This document shows, one piece after another, positions 1 through 64,000 of a stretch of DNA of 64,000 bases. Made by a program: the position numbers and the translations under genes. The notes below the pieces were generated by a model. The model was not told the DNA's origin and ran no database searches. It saw nothing but the letters and a program-made list of their open reading frames with translations. Origin of the DNA: Rhizophagus irregularis (taxonomy: Eukaryota; Glomeromycota; Glomeromycetes; Glomerales; Glomeraceae); contig NC_089456.1 in the NCBI RefSeq assembly GCF_026210795.1, positions 2,668,501-2,732,500 of the forward strand. The letters are read 5' to 3'. Each line of letters starts with the position of its first letter. Position 1 is the first letter of the stretch.

Positions 1-430
1 CTCTTCGTCTCCTATCACTCCTTTTCGTCTCCCATCACTCTTTTTTGTCTCCCATCGCTCCCTTTCGTCTCCTATCACTCCTCTTAATCTTCCCATCACT
101 TCTTTTCGTCTCCTATTACTCCTTTTCGTCTCCCATCACTCCTCTTAATCTTCCCATCACTTCTTTTCGTCTCCCATCACTCCTCTTAATCTTCCCATCA
201 CTTCTTTTCGTCTCCCATCACTCCTTTTTATCTCTCATCATGTCCTATTTCTCCTTTTTGTTTCCTATCACTTCTCATTACTCTTTTTTATTCCCTTTCA
301 TCTTCTATTACTTTCCATTACTCCATTGTTATTTTATTTTTTTATTAGCATCTTTTTCCTTGATCATTGTAATTTACTTATCTTTTTTATTTCTTGTTAT
401 TGTTTCTTTTATTTGTACACTTCAATAAAA
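1..430. repeat. CT-rich minisatellite
   Basis: Imperfect tandem copies of a roughly 20-base unit close to CTTTTCGTCTCCCATCACTC alternate with a variant CTCTTAATCTTCCCATCACT, giving a higher-order period near 60 bases around 110-230. The copies decay toward the right. The open frame across this block is only the repeat read through and shows repeated PSLLLIFPSLLFVS-like peptides, so I do not call a gene. The array is cut by the window start. Confidence 0.85.
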
Positions 431-894
431 ATAAATATGGTGATTTTTTTCTTTAAAACTTAAATTTTAATATTTGTAAATAAAATTTAATTAAATAAGA
501 TATTTTGAATAAATATATTTGCAAAAAAATTTTTTTAAAAAATATCTTTTTAATAATAACCGATCAAAAATTAGATAGTACATATATATTTGAAAAAAAA
601 AACCCAGGCCCAGGCAATCCCAATTTTTATTTATATATTAAAAGTATTTAAAATAGTAGATTTTCAAAAATGTTTCCAATTAATGATAAAAAGAAGAAAC
701 ACTTCAAACAAATTTCTGCTATATACTTTTCTTAAAGTTAACATTATTAACTTTTTAATTTATGTCAGCTCATGCGGAGCTTTACTAGTATATAAAATTT
801 GCTTAATTTACTATGCTATTAAGGATTCTATCATAGTTTTTTTTTAATTTTATCTTAATCTTATTAATGTAATTTAGTAATTTTTTAATTTTAT
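431..894. other. AT-rich stretch, no gene seen
   Basis: Plain AT-rich sequence between two satellites. A short open frame at 590-847 has no recognisable domain and a composition expected from AT-rich noise. Confidence 0.5.
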
Positions 895-1880
895 AAAAAA
901 AGATCTCTAATGAAATTCTTTATTAAAAAAAAAAATTTCAAGCCAAAATTCTCGATACCCTTATTAAAAAAAAAACTATTTTCTAACAAAATTCTCCATC
1001 AAAAAAATAAAAAAAACTTTTCAACCAACAATTCTCTAATGAAATTCTCAATCAAAAAAAATATCCCTGATTAAGAAAAATTTCTAACGAAAATCTTCCA
1101 TCAAAAAATACATTTTCCCTATTAAAAAAAAATTCAAAGATTCTTTACCTATTAAAAAAAGTTCTCAAAAGAATTTCTATCAAAAAAAAACTTCCCTCCT
1201 ATTAAAAAAAAAATTCTTTACCGAAATTTTCTATCAAAAAAAAAAATCTCCTGTTAAAAAAATTATTAACGAAATGATCTATCAAAAAAAAAAAAATCTT
1301 ACCCATTAAAAAAAAAATTCTATGATGAAATTTCTATCAAAAAAAAAAAAATTCTCTAATAAAATTCTCCGTCAAAAAATACTTTCACTTATTAAAAAAA
1401 ATTCCCAAAAGAATTCTTTATCAAGGAAAACTCCCTCCTATTAAAAAAAATTCTTAACGAAATTCTCTATCAAAAAAAAATCTCACTTGTTAAAAAAATT
1501 TTCTAGTAACGAAATTATCTATCAAAAAAAAAATCTTCCCTATTAAAAAAATTCTTCAAATAATTTTCTGCAAAAAAAAAAAATTCTCAATTAATTCTTT
1601 ATCAAAAAAAAAAATCTCTCCTATCAAAAAAAATTGTTAAGTACATATCAAAAAAAAAATCTTATCAAAAAAAAAATTCTCCAATAAAATTTCTATCAAA
1701 TAAAAGTTTTTAACGAAATTATCATCAAAAAAAAAACTCAGAAATGTTCCTATCAATGAAAAAAATTTTCTAACGAAATTTTTTATCAAAAAAAATCTTA
1801 TTAAAAATTCCCAAAGAAATTCTACCAAACAAAGCCTTTGCCTATATTAAAAATAAAAATTCTCTACAAAATTTGTTTAT
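895..1880. repeat. A-rich satellite
   Basis: About one kilobase of degenerate tandem repeats alternating runs of seven to eleven A with short phrases such as ATTCTCTAACGAAATT and CTATCAAAAAA. The unit is about 30 bases with higher-order pairing near 60. No coding signal is seen on either strand; the minus-strand frame at 1637-1828 is repeat read-through. Confidence 0.8.
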
Positions 1881-2034
1881 AAAAAAAAGCCAATAAAAAA
1901 AAAATTTTTTTTAAAACTACGCTAAACTTAAAACATGTGACCAACAAAATATCAACCCTGTGCTGACAAAGAAACTAATTTTTGACAAAGATAAAATTAT
2001 TGAGCATAGTTGGATTAAATCAAATACAGTTGGA

Positions 2035-2420
2035 CAAAAACATCAAGCACAGACGGACAAAAATATCAAGCACAAATGGATAAAAACATAAAGCACGGAC
2101 GGATAAAAATGTCAAGCATGGTCAGATAAAAACATCAAGCACGTACAGATAAAACCATCAAGCACGTACAGATAAATATCAAGCACGTACAGATAAATAT
2201 CAAGCACGTACAGATAAACATCAAACACGTACAGATAAAACATCAAGCACGTACAGATAAAACATCAAGCACGTACAGATAAACATCAAGCATGAACAGA
2301 TAAAAATATCAAGCACGTGATAGATAAACATCAAGCATGAACAGATAAAAATATCAAGCACGTACAGATAAATATCAAGCACGGGACAGATGAAAATCAA
2401 GCATAAACAGGTAAAATGTC
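2035..2420. repeat. Minisatellite, ~21-base unit
   Basis: About 17 tandem copies of a unit close to ACATCAAGCACGTACAGATAA, with variants TACAGAT/GAACAGAT/GGACGGAT at its end. Copies in the middle (2150-2280) are almost identical while the edges are divergent. The block ends near 2440-2480 with sequence containing the partly reverse-complementary phrase CATGCTTGATATTTTATC. Confidence 0.85.
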
Positions 2421-3488
2421 AGACACGGGGTGACATTTTGTCAAGCCATGCTTGATATTTTATCGCACAATGTCTGATAATTATGTCCAACTCGGCTTGC
2501 CATACTTTATATTCATTCTGTGTGAAGTATTTGACATTTTTTGCATTAATTTTGAAAAATTCTCTATAAAATACAATATTCAAAATATGATGTATTTATC
2601 TTCATGAAACCTGTAGTCCATTAGATTGTCCTTTTTTAAAACATTTATTGATATTTTTATCGTAGAAATGGATCTGTTAAGACAAGAGCTATTTACTACT
2701 TTCACACTTTATTCATTCTCAATTTTTTTATGCCTTGTAAGATTAGTGCAAAGGTAATATGGAAGATATGGTCTCAATTCAAAAAATATATCTCTTAATA
2801 CATAATTAAATAAATATCATTTAAGATAAAAGATAGTAAATAAATTTTCTTTTTGTTTTAAATTTGTTCAATTTAAAATTGTATAATAAAATTTTCGATC
2901 CTTCAATGTTTGATCATATACTATTATCTTCTCTATACGTACTATAATAATATGAAATACCTTACATTTCTTTCATTTACCATATTTACTAGACAATGTT
3001 CATTTAAACAACCATACAATATTATTATATTTACTTTCCTAGCATAAAGACAAAAAAAGCTTATGTGTGAACTATAATCTGTATCCACCTTGATTTTCAT
3101 TAATTAAAAATATATTAATTAAAATTTTTATTCCAAAGTCCAAACTAATTTATTTTTGATATATAATTTGGCAATGATTTTTCTATTATAGGTTTGTTGC
3201 TATTTATTTTTTTGAAAATACAAAAAAAATATTATATGATCTACTGTAAATAATTTACTTCGCATTTTTCATTTTAACCATTTCGGGTTAGATATATTTT
3301 TATGATGATCAGCTGTGCTTACGAACTAGTATACAATAGTAGTACAACTGAAATAGTAAATGTGCGCAATTTATTGGACTTCGTTCAATTCATAATTTTT
3401 TTCTTTTTCCCATAATAATTCTGAAATTTATTTTTGAGTAATGTAGTTATTTATTTATATTAACTAAAATTAAAATTATAATCCACAG
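2421..3488. other. Intergenic, no gene seen
   Basis: AT-rich sequence between the minisatellite and the first recognisable exon of the kinase pseudogene. I see no conserved protein phrase or RNA gene here. Confidence 0.5.
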
Positions 3489-5932
3489 CTCAATTAATGT
3501 GGATGAAACCCCAAAAGATTTATGGAAGAATACTGATGAAGATAAATATCAGGTAATAGCAATTTAATATTTTTAATAATTATAATTATTTTATTGAATT
3601 TTTGTAGTTAAAAATATTAATAATTTTTGACTATTAAAAGCTCCATGTTACAATTCCTACTTTTGATTCAACTATTGAATCAGAAAATGTAGATAAAAGT
3701 GTAGTCTATATAGGAGATTTAGAAAAAAGAAAACAAGCATATGGAATATGTGGAGAATGTAAAGAACCTGGCACAGGATACATTTGGTGTCAATCTTGTA
3801 ATGGTAAATGATTTAAAGATAACTCTAAAAATTGGACTAGTGGAAATAAAGATATTGATGAATTTATACGGAAATCATAACTTAATGCTGTATATCATAG
3901 AAAATATCTTGAATGGATACCTTTTGAAAAATTTCAAAATATCACTTATATTGCAGAAGGTGGTTTTGGTAAGATTTATTCAGTTGAATGGCCTGAAGAA
4001 TATATTTATTTTTGGAATATTGAAAATCAAAATTGGTATAGATTCAAGGATAATAAATATGCATTGAAAAGTTTAAATAATTCTTCTGATATATGTTCAG
4101 ATTTTTAAATGAGGTAATTTAAACTTACTTTGTCTTATATAAAGATTGTTATTTACATTTATTTATTATAAAATTTTTCCTTTTTGATGATAATTAGATT
4201 AAATCTCATCTTCAAATTTATCTTTTAGATATTGTTCAATGTTTTGGAATTACTCAAGATCCAAATAATAAAGAGTATATGATGGTTATAGAATATTATA
4301 AAAATGGAAATTTGAGAAATTATTTAAATAAATCTAAAAATTATATAGATTATAAATCAAAAAGATGAATTACAACAAATTGCAAGAGGACTTTTAGATA
4401 TTCATAATGCTGAAAAAGTTCACAAAGATTTTCATTCAGGTAATATATTATTTGCAAGTGTTCCATATATAAGTGATTTAGGAATGTGTCAACCAGCAAA
4501 TATAAAACAAACAGTTAAAGAAGAAGGAATTTATGGTGTATTACCACATATGGCACCAGAAGTTTTACGTGGATACCAATATACAAAAGCAGCTGATATT
4601 TACTTATTTGGAATAATAATGAACGAATTACTTTCTGAAGAAATTCCTTTTAATGATATTCCTCATGATGATTTTTTAGCTATTAAAATATGTAAAGGAT
4701 TTAGAACAATTTCTAAAGACGTACCAAAGTTACTTACAGATTTGATAATAAATTGTTGGGATGCTAAAATAAAAAATAGACCAATCACTAAAGAATTGTA
4801 TCAATTATTAAATAAATGGTATGATGAGATTGAAGATATTGAAAATAGTGAAGTTATTGAAGGTAGTGAATATAGTGAATATAGCGAAGATGGTGAAGAT
4901 GGTGAAGATGTTAAAGATAGTGAAGGTGTTAAAGATAGTGATGTTAAAGATGGTGAGGATGTTAAAGATGGCGAAGATGTTAAGTATGGTGAAGACGTTA
5001 AAGATAGTGAAGACGTTAAAAATGGTGGAGACGTTAAAGATGGTGAAGACGTTAAAGATGGTAAAGATGTTAAAGATGGTGAAGATGTTAAAGATGGTGA
5101 TGTTAAAGATAGTGATGTTAAAGATGGTGAGGATGTTAAAGATGGTGAGGATGTTAAAGATGGCGAAGATGTTAAGTATGGTGAAGACGTTAAAGATAGT
5201 GAAGACGTTAAAAATGGTGGAGACGTTAAAGATGGTGAAGACGTTAAAGATGGTGAAGATGTTAAAGATGGTGAAGATGTTAAAGATGGTGAAGATGTTA
5301 AAGATGGTGAAGATGTTAAAGATGGTGAAGATGTTAAAGATGGTGAAGATGTTAAAGATGGTGAAGATGTTAAAGATAGTGATGTTAAAGATAGTGAAAA
5401 TTGGGAAAATAGTCAAAATAGTGAAATATATTTTCAGATAACATAATGTGATAAAATTAGAGAAGAAAAATTCAAAAAAAGATCAAATGAAGATAAATCC
5501 AGAAACTTCAAAACACATTCACAAGCAATTTATACTAGTAGACTTTTAAATTTCAAAAATCTTCCAAAACCAGTAAATTTTCATTTCAATTCAGTTTAGG
5601 TAATTAAATTTAATTTTGCTTTATCATATAGTCCATTTTACATTATTAATGTTATTTTATTTTTTAATAGATGCTAATTATACTGCTTAATCAACAAATC
5701 CAAGAAGTATTTTCTTAATCATTATTATCATAATTATTTATCTACATTTGTTAACATTTAAATACTATGAATACATAATATACAGTTTCAGAATGCTTAG
5801 ATGTTCAAATAAGTGAATTGGGTAAGTTATTATTTATTTGTAATTTACTAATATTTCCTTTCTAATTTATCTAATCTATTTTTTTACAGAACTAAATGAA
5901 ATTTGTCAAGATAGTGATCATAATATTGAATG
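3489..5932 (+). pseudogene. Decayed TKL protein kinase gene
   Basis: Coding pieces are read in order. 3489-3552 encodes INVDETPKDLW. From about 3641 comes a Cys-rich leader (YGICGECKEPG...WCQSC) followed by WIPFEKFQNI and the glycine loop EGGFGKIYSVEW. After an intron, 4201-4890 carries VQCFGITQDPN, the catalytic loop VHKDFHSGN, SDLGMCQP, MAPEVL and DIYLFGI. Then come an acidic repeat tail, KCDKIREEKF-like sequence and terminal exons with ECLDVQISEL and LNEICQDSDHN. The domain order is that of the expanded Rhizophagus-type tyrosine-kinase-like family (recognised from memory). The gene is broken: in-frame stops follow CNGK (TGA), RKS (TAA) and FQIT (TAA), and frame shifts occur near 4107 (SDF) and near 4365 (NYIDYKSK). 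A continuous frame from 4484 to 5446 still covers the C-lobe and tail, so a truncated product cannot be excluded. Confidence 0.8.
4900..5400 (+). repeat. 18-bp in-frame coding repeat
   Basis: More than 20 tandem copies of an 18-base unit coding EDVKDG, with variants DSDVKDG, YGEDVKD and NGGDVKD. Two copies of a roughly 180-base block (about 4940-5095 and 5120-5275) repeat the same order of variants, so amplification happened at two scales. The last eight or so units are nearly identical, which suggests recent slippage. All three forward frames and one reverse frame are open through the array because the unit carries no stop; only the frame continuing the kinase is meaningful. Confidence 0.9.
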
Positions 5933-7292
5933 AAATTTCTTTTATGTGAAAGTTAGAGTTGAATAGTTTAAATTACTAGTTTGCGTGAAGTTAGTAGTTT
6001 TACTTCCATTTTTCTTTCATTTATACTAGTATATTATAGTACATATAAATTTATTGGATTTATATTTAAGAATATTCTATATAAATAAGATTTTCATTAT
6101 TTGATCGTTTGAATGTAAAACTGTGATATATTTGCAACTGCCAATATTCCACTTAACATATTTATAAAATCATATTAATTATTATGCGTAAAAAAAATAA
6201 ATAATGTTTGCTAAAGTATTTAAATAATCGATGAGTTTATTTTAATAACATTTTCATTTATTATTTACATTTAAAATTTTTAATATCACTTATTGATGTT
6301 TTAAACAGTGAGTTTACCTTTAATAGTTAAATTTAAAGGAATAAAAGGCCATTTTATTAAATGTGATTCTTAATATATAAACTGATAGCCCTTCTGAAGT
6401 GAAATAAATAAATAATAAGCTGAGGAAACCTTAATACAATATTACACACATTATAGTTTGGAATGTTATAATGGATTCAAACACTCAATAATTTTGTAAT
6501 TAATTATTAGTCATACAATTATTAAGTCTATATTTTAGTATTGACAAATAACCGTAGTATTTTATCTACTTGGATAAAGCTATCTATAATCTAAAAAGCG
6601 GTACTGATTGTAACAGATTGTAAAAAATAATAATCAGAAATTATTTAAAACACAGCCTATTAATGAGGAACTTTTTTTCGAGATGAAAAGGACTGCAATT
6701 AATCATATGATGCTCTATTAAATTATATAAGTGATAATTTCCGCAATTAGCCTAATTGATTTTTATCTCGTGATACAAATCTTAATCTTCACGATAGTCT
6801 AAAAATTTACGGTTAGTTCAACTTATTCTATCAATGATTATAAAATACCAACTATCTCCATTCAAATCATTCCATCACATTTTGCTTTTGCGTTAAACAT
6901 AATAAAGGTAGATATTCGACTTTATTTTATTCATTATCCTAAAAAAAAAAAATTTTTTTTGAACAGAAATAGCTATTTTGAAAATGGATATTCTTTAATC
7001 TATAAATAACAACAATAATACTATTTTATACTTTTATATCATGAATACCATAATCATCATCATTAGTGAATAATCTTTATCAGAGGAAAAGTGGGATATA
7101 CATATATATATGTATAAAAAGATCATAGGTTTACTAAATTCAGTGGATGTGAAAATTGAGAAAATTACATTGGATACTAGTATCATACTAAAATACATGT
7201 ATTCCAGAAAGATTTACATGAGTATTAGGATTTTTCCTCTATTTAAAACAAATGTTAAACCAAATTTTATAAATAAAAATACAAAATTTTAT
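5933..7292. other. Intergenic, no gene seen
   Basis: AT-rich sequence without a convincing coding phrase. The plus-strand frame at 7110-7352 runs across the end of a minus-strand coding fragment and is treated as spurious. Confidence 0.5.
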
Positions 7293-7601
7293 TTAAAATG
7301 GTGTACTAACTCGCAAGTATTCATTAGCAGCTTTAGTTGGAGACTCCTTTGATTCTATTACATATTGCTTAAAGTTCTTTCCAAACCAAATTCTAAAAAC
7401 AGGTCGTCCATCTGTTTCATATTCAATTTCACATTTTATGGTAGTATGTCGTAAATCTCCTTCTCCTCTACCCGTAACTGAATAATTATCTGAAATTTTA
7501 AATTGAATTCCGGTATAGCAAATTATGTTTTTCGAAGGGTAAAAACCTTCTTTAACAATAGTGCATGTATAGTTGGTATTATTTTGTTTGGGTAAAAGGG
7601 G
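7293..7601 (-). pseudogene. C-terminal fragment, FYR-like domain
   Basis: A continuous minus-strand frame of about 100 residues ends at the stop at 7293-7295. Visible phrases are EGFYPSKNIICYTG, TTIKCEIEYETDGRP, VFRIWFGKNFKQYVIESK and SPTKAANEYL. The pattern of a short aromatic N-part, then IKCEIEY, then G-P-x-F-R-I and SPTxAxxxYL resembles FYRN/FYRC domains of chromatin regulators; this is inference by eye. The frame closes upstream at a stop near 7602 with no start codon or clear splice acceptor, so this is the last exon of a gene whose front is missing or unrecognised. Confidence 0.45.
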
Positions 7602-7603
7602 TT

Positions 7604-8019
7604 ATTCTCAGGATATTTACTCTGGTTAGAAAATAAAAGATATGAAAGAGATCATATGATTTTTATTTAAAAAAAAATTGTCGCGTTAATTCAAACTTTC
7701 ACATGTTAGAATTTTATTGGTTGTCAATCATCTGACTGTCCCACTTAAAATTGTAATTATGCAACTTAAATTTTGGAGTGCGTTAAATAAAATAGTAAAT
7801 CAGAAATTCCAAAAATGCGCGCATATGCTCGAATCATTATCACAAATGCAGTTATAATATACATAATTTATTACATTTCAAACACAAAATTTAGGATAAA
7901 GAATTCATGCTTTCAGATTTTTTGTTTAATAAAAGTTATGAATAAGAATAAATAAATTTATAAAGAACTTCACATAAAATGATCTTATTATCTGATATTT
8001 TTAAATTACTACCAAACAA
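7604..8019. other. 3' flank of F-box gene 1
   Basis: No gene is seen. The part around 7870-7970 (phrases AATTCATGCTTTCAGA and AAATTTAGGATAAAG) matches in reverse complement the 3' flank of F-box gene 5 near 23590-23650, showing that the duplicated unit extends past the stop codon. Confidence 0.5.
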
Positions 8020-9615
8020 TTAATTAATTTCCTTTATATAATTAAGTAAGTCAATCACTAAATCAGAATAACTTTGCACTTCGATATTATATAACTTAAA
8101 TTCGTTCACTTCACCTTTCAATGATATCAATTCCTTAGTATTATAACTAAAACTACCAAATATTGTAGATTCACAGTAAGAGTCACTAATAGCTAAATAC
8201 TTAACCCTTTTCTTTTTCATAATATAATTTTTAATAGGGGGTAAAATATCTTGACCTTCATTGTTATAGATCAATAATTTTTTAATAAAAGTATCTTGTG
8301 AATTTTTTAGAAACACTTCAAAATCATTTGCTTTAATGCAATAAAGACACAAACATAAATATTCTAATTTAGAAGGAAGGATTTGTCCTAAATTTTGTAA
8401 TATCATTGAACTTGGCCTATTTCCGATTCCAAGATAATCATACCATACATAGATTGAAATATAATTAAGATTTTGTTTAATATTTTCAATTAAATTGAAA
8501 ATTTGACAAGTAACCTGACTTTCATTTGCACTAAAATAAAGAAAATTAATATTTTTACAATATTTTGTAATTAATTCTATTAGTTGTTGATTTAATGATG
8601 GACCAAACCCGAACTTTTCTAAATAATCACCGGATTTTTGTAATAATAATTCTAATGATCCAATTTGTGATTTCTCGTCTATAAGTAAAGATTTCAATTT
8701 AAATGGTTTAGTTAAATTATTAATTTGTCGGTTAAAATTATTATCAAAAGAACAATAAAAGATATGAATAGATTCTAAAACATTTAATTGTTCAAATATG
8801 TTATTGTTCAAAAATTTAAAATTGACTTTGTAGAATATAATTATATTTAAAGTATTTGAACAATTAAAATCTTTTGATAATAATAATGATCGATATAAAG
8901 GAAAACTATTATCACTTATTAAAATTTTTTTAAGATTTTGTTGTAAATTAATAATTTGTGATATACGATTTCTAATCAACTTATATTTACTACTATTGCT
9001 GCTGTATGCATAATCAGACGCACTATCAATAAAAAGGTTTATATTTCTAATATTGTGAATGAATTTTGTATTTTTCAAAATTAACTCAAGAATATTATCA
9101 AAACATGTGTGATAATAATCATTCAAATTCTCAATTTCAAGAATATGTAAATTTACTTCATTTTCAATGAAAATTTTAAAAATTGTCATACATATATCAA
9201 TCAATCCTTTAAAATCATATTTTGAATATAATATATCTTCAGGGTTTGGAGTAATAAAAGAAGATTCAAGCCACTCATTAACAGATAAAATAAACTTGTA
9301 TATATTCAAATATTTTAAAAACTTGGGATAATTGAAAAATAAATTCGAAGGTAATGAATTATTAACAATTTTATATTCATTTAATTTTGTGTTGAAATCA
9401 TCATCATTTAAATTACGTAAGTAAATTTCAATAAAATTATAGTTTCTGGTACGAATTGAAAATGGATTTTCCCATAATAATGGAATCGCTAAACGACACC
9501 ATAATCTGTTAACTAAAATGCATGAATGTAAAGTTGAATAATCGTACTGAAAATATTTTATAACTTCATAAGTTAATTCAGGTAAATCTCCTGAAAATAT
9601 TTTTGAACATGACAT
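8020..9615 (-). CDS. F-box/LRR-like protein 1 (type A)
   Basis: A single-exon gene of 531 residues. Residues 8-50 form an F-box: LPELTYEVIKYF, then LHSCILVNRLWCRL and LLWENPF, the usual L-P...L...C..VN..W pattern that binds Skp1 in SCF ubiquitin ligases. The rest is an irregular leucine-rich body (IINLQQNLKKI, NVLESIHIFYC, KPFKLKSLLI, PSKLEYLCL), presumably the substrate-binding face. The end has the type A signature (KLLIYNNEGQDILP, YIMKKKRVKYLAI, YIKEIN) shared with genes 5 and 6. I place the start at ATG 9615 because every paralogue begins M-[ST]-C-S-K-I-F there; the frame stays open another 43 codons upstream, but only through the conserved promoter block. Function in ubiquitylation is inferred from the F-box; the target is unknown. 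Confidence 0.85.
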   Translation of the reverse strand: MSCSKIFSGDLPELTYEVIKYFQYDYSTLHSCILVNRLWCRLAIPLLWENPFSIRTRNYNFIEIYLRNLNDDDFNTKLNEYKIVNNSLPSNLFFNYPKFLKYLNIYKFILSVNEWLESSFITPNPEDILYSKYDFKGLIDICMTIFKIFIENEVNLHILEIENLNDYYHTCFDNILELILKNTKFIHNIRNINLFIDSASDYAYSSNSSKYKLIRNRISQIINLQQNLKKILISDNSFPLYRSLLLSKDFNCSNTLNIIIFYKVNFKFLNNNIFEQLNVLESIHIFYCSFDNNFNRQINNLTKPFKLKSLLIDEKSQIGSLELLLQKSGDYLEKFGFGPSLNQQLIELITKYCKNINFLYFSANESQVTCQIFNLIENIKQNLNYISIYVWYDYLGIGNRPSSMILQNLGQILPSKLEYLCLCLYCIKANDFEVFLKNSQDTFIKKLLIYNNEGQDILPPIKNYIMKKKRVKYLAISDSYCESTIFGSFSYNTKELISLKGEVNEFKLYNIEVQSYSDLVIDLLNYIKEIN

Positions 9616-9659
9616 ATTGTAAATTTGAAAGTAAAGGGGGAGAGGTATTAAATTTTTAT

Positions 9660-9728
9660 TATTATTCCGAACTGGGTAAATTATACCAATTTTCGGAGTG
9701 ATGATTCCGATATTGTCGCACAATTCAT
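9660..9728 (-). promoter_or_regulatory. Conserved F-box upstream block
   Basis: Read on the minus strand, the block contains the core TTGTGCGACAATATCGGA, then ATCATCACTCCG, AAAATTGGTATAATTTACCC and an A-rich leader into the ATG. The same string stands upstream of the other F-box genes here, far better preserved than ordinary intergenic sequence. A TATAATTT run could serve as a TATA-like element. Confidence 0.65.
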
Positions 9729-9744
9729 GTGTAACATGTTTCAA

Positions 9745-9890
9745 TGTTTAGTTAGGATAATAATTTTTGTATAGGTTTGTTTTAGATAGGGCTGCACTAT
9801 GTTATAGTGTTTCGTTGTAAGCTGTTGGAAATGTGTTACCTTTAGATTGCGTTTTCTATGGTTTTCAATAAAGAGAGGTTTTTTTAAAAA
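9745..9890 (+). promoter_or_regulatory. Divergent cassette ending at AATAAA
   Basis: Directly beyond the promoter block, in the opposite direction, lies a repeated segment: GTTTTAGATAGG, GCACTATGTTAT, GTGTTACCTTTAG, then GGTTTTCAATAAA followed by a T run and an A run. Matching segments lie at the orphan copy (27.4-27.6 kb) and upstream of genes 6, 7 and 8. The AATAAA looks like a poly(A) signal for a short divergent transcript; no open frame is shared between copies. Confidence 0.45.
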
Positions 9891-11180
9891 AGAAAATATG
9901 CATCGATCGGCGGACTCAAAATTATTTTGTAATACCAGTTACCAAAATCATGTGATATATGATCACTTGATTAAATAATGGAGTTCTACGTTAGCGAAAT
10001 TCAAATTATTAAACATAAATGGGCATATAAAAACTCATTTTGTTAACAAAAAGTCCATTTTTCACTCACAGTAATTTTTGATTTGTATTATTAGAAAGTG
10101 AATATGTCTATTAATAAAAATAAAAATTAAATTTATGTAAGTTTAACAATCATAGCCTCATATATAGGTATTTATAAAAAGTATATTCATAGAATCCTTA
10201 ATTAACTTATATTTAATTAATTGTATAATATAGGAATTTTTTATATTTAAAATTATTAAATTTCCAATTTCTATAAAAAAATTTTGAAGGTATTTCAGGA
10301 GCAAATATTAGATTAATTAACATTACCAAAATCATGTTTATTGTATTTTAGTTTAAAACATGTATTATTAAATTATAATTTTATAGAAATCAAATAAACT
10401 TTTTTTTAACGTTTGCCCCGGTCAACTACCCCAGCGTAACCACAAAAAAAATGTCACGAAATGACCGGCATTACTGGCACCGGTAATGAAATAAATCGTG
10501 AACTTTTGGACATTTATAATTCATTAATTTGAATTATTATAAGTTAATAATGAAATTTCTCATATTACCCTTCTAAAGTTTGGTCCTTACGATAGTTGGC
10601 TTATCATTATCACCGGTCTTACTGCGCCTTATATGTATCACTTTGCGTAGCAAAAAGTGAAAAAATCGACATGTTAATACTAGTGAATCAAATACACCGA
10701 AATGAAGGAAACCGCCATTACTGTAAGGAGTGTAAGCTCGAAATGTTGTTTAAAAAATTTTATTGTTATGCATCGTCACGTGCTGGACGGATAGTCTTAC
10801 TGTTGCATACGGTAAATTATTGCTTAAATGCAAAATTTTTAAAGTTCGCACTTAGCAGACACATTCGTAATTTACCTTTACGGATATTTTTTTTTTTTTA
10901 CCCTTTTATATTGACCTGTTAAAAGTGAGTACCCTATTAAATTATCATTTTATAATTTTTATTAGATAAATAAGTAATTACGGTAATTTTTTACTTTTTT
11001 TACTCCTTGCAAATCAGAAGTCAGAAAAGACGTAATTTTTTTTAGCAATTTAATTAATTATTGTATTTATTTTTTATAACACATTTAGCATTTTTAATTT
11101 AATAATGTAAAGATTATCATAATTATTCAAAGCGGTAACAGAAAATCATTATGGACCAGTTTTGGACCGATTCATCTCTA
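9891..11180. other. Duplicated intergenic block
   Basis: No gene is supported. The part around 10770-10920 (CATCGTCACGTGC, AAATTATTGCTTAAATGCA, CACTTAGCAGACACATTCG) recurs near 49795-49990 and in shorter form near 42260-42400 and 45030-45170, so it belongs to the repeating F-box unit. The plus-strand frame at 10596-10922 is not conserved between those copies. Confidence 0.5.
10430..10472. mobile_element. Solo TIR-like end
   Basis: The string CCCCAGCGTAACCAC followed by an A run and ATGTCACGAAATGACC closely resembles the ends of the TIR elements at 26288-27286 and 31629-31759. I find no matching inverted partner nearby, so this looks like a truncated or solo end. Confidence 0.4.
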
Positions 11181-11199
11181 ATTTATGTAGACCAAAATG

Positions 11200-11654
11200 G
11201 TTATAGTACGTTTCGCCGAAGTTCATTTTGCCGAAAACTATTCTACTGAGGCCATTTCGCCGAAGGGAAGTTTTGCCGAAGGGATCATTTTCGCCGAACG
11301 TACATTTCATTGAATGGACATTTCGCCGAATCCTTTCCCGAACCGTCCATTTCATCGAAGGACATTTCGCCGAAAATGTTAGTGATTAACATATCTCCTT
11401 GATCATTAACAATTCACTCTTAAAGTACAAATCCTCTGAACTATTTCATTTTCAATTTATGATGATTTTGCTATCTTTTTTTTTAATATACGTGACTTAA
11501 AATAATGTATTAAAAACTCGCTTGTTTTCTCAAAAAAAAGAAAAACTAAAAAATTTCATATTTTCAGCGAAATGACCACTCGCAAAATGATCACTCGGGG
11601 AAATGACCACTGGGGAAATGGCATTTTGGCGAAATAGAAACTTCGGTGAAATAT
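11200..11654. mobile_element. TIR element A, TTCGCCGAA arrays
   Basis: A 455-base insertion flanked by the direct repeat GACCAAAATG (11190-11199 and 11655-11664). It splits a GGACCAG...GGTCC repeat that is uninterrupted in the sister unit near 47300-47400, which shows the empty site. The ends read inward as TTTCGCCGAAGTT and TTTCACCGAAGTT. Each arm is an array of TTCGCCGAA-type units (left 11210-11370, right 11570-11650 in reverse orientation) around an AT-rich core. There is no coding capacity. A 10-base duplication fits a Mutator-like non-autonomous element; the superfamily is inferred. Confidence 0.7.
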
Positions 11655-11870
11655 GACCAAAATGCGGTCCTGGACCGGTCCTGATCAAAAAAACTAATCG
11701 TGGACCGGACCGGATCAAAACGGATTGACCCAATAATGGGCCCATTTCCTAACAGTGGAGTTCAAATCTTTAAAATTGTCATGAATAAAAATAAATAATT
11801 TGATTTTAGAAAAGTAAATTCATAAAACAATTTTAATTATTCAGTTAACGTACATATAATATTCATCTTA

Positions 11871-13436
11871 CTAATCAATATTTTTTATATAGTTATTAAC
11901 GCAAATATATAAATCATTATAACTTCGAACTATAATATTATGTAACTTAAATTCCTTCACTTCATCTTTCAAATCAAATAAATCTATTCTACATTCAATA
12001 TTTTTAATTGCCAAATACTTTACTCTTCTTTCATTCATAATATATTTTTTTATATAATGTAAAATATCATCGCTACCTATTTGCATTATTAATAATTTAT
12101 TGATAAAAATACCTTGAGAACTTTCTAAGAACACTCTAAAATCACTTTCTTTAATAGTAAGAGTCAAACTTAAATATTCTAATTTAGAAGGAAGAGCTTG
12201 TCCTAGATTTTGTAATATATTTGAACTACCTTCAATATTATCATTTGGAGAATAATAGAAATTATTATTACCATATATATCGATTAAAAGATAATTAAGA
12301 TTTTGTTTGTTATTTTCAATTAAATTGAACATTTGATAAGAAACCTGATTTTCAAATCCATCAAAATAAAGAAAATTGATATTTTTACAATATTTTGTAA
12401 TTAATTCTAATAATTGTTGATTTAATGATAGATCATAATCAAGTCCATACCCGAAATTTTCTATATAACCACCAGACATTTGTAATAATTGTTGTAATGA
12501 TTCAATTTGTAATCCACTAGTTATAAATAAAGATTTCAACTTAAATGGTTTATTTAAATTAATAATTTGTTGAATAAAGCCGATATTTAAAGAACAATTA
12601 TAAAAATGAATAGATTCTAAAACATTTAGCCGTTCAAATATTTTTTTTAGATTGTTAATACCTTTAAAATCGACGTAATAAAAAACGATTGTATTTAAGG
12701 TACTTGAACAATTATAATCTTTTGATAATAATAATGTTTGATATAAAGAAATAACATTACGGTTTATTAAAATTTTTTTAAGATTTTGTTGTAAATTAAT
12801 TATTTGTGATATACGATCCTTAATTTGAGCAATATCTTTACTCAAATCTATATTATGAAGCTTTAAATTTCTAATATTGTGAATGAAATTTATATTTTGT
12901 AAAATTAACCCAAGAATATTATTAAGGTTTATATCCCAAAGAATAATATTTGAGCTCTCAATTTCAAGAGTATGTAAATTCACTTCATTTTCAATAAATA
13001 TTTTAAATAGTGATACACATATATCAACCATTATGTAAAAATCAGTTAAGTATGATATATTTTCGAGGCTTGCAGTTTTAATAGGAGATTCAAACCATTT
13101 CTCAACAGAAAACATAAAATTTTGTGTATTCAAATATTTTAAAAATCTAGGATAATTGAACAATGTATTCGAAGGGAATGATTTATTAAAAAGTTTATAT
13201 TTATTAAATTTTGTTTTAAGATCATCAGTTGAATTATGTAAGTAGATTTCAATAAAATTATAGTTTCCAGTAGGAATTGAAAATGGATTTTCCCACAATA
13301 ATGGAATCGCTAAACGACACCATAATCTGTTAACTAAAATACATGAATGTAAAGTTGAATAATCATTCTGAAAATATTTTATAACTTCATAAGTTAATTC
13401 AGGTAAATCTCCCGTAAATATTTTTGAACATGTCAT
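11871..13436 (-). CDS. F-box/LRR-like protein 2 (type B)
   Basis: An intact frame of 521 residues opening MTCSKIFTGDLPELTYEVIK. The F-box lies in residues 8-50 and differs from gene 1 there by only a few residues, while the leucine-rich body differs widely. The end is type B: FINKLLIMQIGSDDILHYI, YIMNERRVKYLAI, NYIKNID. The Thr in IFTGD replaces the Ser of the other copies. The gene is divergent to gene 3, with 955 bases between the two starts and a copy of the conserved upstream block facing each way. Its 3' flank carries the GGTCC-rich repeat interrupted by TIR element A. Role in an SCF complex is inferred from the F-box only. Confidence 0.85.
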   Translation of the reverse strand: MTCSKIFTGDLPELTYEVIKYFQNDYSTLHSCILVNRLWCRLAIPLLWENPFSIPTGNYNFIEIYLHNSTDDLKTKFNKYKLFNKSFPSNTLFNYPRFLKYLNTQNFMFSVEKWFESPIKTASLENISYLTDFYIMVDICVSLFKIFIENEVNLHTLEIESSNIILWDINLNNILGLILQNINFIHNIRNLKLHNIDLSKDIAQIKDRISQIINLQQNLKKILINRNVISLYQTLLLSKDYNCSSTLNTIVFYYVDFKGINNLKKIFERLNVLESIHFYNCSLNIGFIQQIINLNKPFKLKSLFITSGLQIESLQQLLQMSGGYIENFGYGLDYDLSLNQQLLELITKYCKNINFLYFDGFENQVSYQMFNLIENNKQNLNYLLIDIYGNNNFYYSPNDNIEGSSNILQNLGQALPSKLEYLSLTLTIKESDFRVFLESSQGIFINKLLIMQIGSDDILHYIKKYIMNERRVKYLAIKNIECRIDLFDLKDEVKEFKLHNIIVRSYNDLYICVNNYIKNID

Positions 13437-14391
13437 ATTGTAAAATTGAAAGTAAAAGAGAGAGGCATTAAATTTTTATTATTGTACCAAATTTGGTAAA
13501 TTATACCAATTTTCGGAATTATGATTCCGATATTGTCGCACAAATAACTGTGTCAATAATTAGGCGCAGTTCAATTAAAATTATGCCCGTAGCTATGTAT
13601 TAATTTAAACCAAATTTTGTTTTTATTGCTTAGCTAGTTAAATAATTTTTGCTATGTTTATAGACTAGTGAAATTATACATTTATACATACCGTTTAAAA
13701 TTGTATACTATCGTCACGTGCCAAACGGAAAATTTTAACGTAACTTTGTATTACTAATCTAAAAATCAATAATTTTTTACATGTATTCGACAATATTTTA
13801 AAGAAAGAGGTAATTATTTTGGAATATTTTTTCCCGAAGGAAAAAAACCTGGTGTTCCCTTTCCCATGAAATAATGGGTAATCTCCCGGAGCGCGTGCCA
13901 CTCATTAAATATAGCATGTGATTAACTATTTAACTATTTTAATATTTTAAACTAAAATTAGAGATTTCTCGGCTAATTATATGTGACGGGTAAGAAGAAA
14001 AGGAGTGGTGTCGGGTTAACCAAAAAAGTATTGTATGGTGTGAAATCGATATTGAGTATGATTTAGATAATAAAACTATACTCAACTTATATTATCGAAC
14101 GAAAAAAGTATTGTATTTATTTTTTTTTCTAGGAAAAAATAAAAGGGTCTTTGTACATCGATAATCCTAAGCAAATTAATTATTATTAAAGTTACATAGC
14201 AGTGCCAACGCAGATAAATGAGTGTCGATCTCTGTTTTAAACTATGTTAAAACTACGCCTGATTATTGAAGCATGTCACACAATTAATTGTGCGACAATA
14301 TCGCTCCGAAAATTGATATAATTTACTCAGTTCAGCGTAACAATAAAAAAAATTTTTTATTACCTCTCTCCTTTTCACTTTCAATTACAAT
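13437..14391. promoter_or_regulatory. Two-way promoter of F-box genes 2 and 3
   Basis: The conserved core occurs twice, at about 13510-13545 facing gene 2 and at 14289-14335 facing gene 3. The gene 3 copy lacks the GAATCATCA insert present in most others. AATTAGGCGCAGTT (13559-13573) and its reverse AACTACGCCTGATTATTG (about 14250-14268) mark the inner edges, so the region is an inverted pair of upstream blocks around a middle part containing TCGTCACGTGCC (13711-13722). Confidence 0.6.
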
Positions 14392-15945
14392 ATGACATGT
14401 TCAAAAATATTTTCAGGAGATTTACCTGAATTAACTTATGAAGTTATAAAATATTTTCAGAATGATTATTCAACTTTACATTCATGTATTTTAGTTAACA
14501 GATTATGGTGTCGCTTATCGATTCCATTATTATGGGAAAATCCTTTTTCAATTTATGCCAAAAACCATAATTATATCGAAATTTACTTACTTTATATAAA
14601 TGATGATCTTAAAACAACATTTTATAAATATAAAGTTATTAATAATTCATTACCTTCGAGTACACTTTTCAATTATCCTAAATTTTTAAAATATTTGAAT
14701 ACATATGAGTTTATATTTTCTGTTCGGAAATGGTTTGGATCTCCTATTAAATACATAAACCTCGAAAGTATATCATACTTAACTGATTTTTACATAATGA
14801 TTGATATATGTGTATCATTATTTAAAATATTTATCGAAAATGAAGTAAACTTACATACTCTTGAAATTGATAGTACAAGTATCATTTATGATTCTATTTA
14901 TCCTAGTAATATTCTTGAGTTAATTTTACAAAATACAAATTTCATTCACAATATTAAAAATTTAAAATTTCATATTATAGATAATAATAGAAATATTGCT
15001 CTAATTAAAGATCGTATATCACAGATAATTAATTTGCAACAAAATCTTAAACAAATTTTAATAAATCGGAGTGGTTTTCTTTTATGTCAATCATTATTTT
15101 TATCAAAAGATTATAATTGTTCAAATACTTTAAATACAATCGTTTTCTATTACTGCGATTTTAAAGGTATTAACAATCTACAAAAAATATTTGAACAATT
15201 AAACGTTTTAGAATCTGTTCATATCTTTTATTGTAGTTCTTTAAATACTGACTTTACTCAACAAATTATTAATTTAACAAAACCATTTAAGTTGAAATCT
15301 TTATTTATAAAAGAGGTATTACAAATTGAATCACTACAACAACTATTACAAAAATCTGGCGGTTATATTGAAAATTTCAGGTATGGATTTTATCTTAATC
15401 CATCATTAAGTCAACAATTATCAGAATTAATCACAAAATATTGTAAAAATATCAATTTTCTTTATTTTGGTGGACCAGAAAGTAAGAGTGTTTATCAAAT
15501 GTTCAATTTAATGGAAAATATTAAACAAAATCTTAATTATCTTTTAATTGATATAAGTGAATATACTACTATTTCTCCTATTATTAGTACTAGTTCAATC
15601 ATATTACAAAATCTAGGACAAGTTCTTCCTTCTAAATTAGAATATGTAAGGTTGGCTCTTAATATTAAAGAAAGTGATTTTAGATTATTCTTAGAAAATT
15701 CTCAAGATATTTTTATCAATAAATTGTTTATAAAACAAAGCGGTAGTGATGATATTTTACATTATATAAAAGAATATATTATGAAGGAAAGAAGAGTCAG
15801 ATATTTGGCAATTAATATTGAAAATAGAATAGATTTATTTGATTGGAAAGATGAAGTGAAGGAATTTAAGTTATATAATATTATAGTTCGAAGTTGTAAT
15901 GATTTATATATTTACGTTGATAACTATATAAAGAATATTGATTAG
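14392..15945 (+). CDS. F-box/LRR-like protein 3 (type B)
   Basis: An intact single exon of 517 residues, beginning MTCSKIFSGDLPELTYEVIK. The N-terminal 50 residues form the F-box (LVNRLWCRLSIPLLWENPF). The body shares long phrases with gene 4 (YDSIYPSNILELILQNTNF, IKDRISQIINLQQNLK), marking the two as the closest pair in the left array. The end is type B (YIKNID). The start is fixed by the conserved M-T-C-S-K-I-F and the pyrimidine-rich leader CCTCTCTCCTTTTCACTTTC just upstream. Its 3' flank carries TIR element B and then the LINE-like element, both absent from the matching flank of gene 4. Confidence 0.85.
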   Translation: MTCSKIFSGDLPELTYEVIKYFQNDYSTLHSCILVNRLWCRLSIPLLWENPFSIYAKNHNYIEIYLLYINDDLKTTFYKYKVINNSLPSSTLFNYPKFLKYLNTYEFIFSVRKWFGSPIKYINLESISYLTDFYIMIDICVSLFKIFIENEVNLHTLEIDSTSIIYDSIYPSNILELILQNTNFIHNIKNLKFHIIDNNRNIALIKDRISQIINLQQNLKQILINRSGFLLCQSLFLSKDYNCSNTLNTIVFYYCDFKGINNLQKIFEQLNVLESVHIFYCSSLNTDFTQQIINLTKPFKLKSLFIKEVLQIESLQQLLQKSGGYIENFRYGFYLNPSLSQQLSELITKYCKNINFLYFGGPESKSVYQMFNLMENIKQNLNYLLIDISEYTTISPIISTSSIILQNLGQVLPSKLEYVRLALNIKESDFRLFLENSQDIFINKLFIKQSGSDDILHYIKEYIMKERRVRYLAINIENRIDLFDWKDEVKEFKLYNIIVRSCNDLYIYVDNYIKNID

Positions 15946-16148
15946 TTATAAAAATAAATATCATCATATGTAGTAAGTTAACTGAATAATTAAATTTACT
16001 TTACTAAATTTACTTTTTAAAATAAATTGCTTATTTATTTATTAATATGAATTATTGAAAAATTATTTTTTTATTCATGGCAATTTTAAAAATTTGAAAT
16101 CCATTATTAGGGAATGGACATATAGTTGGATCAATCTGGTCCGGTCTA

Positions 16149-16722
16149 GAGGTTGGAACCGGTTAAGCTTAACCGGTTAATTAACCGGTTAAAACGGAAC
16201 CGGTTAAAACATTTGTTAACCGGTTAAAAAACAATTTTTAACCGGTTAAATTAACCGGTTAAATTAACCGGTTAAATTATCCGGTTAAATTAATCGGTTA
16301 AATTAATTGGTTAATTTAACCGGTTAAAATGCTGAAAATATTTGTAATTCTGGCCAAATTTACAGTGCCGGCCAGAATTATAAATCACGGGACTTCGGAT
16401 AAAAGTTTAGCCACCAGGTAAGATACCAACGGACCAGGTGGTGGAATTTTTTGTGTTATATAAAATTCATAATGCGGGCCGAAATTCATAGTGCCGGCCA
16501 GACAATTTTGGCCTGAATTTAGTCTTTCAGCTAGAGTTTCGTTTCGATAGTTAGAGTTTTGGTCTGGCCTAATTTTGGCCGGGATTAAAAATATATTTGA
16601 TGCTAATCCTGGCCGAATTTTTATTCTGACTAGGATTGAGTTTTAACCGGTTAATTAACCGGTTAAAGGTTTGGTTAACCGGTTATTAACCGGTTAAGAC
16701 TTTTTGGACCGGTTCCAACCTC
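16149..16722. mobile_element. TIR element B, TTAACCGGTTAA arrays
   Basis: A 574-base insertion with 15-base perfect inverted ends GAGGTTGGAACCGGT, bounded by TA on each side (16147-16148 and 16723-16724). It sits inside the GGTCCGGT repeat of the gene 3 flank, which is uninterrupted in the gene 4 flank near 21230-21260. Both arms are arrays of the palindrome TTAACCGGTTAA. The middle contains GCCGGCCAGAATTAT-type repeats in both orientations. There is no coding capacity. A TA duplication fits a Tc1/mariner-like non-autonomous element, though the subterminal arrays are unusual. Confidence 0.7.
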
Positions 16723-17069
16723 TAGTCCGGTCCATGACCCTTTTGGTCTAGATCATTATTATTAATAAAAATTAGAGTCGAAAACTGGTCCTTAATATTT
16801 TTCTATTGCCTCAGCTTAATTCTAAATAACTATAATCTTACACAATTGGTAAAGGAAATTTGAAATATAAAATAATTAATTCAATAAATTAAATGTTTAA
16901 ATAATTAATTTAGAATAAATAAAATAAATAATATTATAATAATTAAATATATGTTAAGTTCGTTAAATTCAGTTTGTTAAGATGAATTTAAATCAACATA
17001 ATTATTTTTGCAGTGTCATCATTTTCTAGCTTCTATTCCAGAAAAATCCAGACATGTGATCAATTTTCT
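16723..17069. other. 3' flank of F-box gene 3
   Basis: No gene. The sequence (TTTTTCTATTGCC..CAGCTTAA, ATAATCTTACACAATT, TTCCAGAAAAATCCAGACAT) repeats in the gene 4 flank at 21300-21620, so the duplicated unit includes it. Confidence 0.5.
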
Positions 17070-19227
17070 TTTTTTTTTTTAGAACAGCAGCGCGTTTATT
17101 AATTATGTAACAAAATTACAAAGAAAATCATGAATACATAATACAAAACACTTAGAAAGAGGCAAAAAAATTCCTACATTTCTCTACTGAGCTTGATCTA
17201 GTCTAAAAAATTACTTATGATAAATCTAAAAAAAAAATTAAATTTGTCAATTTTAAAAATCTATCTATTGTAAATTTTTTTATTATTTTCTTATGTTTTC
17301 TGAAATTTTCTGTATTTTTCTAAACGCTAGAATACTAAGATATTGACATAAAAAATAAATTTGTAAATCATCCCTATAAAAATTGTGAAGAAAAAAAAAC
17401 TAAACAAATAAAATAAAAACAAAATTAACATTGATACATTAAGAAATACAAAATCTTAAAATCTAAGCTCTTGATAGAAATGTATCTGAAATCAGATGAA
17501 AAACCATATTCATATAAGTGTTTTCTTTACCAAATCTAAGCGTAAATCCCAAGACCTTGATCCTAAATTTGTTTGGTTAAGTCAGACAAATTTGTTTATT
17601 CGCTATCGGAATCGTTCCTTTGTATTGTCACTACGCGTTTTTTGTTTTTGTTAAACTTGTCTTTTTCTTTACTAGACGTTCCTTCTTGTATTGTGTCATC
17701 TTGCTTTTTCTTCTCCAAACGTTCACTGAATTTGTTATTTAAATCATCGAGTTCTTCATGTTCTTCTTTACTCCTAGGTATCGTGGAAAGTAGACTTGAT
17801 AGTGCATCTACAAATTTATCACCCTTAGATGTTGTATGTGTAGGCACAATAAACTTGTTGATCCCTGTCCTTTTCTTATATACTCCGTCCTTTCCTATTA
17901 ATTCGTCTTGGCTTTTCATTTGTAAACCTTTTCCCAAATCTTCCTCCATTGTGGATCTGTAAATTTCCTATAATAGATCTTTTTCATAGTTAAAATATAT
18001 CAAAATATATTTAATTTTGATTTTGATTGTTTTGGCAAAATGTCTACCGTATTCATTGATATACCCTTTCACTAATTCAAAACCTTGTTTTTCATTTTCT
18101 TTCTCATCTAACTTTCTAATAAGTATCTCCCTCTTATTCTTGTTGCATCCAAATTAGCGTCAAACATCCTGAAAAAGTACGTTCGTTCATTTTTTGATAA
18201 AGCTATATTTGATCCTCCTTTTAGAAATTGCTCTTCCATTTCTTTTTGTTAGACGGATTTTAGCTCGAACTGTTCTGTACTTATAATTCCATTTGACCTC
18301 CAATTTCTCTACATATCCAACTTTTTTCAACATCTCTTAAATCTCAGCATCCTTCCAATAAGCCACGTGATTGGCAAAATATTTATCCAAATAATTATCA
18401 TCGAAAGTTGTTTGAACCAGAATTTCATCGATCTTCCTTTTTTTAATTCTTGTGTCGATGATTTCTTTTTGGACTTTTGGCGCCGCTTGTTGGCATTTAG
18501 TCTTACTTTCTGGTTTACTAGTTTTGGAATTTCTACTCGCTTTTTGTTTCTCTTCTAAATTTTCATCCTTTTTTTCTTGTAATTTAATTCGTTCCTTTGT
18601 TATTACTTCCATTTCTTTATCTTGCCCTTGAGTTCATTTATCTCTTCCTTTTGTAGTTCTATTAAACGTGTCTTATCTTCTAAATCTTTTTCTAAGGAAC
18701 GCTTCTTTTCTTTCCAGTCTTGTAATAATTTTTTGTTATGTGGTTGAGAAGAATTTATTGGTTCATTTGTTGCTGAGCCTTCAGAAAAATTCTCACGAAC
18801 TATTCTTCGAATATCGTCCTTAATGTTTCGCTACCTACTTTATGGTAAATAAAACTGCGTTAAAGACAGTAAGTCGCTTATTTGTACGCTCTTTGGCTGC
18901 TATTTTCTTCAAAAAACAACCTGGTCGGAAAAAAGGATTGTCTCCTAGTAAATTTTTTGTTCATATGTTGTTAAACTAAATTTAATATCATCTTCGTCGT
19001 TGTCAATATCATAAAAGTTGAATAAATGATTGTGTTCTAGTCCCTCAAAGCCGTCAAATAAGCTCTTATGTATTTTGTTATACTCTTTCCGTTCAGTAAA
19101 ACTTTGACGTCGGTCATTTTGTAAGTTTTTATGTATTTTATATAGTAAAATTTGTTTTATTCTTCCGCTAAAATTTTGGTTTGAAAGATCAGTGGAAAGA
19201 GTTCGTTCTCAAAAATATCAGCACGCT
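17070..19227 (-). mobile_element. LINE-like ORF1-only element, copy 1
   Basis: About 2.15 kb interrupts a sequence that is continuous in the gene 4/5 interval (ATTTTCT...AAAATTTTTTATAG near 21620-21645). The short repeat TTTTCT lies at both edges. Read on the minus strand it begins with a block CTCTTTCCACTGATCTTTCA (19182-19201) shared with copy 2 and ends in an A run (plus-strand T run at 17071-17083). Decayed coding pieces in order are: TDVKVLLNGK with SLFDGFEGLEHNHLFNFYD (near 18990-19120), a Lys/Glu-rich coiled coil (18337-18680), then YWKDAEI followed by VGYVEKLEVKWNYKYRTVRA (an RRM-like fold by pattern), and a charged C-terminal part (17596-17949). Several frame breaks separate the pieces. 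No reverse transcriptase or endonuclease is seen. LINE ORF1 kinship is inferred from coiled coil plus RRM-like order and the A tail. Confidence 0.55.
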
Positions 19228-19514
19228 TTTCTAAAATTTTTTATAGGGCTTCAGGCTAGAAGACTTCATTGACCCTTATTTTACAACCTGGCCCGAACCG
19301 GACTAAACCATTATTATATCAATTTGTTGTAAAAACAAAAAAAATCGACCAACGGGGTGATCAACTTAATTTTTACCACGTTAGTGATGTTACACACAAC
19401 GAATTGTGCAACAATATCGGTATAATTTACCCAGTTCGGCGTAACAATAAAAAATTTTTTTGTTACCTCTCTGATTTTTTTGTTACCTCTCTCCTTTTCA
19501 CTTTCAATTACAAT
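19228..19514 (+). promoter_or_regulatory. Upstream block of F-box gene 4
   Basis: Holds the shortened conserved core GAATTGTGCAACAATATCGG then TATAATTTACCCAGTTCGGC (19420-19440) and a pyrimidine leader. The phrase GATTTTTTTGTTACCTCTCT is partly duplicated just before the ATG. The long frame that continues upstream of the ATG lies in this block and is not conserved as protein. Confidence 0.55.
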
Positions 19515-21074
19515 ATGACATGTTCAAAAATATTTTCAGGAGATTTACCTGAATTAACCTATGAAATTATAAAATATTTTCAGAATGATTATCCAACCTT
19601 ACATTCATGCATTTTAGTTAACAAATTATGGTGTCATTTAGCGATTCCATTATTATGGGAAAATCCTTTTTCAATTTATGTTAAAAACCATAATTTTATC
19701 GGAATTTACTTACATAATATAAATGACGATCTTAAAACAAAATTTTATAAATATAAAGTTATTAATAATTCATTACCTTCGAGGACACTTTTCAATTATC
19801 CTAAATTTTTAAAATATTTGAATACATATGGGTTTATATTTTCTATTCAGAAATGGTTTGAATCTCCTATTAAAACTGCAAGCCTCGAAAATATATCATA
19901 CTTAACTGATTTTTACATAATGATTGATATATGTGTATCATTATTTAAAATATTTATCGAAAATGAAGTAAATTTACATACTCTTGAAATTGATAGTACA
20001 AGTATCGTTTATGATTCTATTTATCCTAGTAATATTCTTGAGTTAATTTTGCAAAATACAAATTTCATTCACAATATTAAAAATTTAAAACTTCATATTA
20101 TAGATAATAATAGAAATATTGCTCTAATTAAAGATCGTATATCACAGATAATTAATTTACAACAAAATCTTAAAAAAATTTTAATAAATCGGAATAGTTT
20201 TCTCTCATGTCAATCATTATTTTTATCAAAAGATTATAATTGTTCAAATACTTTAAATACAATCGTTTTCTATTACTGCAATTTTAAAGGTATTAACAAT
20301 CTACAAAAAATATTTGAACAATTAAACGTTTTAGAATCTGTTCATATCCTTTATTGTGGTTCTTTATGTACTGACTTTATTCAACAAATTATTAATTTAA
20401 CAAAACCATTTAAGTTGAAATCTTTATTTGTAAGTGAGATATTACAAATTGAATCATTACAACAATTATTACAAAAATCTGGTGGTTATATAGAAAATTT
20501 CGGGTACTGTGGACTTTATTTTACTACATCACTAAGTCAACAATTATTAGAATTAATCACAAAATATTGTAAAAATATCAATTTTCTTTATTTGAGTGGA
20601 TATGAAAGTCGGATTGTTTATCAAATGTCCAATTTAATTGAAAATATTAAACAAAATCTTAATTATCTTTTAATTGATATAAGTGAATATAGTTCTCCAA
20701 ATGGTAATATTGAAGGTAGTTCAAATATATTACAAAATCTAGGACAAGCTCTCCCTTCTAAATTAGAATACATAAGGATGGCTTTTACTATTAAAGAAAG
20801 TGATTTTAGAGTATTCTTAGAAAATTCTCAAGATATTTTTATCAATAAATTGTTAATAATACAAAATGGTAGTGACGATATTTTACATTATATAAAAGAA
20901 TATATTATGAAGGAAAGAAGAGTCAGGTATTTGGCAATTAAAAATATTGAAAATAGAATAGATTTATTTGATTTAAAAGATGAAGTGAAGGAATTTGAGT
21001 TACATAATATTATAGTTCGAAATTATACCGATTTATATATTACCGTTAATAACTATATAAAGAATATTGATTAA
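19515..21074 (+). CDS. F-box/LRR-like protein 4 (type B)
   Basis: 519 residues from ATG 19515, chosen because it aligns with M-T-C-S-K-I-F of all copies; an in-frame extension of 82 codons reaches back to 19269 but consists of promoter sequence and the edge of the mobile element. The F-box at residues 8-50 carries four changes unusual for the family (YEIIKYF, DYPTLHSC, LVNKLWCHL), so Skp1 contact might differ. The body is nearest to gene 3; the C-terminal part (SSPNGNIEGSSNILQNLGQ) also matches genes 2 and 8. The end is type B (NYIKNID). No internal stop or intron is seen. Confidence 0.85.
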   Translation: MTCSKIFSGDLPELTYEIIKYFQNDYPTLHSCILVNKLWCHLAIPLLWENPFSIYVKNHNFIGIYLHNINDDLKTKFYKYKVINNSLPSRTLFNYPKFLKYLNTYGFIFSIQKWFESPIKTASLENISYLTDFYIMIDICVSLFKIFIENEVNLHTLEIDSTSIVYDSIYPSNILELILQNTNFIHNIKNLKLHIIDNNRNIALIKDRISQIINLQQNLKKILINRNSFLSCQSLFLSKDYNCSNTLNTIVFYYCNFKGINNLQKIFEQLNVLESVHILYCGSLCTDFIQQIINLTKPFKLKSLFVSEILQIESLQQLLQKSGGYIENFGYCGLYFTTSLSQQLLELITKYCKNINFLYLSGYESRIVYQMSNLIENIKQNLNYLLIDISEYSSPNGNIEGSSNILQNLGQALPSKLEYIRMAFTIKESDFRVFLENSQDIFINKLLIIQNGSDDILHYIKEYIMKERRVRYLAIKNIENRIDLFDLKDEVKEFELHNIIVRNYTDLYITVNNYIKNID

Positions 21075-21889
21075 TTATAAAGATGAATATCATATGTATG
21101 TTAACTGAATAATTAAATTTACTTTACTAAATTTATTTTTTACAATAAATTGTTTAATTATTTTTTTATTCATGACAATTTTAAAAATTTGAAATCCATT
21201 TTAGGAAATGAACATAGAGTTGGATGAATCCGTTCTGGTCCGGTGATTCCGGTCCGGTCCAGGACCACTTTTGGTCTAATCTTTATTATGATTATATGAT
21301 ATTAATAAAAATTAAAAATGAATCGATCCGAACTTGGTCGAAAAAACTGGTCCGTAATATTTTTCTATTGCCGCAGCTTAATTTCTAAATAATTATAATC
21401 TTACACAATTAGTAAACGAAAATTTAATGTAAAATAATTAATTCAATAAATTAAATAATTAAATAGAATAAATAAAATAAATAATATTATAAAAATTAAA
21501 TAAATGTTAAGTTCGTTAAATTTGTTAAGATGAATTTTAAATTAACATAATTATTTTTGCAGCGTCATCATTTTTCTACTAGTTTCTGGCTATTCCAGAA
21601 AAATCCAGACATGTGATTAATTTTCTAAAAATTTTTTATAGAGCTTCAGGCCTTATTTTACGACCCGGCCCGGCCCGGCCCGGACTATTATACCAATCTG
21701 TTGTAAATTGACCAACAGGTGACCGTGAGGTGATCAACTTAATTTTTACCACGTTAGTGACGTTACACAATTAATTGACACGAATTGTGCGACAATATCG
21801 GAATCATCACTCCAAAATTGGTATAATTTACCCAGTTCGCCCAGTTAAAAATTTAATACTTCTCCTCCTTTTACTTTCAAATTTACAAT
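21075..21889. other. Intergenic between F-box genes 4 and 5
   Basis: Contains the uninterrupted GGTCCGGTCC repeat (21230-21350), the AT-rich flank and, at 21785-21842, the full-length upstream core facing gene 5: TTGTGCGACAATATCGGA, ATCATCACTCC and TTGGTATAATTTACCC. This interval is the best empty-site reference for the insertions seen after gene 3. Confidence 0.6.
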
Positions 21890-23491
21890 ATGTCATGTTC
21901 AAAAATATTTTCAGGAGATTTACCTGAATTAACTTATGAAGTTATAAAATATTTTCAGAATGATTATTCAACTTTACATTCATGCATTTTAGTTAACAGA
22001 TTATGGTGTCGTTTAGCGATTCCATTATTGTGGGAAAATCCATTTTCAATTCCTACTGGAAACTATAATTTTATTAAAATTTACTCACATAATTCAAATA
22101 GTGACTTTAAAACAAAATTAATTGAATATAAAATTATCAATAGTAGTTCATTACCTTCGAATACACTGTTTAATTATCCTAGTTTGTTAAAATATTTGAA
22201 TATAAATAAGATTATTTTCTCTGTTGTGAGGTGGTTTGAAGCTACTATTAGAACTTCAAACCCTGAAAATGGATTAAATTTAGGATTTAATTTTAACAGA
22301 GATATATGTGTATCACTTTTTAAAATTTTCATTGAAAATGAAGTAAATTTACATACTCTTGAAATTGAGTTCTCAGATGTTACTCATATTTCTACATATT
22401 TTAATAATCTTAACAATATTTGTGAGTTAATTTTACAAAATACAAATTTCATTCACAATATTAGAAATATAAATCTTTTTATTAATAATTTATTTGATTC
22501 TTCATACAGCGATAATAATAAATATAAGTTAATTGAAAATCGTATATCACAAATAATTAATTTACAACAAAATCTTAAAAAAATTTTAATAGGTAGTAAT
22601 AGTTTTCCTTTATATCAATCATTATTATTATCAAAAGAATCTAATTGTTCAAATACTTTAAATACAATTACATTCTATAAAATCAATTTCAATTTTTCGA
22701 TCAATAATATATTGGAACAATTAAATGTTTTAGAATCTATTCATATCATTTATTGTTCTTTTAATAGTAATTTTGCTCAACAAATTATTAATTTAACCAA
22801 ACCATTTAAGTTGAAATCTTTACTTATAAATGAGAAACCACAAATTGAAGTATTGGGATTATTATTACAAAAATATGGTGATTATTTAGAAAATTTCGAG
22901 TATGTATTTAATCATGATTTATCATTAAATCAACAATTATTGGAATTAATCATAAAGTATTGTAAAAATATCAATTTTCCTTGTTTTAATATATATGAGA
23001 GACTGATTACTTATCAAATATTGAATTTAATTGAAAATATTAAACAAAATCTTAATTATCTTTCGATTAATATATGGTATGACTATAATGGAAAAGGAGG
23101 TAGTTCAACCATATTACAAAATTTAGGGCAAATCCTTCCTTCTAAATTGGAATATTTACTTTTGGGTCTTCATCATATTAAAGCAGATGATTTCAAAGTG
23201 TTTCTAAAAAATTCTCATGATACTTTTATCAAAAAATTATTGATCTATAACAGTCAAGGTCAGGATATTTTACCCCTTATTAAAAAATATATCATGAAAA
23301 AGAAAAGGGTTAGGTATTTGGCTATTAATAATTATTTCTATGAATCTACATTTGATAGATATGGTGATAATATTAAGGAATTGATTTCATTGAAAGATGA
23401 AGTGAAGGAATTTAGGTTATATAATATTGAAGTCCAGAGTTATTCTGGTTTAGTGATTGACATGCATAATTATATAAAGGAAATCAATTGA
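21890..23491 (+). CDS. F-box/LRR-like protein 5 (type A)
   Basis: An intact 533-residue frame starting MSCSKIFSGDLPELTYEVIK. The F-box at residues 8-50 is identical in most positions to gene 2. The leucine-rich body shows NTLNTITFYKINFNF, NVLESIHIIYC, KPFKLKSLLI, SKLEYLLLGL. The end is type A (KKLLIYNSQGQDILP, YIMKKKRVRYLAI, NYIKEIN), pairing it with genes 1 and 6. It is the last gene of the left array. Its 3' flank (23500-24100) reappears inverted after gene 6 (39600-40180), so genes 5 and 6 face each other across the central 16 kb. Confidence 0.85.
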   Translation: MSCSKIFSGDLPELTYEVIKYFQNDYSTLHSCILVNRLWCRLAIPLLWENPFSIPTGNYNFIKIYSHNSNSDFKTKLIEYKIINSSSLPSNTLFNYPSLLKYLNINKIIFSVVRWFEATIRTSNPENGLNLGFNFNRDICVSLFKIFIENEVNLHTLEIEFSDVTHISTYFNNLNNICELILQNTNFIHNIRNINLFINNLFDSSYSDNNKYKLIENRISQIINLQQNLKKILIGSNSFPLYQSLLLSKESNCSNTLNTITFYKINFNFSINNILEQLNVLESIHIIYCSFNSNFAQQIINLTKPFKLKSLLINEKPQIEVLGLLLQKYGDYLENFEYVFNHDLSLNQQLLELIIKYCKNINFPCFNIYERLITYQILNLIENIKQNLNYLSINIWYDYNGKGGSSTILQNLGQILPSKLEYLLLGLHHIKADDFKVFLKNSHDTFIKKLLIYNSQGQDILPLIKKYIMKKKRVRYLAINNYFYESTFDRYGDNIKELISLKDEVKEFRLYNIEVQSYSGLVIDMHNYIKEIN

Positions 23492-24235
23492 TTGTTTGGA
23501 TAGTAATATTATTATTAAAGTTACTTATAAATTTACTTATATTCATTGTTAATAATAAATATAAAATATTTTTATTGTTTTTATTAAACAAAAATCCGAA
23601 ATCATTAATATAAACAAGCATGAATTCTTTATCCTAAATTTGATAATAAATTATGCATAGTATACTTATTGAAGTGTCATTATGCTTTATTTGTTAATAT
23701 AAATATAGTATTGATTTTACGTTAAAGAAAAAAGTTAATTATTATTCCGCAGCAGTAAGCTTTATTCACATTAGACTATTAAAAAAATTGAATTTATTTA
23801 TTCGTTTAATAATAGTTAAAAATAAAATTTTACCAATACTATATTGTCGTCAGTGATGATATTCATGAGTTTTTTTTTTGAATCTTCAAGAATTTTTTAA
23901 ATTGAAGCATGTATTTTATCAACTCTATAATACTATAAAATTCTGTAATATAAAGATTTGCTACAATGAAAAATCTTAATTTTTATTCCATTCCTGTTAT
24001 AGTCAGTTGTAGTCATTATTAGCAAAACTGATGAGAAGTTCTTAATGAAGTCACTATACTAATTGTGGGTAGATCAAGATTTTCTTAAGTTATAGGTTAT
24101 GGCTTGAGAAAATGTGAAAGTTTGATTCAATAATTATAATTTTTTTTTAAGGAAAAAATAAGCGTTTATTAAATTCTTCTTCGCAGTAGTACAACTGATT
24201 TGAAAATCGATAATAAAATCAAAAGAGTCTTTCTC
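23492..24235. other. 3' flank of gene 5, inverted copy of gene 6 flank
   Basis: No gene. Phrases such as TGATGATATTCATGAG (23853 on) and the AATCTTCAAG run next to it match the reverse complement of 39660-39760. This marks one arm of a large inverted duplication. Confidence 0.6.
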
Positions 24236-24416
24236 GTTCCACGTAAAAAAAATATTATTTTCGCGTGTAGAGGATAATATTTCGTTTATGAAGTTACTCA
24301 CTCAAAAGAAAAATATTATCCCCACTTGTTTTACACGAAAAATATTATTTCCTACTTATAAAATTATTAAAATATTATCTTTACTCATTGTTTCACGCGA
24401 AAAATATTATCTCGCA
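24236..24416. repeat. GAAAAATATTAT repeat cluster
   Basis: Six to seven copies of GAAAAATATTAT or its reverse complement lie in 180 bases, several preceded by CACGC or CACG. The outermost copies (TATTATTTTCGCGTG and CACGCGAAAAATATTATC) face each other, so the block can fold back. It lies directly before a possible ATG at 24425. Confidence 0.5.
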
Positions 24417-24556
24417 CTATAACTATGGATATTAATTTTGTTAATAAAAAAGATGTTGAGGATCATATTGAGGTACTTTTATATGAATATTAAGTTAATT
24501 ATAAAAAATATTATAACATATTATTATAACCAAGTGATTGTAAAGACAATAATAAA

Positions 24557-24715
24557 GAGAATAGGTTGGCTTTAAAGCTTAAAGAGCTTAAATATCGGGA
24601 AAAAGATTTAGCATTAAAAGAATGTGAACTTGCTTTAAGGGAATGTGAAGCAAAAATTCGTGTAATAAAATTGTCTAATTGTGAAAAAGAGCGTAAATTA
24701 ATTATTAGGAAATAG
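24557..24715 (+). CDS. Small coiled-coil protein, last exon
   Basis: A 52-residue frame ending at TAG 24713-24715 reads ENRLALKLKELKYREKDLAL and continues with a second heptad-like block (ELALRECEAKIRVIKLSNCE). The regular L/E/K/R spacing predicts a coiled coil, and such tails are common in small Rhizophagus proteins (from memory). An upstream ATG at 24425 opens MDINFVNKKDVEDHIE and stops at a possible GT donor (24473). I could not find an acceptor that joins the two in frame, so the model is incomplete and the gene may be broken. Confidence 0.35.
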   Translation, partial: ENRLALKLKELKYREKDLALKECELALRECEAKIRVIKLSNCEKERKLIIRK

Positions 24716-24846
24716 TATTAATTAAAAATATTTTAAAGATGAAAAATTTTGCTTATCAACCGGGGTAAATTTCTATTTGTCAACCGCTAAATTTTGACCA
24801 ATCAGAGTAGATCATATGCAATATTGGCGAATACTCCGGCGACCGA

Positions 24847-24887
24847 GCTCGAATTACACTAGCTCTAATTACTAGTGTAATTCGAGC
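24847..24887. repeat. Perfect 16-bp hairpin
   Basis: GCTCGAATTACACTAG at 24847-24862 and its exact reverse complement at 24872-24887 enclose a nine-base loop. It stands just left of TIR element C and is not part of its terminal repeat. Confidence 0.8.
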
Positions 24888-24902
24888 CATTATTTTAAAG
24901 AT

Positions 24903-25364
24903 TTATTGCCATTTTCAGAAATGTTGACAATCTGAAATTTTGACCATTTTATACCGAACACACCGAACACACCGTGAACACATACAAAAAATTATGCAAA
25001 CTTGAAGTATTCATGCATAACTTTATATAAAAACTATTTTTGTCACTTTTTAGATATGAATAAAATTGAAATATGAAAATTTGTACCGAACACACACCGA
25101 ACACAAACGAACACACCGAACACACCGAACATTGGCAAATACAAGCAAATACAAGTGAATACATATATGCAAATAATATAATTTTTATACATTTTTTTAT
25201 GCACACTACCTAAAAATATATTACTAAAGTTTTAATTTTGCTTTTTTTAAAGGAAAATTTGTTTTTTTTTTAATTTTAATTGCTGTGTTCGGTGTGTGTT
25301 CGGTGTGTTCAATTTATAGAAATGATCAACATTCTAATGTCAACATTTCTGAAAACGGCAATAA
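24903..25364. mobile_element. TIR element C, CCGAACACA arrays
   Basis: The ends are inverted copies: TTATTGCCATTTTCAGAAAT at 24903 and the same with one change (CCG for CCA) read inward from 25364, both followed by GTTGACA. Inside each end are CCGAACACA units (left 24953-24975 and 25085-25130; right 25282-25310 inverted). The core is AT-rich. No target-site duplication is certain. The frame at 24949-25206 with repeated CSVCSV is the array read on the minus strand, not a gene. Confidence 0.6.
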
Positions 25365-25496
25365 TAAATATAATTCAAAGTTTGCAAATTTAAAATTAGA
25401 GACACTTGTTAATTAAAATTGAAAGCAATAGTTACAAATATTATTCATTACAATGATTAGTGTACGAATAAACAAACAAATTAACATCACAATTAA

Positions 25497-26069
25497 CCAG
25501 CAGTACATGTTTTTGCATAATGTCCTATTTCATGATAATTCTTACAGCGCTTAAAGTTTTACTTTCTCGATTTTCATGAGAATTCTCAAATGGCGCACCT
25601 GCTATTGTATTAGTTTTGTCAAAGCAGTATTGCGCTTATTACCCACAATGGAAGACTTAATCCTTTTATGTGTTACCCGACCCTTATGTCTTTTTTATTC
25701 TGGCGGAAGAATATCATCAGTACTATCCAAATCATCAACACTATGAAGTTAAATTGTAGTTTCACCTTCTTGTTGTCGATTGAGTTCCTTTTTAATAATC
25801 CATTGATTAATAGTATTATAAAGAATAGAGTCTTCATCATAAACCGCATTCTTGAGTGCTTCTTTAAAAACACTGGAAATTTTCCCATATAGATCTCTTA
25901 TTTGCCTTGCCTTTGCCTTTACTTTTTCTTCATCATTATTCATATCACCACGAATTTGAAACACAATACTGTTTGTCATATAGTTAGTTTCGGCTACATG
26001 ATCTCCTTGAGTTGTTATAAAGGGTTCATTAGCAGAATTATCAAAGAAAAAAGTTCTCTTGATAGACAA
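25497..26069 (-). pseudogene. Transposase C-terminal remnant, MULE/FAR1-like
   Basis: The minus-strand frame 25749-26069 encodes a helical charged segment (KAKARQIRDLYGKISSVFKE, ALKNAVYDEDSILYNTINQW). Further along, in another frame, come GRVTHKRIKSSIVGNKR (about 25640-25690) and RCKNYHEIGHYAKTC (about 25505-25552), a CCHC zinc knuckle whose second Cys has become Tyr. The order of helical segment, GRPxxKRIKS-like phrase and zinc knuckle is that of the C-terminus of Mutator/FAR1-type transposases. Frame changes and a stop near the zinc knuckle show decay. No DDE core is seen. Assignment is by pattern only. Confidence 0.4.
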
Positions 26070-26287
26070 AAATTCTTCAGGAATATTAATATTATTAATA
26101 TTGTTCGTTCATGTTAAAAATGTTTGAAAGAAAAAAGAAATTTAATATGGTTTTTATTAAGGGAGTGAAACGGACAAGAAAGAAAGCAGTAAAAAAAGAT
26201 CTGATAGATAAACTATTTGATCAATAATATTTAACTATTGATAAGCGGCTAGTGCAAGCCACCCATGTGATCGAATACTTATCAATC

Positions 26288-27286
26288 ATCTTCCCCAGTA
26301 ACACCATCAAAAAAAGCTCGGGCATGTGATTTTTGAGCATGTGATTTTGTAACATACGGCGCAGTTTGTGGTTACTGATCTATTTAAATATTTATCGCGT
26401 ATTATTTAAGCTATTATTTAAGCTTTCTTTTCGCGTCTACATTACCAAATACCAAGAATACAAATTTATTTTTAAAACAAAAGGTTGGCTTATTTTCTTT
26501 ACAATGGCTATAAATCTTTTAAAACAAAACTTGCAGAAAATATGAAACCTGTAGAAATACCAAGTAAGCAATAATACCAGTTCAACAAACTAAATTGCAA
26601 CTGTTATTTTGACAGCCTAATTAATGCAACCTTCTCTTCTAAAAGAGCAAAACTAGTCTGTATTATAGTAGTAAGGAAGTCATATTGTCCTATTAATACA
26701 GTAAATTAGGTGAAGACGTTGAACATTATCAAATAAGTGAACCATGCCATTAACATGGAAGGGGCATACTGATATCACTCATTATTTACAATAATTTATT
26801 TTAAATTAACAGTTAATGTATTTTAATAAATTGAAATTGAATAAATTTTATTGTTAAATTAATATTACATTCTATTTTAATAAAATAATTACTCAAATTT
26901 CATTAATTTAAAAGATTTTGTTTTACTCTTATGAATTAACATCTATAAAATTTCATTATATTCTCAAGCAATCATCTTTGGAGTGGAGTATCTTAGGGTA
27001 AGCCGGAAAAGTTAGTTTAGGCCGAAATACTTATCTTTAAAGATAACATTGACGTTGGAGTATCTTAGGGTTAGGGTAAGGAAAGTTGATTTAGGCGGAA
27101 ATACATATCCTTGAAGATAAAGTAGATGTTGGAGTTTCTTAGGGTTAGGTAAAAAAAGTTGGTTTAGGCTGAAACTTTTACCTTTGGAGTTAGTTAGGGT
27201 TAAGTAGCAATAGCTGCGTAGTGCAATTTCAATAGCCACATGAATCACGTGCCCGAGCTTTTTTTGATGGTTACGCTGGGGGAGTT
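26288..27286. mobile_element. TIR element D, 999 bp, 9-bp TSD
   Basis: The direct repeat TTATCAATC flanks the element (26279-26287 and 27287-27295). The inverted ends run about 45 bases; within them CCATCAAAAAAAGCTCGGGC is identical on both sides, and the outer parts read CCCCAGTAACA and CCCCCAGCGTAA. The inside is AT-rich with a TTAGGG-bearing tandem repeat at the right. No transposase is encoded. A nine-base duplication fits Mutator-like elements, and a possible MULE/FAR1-type transposase remnant lies 220 bases to the left. Confidence 0.8.
26975..27205 (+). repeat. ~70-bp tandem repeat with TTAGGGTTAGGG
   Basis: Three to four degenerate copies of a ~70-base unit: GGAGTATCTTAGGGTTAGGG, then an AAAGTTGGTTTAGGC-like phrase, then GAAATACATATCCTTGAAGA. 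The repeat lies inside TIR element D. Telomere-like hexamers are embedded once per unit but do not form a pure telomeric run. The minus-strand frame 27012-27293 is this array read through. Confidence 0.65.
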
Positions 27287-27384
27287 TTATCAATCCCGTT
27301 TATGACAACAATTTTTCTTTAAAGATTTTAATAAAAAATTCATGATAAAATTTACTATTCAATTTTAACTTTGGCGGTCGAGTA

Positions 27385-27600
27385 TAAATTACAAATAATT
27401 ATGCCAATTTTCGAAGTGATGATTCCGTTATTGTCGCACAATTCGTATCAATTAATCGTGGGCGCAAAACTTTATATTTTTGTTTAGATAGCACTATGTT
27501 ATTGCTTTATCGTATAAGTGTATATTTTCATATGCTTAAGTCGTCGATACCTTTAGTTGATGGTTTTCAATAAAAAGTTTTTTTTTTAAAAAAAAAAGAA
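27385..27600 (-). promoter_or_regulatory. Orphan F-box upstream block and cassette
   Basis: Sequence equal in layout to the upstream region of the minus-strand F-box genes: CCAATTTTCGAAGTGATGAT, TCCGTTATTGTCGCACAATT (27400-27437), then GGGCGCAAAAC, GTTTAGATAGCACTATGTTA, ATACCTTTAG and GGTTTTCAATAAA with T and A runs (27553-27595). No F-box frame follows on its left; instead TIR element D ends at 27286. Either the gene body was lost or only the upstream part was copied here. Confidence 0.6.
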
Positions 27601-27847
27601 AAAAGAAATTGTTGTTAAGCTTGAAGTAGAGCTGCAAACGACCCGGAAACCCGGGCCCGGATCCGAGTTTGGGTCGGAAAATTTACTTTCAAAATTATGA
27701 TTTTTCGTTAAACCCAGATTTTCGTAATTCTGGTCAAATTCTTAAATTTAATTTATATAACCAATAACCAATCATACATATTTATAAAATATAATGTTCA
27801 CAAAAAAAAAAAGAATAAAAGAATAATAAATTATATTAATTTTTTAA

Positions 27848-30800
27848 TTAATTCATTTTACCCAAATATTGATCTTGTACCATATTATAATAAATTCCTT
27901 TTTTAGTTAATAATTCTTGATGAGTACCTTCTTCAGCTACTTTACCATCTTTTATAACGAAAATAATATCAGCATGTTGAATTGTTGATAATCTATGTGC
28001 TATCGCTAATGTAGTTCTACCTTTTGCAGCTTGATCCAAAGCTGCTTGTACAACTTTTTCTGACTCAGAATCTAAAGCTGAAGTCGCTTCATCTAATAAT
28101 AAAATTTTTGGATTCCGTATTAAAGCTCTTGCAATTGCGATTCTTTGTTTTTGTCCTCCAGATAATTGAGTTCCTTTATTACCAACAGGAGTATCATATC
28201 CATCTTGTAAGTTAATAATAAAATCATGAATATTAGCTTCCTTACAAACTCTTTCAATATCTTCTTGCGTTGGTTTTTGATCTGTATTACAACCAAATAA
28301 AATATTTTCTTTTATGGTCATATCATATAAAGAAGGTTCTTGACTAACAACTGAAATATTTTTTCTTAAATTATTAACATTTAAAGTACTTATACAAACT
28401 CCATCTAATTGAATTGTTCCACTCATCACATCATAAAATCTTTCAATTAATCCTATTGTAGTACTTTTACCACATCCTGATGGTCCAACCAATGCAGAAA
28501 ATTGACCTGGTTCAATGTTTAAATTAAGTCCATTAAGTACTGGTACATTTTGACGTGTAGGATAACGAAAATAAACATTAGAAAATTTGATATGTCCTTT
28601 AATATCATCAATATTTTTTCCACTTTGAGACCAAGAATCTATTTCTGGAATATTTTCAATTAATTTTACAATAGATTCTGCTGAAATTTTTGCTTTTGTT
28701 ATATTTGGTGCGAAACTAAAAATACGTCCACTTGACATCGCTCCATAAAGTACTAAAAATTAAAAACGTTTTATTTTTTAAGTTGTATGATATTTGACAA
28801 CTTGATATGCAATAAAATCATGAAATATATATATTACCTGCCGTAAACACAGCATAAAATTTGTATAAATCATATTCTCCATTTGCAAACTATTATAATA
28901 AAAAAAAAAATTTTTTTTAATAAAAATAAGAATATTATTTTTTTTAATGAATAATTATTATATATTATACATACCAAATGAGTTCCATACCAAAATGCTA
29001 AAGCATTACCTAGAAAATTTATACTAGATGCTGAACCATAAATTAGACTACCAAAAATTGCATTATGAAGTCCTTCTTTCATTGGACCATCCAACATATT
29101 ACTATATATTTTTAATAAATCTTCTTCTCTTGTTAAAGAAGCAACAGTACGAATATTAGATGTTCCCTCGCACGCTATTTGTGCAGATTTTTCATAAATC
29201 TTTAGTGTACGTGATTTGAATCCCGCCATCATCTTAAATTTAAAATAACCGGCGACCATTAATATAGGTACCGTTGTTAATATTACAAGTGTTAACTTCC
29301 ATCCAATTATTAATGCAACTATAATTCCCACTATAATTGTAGCAAGAATTCGGGAGATAGAACCAAGAGCAGTAGCCAGTCCACCAATATCTGTAACATT
29401 CGATGTTAATACACTAATTAAACCACCAACATTATTATCTTCTTTATCAAAGAAACTAATATCTTGTCTTAATATTGAAGAAAATAATGTTGAACGAATT
29501 CGAAGAACGAGATTTTCTCCGGCCAATCCGAGACATAAACCTTCAATAAAACTACATGTCATAATAACAAAACCGATAGCAACTAAAAAAAATTATAAAT
29601 AAATAATTATAATCAAATATATATATATATGAAGATTCTAACTGCTTATATAAATACATTAAATTAATAACTTACGAAACATAAGTGACCAAAATGTTGA
29701 ATCCTTTCGTAATTCATCTTTAGGTTTCGTAAAAGAATTTATAACTTTTGCATATATAATAGAAAATACCGGAAAGGCCGTGCCACAAATAAGTGAAGCA
29801 GCTATTCCAATAAATAGTAAATATCGTTGCGAACCATTAATTTTATTAATTTTTCTAATTAATTCCCAAGTTGAATAACGATTATATTCCGTATTATATC
29901 CTTTTTCAGTATCATTATATTCATCAATACCGGATTTTGACGATCTATTTGTAATAACTCTTGTAAGTGTACAATCTTTTTCAATAATAATAGAATCTTC
30001 TTCTTCAAAGTCTTTTGATTTTGATTCTTCTTCATGAATTTTTTGTGCTGAAACTAATTTTGAATAAGCTCCTTCTGGATTTTGAATCAATTCATCATGA
30101 TTACCAACTTCAATAATTTCACCATTATTCATTACAACGATTTTTGTAGCATTACGTATGGTAGATAATCTATGAGCTATAACTATTGTAGTTCTATCTT
30201 TTGAAGCTTTATCTAAAGCATCCTGTACAACACTTTCACTTTTAGTATCAAGTGCACTAGTAGCTTCATCTAATAATAAAACTTTTGGATCTTTTATGAT
30301 CGCTCTTGCAATTGCAATACGTTGTTTTTGTCCTCCTGATAATAAAAATCCTCCTTCTCCTACGTTTGTTTCATATTTATCAGTTAATTCCATTATAAAA
30401 TCATGAGCATTTGCCATTGTACAAGCTTGTACGATCATTTCATGTTTTTTATTTTCATCAATATTTTCATAAATTGATCCTATTAATCCATGAGCTACAT
30501 TTTTCGCAATTGTAGTATTAAAAAGAACGGGTTCTTGACCCACGAAACTCATTTGTCTTCGAAGCCATTTTAAATTAAGTCCTTTGATAGCATGATCATC
30601 AAATAAAATTTCTCCTTCGATAGGATCATAAAAACGAAGAACTAGTGATACAATCGTACCTAGGGATGAAAAAAAAATTTTTTTTTTTAAGTAATTGAAA
30701 CGATATTTATGAATAAAAAAATAAAATATTAATAAAAATAAATAAATAAATTACTTTTGCCAGAACCGGATGAACCAACTAATGCAACAGTAGTTCCAGG

Positions 30801-32512
30801 TTCTATATCCAAAGATATATTCTTCAAAGTTTTTGTTTCGGGGCGTGAAGGATAAAAAAATGAGAGATTCTTTAATTGAATTCGACCTTTAACATTATCT
30901 AATTTATCGCCTTCCTCCGATTCAATATTTATTGGGGGAATTCTTTCTATTGTTTCATAAATTTTTGCTCCAGCTCCTTTAGCGCTATTAATTGCCATAA
31001 CATCAGGCATAATTTGAGCAATGGAAAAACTTCCTATTAATACCGCGAAGAATACGCTAACAACCTATATACATATAATGCAGATTAATTATTATTCAGT
31101 TAATATTTATTTATTTTATTTATTTTCGCATAAAAAAAAAGAAGAAATAATAATATAAACTTACTTTTCCTGTAGTTGTCTCGCCATTGATAATTTGAGT
31201 TGCACCAAACCAAAAAGCCAAAGCATACATTGAATTCAAAATAAAATCATTAGTACCCATACTTAAACTATTAAAAGTATTGGATTTTACGCCAGATGAT
31301 TTAGCATCTTCTAATTTAGAATCATAAAGTTTTGAAACATTTTTTTGTTGAGAAAATGCGACAGTTGTTCTAATTGTAGATATTGATTCTTCTGCTATAG
31401 TAGAAGATTTAGAATAATAATCTAAAACCTTTAGTTTATAATTAACTATAAGTCTATTAAATATTCCACCATTTAACATTATCAAAGGAAATTCAACAAA
31501 GATTACTAAGGTCATTTTCCAATTTATTATAAATGCTATAGTAAAAGACGCCAAAAATTGCACTAAAAACTTTTTTAAAAAAAAGAAAAAAAAAATTATT
31601 TAGTTAGTGGTGCAGTAAAGAAAAAAGGGCGTACCCATCAAAAAATGTCCGGCATAAAGTGTGGAACGCATGTGACATATATACAGTATAGCATGTGTTT
31701 CACTACTGAAAAAATTCCAAATATCACGTGATTTTCGTGACATTTTTTGAGGAGTACGCAGTGGAAATCAGAAAAAATGGGTTAAAAGATTTTTAAAGAA
31801 CTTACGGTAAATGCCATTGAAACTTTTTCACTAATACCATCTTGAATTAAATTAGTATCATTAGTAATTCTCGTAGTAACTTCACCAGCACCAAGTTTAT
31901 CAAAATAAGCGATATCTTGTCTTAATACCGCACGTAAATATTGTTCACGAATCCTTCGAGTAATTCTATTAATATATAAAAATATATGTTTATATTAATT
32001 AAGACAAGATAAAAGAAAGAGTGATATTAATTTGCTGATTTTTACCTTTCACCAGTTGCGATCCAACATGCCATATAAAAATAACTGGTAATAAAAGTAA
32101 CTATAGCAAAATAAACGAAAAAAGTTGTAAAATAATTGGCTTTATTTAAGAATTCATCTTTAGAGATTTGTTTGGTTTGAAATTTATAAAAGTAATCAAT
32201 TAATTGTCCGAAAACAACTGTTATCAAAGGCTAGATAAAGAAAAAAACAAATATAAAAAATTATAAATTTTTTTAAGAAATTTGTTTAGTTTTTTTTAAA
32301 AAAAAAAAAATACTTACGACAATGATACCAGCAATGACAGCACAAATCAAGCCAAATATCATTAAAATCCAATCTTGCTTCGTAGCATGATTATATAATT
32401 TCCAATATGATATTTTATAATTTTTCCCTTCCGTGCTCGCATCGTTCGTATCATTGTTAATTTGTACTACCGTAATATCTACGGATGATCCAGTTTCTTT
32501 TTCTGTTGTCAT
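27848..32512 (-). CDS. ABCB-type multidrug/lipid ABC transporter
   Basis: A full-size ABC exporter with the layout TMD-NBD-TMD-NBD in one chain, like P-glycoprotein/ABCB1, located in a membrane. Nine exons joined by GT-AG introns: 32318-32512, 32046-32230, 31806-31965, 31165-31569, 30755-31064, 29676-30659, 28975-29582, 28838-28889 and 27848-28752. Together they give 1267 residues with no stop, the normal length of the family. NBD1 has Walker A GSSGSGKST (near 411, split by an intron), LSGGQKQR (near 525) and LLLDEATSALD. NBD2 has GPSGCGKST (near 1056), LSGGQKQR (near 1163), ILLLDEATSALD and AHRLST. Fourth-exon entry was set by frame (AG before TTTTTAGTG), giving FLVQFLASF. The third intron carries TIR element E. 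Substrate cannot be read from sequence; drug or lipid export is the family norm. Confidence 0.93.
31629..31759. mobile_element. TIR element E in ABCB intron 3
   Basis: A 131-base segment with inverted ends GCGTACCCATCAAAAAATGT and GCGTACTCCTCAAAAAATGT (reading inward). The right end continues CACGAAAATCACGTGAT, which resembles the solo end at 10430-10472 and, more distantly, element D. It fits within the intron without touching the splice sites. I find no certain target-site duplication. Confidence 0.6.
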
Positions 32513-32673
32513 TATTAACGTTAACGTTAAATTTTTTCTTAATTTTAAAGATTAAAAAAAATTCCAGAAAAAAAGAATAATTTCAATATTTATAAAAAAA
32601 AAAAAATTTTATCGCTGTTTTCAAAATAGTGTAGTAGGACATATATATTCAGATGAAAAAAGATTGCCAGTAA

Positions 32674-32868
32674 CCCTATAAAAACGAAATGAGTTAAATT
32701 TATTTAATATTTGTGCTCATATGTAATAATAATGAATGTCTAAAAAAGCACCATTTTGTTTAAATTTTATTTTTTTTTGTAATAAGACATAAATCGAATT
32801 AAATGGTGCTTTTTTAGACGTTTTTTACACATGAACGCAAATATATAACACATTTCATTTTTTATAGG
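32674..32868. mobile_element. TIR element I upstream of ABCB
   Basis: About 195 bases with long inverted arms of roughly 80 bases that begin CCTATAAAAA on both sides and end in a perfect inner pair GTCTAAAAAAGCACCATTT (32738-32756) and its reverse complement (32801-32819). The arms are more divergent in the middle. It lies about 160 bases before the ABCB start codon, so it may sit in that promoter. The CCTATAA end resembles that of element G. Confidence 0.6.
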
Positions 32869-33571
32869 ATGATCATATTGGAAATCCCGAAAATACTGGT
32901 AAATCATGGTAATTATAGTAATCTAATAATTTTTTTGAAAGCGGCATAATTAGGGCCGATAAAATATTATATAATCTTATCAGACGAATAATGTTTTTAT
33001 TTTTTTTTTAAAAAAAAAAACTAAATTGAAAAAAGGATTAATGTATATCCAAGTTTTATATTGCGAAAACATTATTATTGTGTCGTTATCAAACAATCAA
33101 ATGACAATAATTCAAAATGAAAATCTTTGATCGTCATAAAAGAATTACTAAAATGGAACAATTAACACCTATATAAAATAAAATTCATTTATTAATTATG
33201 TACAAAAAAAAAATTTAAATGGCAATTTATTGTTCAGTCGACTAAGTCGACTAGGATTTGATGCCCGATATTTTTTATGACACCCAATATCAATTTCGAT
33301 TGGACAACTATTGGACACTGCAGTATTCCTAATGACCGACGGAACTATAATTCATTGGATGAGGGAATATCGGCTTTTCTATTCCCCATTTAATATTTTG
33401 TTTAAGACTTTTTACGTAAATTTTTGAAATCTTAATTTATTCTAATAATTGTTTAATTATTATTAATTATAACAAATAATTATTTTTATAAGTATTTACT
33501 ATAATAGTAAATAGATAATATTTTTAAGTATTTCAATTGTGAATACTTATCAATAAATTTATCATTTAAAT
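32869..33571. other. Intergenic, no gene seen
   Basis: AT-rich. One short palindrome AGTCGACTAAGTCGACT lies at 33236-33252. No coding phrase is recognised before the dioxygenase remnant. Confidence 0.5.
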
Positions 33572-33810
33572 TTATGCATTATTTTTTTTTCTAAGAAGTG
33601 TTTTTGGTGATCTTTCGTTAGTAGTATTATCCACTTTTTCATTTAAAGAAGGTGCATAAATACTGTAAAAGTATGACGTTAATTTATATATCACTTTTTT
33701 ATTAGAAGAAATAGCCTTGACCATATGAGGAGTCGCCCGAAACATGGCTGCACCATGTTGAAAAGCTAAACAATTCCTTGGTATTATTTAATGATTTTAT
33801 CGGTTCGATT

Positions 33811-35353
33811 CCCTATAAGAAATCTGTATATGGAATGGATACGTTTTGTATACATTTTATGTACGTTTCTATAGATTCCGTATACAAATTCCGTATATTT
33901 AATAAGAAATTCATTTTTGAACATTTTTTTAAAAAACTAACGTATACGAAATGTATACGGAAAAAATCAATAATGCGGAATGTATACGGAATTTTTAAGC
34001 TTAATATTTTAGAAAATAATTTTACAATCATTACACGTGATCACGTGATTGTTTATTGTTTTGTTATGATACGTTTTTTTGTTTTTTATATAAACCCTTA
34101 ACAATTACTTTGATCTTCCTTTTGGTCTTTCCTTTCTTTTGTCTTTTGTTATTTTGTTTTTTTTTTTTTATATTTTAAAAAATTTTTCTTTCTTCTTTCT
34201 TCGTCACCTCCCTTTAAAAAGAGATTTTTTTTTCGTCACCCTCATTTTTTTTCATCCTCCTTTAAAAAAAAATTTTTTTTCATCACTCTCCTTTAAAAAA
34301 AAAATTTTTTTTCGTCACTCCTTTAAAAAAATTTTTTTTTGACTTTATTTTTTTTATTCCCCACTCACCACTCTTTCCTTTTTTTTTTTTAAAAAAAATT
34401 TTCTTTCTATTCTTTATAAAAAATTTTTTATTTTTCTAACTTTGACATCCTCCCTTTTTTTTAAAAAAAAAATTTTTTTAACTTTCCTAACTTCGTCACC
34501 CCTCTTTTTAAAGAAAAATATTTTTTGATTTGTTCTTTTATTCCCTACTCACTACCCTTTCTTTTTTATTTATATTATCTCTTTTTTTTCATAGGCCAAC
34601 AGATTTTTTTTGAAAGTTTCTTTTTTCTTTTTTTGTAAATTAGTTTGGGAGTCCTTTTCTTTTTGTAGGATGGTACAGGATTTTTTTTCTTTTTTAGGTC
34701 AGTTCAAATTTTCTTTTTTCTTTGTAAGTTTGGTTCAGATTCTGGATTTTTTTCTTGTAAGTTGTTTTGGTTTCTTTTCATCAGACGTTTTATGATTCTT
34801 TTCTTTTATGTAGGTCAGACATTTTGGAGTTCTTTTTCTTTTTTGTAAGAATACTGACCCTTGGTGACTTGGACGATTGCAGATACTATATGAGGGTGTT
34901 TTGGTTTCCGGTTAAGTTAAACATTCTCATGTTTCTTTTTTCTTTTTAGGTTTTTTGACTCTGAATGAACCTTAACATATTATAGATAATTTGGGTTGCA
35001 ATAGGTGGTTTTGATAAGGAAGGGAATTTTAATAATGTATTTAATATATTTGTATTTGTTTAATTTTTAATTTATATTTAATTTAATAAAGTAGAATTAA
35101 ATTTATGTAAATACAACTATAATAAACTGTAATATAATGGTAAATTCAGTAACAAATCGTATAAATTTCATGATAAAATCAGTGATCAAATCATGTAAAT
35201 TCCATACGAATCCCGTGTAAATTCCGTATCCAAACAATATTTTTAGTGATACGGAATTGTGCATTTTTCCGTATCCTTTCATGATACGTTATTTCTAAGG
35301 AAAAAAAATCGTATAAAAACTTTATAAAAAACGTATCCGATTTTTTTATAGGG
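33811..35353. mobile_element. TIR element G, 1543 bp, 3-bp TSD
   Basis: Inverted ends CCCTATAAGAAATC and CCCTATAAAAAAATC are flanked by ATT on both sides (33808-33810 and 35354-35356). Subterminal arrays of CCGTATAC/GTATACGG-type units stand inside each end (33825-33995 and 35190-35335). The centre is a T-rich low-complexity block. It has no transposase. A three-base duplication is known for PIF/Harbinger and CMC elements; I leave the superfamily open. The exact insertion point is confirmed by the dioxygenase phrase that reads across it. Confidence 0.8.
34105..34620 (+). repeat. T-rich low-complexity repeat inside element G
   Basis: Degenerate tandem copies of a TTTCGTCACTCCTTTAAAAAA-like unit, about 30 bases each, with variable T and A runs. 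Open frames over 34139-34949 are products of this composition and are not called. Confidence 0.7.
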
Positions 35354-36490
35354 ATTCTTAATATAAAATCACGCTTGATTATCTGGACATTCAATTTCAG
35401 GGTAAGGATCACGTTCTTCAACAAACATCGATGATGCTAGTAACCCAAAAACAATTAGGCAAATGTATATAAGCTTGACAGACCAATTTACCTGTAAGGC
35501 TGTAATATACGAAAAAAAAAAGTGTATTACATATTATGTAAACATACTAACCAAACAAATCACCAATTTCCTGATGTCTATAATAAAACATCCTAAATCT
35601 TTAAACGCTTCTTCAAATTCTGGAAGATCTTTATTTGGCCAAATATTTGGATGACATTACATCGGGAATTCTCTCAGTTCTTCTTCAGTAGCCTACATCA
35701 GGATAATCATATTTTGGGTTACCATAATATGAACCTTTTAATGTATCATAATATAATAAAAAAATATTTAATTATCGACCCAGAAATATATATATAGGGG
35801 TCAGGTGATGAAAAAAATTTTTTACTATGCTGTACGCATTTTTTCAGGGCCGGAATTATGATAATGTCAGTCGGTTACTATAATAGGAAATAAAATTCTG
35901 ACTGGAATTATCAAAAATTATCTAAAAAGGAAAGATTTTCATGATTTTTTAGTTCAAAATACGCAAACTCAAATTAAATACATGAAAATTACCAATACAT
36001 ACGTTTTTTACCGTTAAAAAATTTCTTTGTAATCTTCTGGTAAGGAAGCGAAAACTGACGCTAAACGCAACAAACGAGCACGTTTTTCTACGTAAACTTC
36101 AGGAAGAATTTTATCAATAATATAGCAAAACAACTAATGTGATTTTGATCCGAATGCTTCCTGAAAATATAATTTTTATTTTTATCTTTCTCAATCTCAT
36201 TATATGGATCAATGTTATTAATAAGATCCGTATGACTTTTAGTACTTTTATTGCTTTTAGTTTTTTTTTTGGTGTGATGTGCATGATGACTATCATTCAT
36301 GTAACCTAATGTAAAGCACGTGTCCATGTAGTACAGTTCGGAAATTCGGATTTGCTTGAACCCTTTTATATTAGCATCATATGAAGGTCATCTGAAAAAT
36401 TGATATTTTAAGGTTATATGTATTTAAATTACATAATAAACGCGTGCGTGGTTTTGTATCAACCGTTTCTGCTTTAAATAATAAATATAG

Positions 36491-37080
36491 GAACGCATTC
36501 CACCGAAAATCGTCCCACCGACAATCAAGTTAGGATCATTTTATCGGCAGAATCATTTCATCGACTCATTGACAGGATCATTTCGATAACGGGTTACTTC
36601 ACCGACAAGTTCTAAATTTTGCAAAAAAATATTTTTGATTTATTAGTTGATTTTTTTGTATTTTCATAATTGAATATTATTTCATAATATAATAACCACT
36701 TAATACAACTATTTAATAATATTGTTTATAAATACTAGTAAGTGCTTTAAAATGTATTTTATATCATAGAAATTTCATAAGTGAGCGCTAAATAAAAAAT
36801 ACTTAATGTATGTAACATAATTATAATATGGATAAAGACTCTTATTATCCCTTATTATTAAAATTAGTTATAAAGAATATTAAATATTAAAAAGAAAAAA
36901 AGCTTGTGATTATGATGATATTAAATTGATCTTTACTGTAAAATAAAATTGATTTTCGGTGAAATAACCCTGTCGGCAAATAATCCTGTCGGCAAATGAT
37001 TCGGTGAAATGATTTTCGGTGAATTCACTATCGGTAAGTTGACTGTCAGTGAAATAATTGTCGGTAAAATAAACTGAACC
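36491..37080. mobile_element. TIR-like element F, CACCGAAAATC arrays
   Basis: The left arm (36500-36610) carries CACCGAAAATCG, CCCACCGACAATC, ATCGGCAGAATCATTTCATC. The right arm (36950-37070) carries the reverse forms GATTTTCGGTGAAAT (twice), GTCGGCAAAT (twice) and ATTGTCGGTAAAAT. The core is AT-rich with no frame. Layout equals that of elements A, B and C, but the outermost ends match poorly and no target-site duplication is evident, so the borders are approximate. Confidence 0.55.
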
Positions 37081-38957
37081 AAGAAATTTTAAATCTCATG
37101 ATCAAAATAACAAATATGAAAAAACATTAGAAAAACATTATTTGTGTTCAAAGATTAATTTTTTATTTTTAATTTATATATTTTAAACTGGCCCATTACT
37201 TTTTCTTCAGTATACAGTACGAAGGAGAGGAGGTAACACAGCACAGATATATTAATTATATTTTTATGAAAGAAATGTAGAAATGTATACGTAAATAAAT
37301 ATGTAACGTAATTATTAGGTCGGGTTAATTAACTTATTAATAAATATAAAAAATATAAAATAATTTATAATACTTAGTATATGTATAATAAACTCTTTTT
37401 TTTTCTTTTTTGTTTCATTTTTTCGTCAATAAAAAATTATTTTATTTTCAAAGTTGTAATATTTTATTTATTTATGTCTAAAGATAAGGATTCGCATTAT
37501 CTTAATTGAAGTCGCGTGTCTTGATTATATAAAGCAATTACAAGATAAAACACCATCAGCAGTAATTTTGTAATCGTTTAAATTCAGATTCACAAAGAAT
37601 AATAAAAAAATAACTATTGTTCCTAACTGAATACCATCCTGAACACGCGACAAATTTTCTCTGAGTTTCAATATATTTCTCTGAGGGGATGAAGGTTTTG
37701 ACTTTCACGTATAACGTCGGTTGGATTGTTATCATAAACCCTACATACTGTTGTAAGCTCCTTCACAGTAAATTCTTGAATCAGGCATTCTGTACATTCG
37801 TGAATATAACAAACGATTGATATTTTTGTAGGCATTATTTTATTAAATAATAAGAAATTAAGAAACTAGAAGATACAATTTAATTTAATTTTTTTTTTTT
37901 ATTAAATTAAAAATATACAGAATAAAAGCAAAATACTTTTATACCTTCTTTTTAGCCTTCATATTTTCACAAGCCTTACATTAGATAATTTTTTATTATT
38001 AACTAACTTTGCCATAATTTTCCTCTCTGTTTTCATTTCTATATAGTTCAAATGAGGAAACTGTGCTGAAAATAAAGAATAAATTTTTTTTTAAAATAAA
38101 ATTCGACTTTTTTTTTTTTTAAAACAATCATTTTTAATATTTTTTTTCATATTTATACGAAAAGCAACTGAATAAATAATAAGTTATAAAAAAAAATGTA
38201 TTTTACTTGTCAGTTGTCGCACAAAAAAAAAAGCATACGTACACACGAGGGAGTGTTGTGTCACTGTGATGAATAATCTACTACCGTATTTTGCGGTTAG
38301 TACTGTAGAGGGCGACTTTATATATTATTAATTTTGAGGCGCAGTATTAATTTTGAAATTTTCAGTGTTTTAAATTGACTACAGTTCGAAATTGATTTAC
38401 TTTAGTTATTATTATTTTATGGTATGATTTATTTGACTGGACGACTAAGGTCCGCTGGCCTTAAACAATATTTTAATTGATGATTTAATGTTTAGTTGAT
38501 TAGAAATTATAGCCTTTGATTTGACAGTATTTTTATTTTTCATAACTTTATTAACTTAGATATTTTGTTTTTAAATTTTATATTTTTATTATTATCTCAT
38601 GTTTACTAATCGGTCGCCAGTGATTTTTTTTGATGATATATTCATGCCTGTAATTTTTCTGATGATATTTTTCATGCTCACGTGTGTTTATAGTTTATTT
38701 ATACCTTTTCCACTCTTTCCCATCACTGGACGTTAGTCTCCATGAGATAAAAGAGTTATTTCACGTGTCGCATAAATATCATTGATATTCATGATTCCCC
38801 GTGAAATAACTATTTCTTACTTTATTTCGTCTTTTGAACTTGGGAAAAATATATATTTTTATTTACTAATAATAAAAACTCTTTCTGCAAACCACCTGTG
38901 TGGCAATGATTTAAACAAATCATGCACGTAAAGGTGCGGGGTGGTCCCCTACAGTAC
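37081..38957. other. Intergenic, one weak small ORF
   Basis: AT-rich region without recognised genes apart from the weak minus-strand frame at 37668-37835. A phrase GTTATTTCACG near 38755 and its reverse CGTGAAATAAC near 38810 form a loose inverted pair. Confidence 0.4.
37668..37835 (-). CDS. Hypothetical 55-residue ORF
   Basis: ATG 37835 to TGA 37668-37670. It reads MPTKISIVCYIHECTECLIQ and continues with EFTVKELTTVCRVYDNNPTD. Composition is less AT-biased than surrounding noise and includes three Cys in the first 17 residues. After the stop the frame no longer looks coding. I recognise no family. It could be a real small protein, the first exon of something larger, or chance. Confidence 0.22.
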   Translation of the reverse strand: MPTKISIVCYIHECTECLIQEFTVKELTTVCRVYDNNPTDVIRESQNLHPLREIY

Positions 38958-38966
38958 TTGGTAAGC

Positions 38967-39119
38967 GGGCGTCCTTAACGTACAGTAGGGGTGTAAATAT
39001 TAACGTACAAACTGGCCCGAGTTTAGGAGTTATGCACTTGCACGTGATAGCGTTAACGTTAACTCCGGCCAGTTCGTACATTAATATCGTACACCCCCAC
39101 TGTACATTAAGAAATCCCC
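38967..39119. mobile_element. TIR element H, 153 bp, 9-bp TSD
   Basis: TTGGTAAGC repeats directly on both sides (38958-38966 and 39120-39128). The element is almost all inverted repeat. From the left it reads CTTAACGTACAGTAGGGGTG and then ACGTACAAACTGGCCCGAG. From the right, inward, it reads CTTAATGTACAGTGGGGGTG and then ATGTACGAACTGGCCGGAG. The loop holds a CACGTG. A nine-base duplication again fits a Mutator-like foldback element. Confidence 0.8.
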
Positions 39120-39412
39120 TTGGTAAGCATCCCGAAAATAATTACCATGGCCAGAATTATGGCGATTTTGGCCAAAATTATGAGGATCTTGACCGGCATT
39201 AGGTGCGAAAAAGGGGTGATAATCTGTTGCATGACTAGAATAATAATTCCCCTCAAAATACGGTATATATTAATAGAATAGACGTCAAAATCCAAGTCCA
39301 ATGGATTTCCTAATCTATTAGATAATAAATAATCAATATCTAAGAATATAAATTCGCAACTAAAATTTTTCCAAATTCGTGGTATTGTGACTTGTGAGTG
39401 TTTTTTGATCAT
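39120..39412 (-). pseudogene. Asn/His/Gly-rich coding fragment
   Basis: On the minus strand, 39120-39250 reads NYYSSHATDYHPFFAP then NAGQDPHNFGQNRHNSGHGN and YFRDAYQ, where element H begins. An overlapping frame from 39412 opens MIKKHSQVTIPRIWKNF. The N/H/G-rich low-complexity phrase looks like a genuine protein tail interrupted by element H, but no family is recognised and the two frames do not join cleanly. Confidence 0.3.
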
Positions 39413-40188
39413 GAATCAAGAATTTATAGGAGAACTAGTATAATATAAATACTGTATATATAAAAAAAAAACGAAAAGAGAGTTATATTACCAAAAGTAT
39501 GACAATACACAAAAAATACCGAATAGGAAATTTTATCGAATTCCCGAAAATTTTTTGAAAACATTTTAAAAAAAATTATAATTATTGAATCAAACTTTCA
39601 AAAATTATCTAAGCCATAATCTTTTGACTTAAAAAATCCATAATATTATATATTGTTGCATTAATTAAGTCCATACTTTAATTAAAAAATCTTGAAGATT
39701 CAAAAAAAAAAAAAAACTCGTGAATATCATCACTGACGATATTAAACATATTGTTCAACTTTTATTTTAAACCCTCTTTATTATTAAACGAATTAGAAAT
39801 TCGATAAGTTTAATTTTTCAATAGTCAATGTGACTATATACTAATAAAACTTACTACTGTAAATACAATTTAACCTTTTTTCTTTAACAGAGAATCCAAA
39901 TACTTAGTATATGGTAATAGTATATATGGTAATCAACAAATAAGGTTATAATATGCATAAATCATCACATCTCAAATACTAGATTCAGGTTAAAAGAATT
40001 AAAAGAATTCAACACTTGTTAAAAGATTTTAAGGTTTCTTGTTTGATAAAATTAATAAGAATAATAAGAATGTCTTGATAATTTCAAAAACAAATAAATG
40101 AATACTTTATTATTTAGAATAAGATATATATATATATATATATAAGAATATTCCTAACTGATATTTTTAAATTACTACATAAAAATTA
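39413..40188. other. 3' flank of gene 6, inverted copy of gene 5 flank
   Basis: No gene. It includes CTCGTGAATATCATCACTGA (39717-39736), the reverse complement of the 23.85-kb flank, and a TA microsatellite at 40128-40143. Confidence 0.6.
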
Positions 40189-41736
40189 CTAATTAATTTC
40201 CTTTACATAATCACACGAGTTAATCAATAAACCAGAATAACTTTGGACTTCAATATTATATAGCTTAAATTCATTCACTTCATCTTCCAATGAAATCAAT
40301 TCCTTAACATTATCACTAAACGATAGTCGTAAAGATTCATTAATAGCCAAATATTTAACCCTTTTCTTTTTCATGATATATGTTTTAATAAGGGGCAAAA
40401 TACGCTGACCATGACTGTTATAGATCAATAATTTTTTAATAAAAGTACCCATAGAATTTCTTAGAAACACTTCAAAATCGTTTACTTTAATTTGAAAAAT
40501 ATTTAAACATAAATATTCTAGTTTAGAAGGAAGTGCTTGTCCTAAAATTTGTAATATTATTGAATTAGTACATCGAATTTCAGTATCATAAATATCATAA
40601 ATTATATTGAATGAAAGATAATTAAGATTTTGTTTAATATTTTCAATTAAATTGATTATTTGATAACTATTCTGTCGTTCAGTTCCATGAAAATCTAAAA
40701 ATTTGATATTTTTACAATATTTTGTTATTAATTCTAATATTTGTTGATTTGATGATGATGGTTCATCTCCAAAATTTTCTAAATATTCACCAGATTTTTG
40801 TAATAATAATTGAAATGATTCAATTTGTGATATTTCATTTGTAAATAAAGATTTCAACTTAAATGGTTTAGTTAAATCAATAATTTGTTGAGTAAAACTA
40901 TTATTTAAAGAATAGCAATAAAAGATATGAATAGATTCTAAGACATTTAATTGTTCAAATACTGTTTTTAGATTGTTAATCCCCTTAAAATCGACACAAT
41001 AGAAAATGATTGTATTTAAAGTATTTGAACAATTATAATCTTTTGATAATAATAATGATCGATACAAAGAAAATCTATCACTTATTAAAATTTTTTTAAG
41101 ATTTTGTTGTAAATTAATCATTTGCGATATACGATTTTTAATTACTGAATTTTCTTTATAATTGTAAACATAATAAAGATTTAAATTTCTAATATTGTGA
41201 ATGAAATTTGTATTTTTTAAAATTAACTCATCAAAAATAATACTAAAACATGTTTGATAACTTGAGATTTCAATTTCAAGAGTATGTAAATTTACTTCAT
41301 TTTCAATAAAAATTTTAAATAGTGATACACATATATCTGTCAATTTTTTTAAATCAGTTACTATATCTTCAGAGTTTGTAGTACTAGTAACAAGTTTATA
41401 CCACTTATCAACAGAGAAAATAAACTCATTTGTATTCAAATATTTTAAAAACCTGGGATAATTGAAAAGTATATTTGAATGTGATGATTTATTAATGATT
41501 TTATATTTATTTATTTTAAAATCATCATTTAAACTATGTAAGTAAATTTCAATAAAATTATAGTTTCCGGTATGTATTGAAAAAGGATTTTCCCATAATA
41601 ATGGAATCGCTAAACGACACCATAATCTGTTAACCAAAATGCATGAATGTAAAGTTGACAAGTCATTTTGAAAATATTTTATAACTTCATAAGTTAATTC
41701 AGTTAAATCTCCTGAAAATATTTTTGAACATGACAT
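40189..41736 (-). CDS. F-box/LRR-like protein 6 (type A)
   Basis: An intact 515-residue frame. The F-box carries DLTELTYEV (Thr in place of the usual Pro of L-P-E-L) and NDLSTLHSC, so this copy departs from the family exactly at the residue that opens the F-box. The body contains LHSLNDDF, NKSSHSNILFNYPRFLKYLN and TSTTNSEDI, which are shared almost word for word with the first half of gene 7. The end is type A (KKLLIYNSHGQRILPLIK, YIMKKKRVKYLAI, YVKEIN). The conserved upstream core lies at 41810-41840 (GGAGTGATGATTCCGATATT). Confidence 0.85.
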   Translation of the reverse strand: MSCSKIFSGDLTELTYEVIKYFQNDLSTLHSCILVNRLWCRLAIPLLWENPFSIHTGNYNFIEIYLHSLNDDFKINKYKIINKSSHSNILFNYPRFLKYLNTNEFIFSVDKWYKLVTSTTNSEDIVTDLKKLTDICVSLFKIFIENEVNLHTLEIEISSYQTCFSIIFDELILKNTNFIHNIRNLNLYYVYNYKENSVIKNRISQMINLQQNLKKILISDRFSLYRSLLLSKDYNCSNTLNTIIFYCVDFKGINNLKTVFEQLNVLESIHIFYCYSLNNSFTQQIIDLTKPFKLKSLFTNEISQIESFQLLLQKSGEYLENFGDEPSSSNQQILELITKYCKNIKFLDFHGTERQNSYQIINLIENIKQNLNYLSFNIIYDIYDTEIRCTNSIILQILGQALPSKLEYLCLNIFQIKVNDFEVFLRNSMGTFIKKLLIYNSHGQRILPLIKTYIMKKKRVKYLAINESLRLSFSDNVKELISLEDEVNEFKLYNIEVQSYSGLLINSCDYVKEIN

Positions 41737-41799
41737 ATTTTAATTGAATGTGAAAGGAAGAAGTGTCAAAATTTTATTATTACGCCAAACTACTAGATA

Positions 41800-42095
41800 A
41801 ATTACGCCCTTCGGAGTGATGATTCCGATATTGTCGCACAGGTCATGTCAATTCATTGTGTGTTACAATCAACAATGTAACATGTCTCATTGTCTCAATC
41901 ATTAGGCGCAGTTTTAAATTTACGTAAACAAAAATCATTAGTATAGTTTTGTTTTAGATAGGTTGCACATGCACTATGTTATTGCTTTTTTGTATAAGTG
42001 TATATTTTCATATTTAAACCGTTGAGAATGTGATACCTTTAGGTTCCGTTTTTGATGGTTTTCAATAAAAAGTCTTTTTTTTTAAAAAAAAAAAG
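41800..42095. promoter_or_regulatory. Upstream block and divergent cassette, gene 6
   Basis: The promoter core is at 41811-41840 on the minus strand. Beyond it come AATCATTAGGCGCAGTTTTA (41899-41918), GTTTTAGATAGGTTGCAC, ATACCTTTAGGTTCC and GGTTTTCAATAAA (42056-42068) with T and A runs. This is the clearest complete example of the cassette in the window. Confidence 0.55.
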
Positions 42096-42951
42096 AAAAA
42101 GAGATTATTGGGCCCTGAAGCCCAATAAAAAATTTTTAGAAAATTGATCGGCACGTCTGGATTTTTCTGGAATAAAACTAGAAAAATGATCATTTATTGG
42201 AGTTTTTTTTTACAGAAATTTTTTTATAGGGAAGTTCCGTTTAAGGTTTATATTATCACATAGTCGGACGGATATCCGGACATTTGCATTACCTTGCGTA
42301 GCCCTTCGCTACATTTCGGACTAATTACTGCATGCAAAATTTTTATTAAAGTTCGTAATTTACCTTACCGATTTTTTTCCACCCTCTTTATTTTTGACTA
42401 TTAAAATTAATAAATTTATCGTATTTCTTTGAAAGTTAGAAAAAACGTAATTTTTTAACAACTTAAATGTATTTGTTTTATCAAAAGACGTGATACTGCA
42501 AATATAATTATTATGTTAATTTAAAATTCATCTTGACGAATACAATATATATTTAGTAATTATTATAAACAAAATTTATATATAATTATTTAAACATTTA
42601 ATTTATTGAATTAATTATTTAACAATTAAATATTTATTATAATTATTCAGAAATTAAGTAGCGGTAATAGAAAAACATTACACCAGTTTACGACCAAGTA
42701 CAGACAGATTCATCTCTAATTTTATTAATAATGATATAAACAAAAAGCGGTCTGACCGGACCGGACCAGAACGGGTTGATCCAACCCTATGTCCATTTCC
42801 TAAAAATGTATTTCAAATTTTATAAAATTACCATGATTAAAAAAATAATTTTTCAATTAATCATAATAATAAATAAATAAGCAATTTAATTTTAAAAAAG
42901 TAACAACTTTAATTATTCAGTTAACATACATATGATATTTCAACTTCACAA
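42096..42951. other. Duplicated intergenic block, genes 6/7
   Basis: No gene. GGACGGATATCCGGACATTT and ACCTTGCGTAGCC (42270-42305) match 49815-49860; AGCGGTAATAGAAAAACATT and the GGTCCGGACC-type repeat (42660-42790) match the 3' flanks of the other type B genes. Confidence 0.55.
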
Positions 42952-44463
42952 CTAATCAATATTCTTTATATAGTTAATAATGTCTATAAATAAATCATTA
43001 TGATATCGAACTATAATATTATGTAACTTAAATTCCTTCACTTCATCTTTTAAATCAAATAAATTTATTCTATTTGTAGTATTTTTAATTGATAAATACT
43101 TGACTCTTCTTTCCTTCATAATATATTCTTTTGTATAATGTAAAATATCATCACTACCATGTTGTACTATTAACAATTTATTGATAAAAGTATCTTGAGA
43201 ATTTTCTAAGAAAAATCTAAAATCACTTCCTTTAATAGTAAGAAAAAAACTCATGTATTCTAATTTAGAAGGGAGAACTTGTCCCAGATTTTGTAATATG
43301 ATTGAACAATCAATATGAAAATTGATATTACTAATTAAAAGATAATTAAGATTTTGTTTAATATTTTCAATTAAATTGAACATTTGATAAACAATCCGAC
43401 CTCTATATCCATTAAAATGAAGAAAATTGATATTTTTACAATATTTTGCAATTAATTCTAATGATTGTTGATTTAATGATGGATCGGGACGAAAACTATA
43501 CTCGAAATTTTCTATATAATCACCAGATTTTTGTAATAATTGTTGTAATGATTCAATTTGTAATTCCTCATTTATAAATAAAGATTTCAACTTAAATGGT
43601 TTTGTTAAATTAATAATTTGTTGAGTAAAACCAGTATTTAAAGAACCACCATAAAAGATATGAACGGATTTTAAAACATTTAATTGTTCAAATATTTTTT
43701 GTAGGTTGTTAATACCCTTAAAATCGACATTATGGAAAACGATTGTATTTAAAGTATTTGAACAATTATAATCTTTTGATAATAATAATGATCGATACAA
43801 AGAAAATCTATCACTTATTAAAATTTTTTTAAGATTTTGTTGTAAATTAATCATTTGCGATATACGATCTTTAATTACTGAATTTTCTTCATAATTGTAA
43901 ACATTATAAAGATTTAAATTTCTAATATTGTGAATGAAATTTGTATTTTTTAAAATTAACTCATCAAGAATAATACCAAAACATGTTTGATAATAATTAC
44001 TTTGGAATTCAATTTCAAGAGTATGTAAATTTACTTCATTTTCAATAAAAATTTTAAATAGTAATACACATATATCTGTCAATTTTTTTATATCTTCAGA
44101 GTTTGTAGTACTAGTAACAAGTTTAGACCACTTATCAACAGAGAAAATAAACTCATTTGTATTCAAATATTTTAAAAACCTGGGATAATTGAATAGTATA
44201 TTTGAATGTGATGATTTATTAATGATCTTATATTTATTTGTTATAAAATCATCATTTAAACTATGTAAGTAAATTTCAATAAAATTATAGTTTTCGGTAT
44301 GTATTGAAAATGGATTTTCCCATAATAATGGAATCGATAAACGACACCATAATCTGTTAACTAAAATGCATGAATGTAAAGTTGAATAATCATTCTGAAA
44401 ATATTTCATAATTTTGAAAGTTAATTCGGGCAAATCTCCTGAAAATATTTTTGAACATGACAT
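42952..44463 (-). CDS. F-box/LRR-like protein 7 (A/B chimera)
   Basis: An intact 503-residue frame. Residues 1 to about 235 follow gene 6 (LHSLNDDF, NKSSHSNILFNYPRFLKYLN, KLVTSTTNSEDI, LISDRFSLYRSLLLSKDYN), while the remainder follows the type B genes (GSLNTGFTQQIINLTKPF, FINKLLIVQHGSDDILHYTK, YIMKERRVKYLSI, NYIKNID). The switch lies near 43.7 kb around NTLNTIVF...DFKGINNL, a stretch both types share. The F-box has LTFKIMKYF instead of LTYEVIKYF. The upstream core at 44518-44556 is shortened (TTCGGAATGTTAACTCCGAT, then ATTGTCGCACAATTCG). The chimera suggests unequal crossing-over or gene conversion inside the array. Confidence 0.85.
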   Translation of the reverse strand: MSCSKIFSGDLPELTFKIMKYFQNDYSTLHSCILVNRLWCRLSIPLLWENPFSIHTENYNFIEIYLHSLNDDFITNKYKIINKSSHSNILFNYPRFLKYLNTNEFIFSVDKWSKLVTSTTNSEDIKKLTDICVLLFKIFIENEVNLHTLEIEFQSNYYQTCFGIILDELILKNTNFIHNIRNLNLYNVYNYEENSVIKDRISQMINLQQNLKKILISDRFSLYRSLLLSKDYNCSNTLNTIVFHNVDFKGINNLQKIFEQLNVLKSVHIFYGGSLNTGFTQQIINLTKPFKLKSLFINEELQIESLQQLLQKSGDYIENFEYSFRPDPSLNQQSLELIAKYCKNINFLHFNGYRGRIVYQMFNLIENIKQNLNYLLISNINFHIDCSIILQNLGQVLPSKLEYMSFFLTIKGSDFRFFLENSQDTFINKLLIVQHGSDDILHYTKEYIMKERRVKYLSIKNTTNRINLFDLKDEVKEFKLHNIIVRYHNDLFIDIINYIKNID

Positions 44464-45269
44464 ATCGTAAATGAAGAGAGAAAAAGAGAAATATTTGTGT
44501 ATTCACATTTTTGCTTTAAATTTTCGGAATGTTAACTCCGATATTGTCGCACAATTCGTGTCAATTAATTAATTGTGTGTAATGTGTAAATGTGTAATGT
44601 GTAAGGATCATCATTACTTGTAATGATTACTGCCTAATTCTGGTCAGAATTATAATTGACCAAGAGTTAACAAACTATGGTTTCTTAAATTTTAATTTAA
44701 ATAAAATTTTTTTTGAAAATATCTAAGCCATAGATCTTTTGGTATAAGAAAATCTTAATTGTGTGTAACACGTCTCAATAATTAGGCGCAGTTTTAATAG
44801 TATAGTTTTGCTTTAGATAAGTTGCACTATCATATTATTGCTTTATTGTATAAATGTATACTATGGTTTTCAATAAAGACATTTTTTTTTAAAAAAAAAG
44901 AAAAGAAACTGTTATTAAGCTTGAAAACCTATAAAAAATTTTTTATAAAATTTGTCCACATATCTGAATTATCCTTGAATAAAAACTAAAAAAGTGATCA
45001 TTTATTGGAGTCTTTCCGGAAAATTTTTACATTTATGGTACATTGTCACACGCTGGATGGACATGATTACTGCACGCAAAATTTTTTTAAAGTTCATACT
45101 AATCTACCTTCACCCATTCTTCTTTTCCAACCTTTTTATTTTGACTATTAAATTAATAAATTATTCATATTTTATTAGTAATTACGGTAAATTAATGTAT
45201 TTATTTTATCAAAATGACGTGACACTGTAAAATAATTACGTTAATTTAAAATTCATCTTAACTAATTTA
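44464..45269. promoter_or_regulatory. Upstream block, cassette and flank, gene 7
   Basis: The conserved core is at 44518-44556. The cassette follows with AATAATTAGGCGCAGTTTTA (44777 on), TTTGCTTTAGATAAGTTGCA and GGTTTTCAATAAA (44867-44879). Then comes the CATTGTCACACGCTGGATGG block near 45040. No gene is supported; the frame at 44994-45230 is not conserved in sister units. Confidence 0.5.
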
Positions 45270-47190
45270 ACGAAGGTAACATGTATTTAATTACAACGTA
45301 ATCAATTGCAATTTTGACGCGATAGCATCAGATCAATAAAGGTATCTAATATAAAACAAAAACAAAAATAAAAACAAACATAAAATGAAAATTTCTAAAC
45401 TATATTATATCTAAATTTATGTTGGAAATCTTTTATAACGTGATTCACGTGACTTCAACTATGGTTAATTAGATAAACCTATTTCTCTCCATTCCCCGCC
45501 TTTTTGCATATTCCTTACCCATAGGACTTTTAGTCGCCCTTTTCTCATTAATGTTCTTGATATCTATCTCTCAATTCTTTTCCTTAACACGCTTTGTAAG
45601 GTCATTATTCAGCGTTGTGTATCTTTGTATCACATCATGTGATTCTGCCGCCTCAATGACTCTGAGATTACACAACTCCATATCTTCTCCATCTCTCGAA
45701 GATCCTCATACTTTGGTTCCAAATCATGGATGGTGACTTAAATTTTTCATACTGAATTTGTTCCATTTCTTTTGATCGTTAACAATTTTCACGACCTCGT
45801 CCGTGGTAACATTATCTTATTGTAATTTTTTACTCGTTACCATATCTTCATCCAATTCTTCTTCAACCCCCATTCTATGTTTCTTGATCACATCCACGAC
45901 TTTTTCTTCCGCTATTACTACCTTATCCACCAACGATGCAGCGTTGTCATTATCTAAATCTTTTTTATGTTGATACATACTGATATCACTTAATTCTGTG
46001 ACTTTCAAAATTTTCTCCATCATGCGTTGCTTGATCGACTCTTCCACGGCCCTTTCTGTTGTTTATTGATCCTTAAAATACACTATAATTTTCCATTTTT
46101 GCGATATTTTATGGACCTTAGCGAACCTGCTAGCAGAAAATCTTTATTCATTATCTTCTTTACAAATTCGTATTCATTTGTCTTATATTGTTCCATTTCT
46201 TCACTAGTTAAGTCTCTAGTCAATTGCCAACGGTCCCGCTCTTTTTCGATCACCGTACTATCTTCTTTGTACCATCTGATCCAGTGTTTGTTAATGCCTA
46301 TACCGAAAGAATTATTTTAAATTGTAGCTCAAAGGTATCGTTCAAAAAAATATTTGCTCTAACGGATTTGTATTTATACTGTTTTACTTTGATACTAAAG
46401 ACTTTGCCTATCTTAGAAAGCTCTCTGAAAATATCGTCATCTTTCCAATATTTCAGTATATCGTAAAAGAATATATTACGTGATTTATCTCTCTTATCTT
46501 TATCTTGATCGTCAAACAAAACCGGAATTTCTCTGTGATCCCCTTCTTTATCTTTTTTGGCGGTGTTGATCGCCTTTTTGATTTTCAATCTTTGATTTCT
46601 TTGTTCGTAATATATCCTCATTTAGTTTCTTCACCACTTCCCTTTCCTTAACAATCACATTTTTTAAGCCTTCGATTGCTCCTTGTTTCTCTGATATTAT
46701 TTGTTCCTTCATATCAAATTTTTTTCCTATTTCATCCTTTGCACGCCTAACTTCCTCACGTGCCTGCCGCAGCCACAACCGTAACTCTTCATTCTCTCTC
46801 AAAAGTCTTTTCATTTCACTGGTGTATATTTCGTAAGATGTACTAGCACAACCTAATATTATATCTTTGATGGTTGTTTTTTGACGTAATACTGACTTTC
46901 TTATTGACTCTAAAAAATATCTTCTTCTCCACTTATTGATACACGTCCTTTCTCTCTTCCCGTGTGTAATATTGAACCTCGTGAGCCATAATAGAAAAGG
47001 TTTTCATTTTCTTTTATTAACCTATATCAATATTCTGTAAAGTTGTACGCTGACTCCATTTTTGTGGTTATTTTTGTGTATTTGTATAATAAACTTTTTC
47101 TTTAATAACACTTTTTCGTCTCTTAAAATTTTTGACTGAACGATCGGCGGAAAGAGTTTGTCGGATTTACCCACTATTTTTTCCTTATTT
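45270..47190 (-). mobile_element. LINE-like ORF1-only element, copy 2
   Basis: About 1.9 kb interrupts the duplicated intergenic unit between AAAATTCATCTTAACTAATT (45248) and TTATTTAAACATATAATTTA (47187), which are contiguous in outline in the gene 6/7 interval. On the minus strand it opens with CTCTTTCCGCCGATCGTTCA (47137-47156), the counterpart of the block in copy 1. The coding order is a Glu/Lys/Arg coiled coil (46548-46814: LLRENEELRLWLRQAREEVR), then IFFYDILKYWKDDDIFRELS, KIGKVFSIKVKQYKYKSVRA, KHWIRWYKED..ERDRWQLTRDLTSEE, and an acidic/helical tail (45817-46047). Frame changes separate these parts. No reverse transcriptase is present. Kinship with copy 1 is clear from the YWKD..I and Y-K-Y-[KR]-[ST]-V-R-A phrases. 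Confidence 0.6.
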
Positions 47191-47569
47191 AAACATATAA
47201 TTTATTGAATTAATTATTTAACATCTTAAATTTTCATTTACTAATTATTGTGTAAGATTATAATTATTTAGAAATTAAGCTGCGGTAACAGAAAAATATT
47301 ACGGACCAGTTTTCGACCAAGTTCGGATCGATTCATTTCTAATTTTTATTAATAATAATGATTTAGACCAAAAGTGGTCCTAGGCCAGAACGGGTTGATC
47401 CAACCCTATGTACATTCCCTAAAAATGGATTTCAAATTTTTAAAATTGCCATGAATAATTTTTTAATAAATTATAATCATAAATAATTAAACAATTTATT
47501 GTAAAAAATAAATTTAGTAAAGTAAATTTAATTATTCAGTTAACATACATATGATATTCATCTTTATAA
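47191..47569. other. 3' flank of F-box gene 8
   Basis: No gene. It carries GCTGCGGTAACAGAAAAATA, the GGACCAG/GGTCC repeat without insertion (47300-47400) and the ATTCAGTTAACATACATATG phrase. It serves as the empty-site reference for TIR element A. Confidence 0.6.
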
Positions 47570-49130
47570 TTAATCGATATTCTTTATATAGTCATTAACG
47601 GAAATATTTAAATCATTACGATGTCGAACTATAATATTATGTAACTTAAATTCCTTCACTTCATCTTTCAAATCAAATAAATTTATTCTATTTTTAGTAT
47701 TTTCAACTGCTAAATACTTAACTCTTCTTTCCTTCATAATATATTCCTTTATATAATGTAAAATATCTTCACTACCTTTTTGTATTACTAACAATTCATT
47801 GACAAAAGTATCTTGAGAATTTTCTAAGAATAATCTAAAATCACTTTCTTTAATAATAAGAGCCAAACTTATGTATTCTAATTTAGAAGGGAGAGCTTGT
47901 CCTAGATTTTGTAATATGATTGAACTACCTTCAAAATTACCATTTGGAGAATTACTATTATATTTATTTATATCAATTAAAAGATAATTAAGATTTTGTT
48001 TGATATTTTCAATCAAATTGAACATTTGATAAACAATCTCACTTTCTTGTCCATTAAAATTAAGAAAATTGATATTTTTACAATATTTTGCAATTAATTC
48101 TAATAATTGTTGATTTAATGATAAATCGAGACGATACCCGAAATTTTCTATATAACCACCAGATTTTTGTAATAATTGTTGTAATGATTTAATCTCTATT
48201 AGTACCTTACTTATAAATAAAGATTTCAACTTAAACGGTTTTGTTAAATTAATAATTTGTTGAGTAAATTCAGTATTTAAAGAATTACAATAAAAGATAT
48301 GAACAGATTCTAAAACATTTAATTGTTCAAATACTGTTTTTAGATTATTAATACCTTTAAAATCGCAATAATAGAAAACGATTGTATTTAAAGTATTTGA
48401 ACAATTATAATCCTTTGATAAAAATAATGATTGACATAAAAGAAAACCGGGCCGATTTATTAAAATTTTTTTAAGATTTTGTTGCAAATTAATTATTTGT
48501 GATATACTATCTATAATTTGAGTAATATATTTATTATTATCTATAATTTGAAGTTTTAAATTTTTAATATTGTGAATGAAATTTGTATTTTGTAAAATTA
48601 ACTCAAGAATGTTACTAGGATAAATAGCCTCATAAATGATACTTGCACTCTCAATTTCAAGAGTATGTAAAGTTACTTCATTTTCGATAAATATTGTAAA
48701 TAGTGATACACATATATCAATTATTATGTAATAATCAATTAAGTATGATATATTTTCGAAGTCTACCTTTTTAATAGGAGATCCAAACCATCTCTGGATA
48801 GAAAATATAAACTCATATGTGTTCAAATATTTTAAAAAACTAGGATAATTGAAAAGTGTACTCGAAGGTAATGAATTATTAATAACTTTATATTTATAAA
48901 ATGTTGTTTTAAGATCATCATTTATATAAAGTAAGTAAATTTCGATATAATTATGGTTTTTTGGCATAAATTGAAAAAGGATTTTCCCATAATAATGGAA
49001 TCGCTAAACGACACCATAATCTGTTAACCAAAATGCAGGAATATAAGGTTGAATAATCATTCTGTAAAAAATTTATAATTTTATATGTTAATTCAGGCAA
49101 ATCTCCTGAAAATATTTTTGAACATGCCAT
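47570..49130 (-). pseudogene. F-box/LRR-like gene 8, frame break after F-box
   Basis: From ATG 49130 the sequence encodes MACSKIFSGDLPELTYKIIN, then LVNRLWCRLAIPLLWENPF and SIYAKKP before a stop. The remaining 465-residue frame (47570-48967, opening PKNHNYIEIYLLYINDDLK) is the intact type B body ending NDYIKNID. The two parts are in different frames because of an extra A in a six-A run (plus-strand T run at 48957-48962; gene 3 has five at the same place). A 58-residue F-box stub or, from an internal ATG, an F-box-less LRR protein could be made. The body has no other stop, so the break is recent or a homopolymer error in the assembly. Confidence 0.8.
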
Positions 49131-49140
49131 ATTGTAATTG

Positions 49141-49378
49141 AAAAAGAGAAAGCGTCAAATTTTATTATTACACCGAAATGTGTAAATTATATCAATTTTC
49201 GGAGTAATTATTCCGATATTGTCATACAAATCATTTCAATTAATTGTGTAACATATTGTAATAGAAAGTGAAAAGGAGAAGTTTCAAATTTTATTATTAT
49301 TGCCGAATCAATTTTCGGAGTAATTATTCCGATATTGTCGTACTAGTCATTTCAATTAATTGTGTGTAACATGATTAA
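49141..49378 (-). promoter_or_regulatory. Duplicated upstream block of gene 8
   Basis: The promoter segment appears twice in tandem with a spacing of about 118 bases: CAATTTTCGGAGTAATTATT with CCGATATTGTC at 49192-49225 and again at 49310-49343. The second copy even keeps the leader phrase CATATTGTAATAGAAAGTGA (49251 on) that normally precedes the ATG, but without a usable F-box behind it. Confidence 0.65.
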
Positions 49379-50531
49379 TGCAGTTTAATTAAAACTATTC
49401 TAGATTTAGTTAGGTTTAACAATTTTTCTAATTTTTCGCACTAAGTTATAGTGCTTTATTGTATAAATGTATATTTTCATATATTTAGGCCGTCGAGAAT
49501 GTGGTACCTTTAGGTTTCGTTTTCTATGGTTTTTCACCTCTTGTTCACGTTCGCGCTCGAAATTCCGCACAATAAAGAGGTTTTAAAAAAAAGAAAAGAG
49601 TCTAAAGATTTTTTTTGTATTGTAAATTTTTATCGAAAAAAATTTTTTTTTTTGATAAAAATAGAAAAAAGATCTATAACCTCTATTTTTAGGACACTCG
49701 GACTGTCTGGGATGTCTGGGACGAAAGGAAAATCTGGTGGGACAATGTCCCACACCATCCAATTGGTTGGGACATTGTGATTTGAACAATTATTGTGCAT
49801 CGTCACGTGCCGGACGAACGTCCGGACATCTATATCACCTTGCGTCCTTGCGTAGTCCTCGGACTAATTACTGCATGATGCAGTAAAATAAGTAAATTAT
49901 TGCTTAAATGCATAATTATTTTTTTAAGGTTAGCAGATACATTCGCCGAACTTTTTTTTTCACCCTTTTATATTAACCTGTTATAAATGACAAAATATTT
50001 CATTATTCTATTAAATCAATAAATTAATCATATTTTATTAGCAATTCCAGTCCATTTAATGCTCACATCATTGTTTAATGGATGACCGATTGTAAGTATT
50101 GTTTTTGTAATTACGCGAAATCAAATTTAATAAATTGCGCCACGCGGGGGATTAAAAAAAAATTGGTATTTACGGTAATTTTTTTACTCTTTTACTTTTT
50201 TTAAGAATTATTTAAACATTTAGTTTATAAATTAATTATTTGATAACTTAAATTTTTTTTTAATTAATTATAATTAATCAAATATAAAGCTGCGGTAATG
50301 GTCCTGGATCGGTTCTGACCGAAAAAATCAATCTTTTGGGTCCGGTCTGGATCGAATCGGATTGATCCAACCCTAGGTTCATTTGATTCAAATTTTTGAA
50401 ATTGTCATGAATAAAAAGTAATTTTTCAATAAATCTTAATAATAAATATAATAATTTGTTTTTAGAAAAGTAAATTTATAATAAAGAAACTTTAATTATT
50501 CAGTAGTTAACATATATGATATTCATCATAA
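49379..50531. other. Cassette and flank between genes 8 and 9
   Basis: The cassette (TTAGGTTTCGTTTTCTATGG at 49508) is interrupted by about 40 foreign bases before CAATAAAGAGG (49569). The CATCGTCACGTGCCGGACGA block (49798-49817) and a GGTCC-type repeat (50300-50380) follow. No gene; frames at 49526-49789 are not conserved. Confidence 0.45.
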
Positions 50532-52064
50532 CTAATCTGTATTCACTATAAAGTCATGAGCGTTAATATATAACTTTACATAATTTTGAACTATAATATT
50601 ATGTAACTTGAATTCCTTCACTTCATTTTTCAAATCATACAATTCTATAGAATTTTTCAATTTCATGAAAGCTAAATATTTGATTCTTTTTTCCTTCATA
50701 ATATATTCCTTTATATAATGTAAAATATCATCCCAACCTCTTTGAATTATTATCAATTTATTAATAACAATATCTTGAGAATCTTCTAAGAATATCATAA
50801 AATCATTTACTTTAATAAAAAGATTTAAACTTAAGTATTCTAATTTAGAAGGGAGAGCTCTTCCTAAATCTTGTAATAAGGTTGAATTTTTTCTAATTTT
50901 AACACTTGATGGATCATCATTGATTGAAAGATAATTAAGATTATGTTTAATATTTTCAGTTAAACTGGATATTTGAAAAGCAATCTGACTATCAAATCTA
51001 AGAAATTTGATATTTTTACAATAATTTATAACTGATTCAAATATTTGTTGTTCAAGTTCTAATTTACAACTATTTCCAAATTCAATATTTTCTAAATAAC
51101 AACCAGATTTTTGTAATAATAATAGTAATGATTCATCAGTATTTGATTCCGACTTTTCATCATTCATAAATAAAGATTTTAATTTTAATGGTTTAGTTAA
51201 ATTAATAATTTGTTGAATAAAACTATTATTTAAAAAAGAGCAATAAATAATATGAACGGATTCTAAAGCATTTAATTGCTCAAATATTTTATCTAAATAG
51301 GTTATAAATTTAAAATTGACGCAATAGAAAATGATTTTATTTAAGGAATTTGAACAATTAGAATCTTTTGATATTAATAATGATTGATATATAGGTAAAT
51401 TACAATAACATATTAAAATTTTTTTTAGATTTTTATGTAAATTAATAATTTGTGATAAAAGATTTTTAGCTCCTATATTTCCAAAGTAATCACTAACATA
51501 AAGATTTAAATTGCTAATATTTAAAATGAAATTTGTATTTTTTAAAATTAACTCAAGAATTTTATCAAAACATGTAAGATCAAAATTACGGTAACCCGAG
51601 ACATTAATTTCAAGAGTATACAAATTTATTTCATTTTCAATAAAAATTTTAAATAATGGTACACATATATCAGTCAAGTTATTAGGACGAGCTACTGTAT
51701 TTTTTTTAATAGCAACTTCAAACCATCTCTCAACATATAAAATAAACGTGTTTATATTCAAAAATTTTAAAAACTTGAGATAATTGAACAGTAGATTCGA
51801 AGGTAATGAATTATTAATAATTTTATATTCATTTAATTTTGTTTTAAGATCATCATCTAAATTATTTAGGTAAATTTTAATAAAATTATAGTTTCCGGTA
51901 CCAATTGAAAAAGGGTTTTCCCATAATAATGGAATCGCTAAACGACACCATAATCTATTAACTAAAATGCATGAATGTAAGGTTGAATAATCATTCTGAA
52001 AATAATTTATAATTTTATATGTTAATTCAGGTAAATCTCCTGAAAATATTTTTGAACATGTCAT
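50532..52064 (-). CDS. F-box/LRR-like protein 9, most divergent copy
   Basis: An intact 510-residue frame from ATG 52064 (MTCSKIFSGDLPELTYKIIN); a 14-codon in-frame extension upstream is leader sequence. The F-box at residues 8-50 is standard, but the body is the most divergent of the nine (LEQQIFESVINYCKNIKFLR, SLTENIKHNLNYLSIND). The C-terminus follows type B in outline (LHYIKEYIMKEKRIKYLAF) yet ends DFIVNTD. The upstream core (52130-52170) is degraded to TATCCGATTTTGTTGCACAA, with TTGTGCGACATG just beyond it. It is the outermost gene on the right, bordering the glycosyltransferase. Confidence 0.85.
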   Translation of the reverse strand: MTCSKIFSGDLPELTYKIINYFQNDYSTLHSCILVNRLWCRLAIPLLWENPFSIGTGNYNFIKIYLNNLDDDLKTKLNEYKIINNSLPSNLLFNYLKFLKFLNINTFILYVERWFEVAIKKNTVARPNNLTDICVPLFKIFIENEINLYTLEINVSGYRNFDLTCFDKILELILKNTNFILNISNLNLYVSDYFGNIGAKNLLSQIINLHKNLKKILICYCNLPIYQSLLISKDSNCSNSLNKIIFYCVNFKFITYLDKIFEQLNALESVHIIYCSFLNNSFIQQIINLTKPLKLKSLFMNDEKSESNTDESLLLLLQKSGCYLENIEFGNSCKLELEQQIFESVINYCKNIKFLRFDSQIAFQISSLTENIKHNLNYLSINDDPSSVKIRKNSTLLQDLGRALPSKLEYLSLNLFIKVNDFMIFLEDSQDIVINKLIIIQRGWDDILHYIKEYIMKEKRIKYLAFMKLKNSIELYDLKNEVKEFKLHNIIVQNYVKLYINAHDFIVNTD

Positions 52065-52435
52065 ATTGAAAATGAAAAGGAGAGAGGTAACAAAAAATTT
52101 TTTCATTGTTACGCTGAACTGGGTAAATTATATCCGATTTTGTTGCACAATTAATTGTGCGACATGCCTCAATAATCAGGCGCAGTTTTAACAATTATAA
52201 GTATAAGAGACATGTGATTTCAGGGTCTCCATTGGCCAAATACGTTTTTCCGATTAAATTATCTGATCGTAAACGCCAATAAAAACATGTCCTATTTAAA
52301 ATATATGTATCAAAGAATTTAATAATTAAAATTTTTTTTATTAAAAAAAAAAATGTATATATATATATATATTATTTACTATAAAAAATACAAAATTTAT
52401 AAAATAATTATTCAAATTATGAAATCAAAAAATGG

Positions 52436-54459
52436 TTATTCTCTTTTTGATTTTCGATCATCGGACGAAGGATTCATTAATAAAAATCTAAATAATTTAA
52501 TTAATTTAACTACAATAAACCCGATAATACTAAGAATGATGATTAATAAAATTGCAAAAATATCAAGATTATTTGCTCTAATAATTCCCATCCTAGTATC
52601 AGCAGGGAACCATTCCTTTAAAAAGTCATTATTAAAATCTTCTACAAAAGTACTACTATGTAACATATATTCAATCAAATCAGCAGCTCTAAACTTTCTC
52701 TTACTATTAATTTTAGCTAAAACTTTCATTCTTTCTGAATTTTTCTTTACTTTCTCATCCTTTAATAATGAATCCATTTTATTTAAAATGTCGTTAATAT
52801 CCAAATTATTTAAACTTAATGATGATGCTACACCAGCTGTAATCAATTTTTGTGCGTTACCTATCTGATCACCAGCATGTGGTAAAACTAACACAGGAGT
52901 ACCAGTATATAGAGTTTCATGAGAACTTCCTGCTCCTCCATGACTAACAAACAATTTCGTATTGGTATGATTAAGTACAGTGAATTGTGGAGCAAATTTT
53001 GTAATATGAATATGTGGATGTTCGTTATTTAGTATTGGTGAAGTTTGAACTTGTGTACCATCAGATAACTTTAATGTAGGATGGAAATTATCTTTTGATG
53101 TCTCAACTAATGCCCAAACTACGCCATCAACTATTTTTTTATTGATTGCTTCAATAAACGATTGTAAAAGTTTACTGTTGTTATCAGTGGTTGTAAAGAA
53201 ACGTGTACCAAAAGCTACATATAGAACGCGTTCATGCCCATTTATAAAATAAGAAAGTTCTGGTGAAAGTGGTGGATATTCTTCTGATAATATCGGTCCG
53301 ATGTCCTAAGAATGAAAAAAAGGGAAATTAATATTATCATTTTATCAAATTCCATAAATAGTATAGTAAAGAAGTAAATACTATCATTTACCTGAACATA
53401 CGGTGGTAAAGTCTGCGGTAGCTATAAGTAAGAAAAAAAAGTTTGATTTAAAAAAAAAAACTTCGCTTTTAATAAACCTAAACAATTTTACTATTAATAA
53501 TTTATTTATTAATAATTACCTCAAAACCGAAGAAAGTATCAATCAAAACTAAAGAGGATTTCACACCTCTTCCAAGAGCAATATTACCAGGTTCAATATT
53601 CAATTGTTTTCTTACATCATTTATTTGATTCATAATGCTATTAAATGAATAAATAAATAGTAAAGGTTGAATGAAATTACATCTAAATCTTTCCAAAATT
53701 GATGCATTTTCTAATGAAATGCTACAGCCGAACATCGGATCAGATTTATATGGCTTAGGATCCATTACTAAAATAAAATATGAAAATAGAAGAATATTAT
53801 TAATGATATAAAATAAAATAAAAAATTGGGAAAAAAAAATGTTTTGTAATTACTTCGAAGTCCTGAAGTGAATCCGACAACAGGTTTCTTTAGGGCGTGA
53901 GCAATGTCTATACAAGCATCATTTAGCAGTAAATCGCAAAAAAATAAGTCGGTATTATATTCTTCAGCAACACTTTTGTATATTTCATATACTCTTTCGT
54001 AGGATTTTGCGCCTAATTCCAAAAGTTTTGACATTTTATCAAAAGTAATTGCTTCGTTATTGACTTCAATTCCAATATCTCTCAAGCCTATTTTAGGACC
54101 TAATGAAATTTGCTTGATAGCTGGGTATTCTATTGATGTATCATTTTCTCCTGACGCTACTAAAATCACCTATACGGTATATTAAGAATGAAAAATATGA
54201 ATAAACCGATCCAAGATACGTTAAATAAACAAAAAATCCTTACATTGTAACCTCTTTCAACCAATATCGTAGCAATATCTAACATTGGTTTAACATGACT
54301 TCTTCCGCCAGGAAAAGAAGCAAACATAATATTTTTGGGTATGTTTGAGCGATCTATATCAACTCCTCTAGAAATATAGTTTTGTGTCGCAGTATTAGCA
54401 TTGACACATAATAATAGGAAAGGAACCAATAATAATAAAAGTGATTTTCTTTTAATCAT
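52436..54459 (-). CDS. UDP-glycosyltransferase, ER membrane type
   Basis: Five exons with GT-AG introns: 54244-54459, 53854-54169, 53520-53767, 53392-53421 (30 bases) and 52436-53305. They join in frame to 559 residues. The start MIKRKSLLLLLVPFLLLCVN is a signal peptide. Next comes IMFASFPGGRSHVKPMLDIA, the acceptor-side motif with the catalytic His position of the GT1 family. The donor-sugar loop lies in the last exon: KFAPQFTVLNH, FVSHGGAGSSHETLYTG, PVLVLPHAGDQIGNAQ, a PSPG-like signature. Near the C-terminus is a membrane helix (IFAILLIIILSIIGFIVVKL) and a short cytosolic tail ending KSKRE, a KxKxx ER-retrieval signal. It most likely transfers a sugar from a UDP donor to a sterol, lipid or other small hydrophobic molecule in the ER lumen; the acceptor is unknown. 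Confidence 0.9.
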
Positions 54460-57355
54460 TTTTTGTTGACTTTAATAATGAATATTAACTATAGGAACTA
54501 TAGGATATATATATATTTTCTTACAAAAAATTTTATTAAAACATCGACGGATAAATTTACGGAATCTTCGATTTTTGTATTTAATTAAATTTACATTTAT
54601 AGTAAAAGTTGTTTGAGAATCATGCATCTTTATTTGGTTTACAAAAATGGAATAGAGAAAAATTTTACTTTAAGGCAAGTATTTATCCGATAGCCACAGT
54701 CATGTGCCGAAAATCATCTATTTAAATTCGGTAAATCGATAATCAACGGTACGGAATGATTTAGCCGATGTATGCAATTAAAATAAGGTTCATAATCGTT
54801 TACGTAATTTTTTTTTCACCAGTACGACAGAACCACGTGTATTGTTTGTTTATCTTTTTTCTTTTTATCATTGTTCAATGAGCAAAGTTTTTTAAAAAAA
54901 GAAAAAAGGTCAAATTTGAGGCGTACGTTGTGAGATTTTAGTCACGAGAATGTGAGATAAATCAATTCTGTACTGCATATGAATGGCGTATTCAAATTCG
55001 CAATTACACAATTACATTCATTTTTAATTTTATTAAGGATAGCGTATTGAGTGACCAAAATTGGTGAGAAAACAAAAAAAATCAAATGAATGAATAAATA
55101 AAATAAAAATAAAAATAAAATAAATCTCAATAATAAATCTCATTAAATGAATAAAATAAAATAAAAATAAATCTCAATAATTTATGAAAAAAAAATAAAA
55201 GTAAAAAACTCGCCCAAGAACTTAAACCTCGAACTACTTGAGTATGAGTCCAAACTTTAGCCAGTCGTTTTTTCTTAATCTGGAGGAAGAATAAAATTTT
55301 TTAATATCTTTGATTTTTTGATTAACGTTAATAAAAAAAAAAAGATTTTCAAAAAAAAAAATTTCTTTATTACAAAAATTTATTTTAATAAAAGAAATTC
55401 TCTTGCTCACAATACCAATTACGATCTAAAATTTGCTAGTAAAATCTAAATTTCATTTTATATCAGTTTTATATATAAAACAAAGCTTCACAATTCTTAA
55501 TCAAAAATTTCAAGGGTATTATATACGTATATGGGTATATCGTATATATATCATGTGGTTCCGGTCATTTGTTTAGGATTGTCTACATGGAAAATATTAA
55601 TAACCAATAAAATTCAAGACGCAAAATAATAAATTCATATTCGCAACTTCATAACTTAAACGAAACGAGACTTAATAATGGATTTTTAATAAATATTCGT
55701 GTCATACGATCTTTTTTTTTTTGAGGAATTGCTCATAATAATAAGAATTCCGAAGATTTTAAATTTAGATAATGAAGTTGAAGTTGGCGTGTAATTTTTA
55801 CTACAGAGATAAAATTAACACGTGATACGTAATACGCTTTAAAGAAAATGACGTCATTTCTGGCACATAAATGATAGAATTTCAATTAAACTTATTTTAT
55901 TTTGCATCGCTGTTCTGCATAAGTTATTTATATTTTAAACCCCAGAAATAAACCTCTATAAATTTATGAAATTTATGATCACATTTACAAAATAAATTAC
56001 ATTCACTAATTTAGAGGGTTGGAAAATTAATTTTGAGAAACATATTGTAACAATGTAACATGGTTGATTTCTTCTAACAATTCTCAACACATATTTGGAA
56101 TTTTTGCTATGACTACCATAGTTTTATAAATTATTAAAAGTAAATTAAACGCGAAAAAAACTTTGATATTCATTTTTCCAATTAGTTTAAAAAAGTTTAT
56201 TTAAGATATTATTAGCTTATATTATTGGTATTATATACATAGCATACGTACTTACGTAGTATAATTCAACTTTTTGTTCTTCCAATAAATATAAGATGGA
56301 TTACCACCAACTGTATAAAAAAAAGACGTTGTTCTAGTTTCACGTTGATTTATGTTGATAAAATTTTAACTTTTATAGATTTTAAAATGTAAATTCAAAA
56401 TAATCCGGTAAACATTTTATTATTATCGTTATTTATTCACTTCTTGTAATATACTTTGTTTTTTTATAAATTACGTAATCATCCCATGTTAAAGATGAAA
56501 TTTATGCAAAAGAGATCAAAATATTATTATTTAATAATTCATATGTATCATGTTTTTTCAATAATTTACCAGCGAAAATTAATTTTTGTTTTGCCTTCAA
56601 TAGTATACCTTCAATAGTAAGAATTTTCATTTTACTGTACCCGTTAATGTTTAACATTAATGTTTTAATAAATACACAGTTTCGTCAAAAAATTTGATCC
56701 TTCTACAATTACTATTTGTAATCTGATCCTAGTATTACTATTTTACATTGTTAGTTTTGTTAGTTGGAACTTTACCACCAAATAAATGAGGTATATTTCA
56801 TCCAATTGGTTAATTATTTCCTGAAAAAGCGTTATGAGAAATTAATTGACATCCCCTCTGTTTAATCATTAAGTTTGTTTAAATTCAGTTATTCTCTTTC
56901 TCCCTCAAATTTTTTAGCCAGAAAGGATGTTAGTTTGGAATGATTTAAATTATGTTTATTAATTAAATCTTTCTCTATTATATCTTTTTTTTAAAAAAAA
57001 AGGATGGGCAAATATAATAAGTAAGATTACCTGAATAAAAAAATCACTATGCATGTCAAACGAATTAATATTGTTTAAATTTTCTTATATTTCAATGAAC
57101 TTATAGCTCAGTAAAACATGAGTAGTTATTCCATAAAACCATGATAAAATAACAATACACATACTTATAATTCATATATAATACTTATGTTTATTATTTA
57201 TAAAACAACTACTAGTACTGTTACTAGTACTAATACTACAATGTAGGTAGGATAAAATTAAAATAAGCAAGAAAAAAGTGAATATGTAAAATAACATTAC
57301 AAATAAGACAAAAAAAGAACTCAAAGGAGAATGTAGATGATGATGAGTTTTAGGA
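54460..57355. other. Intergenic, no gene seen
   Basis: About 2.9 kb of AT-rich sequence. It has AATAAAATAAAAATAAATCTC-like short repeats at 55090-55200 and nothing with a conserved coding phrase. The minus-strand frame 54942-55130 is a hydrophobic artefact of those repeats. Confidence 0.5.
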
Positions 57356-58812
57356 TTAGTGGAGATTTTGATGTCTTATTTCTATGATATAATTTGAAAT
57401 ATTTCCAAATTGTGCGTTATGGAAATCATATATATGAGTAACCTGCTTGGCAATATCAAGAAAAGTATTCTTTATGTCAACTGATTCATTGCGCCATAAA
57501 ATGGATGCAATTGAAGAAATTGTACTTAGAGGTAAATTCAGTCCCTGGTTTTTAGCTCGTAGTAAACAAGCTTTTCGGTACGCTACAAAACCACTAAATC
57601 CACGAAATTTTCGATGTTTTGGTAAAACCCGTAAAAAATCAGTAAGATCAGGCGGAAACAATGGTCGAATTTGCAACGACAGTGACCGAATTTGGTTAGT
57701 AGGTCCTGACATGTTACTTAAAGCTTCATATACTTCATCAATATCTGGTCTTAAATCTGGATCACCATTCCAACATTTTTGATAAAGTTGTTGATATTCC
57801 AAAGGTGTACCTTCAACTGGTTTTTCTCTAAGATCAAGATAACTAATATGAGATCCTAATACAATTCGTGAATAACCGAGGAAAGGAGGGCGTCCGCTTG
57901 AAATTTCCCATAATAAAACACCTAAACTATAAATATCAGATTTTTTATCTTTTTTGTAATTGATAATCTTAAAAAGTTGTGGTTCATTATATTCAGCCAT
58001 TCCTAATCCATTAGCCGTTGAATTTGTTGAATTAGACGTAGATTCTGATAATTATTTAGATGTTCCAAAGTCTGCGATCATTAGTCTATTATTATCAACT
58101 AATATGTTTTTTGCATGCTAGAAAAAAAAAAATAAATAAATCAATAGGACTTATAGGAAAATAGGACACAATGCTTAAATTATTTTATATTACCAAATCT
58201 CTATGAATTATTTGTTCGGAATGTAAATATTTTAATCCACATACAATATCTAAGGACATCTGAATTTTATCACTCCATTGAAGAAATTTAAAACTATTTT
58301 TTAAATATTCTCTTAAATTTCCTTGATTAGCAAATTCTAATACCATTGCGTACTTATTTGATAAAGGTTCTAATATAAAATAAAATTAGTAAATTATTAA
58401 ATAAAAAATTTACGTGAAGTATATAAACCTTTTGAAATTCCAAAAAATTTATTTATGTTTTGATGAAAACTGGCTTTCTTTAAATTCTTTAACTAATAGT
58501 ACATAAATTATTTGATATAAAATTATGTAATTAAACTTAATTATAAGAATATTTCAAAATTTACACCTAATTATAATATTATAATAATATTACCTCTTTA
58601 ACAAACTTGTTCATACTATTTTCGTCAACTGAAGAATGATCTATAAGGGTCTTTAATGCTATTTTAATTCCATGACTTTTCCAATCTGCGCTTTCTACAA
58701 TTCCAAATGATCCTTCTCCAACATTTTTCACACAACTGAACTCATTATATTCAACATAATGTATATCACCATCATTTATTTTCATATCAATCCATTCATT
58801 AAATGACGTCAT
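57356..58812 (-). pseudogene. TKL kinase fused to HMG box, one in-frame stop
   Basis: Exons 58594-58812, 58429-58492, 58194-58369 and 57356-58117 join in frame to 406 codons. The N-lobe has VGEGSFGIVESADW and IALKTL; the catalytic loop HRDL|HAKN is split by an intron; then come DFGTS, KKSDIYSLGVLLWEISSGRP and LRPDIDEVYEAL. Codon 175 is TAA (58052-58054) where the sister gene at 61.3 kb has CAA in DFGASKQLSES; otherwise the frame is clean. Directly after the kinase domain, in the same frame, residues about 325-387 read RKFRGFSGFVAYRKACLLRA, NQGLNLPLSTISSIASILWR, NESVDIKNTFLDIAKQ. This is a MATA-type HMG box, preceded by LFPPDLTDFLRVLPK as is usual for Rhizophagus HMG proteins (from memory). 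The sister gene has no HMG box. An internal ATG (57712) could start a separate 118-residue HMG protein. Confidence 0.75.
57416..57604 (-). other. HMG-box (MATA-type) domain
   Basis: Within the kinase reading frame. Support: the F-x-x-YRK near the first helix, the central ISxxAS..W..E pattern and the following K..F..IA, which together define the L-shaped three-helix DNA-binding fold. No close basic N-terminal wing is seen beyond HRKFR. HMG assignment is by motif recognition and needs a profile search to be firm. Confidence 0.65.
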
Positions 58813-58932
58813 AGTTAGGAAAAATAATTAATTGAATTAATTGAATTTAGGTTTTACGTTTAAACAGTTAAATTTTTATTCTTATTTTGAAGAAAATGAA
58901 GCAGTAAAATGAGGCAGATCATTATTAAGTTT

Positions 58933-58986
58933 GAAACATGCAGGGGGCGGCTATATATATATGTTTATGGTAGCACAGGTGACATC
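58933..58986 (-). promoter_or_regulatory. Shared kinase upstream block, left copy
   Basis: GAAACATGCAGGGG at 58933-58946 and AGGTGACATC at 58977-58986, separated by a TATATATATATG run. The same two strings stand in reverse orientation before the sister kinase. The block lies 120-175 bases from the ATG. Confidence 0.55.
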
Positions 58987-61169
58987 ACACAAGTTATTAT
59001 TTGTTTTTCACTTATATTAGATATATTAAGTTAGACATTTTATTTTTTTCTACTTTAAGAGCTTTAAAATTTTCAATACCGATATTCAGCGATTTCCGGA
59101 ATTTTCCGAAATAAATTTATATATATCAAATTATTATATTGCAGCGATTACAATGATCTGCACAACAGACAATTTGTGTCTCATAAATTTTACAATAAAT
59201 CGCTGCTTGTCATTCCAGTGATTTAACTGAACACGTGCTTTATTTGCTGCGCATATTTATCATATTTCTAAATTTATTGCAGTTTTCAGATTTTTGTGTG
59301 TGCTGTGATTACTAGGTGATTTATAATTACAGGACAATTGCCGGACAAATTGTTCAGTTTTTGTCCAGTAATCATCTTGTAATTAATTTTTTTACTGAGT
59401 AATTTGCATGTGAAGCAGGATTCTGAAAGCAGCGATAATAGAATTTTAATTTCTTGTCATTATTTAAAATGTCAATTTAACACCACACCCACATCCATTA
59501 ATATAATAGACGAACGATCATCTTTATATTCTTTCTGCTATAATTGCATAAGAAAATGAGCATTATGACACTATCGCAAATGAAGATTTTTAATGCATTT
59601 TTAGCTGAGGCCACTATTTAATAATTGTATCAATATAAATAAAAATGAATCACAAGGTTAATTTAAAGTTATTATTTATTGTTTACTTGATTACGTCAAT
59701 ATTTTAATAATAAATACTTTTAAAATAATTTATAAATTTCAATTATACTCAATTTTATTACGAAATATTTTGTATATCAATTGTATTTTTTCCTTTTTTC
59801 TCCTAAATGATTATATCGTAATTAAGAACTAGATCAGGAAAAATGGAAAAATTGGGTGTATTATTAGTATTTTAATCTAACCATAATTCCCAAAAAATCT
59901 ATTGTTTAGTATAGACGAAACCAAGTTATTTTTTTAGAAAGGAAATCACCATTTTTTAATTTATTCTTTTCAGTTCCCTTTTTGACATTTAAAATTGAAC
60001 GAAGAGAATAGTTTTAAAATATTGCTTTGATAATTTACATCGAAAATGATCAGCATCCCTAAAATCATCGCTTTCATCCAAATAAACTTTAAATAAGCTT
60101 TTCAATCACCGCTTTCATATATGTTAATAATGATGTCTCTTTAATCTATTTTATTATCTTCCCTAATCTAAACATTTTTTGTTTTCAAAAAAAAAAGAGA
60201 TGATTAATATGAAAACGAGGAGTCAACTATATGATTACAACTATGATAGTATATCTATTGAAAAAAACGTAAGTTAATTATACGAGGATGGATTTACTGC
60301 GCCAGATGGGGATGATTAAACGATATGTTTACCTCATTTACATTATGTATCCATAAAAGAAAAACTTACGGGGAGTATTGTTCCATAAAAGTATTTCATA
60401 TTTTATCTTATCGCAATTAAGAAAAAAATATATATATAATATAATAACATTTAAAGATTACGTAATAAATCGAAAATAATTATTTTTTTTATTAGAATTC
60501 TTTCTAAAAGTATAAACAAAAAATTTTGAAATTAACCTTGTGATTCGGCTTTGTCTTTATATTTAGTGCGATTATTACTGACACAATGGCTTCCGCTAAA
60601 AAAATGCATTAAAATCATCATTTGAAAAAGTGATCATTTTTTTCTGCAAATTATCTCAAAAGGAGAAAGAGGAGAATATTAAAAAGGGTACTAAAAATAA
60701 TGCCAAAAATACATATAAAGATCAAATTCTAGGCTTTTATCAAATTAGAAAATGCCTCAGAAAATTTAAACCATAGACCTTTTCTTTAAATCAAATGTTA
60801 TCTTTGTTTATCGAACGTCACGGTTAATATGCGCATAAGGCAAATAAAGCACGTGTTCAATTTAAATAATTTGAGTAACAATTTATTGTAAATTTATGTG
60901 TCACAAATTTTTGTAGGTTTTCTATTGTACAAATCGTTGTATTACCAAAAAAAAATTAGTTTTGTGATACAAACAAAAATACATATACCGGGAAATTCCG
61001 GAGGTCGCAAGATATTGTTATTTGAAAATTTTAAAACTCTTAAAGCAGGAAAAAAATAAATAAAAAGTCTAACCTCCCATAATATTAGCAATGAAAAATT
61101 TACCATTATGAAAAAAAAAATAAAAATGATAAATGATAGTATAACGAATGATCAACAACTTACTCCTCG

Positions 61170-61206
61170 GATGTCACCTGTAACAAAACACCCCTGCATG
61201 TTTCAG
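61170..61206 (+). promoter_or_regulatory. Shared kinase upstream block, right copy
   Basis: GATGTCACCT at 61170-61179 and CCCCTGCATGTTTC at 61191-61204, the mirror of the left copy but with a shorter spacer. It lies 96-132 bases before ATG 61302. Confidence 0.55.
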
Positions 61207-61301
61207 ATTAGATAATGATTTGCGTGTTACATCCTTGTTGGTTAAATATAAAAACCTTAAATTCAGGTAAATTTATAAAAAAAAAAAAATTCTTTCTAAC
61301 T

Positions 61302-62668
61302 ATGACGTCATTTAACGAATGGATTGATAAGATAAAAAGAAAAGATGGTGACATAGATTATATTGAATATAATGAGTTTAGCAATGTAAAAACGGTTGGG
61401 AAAGGAGCATTTGGAATTGTAGAAAGCGCAGATTGGAAAAGTTATGAAATTAAAGCAGCATTAAAGACTCTTATAAGTAATCCTACAATTGATGATTATG
61501 ATTTAAATAACTTTATTAAGGAGGTAATTATTATTTTTATTATTATATTTATTCGAAAATAATCTAAAAATTTAAAATAATTTTTTTAGTTGGAGAGTTT
61601 AAAAAAAGTCAGTTTTCATCCGAACGTAATTGGATTTTATGGAATTACAAAAGGTTAAATATTTACTTATAATTTTTATAAAATTTAACCTTTAATTTAT
61701 TAATTGTATTTTATTTTTAGAGCCCTTATCAAATAAATATATAATGGTGTTAGAATATGCTAATCAAGGAAATTTAAGAGAATATTTAAAAAATAATTTT
61801 AAATTTCTTAAATGGAGTGATAAAATTCAGATGGCCTTGGATATTGCACGTGGATTGAAATGTTTACATTTCAAAAATATAATTCATAGAGATTTGGTAA
61901 TATAATAATTTAAATTATCTTACCTTACTTTTTCTATTATTTTATTTATTTATTTATTTATTTTTTGATAGCATGCGAAAAACATATTAGTTAATAATAA
62001 TAGACTAATGATTACAGACTTTGGAGCATCTAAACAATTATCGGAATCTACGTCTAATTCAGCAAATTCAACGGCTAATGGATTGGGAATGCCTGAATAT
62101 AATGAACCACAACTTTTTAAGATTATTAATTACAAAAAAGATAAAAAGTCCGATATTTTTAGTTTGGGTGTTTTATTATGGGAAATTTCAAGCGGACGTC
62201 CTCCTTTTCCTGGCTATCCACGAAATGTACTAGGTTCTCATATTAGTTATCATAATCTTAGAGAAAACCCAATTTATGGTAATCCCCAAGAATATCAACA
62301 ACTTTATCAGGAATGTTGGGATAGCGAACCAAAGTTAAGACCCGATATTGAAAAAGTATATGAAACTTTAAGTCAACTAAGTCAAATTTCATTAAGTAAG
62401 TTTAATTTATCATCAAGGATTCTCCGTCTACTACATTTAGTAATATATTTATTTACATATTTATTTATATTTATTTATTTCGCCACCAATTACTATTTAT
62501 AGGAGAATCTTCACATAAACCTAATGGTTTCACAGAAGAAGCCTTAAAAAATTGTAAGTTATATATTAATTTTATATTTAAAATAATATAATACTTGACT
62601 AATTAATAACTAATAATGTTATAGGGTGTAAGTTATGCGTGGTCTACATTTCTGTTATTTATATATAA
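61302..62668 (+). CDS. TKL protein kinase
   Basis: Exons 61302-61523, 61590-61653, 61721-61896, 61972-62395 and 62503-62553, and probably 62625-62668, give about 326 residues in frame. ATG 61302 (MTSFNEWIDKI) is chosen because the sister gene starts identically; the frame is open 29 codons further upstream. Kinase features: glycine loop VGKGAFGIVESADW, AALKTL with the ATP-binding Lys, HRDLHAKN catalytic loop across an intron, DFGASKQLSES, KKSDIFSLGVLLWEISSGRP and LRPDIEKVYETL. All residues needed for phosphotransfer are present. The family is tyrosine-kinase-like and presumably phosphorylates Ser/Thr; substrate unknown. Unlike the sister, it ends shortly after the kinase domain (ESSHKPNGFTEEALKN, then WCKLC). 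The last exon is the least certain. Confidence 0.82.
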
Positions 62669-63223
62669 CTCAAATTAACAAAGTTCTTTATTCAAAAAAT
62701 GATTTGGCCAATATAGGGAGTAGGTTAAAATTATTATTAAATATTTTATGAATTAAGTTTACGTATAATTACGACTAACTAAATTCTTTAGGGAGTAATA
62801 ATATAAAGAGTAATAATATAAGGAGTAGGAATAATAATAATATTAGTAAGTTATTTATTTAATTCTGCTACCTACATTTATGTAGTATTTACGTATAATT
62901 TAAACTAATTAAATTTTTTATTTGATGATTATTTAGGTTGTAAGTTATTAGTTATTTCTATTATTATATATTTATTATGGTAATATTTATATTATTTATA
63001 ATTTTAATTAACCGAATTTTTTAAATAAAATATCTGGTGATTTACTTTAGTTGGTAGGTTGTAAATTTTAGGTTATCTGTTATTTATACAAAAACTAAAT
63101 TTTAATTATATTATATTGAATTCCTATTTAAATTATAGAGTAAGCATTAATAATATCTTTTTTTTTAATTTTAAATCTTAATATAAATTTTATACGAACT
63201 GTAATATAATTTTAAATTTATAG
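62669..63223. other. AT-rich, possible exon debris
   Basis: Contains the short repeated phrases GGGAGTAATAATATAA/AAGAGTAATAATATAA (62792-62830) and several ATTATTTAGGTTG-like strings. No exon is recognised, although the acceptor at 63222-63223 implies an upstream exon somewhere to the left. Confidence 0.4.
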
Positions 63224-64000
63224 ATTTGGAAAAAGTGGAAATGCAATTATGGATGAATTTATTCTTAAAAAAAATTTAAAATGGATTCCTTTTAAAAAAT
63301 TTAAAAATATTAAACATCTTTACGAAAGTGAAGTAAGTACTAGCTTCAAAGCTATTTTGTTAAATAATAATGGAGATAAAGAAGTGATGCTTAAATGTCC
63401 TAGTAATTTAAATGAAAATTTGTATGAATTTTTAGATAAAGTATGATAGTATATTATTTAATTTTTTTTTTAATCTAAATTATAATTTATTTATGCTAAT
63501 ATTTATTGTTATTTTTTATAGTTGGAATTTCATGAAAATTGCTTAAATTCAAATAATATTATTAATCTTTATGGATGTACAAAAGATCCAGATACTTTGA
63601 AATACATGGCAATAATGGATTATGCAAATAAGGGTAATTTACATGGAAGCTTAACAAAAATAATTAAATATAATTGGAAACAAAAATTATATATGTTGTA
63701 CCAAATTATTTCTGGACTGAGTGAAATACATAAACAAAGTATTATTCATTGTGATCTTCATGGTGCCAGTATTTTAATTCATAAAGATAAAGAAGATGAA
63801 GAAGATAAAGTTTATATTAGCGATTTTGAAATATGTCAGCCTGTAAAACCTTTTTTGAAAAAAGATAGTATTTATGGTGTTTTACCATTTATGGCACCTG
63901 AAGTTTTTATGCACGAATCTTATACTCCAGCTAGTGACATATATAGTTTTTCTATCATTATGTGGGAATTTACATCCGGAGTTCGACCATTTGATGGTAG
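63224..64000 (+). CDS. Predicted pseudokinase (TKL-like), partial
   Basis: Exon 63224-63440, entered after TATAG, reads FGKSGNAIMDEFILKKNLKW, then IPFKKFKNIKHLYESEVSTS and MLKCPS. Exon 63522-64000 continues with INLYGCTKDPDTLKYMAIMD, IHCDLHGASILI, ISDFEICQP, MAPEVF and DIYSFSIIMWEFTSGVRPFD and runs off the window. The first in-frame Met is 63249, but the SGNxxxDEFI phrase normally follows further N-terminal exons, so the start lies upstream. Key residues are altered: no glycine loop, HCDLHGAS where HRDLHxGN is usual (catalytic Asn replaced by Ser), and DFE for DFG. The C-lobe structure is well kept with no stops, which suggests a maintained scaffold rather than random decay. Confidence 0.72.

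Follow-up and report, generated by a model that had tools for sequence, protein, structure and literature searches.

Does the genome of Rhizophagus irregularis encode a protein in which a tyrosine-kinase-like (TKL) kinase is joined to a MATA-type HMG box? The window, i.e. the whole stretch of DNA that was analysed (64,000 bases; G+C 25.6%, zero N), contained several kinase genes, F-box-like ORFs and introns that are short and AT-rich, all of which fits an arbuscular mycorrhizal fungus (AMF), and for the minus-strand interval 57356-58812 the original prediction had placed a kinase and an HMG box in one reading frame. If functional, such a fusion would let a kinase signal act directly on gene control, in fungi with very large kinase and HMG-box families, most members of which have no assigned role. 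According to passages of the respective papers, tyrosine-kinase-like genes are expanded in R. irregularis and AMF (PMC4219462), one R. irregularis assembly has 2,533 kinase genes (PMC10234402), G. rosea has more than 100 HMG-box factors (PMC4771724), the SexM-like HMG genes of R. irregularis are multi-copy and highly diverse (PMC3834313), and HMG genes are induced on co-inoculation of isolates (PMC7490403). With both families so large in these fungi, a kinase and an HMG gene are likely to be found as neighbours.

The minus-strand kinase consisted of four exons (58812-57356) separated by three GT-AG introns, the ends of which were placed by inspection (Table 1). The joined exons carried IALK, HRDLHAKN and ADFG; the Lys of VAIK, HRD and DFG are hallmark motifs of kinases. 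With X placed at an internal stop (codon 175), PF07714 matched the whole kinase domain at 167.3 bits (cut-off 23.1; residues 28-286), and the sister kinase located nearby was matched at 170.9 bits. Exon 1 alone scored 18.3 bits, under the cut-off, and became part of the 167.3-bit match once the exons were joined; an ORF at 58188-58385, which holds exon 3, scored 50.4 bits. Apart from codon 175, neither a frameshift nor a second stop was seen in the kinase, and the minus-strand kinase otherwise looks intact. The PF07714 match and the published work on AMF kinases suggest a kinase of the TKL type.

Table 1. Positions of the features of the kinase-HMG locus, of the sister kinase and of the look-alike ORF array in the window
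Feature	Position	Strand	Basis or remark
Kinase exon 1, coding for the N-lobe with the glycine loop and the region of the catalytic Lys	58594..58812	-	Joined-exon reading
Kinase exon 2	58429..58492	-	64 nt, same as sister exon 2
GT-AG introns flanking exon 2	58493-58593, 58370-58428	-	Inspection
Kinase exon 3, ending at HRDL	58194..58369	-	Joined-exon reading
Last exon: HAKNIL...DFG, in-frame stop, remainder of C-lobe, HMG-like segment, final stop	57356..58117	-	Frame translation
In-frame TAA, codon 175	58052..58054	-	Six codons past codon 169, the Asp of DFG; the sister has a sense codon here (DNA alignment)
Kinase C-lobe 3' of the stop, 113 codons, open and kinase-like	57713..58051	-	PF07714, dN/dS, composition
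Final aligned base in the local DNA comparison with the sister kinase (62373 there)	57716	-	Local-alignment end, not base-exact
118-codon ORF from ATG 57712, holding the HMG-like segment; could be a free-standing gene	57359..57712	-	Translation, DNA alignment
Putative HMG-box core, gapless to residues 2-55 of a hand-typed MATA-HMG consensus	57443..57604	-	Pairwise alignment; Pfam sub-threshold
Upstream duplication block, pairing with 60826-61073 (69.5% identity)	59030..59257	-	DNA alignment
Upstream duplication block, pairing with 60512-60637 (75.6% identity)	59565..59679	-	DNA alignment
Sister kinase exon 1	61302..61523	+	Joined-exon reading
Sister kinase exon 2	61590..61653	+	Joined-exon reading
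Sister kinase exon 3	61721..61896	+	Joined-exon reading
Sister last exon, open to 62502, common to the minus-strand copy only up to 62373, without HMG	61972..62502	+	DNA alignment, translation; tail may be spliced
Look-alike array ORFs	8020-9747, 11871-13475, 40189-41739, 42952-44502, 47570-49003, 50532-52127	-	By eye
Look-alike array ORFs	14347-15945, 19260-21074, 21857-23491	+	By eye

When the joined minus-strand exons were translated, codon 175 and codon 407 proved to be stops, the former lying in the activation loop. The kinase reading frame was thus broken through the activation loop and the C-lobe, and the frame from kinase start to HMG end was broken at 58052-58054. Of the single reading frame originally predicted for 57356-58812, what stood was a stop-free stretch of 231 codons (58051-57359), which starts at 58051 because the preceding codon is the TAA, and which holds LRPDIDEVYEAL, FVAYRK and ISSIAS..W..E; its kinase part matched PF07714 at 39.9 bits (E = 4e-10). 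Since neither GT nor GC occurred between the DFG codons and the TAA, any intron that removes the stop would also take at least part of DFG. Candidate introns were enumerated with GT or GC donors in exons 3-4 only, an AG acceptor past the stop and at most 500 bases from the donor, a length of at least 40 bases, and the frame kept to the end. This gave 36 frame-keeping introns (32 GT and 4 GC), four of which kept HRD and none DFG, and splice repair of the stop was therefore rejected; one of the four HRD-keeping introns uses the normal exon-3 donor (58193 to 57968). With the TAA in place and DFG lost in all 36 cases, a catalytic kinase-HMG protein is not expected by ordinary decoding, and on translation the sequence as read is predicted to encode none. 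The proposal that a kinase joined directly to a DNA-binding domain links signalling to transcription here finds no support in this sequence, given the same two observations.

A non-catalytic product might still be made, either by starting at an in-frame internal ATG at codon 193 or by skipping the DFG stretch (58193 to 57968), which would give a C-lobe-HMG protein or a DFG-less pseudokinase-HMG scaffold on DNA. Besides the ATG itself, the GT-AG skip from the normal exon-3 donor holds the frame through the HMG part, and the C-lobe past the stop is conserved. However, products of this kind require an unusual start or an unsupported splice, and as 36 frame-keeping candidates were found in about 600 bases, it is unsurprising that one of them uses the normal donor; we consider such products quite improbable.

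The minus-strand kinase was compared with the sister, which, as originally claimed, lies about 2.5 kb away and lacks the HMG part. The two kinase ATGs were 2,490 bases apart (61302 vs 58812), with the genes diverging head to head, and, one additional codon in exon 1 of the sister aside, the first three exons were equal in length in both copies. The copies were alike at the DNA level over 58825-57716 and sister 61289-62373 (81%), a similarity that ended at the tail of the kinase domain, and the kinase and two upstream blocks paired in the same inverted order, indicating an inverted duplication of the gene plus upstream DNA. When the HMG segment was used in tblastn against the window, it found itself, and the next best match had an E value of 3.0. 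Past 62373, the sister frame stays open to 62502 and has no HMG similarity. Judged by eye, the sister tail at 62373-62620 (+) may be spliced: the sequence GTAAGT near 62396 could serve as a donor and the AG that precedes GAGAATCTTCACAT as an acceptor, which would give a short hydrophilic exon. From two copies, either may carry the ancestral 3' end, and the fusion may have arisen after the duplication or been lost in the sister.

Comparison of the two copies by the Nei-Gojobori method over 292 aligned codons, the last five of which lie beyond the end of DNA similarity, gave a dS of 0.29 and a dN of 0.137. The resulting ratio of 0.47 also fits one free and one constrained copy, as the comparison is unpolarised and involves two copies alone. 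The ratio was 0.50 before the stop and 0.44 after, i.e. not raised 3' of the stop. When the sister kinase was left to decay neutrally in simulations, 0.145 substitutions per site (half the synonymous divergence) produced a mean of 7.3 stops, and 1 of 400 runs ended with at most one stop; with 0.03 substitutions per site, 46% of the runs did so. As neutral decay at 0.145 rarely leaves so few stops, the stop is recent or newly tolerated. The kinase copy was probably under constraint for the greater part of its existence; its stop is recent, allele-specific or an error, three options that we leave unranked.

The similar dN/dS before and after the stop also fits an intact natural protein, with an error or a rare allele in the sequence at hand. 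A functional kinase-HMG fusion would follow if the stop were an assembly base error or an isolate allele, intact alleles then giving a protein of about 406 residues, kinase first and HMG box second. Consistent with this are the fact that both parts share an exon and, from 58051 to 57356, a frame, the single stop and lack of any frameshift in the joined kinase exons, the high PF07714 score with the stop masked and the dN/dS that is not raised past the stop. Against it stands, first of all, the stop in the sequence as read. In addition, a kinase-HMG protein was not named in the open-access titles and abstract starts among the matches listed, nor in the passages of the five papers cited above. 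Together with the evidence on the tail and its composition described below, this leaves the fusion unlikely, albeit with a chance large enough to be kept in mind. In its fuller form, too, we regard it as unlikely: intact alleles would make one polypeptide of a kinase followed by a mating-type-like HMG box, the kinase itself binding DNA, and the allele sequenced here would be a knock-out that arose naturally.

The tail had originally been read by eye as a motif-complete HMG box. A hand-typed MATA-HMG consensus aligned with the segment over 54 residues without a gap, with 15 identities and 30 positives (E = 9e-8 in a single comparison). The consensus itself matched PF00505 at 94.1 bits and, in the PDB, 62 sequences with E values of 0.001 or less, the best 60 of which were headed by chains of SRY, SOX, HMGB and ARS-binding factor 2. 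The segment score of 68 was reached by none of 20,000 shuffles, the maximum of which was 50, and the segment was the best of the 251 six-frame ORFs of at least 50 aa in the window, the runner-up having half its score (34). On the other hand, Pfam HMG_box (PF00505) scored 12.8, 14.4, 14.0 and 15.2 bits in four sub-ranges of the tail (cut-off 25.4; E 0.03-0.17), EF-hand_2 scored slightly above it every time on the same residues (13.7-16.2 bits), and neither family was listed at E up to 1 in a Pfam scan of the whole 406-residue reading. NCBIfam gave no match to the 118-residue tail, and phmmer against PDB sequences returned a single match (E = 1.3; chain KLLA0C11825p), none being named HMG. The position of RPxNAF, the N-terminal MATA-HMG motif that enters the minor groove, reads RGFSGF in the segment, and the C-terminal end matches poorly. 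With RGFSGF in place of RPxNAF, DNA binding by the predicted HMG segment is doubtful. Thus, the gapless match bears out part of the by-eye reading, and motif completeness does not hold; similarly, the profile search by which the exon translation was to be checked placed the kinase above its cut-off and the HMG box below, so that the result named beforehand as a refutation, no HMG match, was partly obtained.

For structure, a single-sequence model of the 118-residue tail was of low quality (mean pLDDT 53.2), with no HMG box among the best 50 of its 112 Foldseek matches in the PDB. An 82-residue model had a mean pLDDT of 76.9 and helices at residues 17-33, 40-52 and 58-81. Three helices in that sequence are in HMG order. 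Against the PDB (Foldseek, E up to 10) this model gave 29 matches, including six HMG boxes (2gzk_A, 9bvd_I, 6t7b_K, 6t7c_L, 9bvd_F and 6jrp_A) at E 4.2-7.4 and an rmsd of about 12 Å, none significant; against the BFVD viral library it gave 84 matches, none significant among the best 50 of the 84. When the alignments were placed side by side and judged by eye, the segment had the F, I-S and W positions in common with the SRY/SOX HMG boxes (2gzk, 9bvd and 6t7b), to which the Foldseek matches were weak; with the above E values and rmsd for the six HMG chains, the fold is a candidate at most. Structure prediction was rejected as proof of an HMG fold, given the poor 118-residue model and the lack of a significant Foldseek match for either model, and the structural support from these models is suggestive at most.

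It could be argued from these results that the resemblance to an HMG box is not homology and that the tail is an ORF of some other function or of none. The sub-threshold HMG_box score with EF-hand_2 slightly higher, the absence of HMG_box from the scan of the 406-residue reading, the single phmmer match and the insignificant Foldseek matches all agree with this, as does the codon score of the segment, which lies within the intergenic range. The gapless alignment, the behaviour of the consensus in the PDB and Pfam, the shuffles and the gap to the next ORF argue against it, as do the three helices in HMG order and the six HMG boxes among the 29 PDB matches, insignificant as each of these is. We therefore hold non-homology to be very improbable; the HMG similarity looks genuine, that is, a real but divergent homology as judged from the alignments.

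Careful examination of the junction revealed that three bases, AAC, separate 57716 from ATG 57712, so that a single codon lies between the end of similarity with the sister and the ATG. A separate start near ATG 57712, named beforehand as a finding that would refute the fusion, would fit the position of this ATG, and is suggested by position only. The protein alignment (LSNMS vs LSQLS in the sister) was still alike across the ATG, and Met 57712 may simply be part of the kinase tail. If an HMG gene does start at ATG 57712, the in-frame join would be a 1-in-3 chance, and the open linker therefore says little. If it does not, 24 open codons lead from 57712 to the HMG core, as many as stay open in 19% of intergenic windows. 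A stop-free join as proof of function was rejected, since similarity ends one codon ahead of the ATG and the frame match may cost 1 in 3; the join is weak evidence of a real fusion. An open stretch as long as the full 118 codons is seldom met by chance (2 of 27,120 overlapping intergenic windows of equal length), and this counts in favour of the fusion.

Composition of the two parts differed. In codon use, the kinase C-lobe resembled the other genes of the window with a score of 0.218, above all 914 intergenic windows, whereas the HMG part scored -0.051, matched or beaten by 13% of 908 intergenic windows. By synonymous codon score, the HMG segment fell below all 159 coding windows and the kinase C-lobe was at the 82nd percentile; these windows overlap and come from 14 other ORFs, nine of them F-box-like, and are thus a local yardstick. 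Third-position G+C of the HMG part was 0.229, in the top 2% of the 159 coding windows, an argument tempered by kinase exon 1, in which it was also high (0.219). These results suggest that the HMG and kinase parts may differ in origin, or that the HMG part has not long been coding in this setting. For a functional fusion, the departure of HMG codon usage from that of the kinase part is unfavourable, as are the sub-threshold Pfam score, the absence of HMG_box from the whole-protein scan at E up to 1 and the missing RPxNAF.

Taken together, the locus is probably a chimera formed by local duplication, in which the end of an inverted kinase duplication adjoins an HMG-box ORF, the kinase copy is interrupted, and no working kinase-HMG protein is made. 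At the breakpoint, the tail of the kinase would have come to lie next to the start of an HMG-box gene, and the open join would be a 1-in-3 accident of frame. The kinase would have been intact through most of its past, its stop being a recent gain. Translation from ATG 58812 would yield a 174-residue fragment that includes the N-lobe, HRD and DFG but lacks the C-lobe and the remainder of the activation loop; such a fragment should be inactive. A long tail after a stop can mark a message for decay, and the kinase message, with its long tail past the stop, may be marked in this way. The HMG part, if made, would come from ATG 57712 on a transcript of its own, as its position suggests. With a stop in the kinase and the HMG part made separately, nothing here would bring a kinase activity and DNA binding together in a single polypeptide. 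The case calls for caution, as locally duplicating families easily gain in-frame joins to adjacent ORFs, and an annotation that passed over the stop would list a kinase-transcription-factor fusion without any such protein being made.

In comparison with Glomeromycotina TKL kinases (PF07714), both copies were alike in having the glycine loop, Lys, HRD, DFG and C-lobe once the stop was masked, but the minus-strand copy differed in its activation-loop stop and HMG-like tail, neither of which the sister has. The segment resembled AMF MATA-HMG or SexM-type genes in its core, as compared via the hand-typed consensus, and differed from them in its sub-threshold Pfam score, RGFSGF, weak C-terminal match and attached kinase exon. 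A GTDB scan found one locus, in a planctomycete bin, that was 38% identical over residues 35-101, covering the kinase part only, and the IMG/VR scans found no relative. PF00505 had no match in the genome of the planctomycete bin or in 14 control genomes, a result that does not demonstrate absence.

Several other features of the window were observed. Rfam and tRNA scans of the 64,000 bases were empty. Nine long single-ORF genes on both strands, alike by eye, form a local gene-family array (Table 1), one member of which was scanned and gave a weak, sub-threshold F-box-like match. At 52436-54471 (-) lies a UDP-glucosyltransferase-like gene, apparently of several exons, with a PF00201 score of 74.4 bits on the piece 52439-53305. 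The C-terminal half of a kinase at 4349-5446 (+) is followed by a long acidic repeat tail of DVKDGE units, in a region where other frames and the antisense are open too. A third kinase-like gene, at about 63240-64000 (+), leaves the window; by eye, its HRD is HCD and its DFG region SDFE, and it looks like a pseudokinase.
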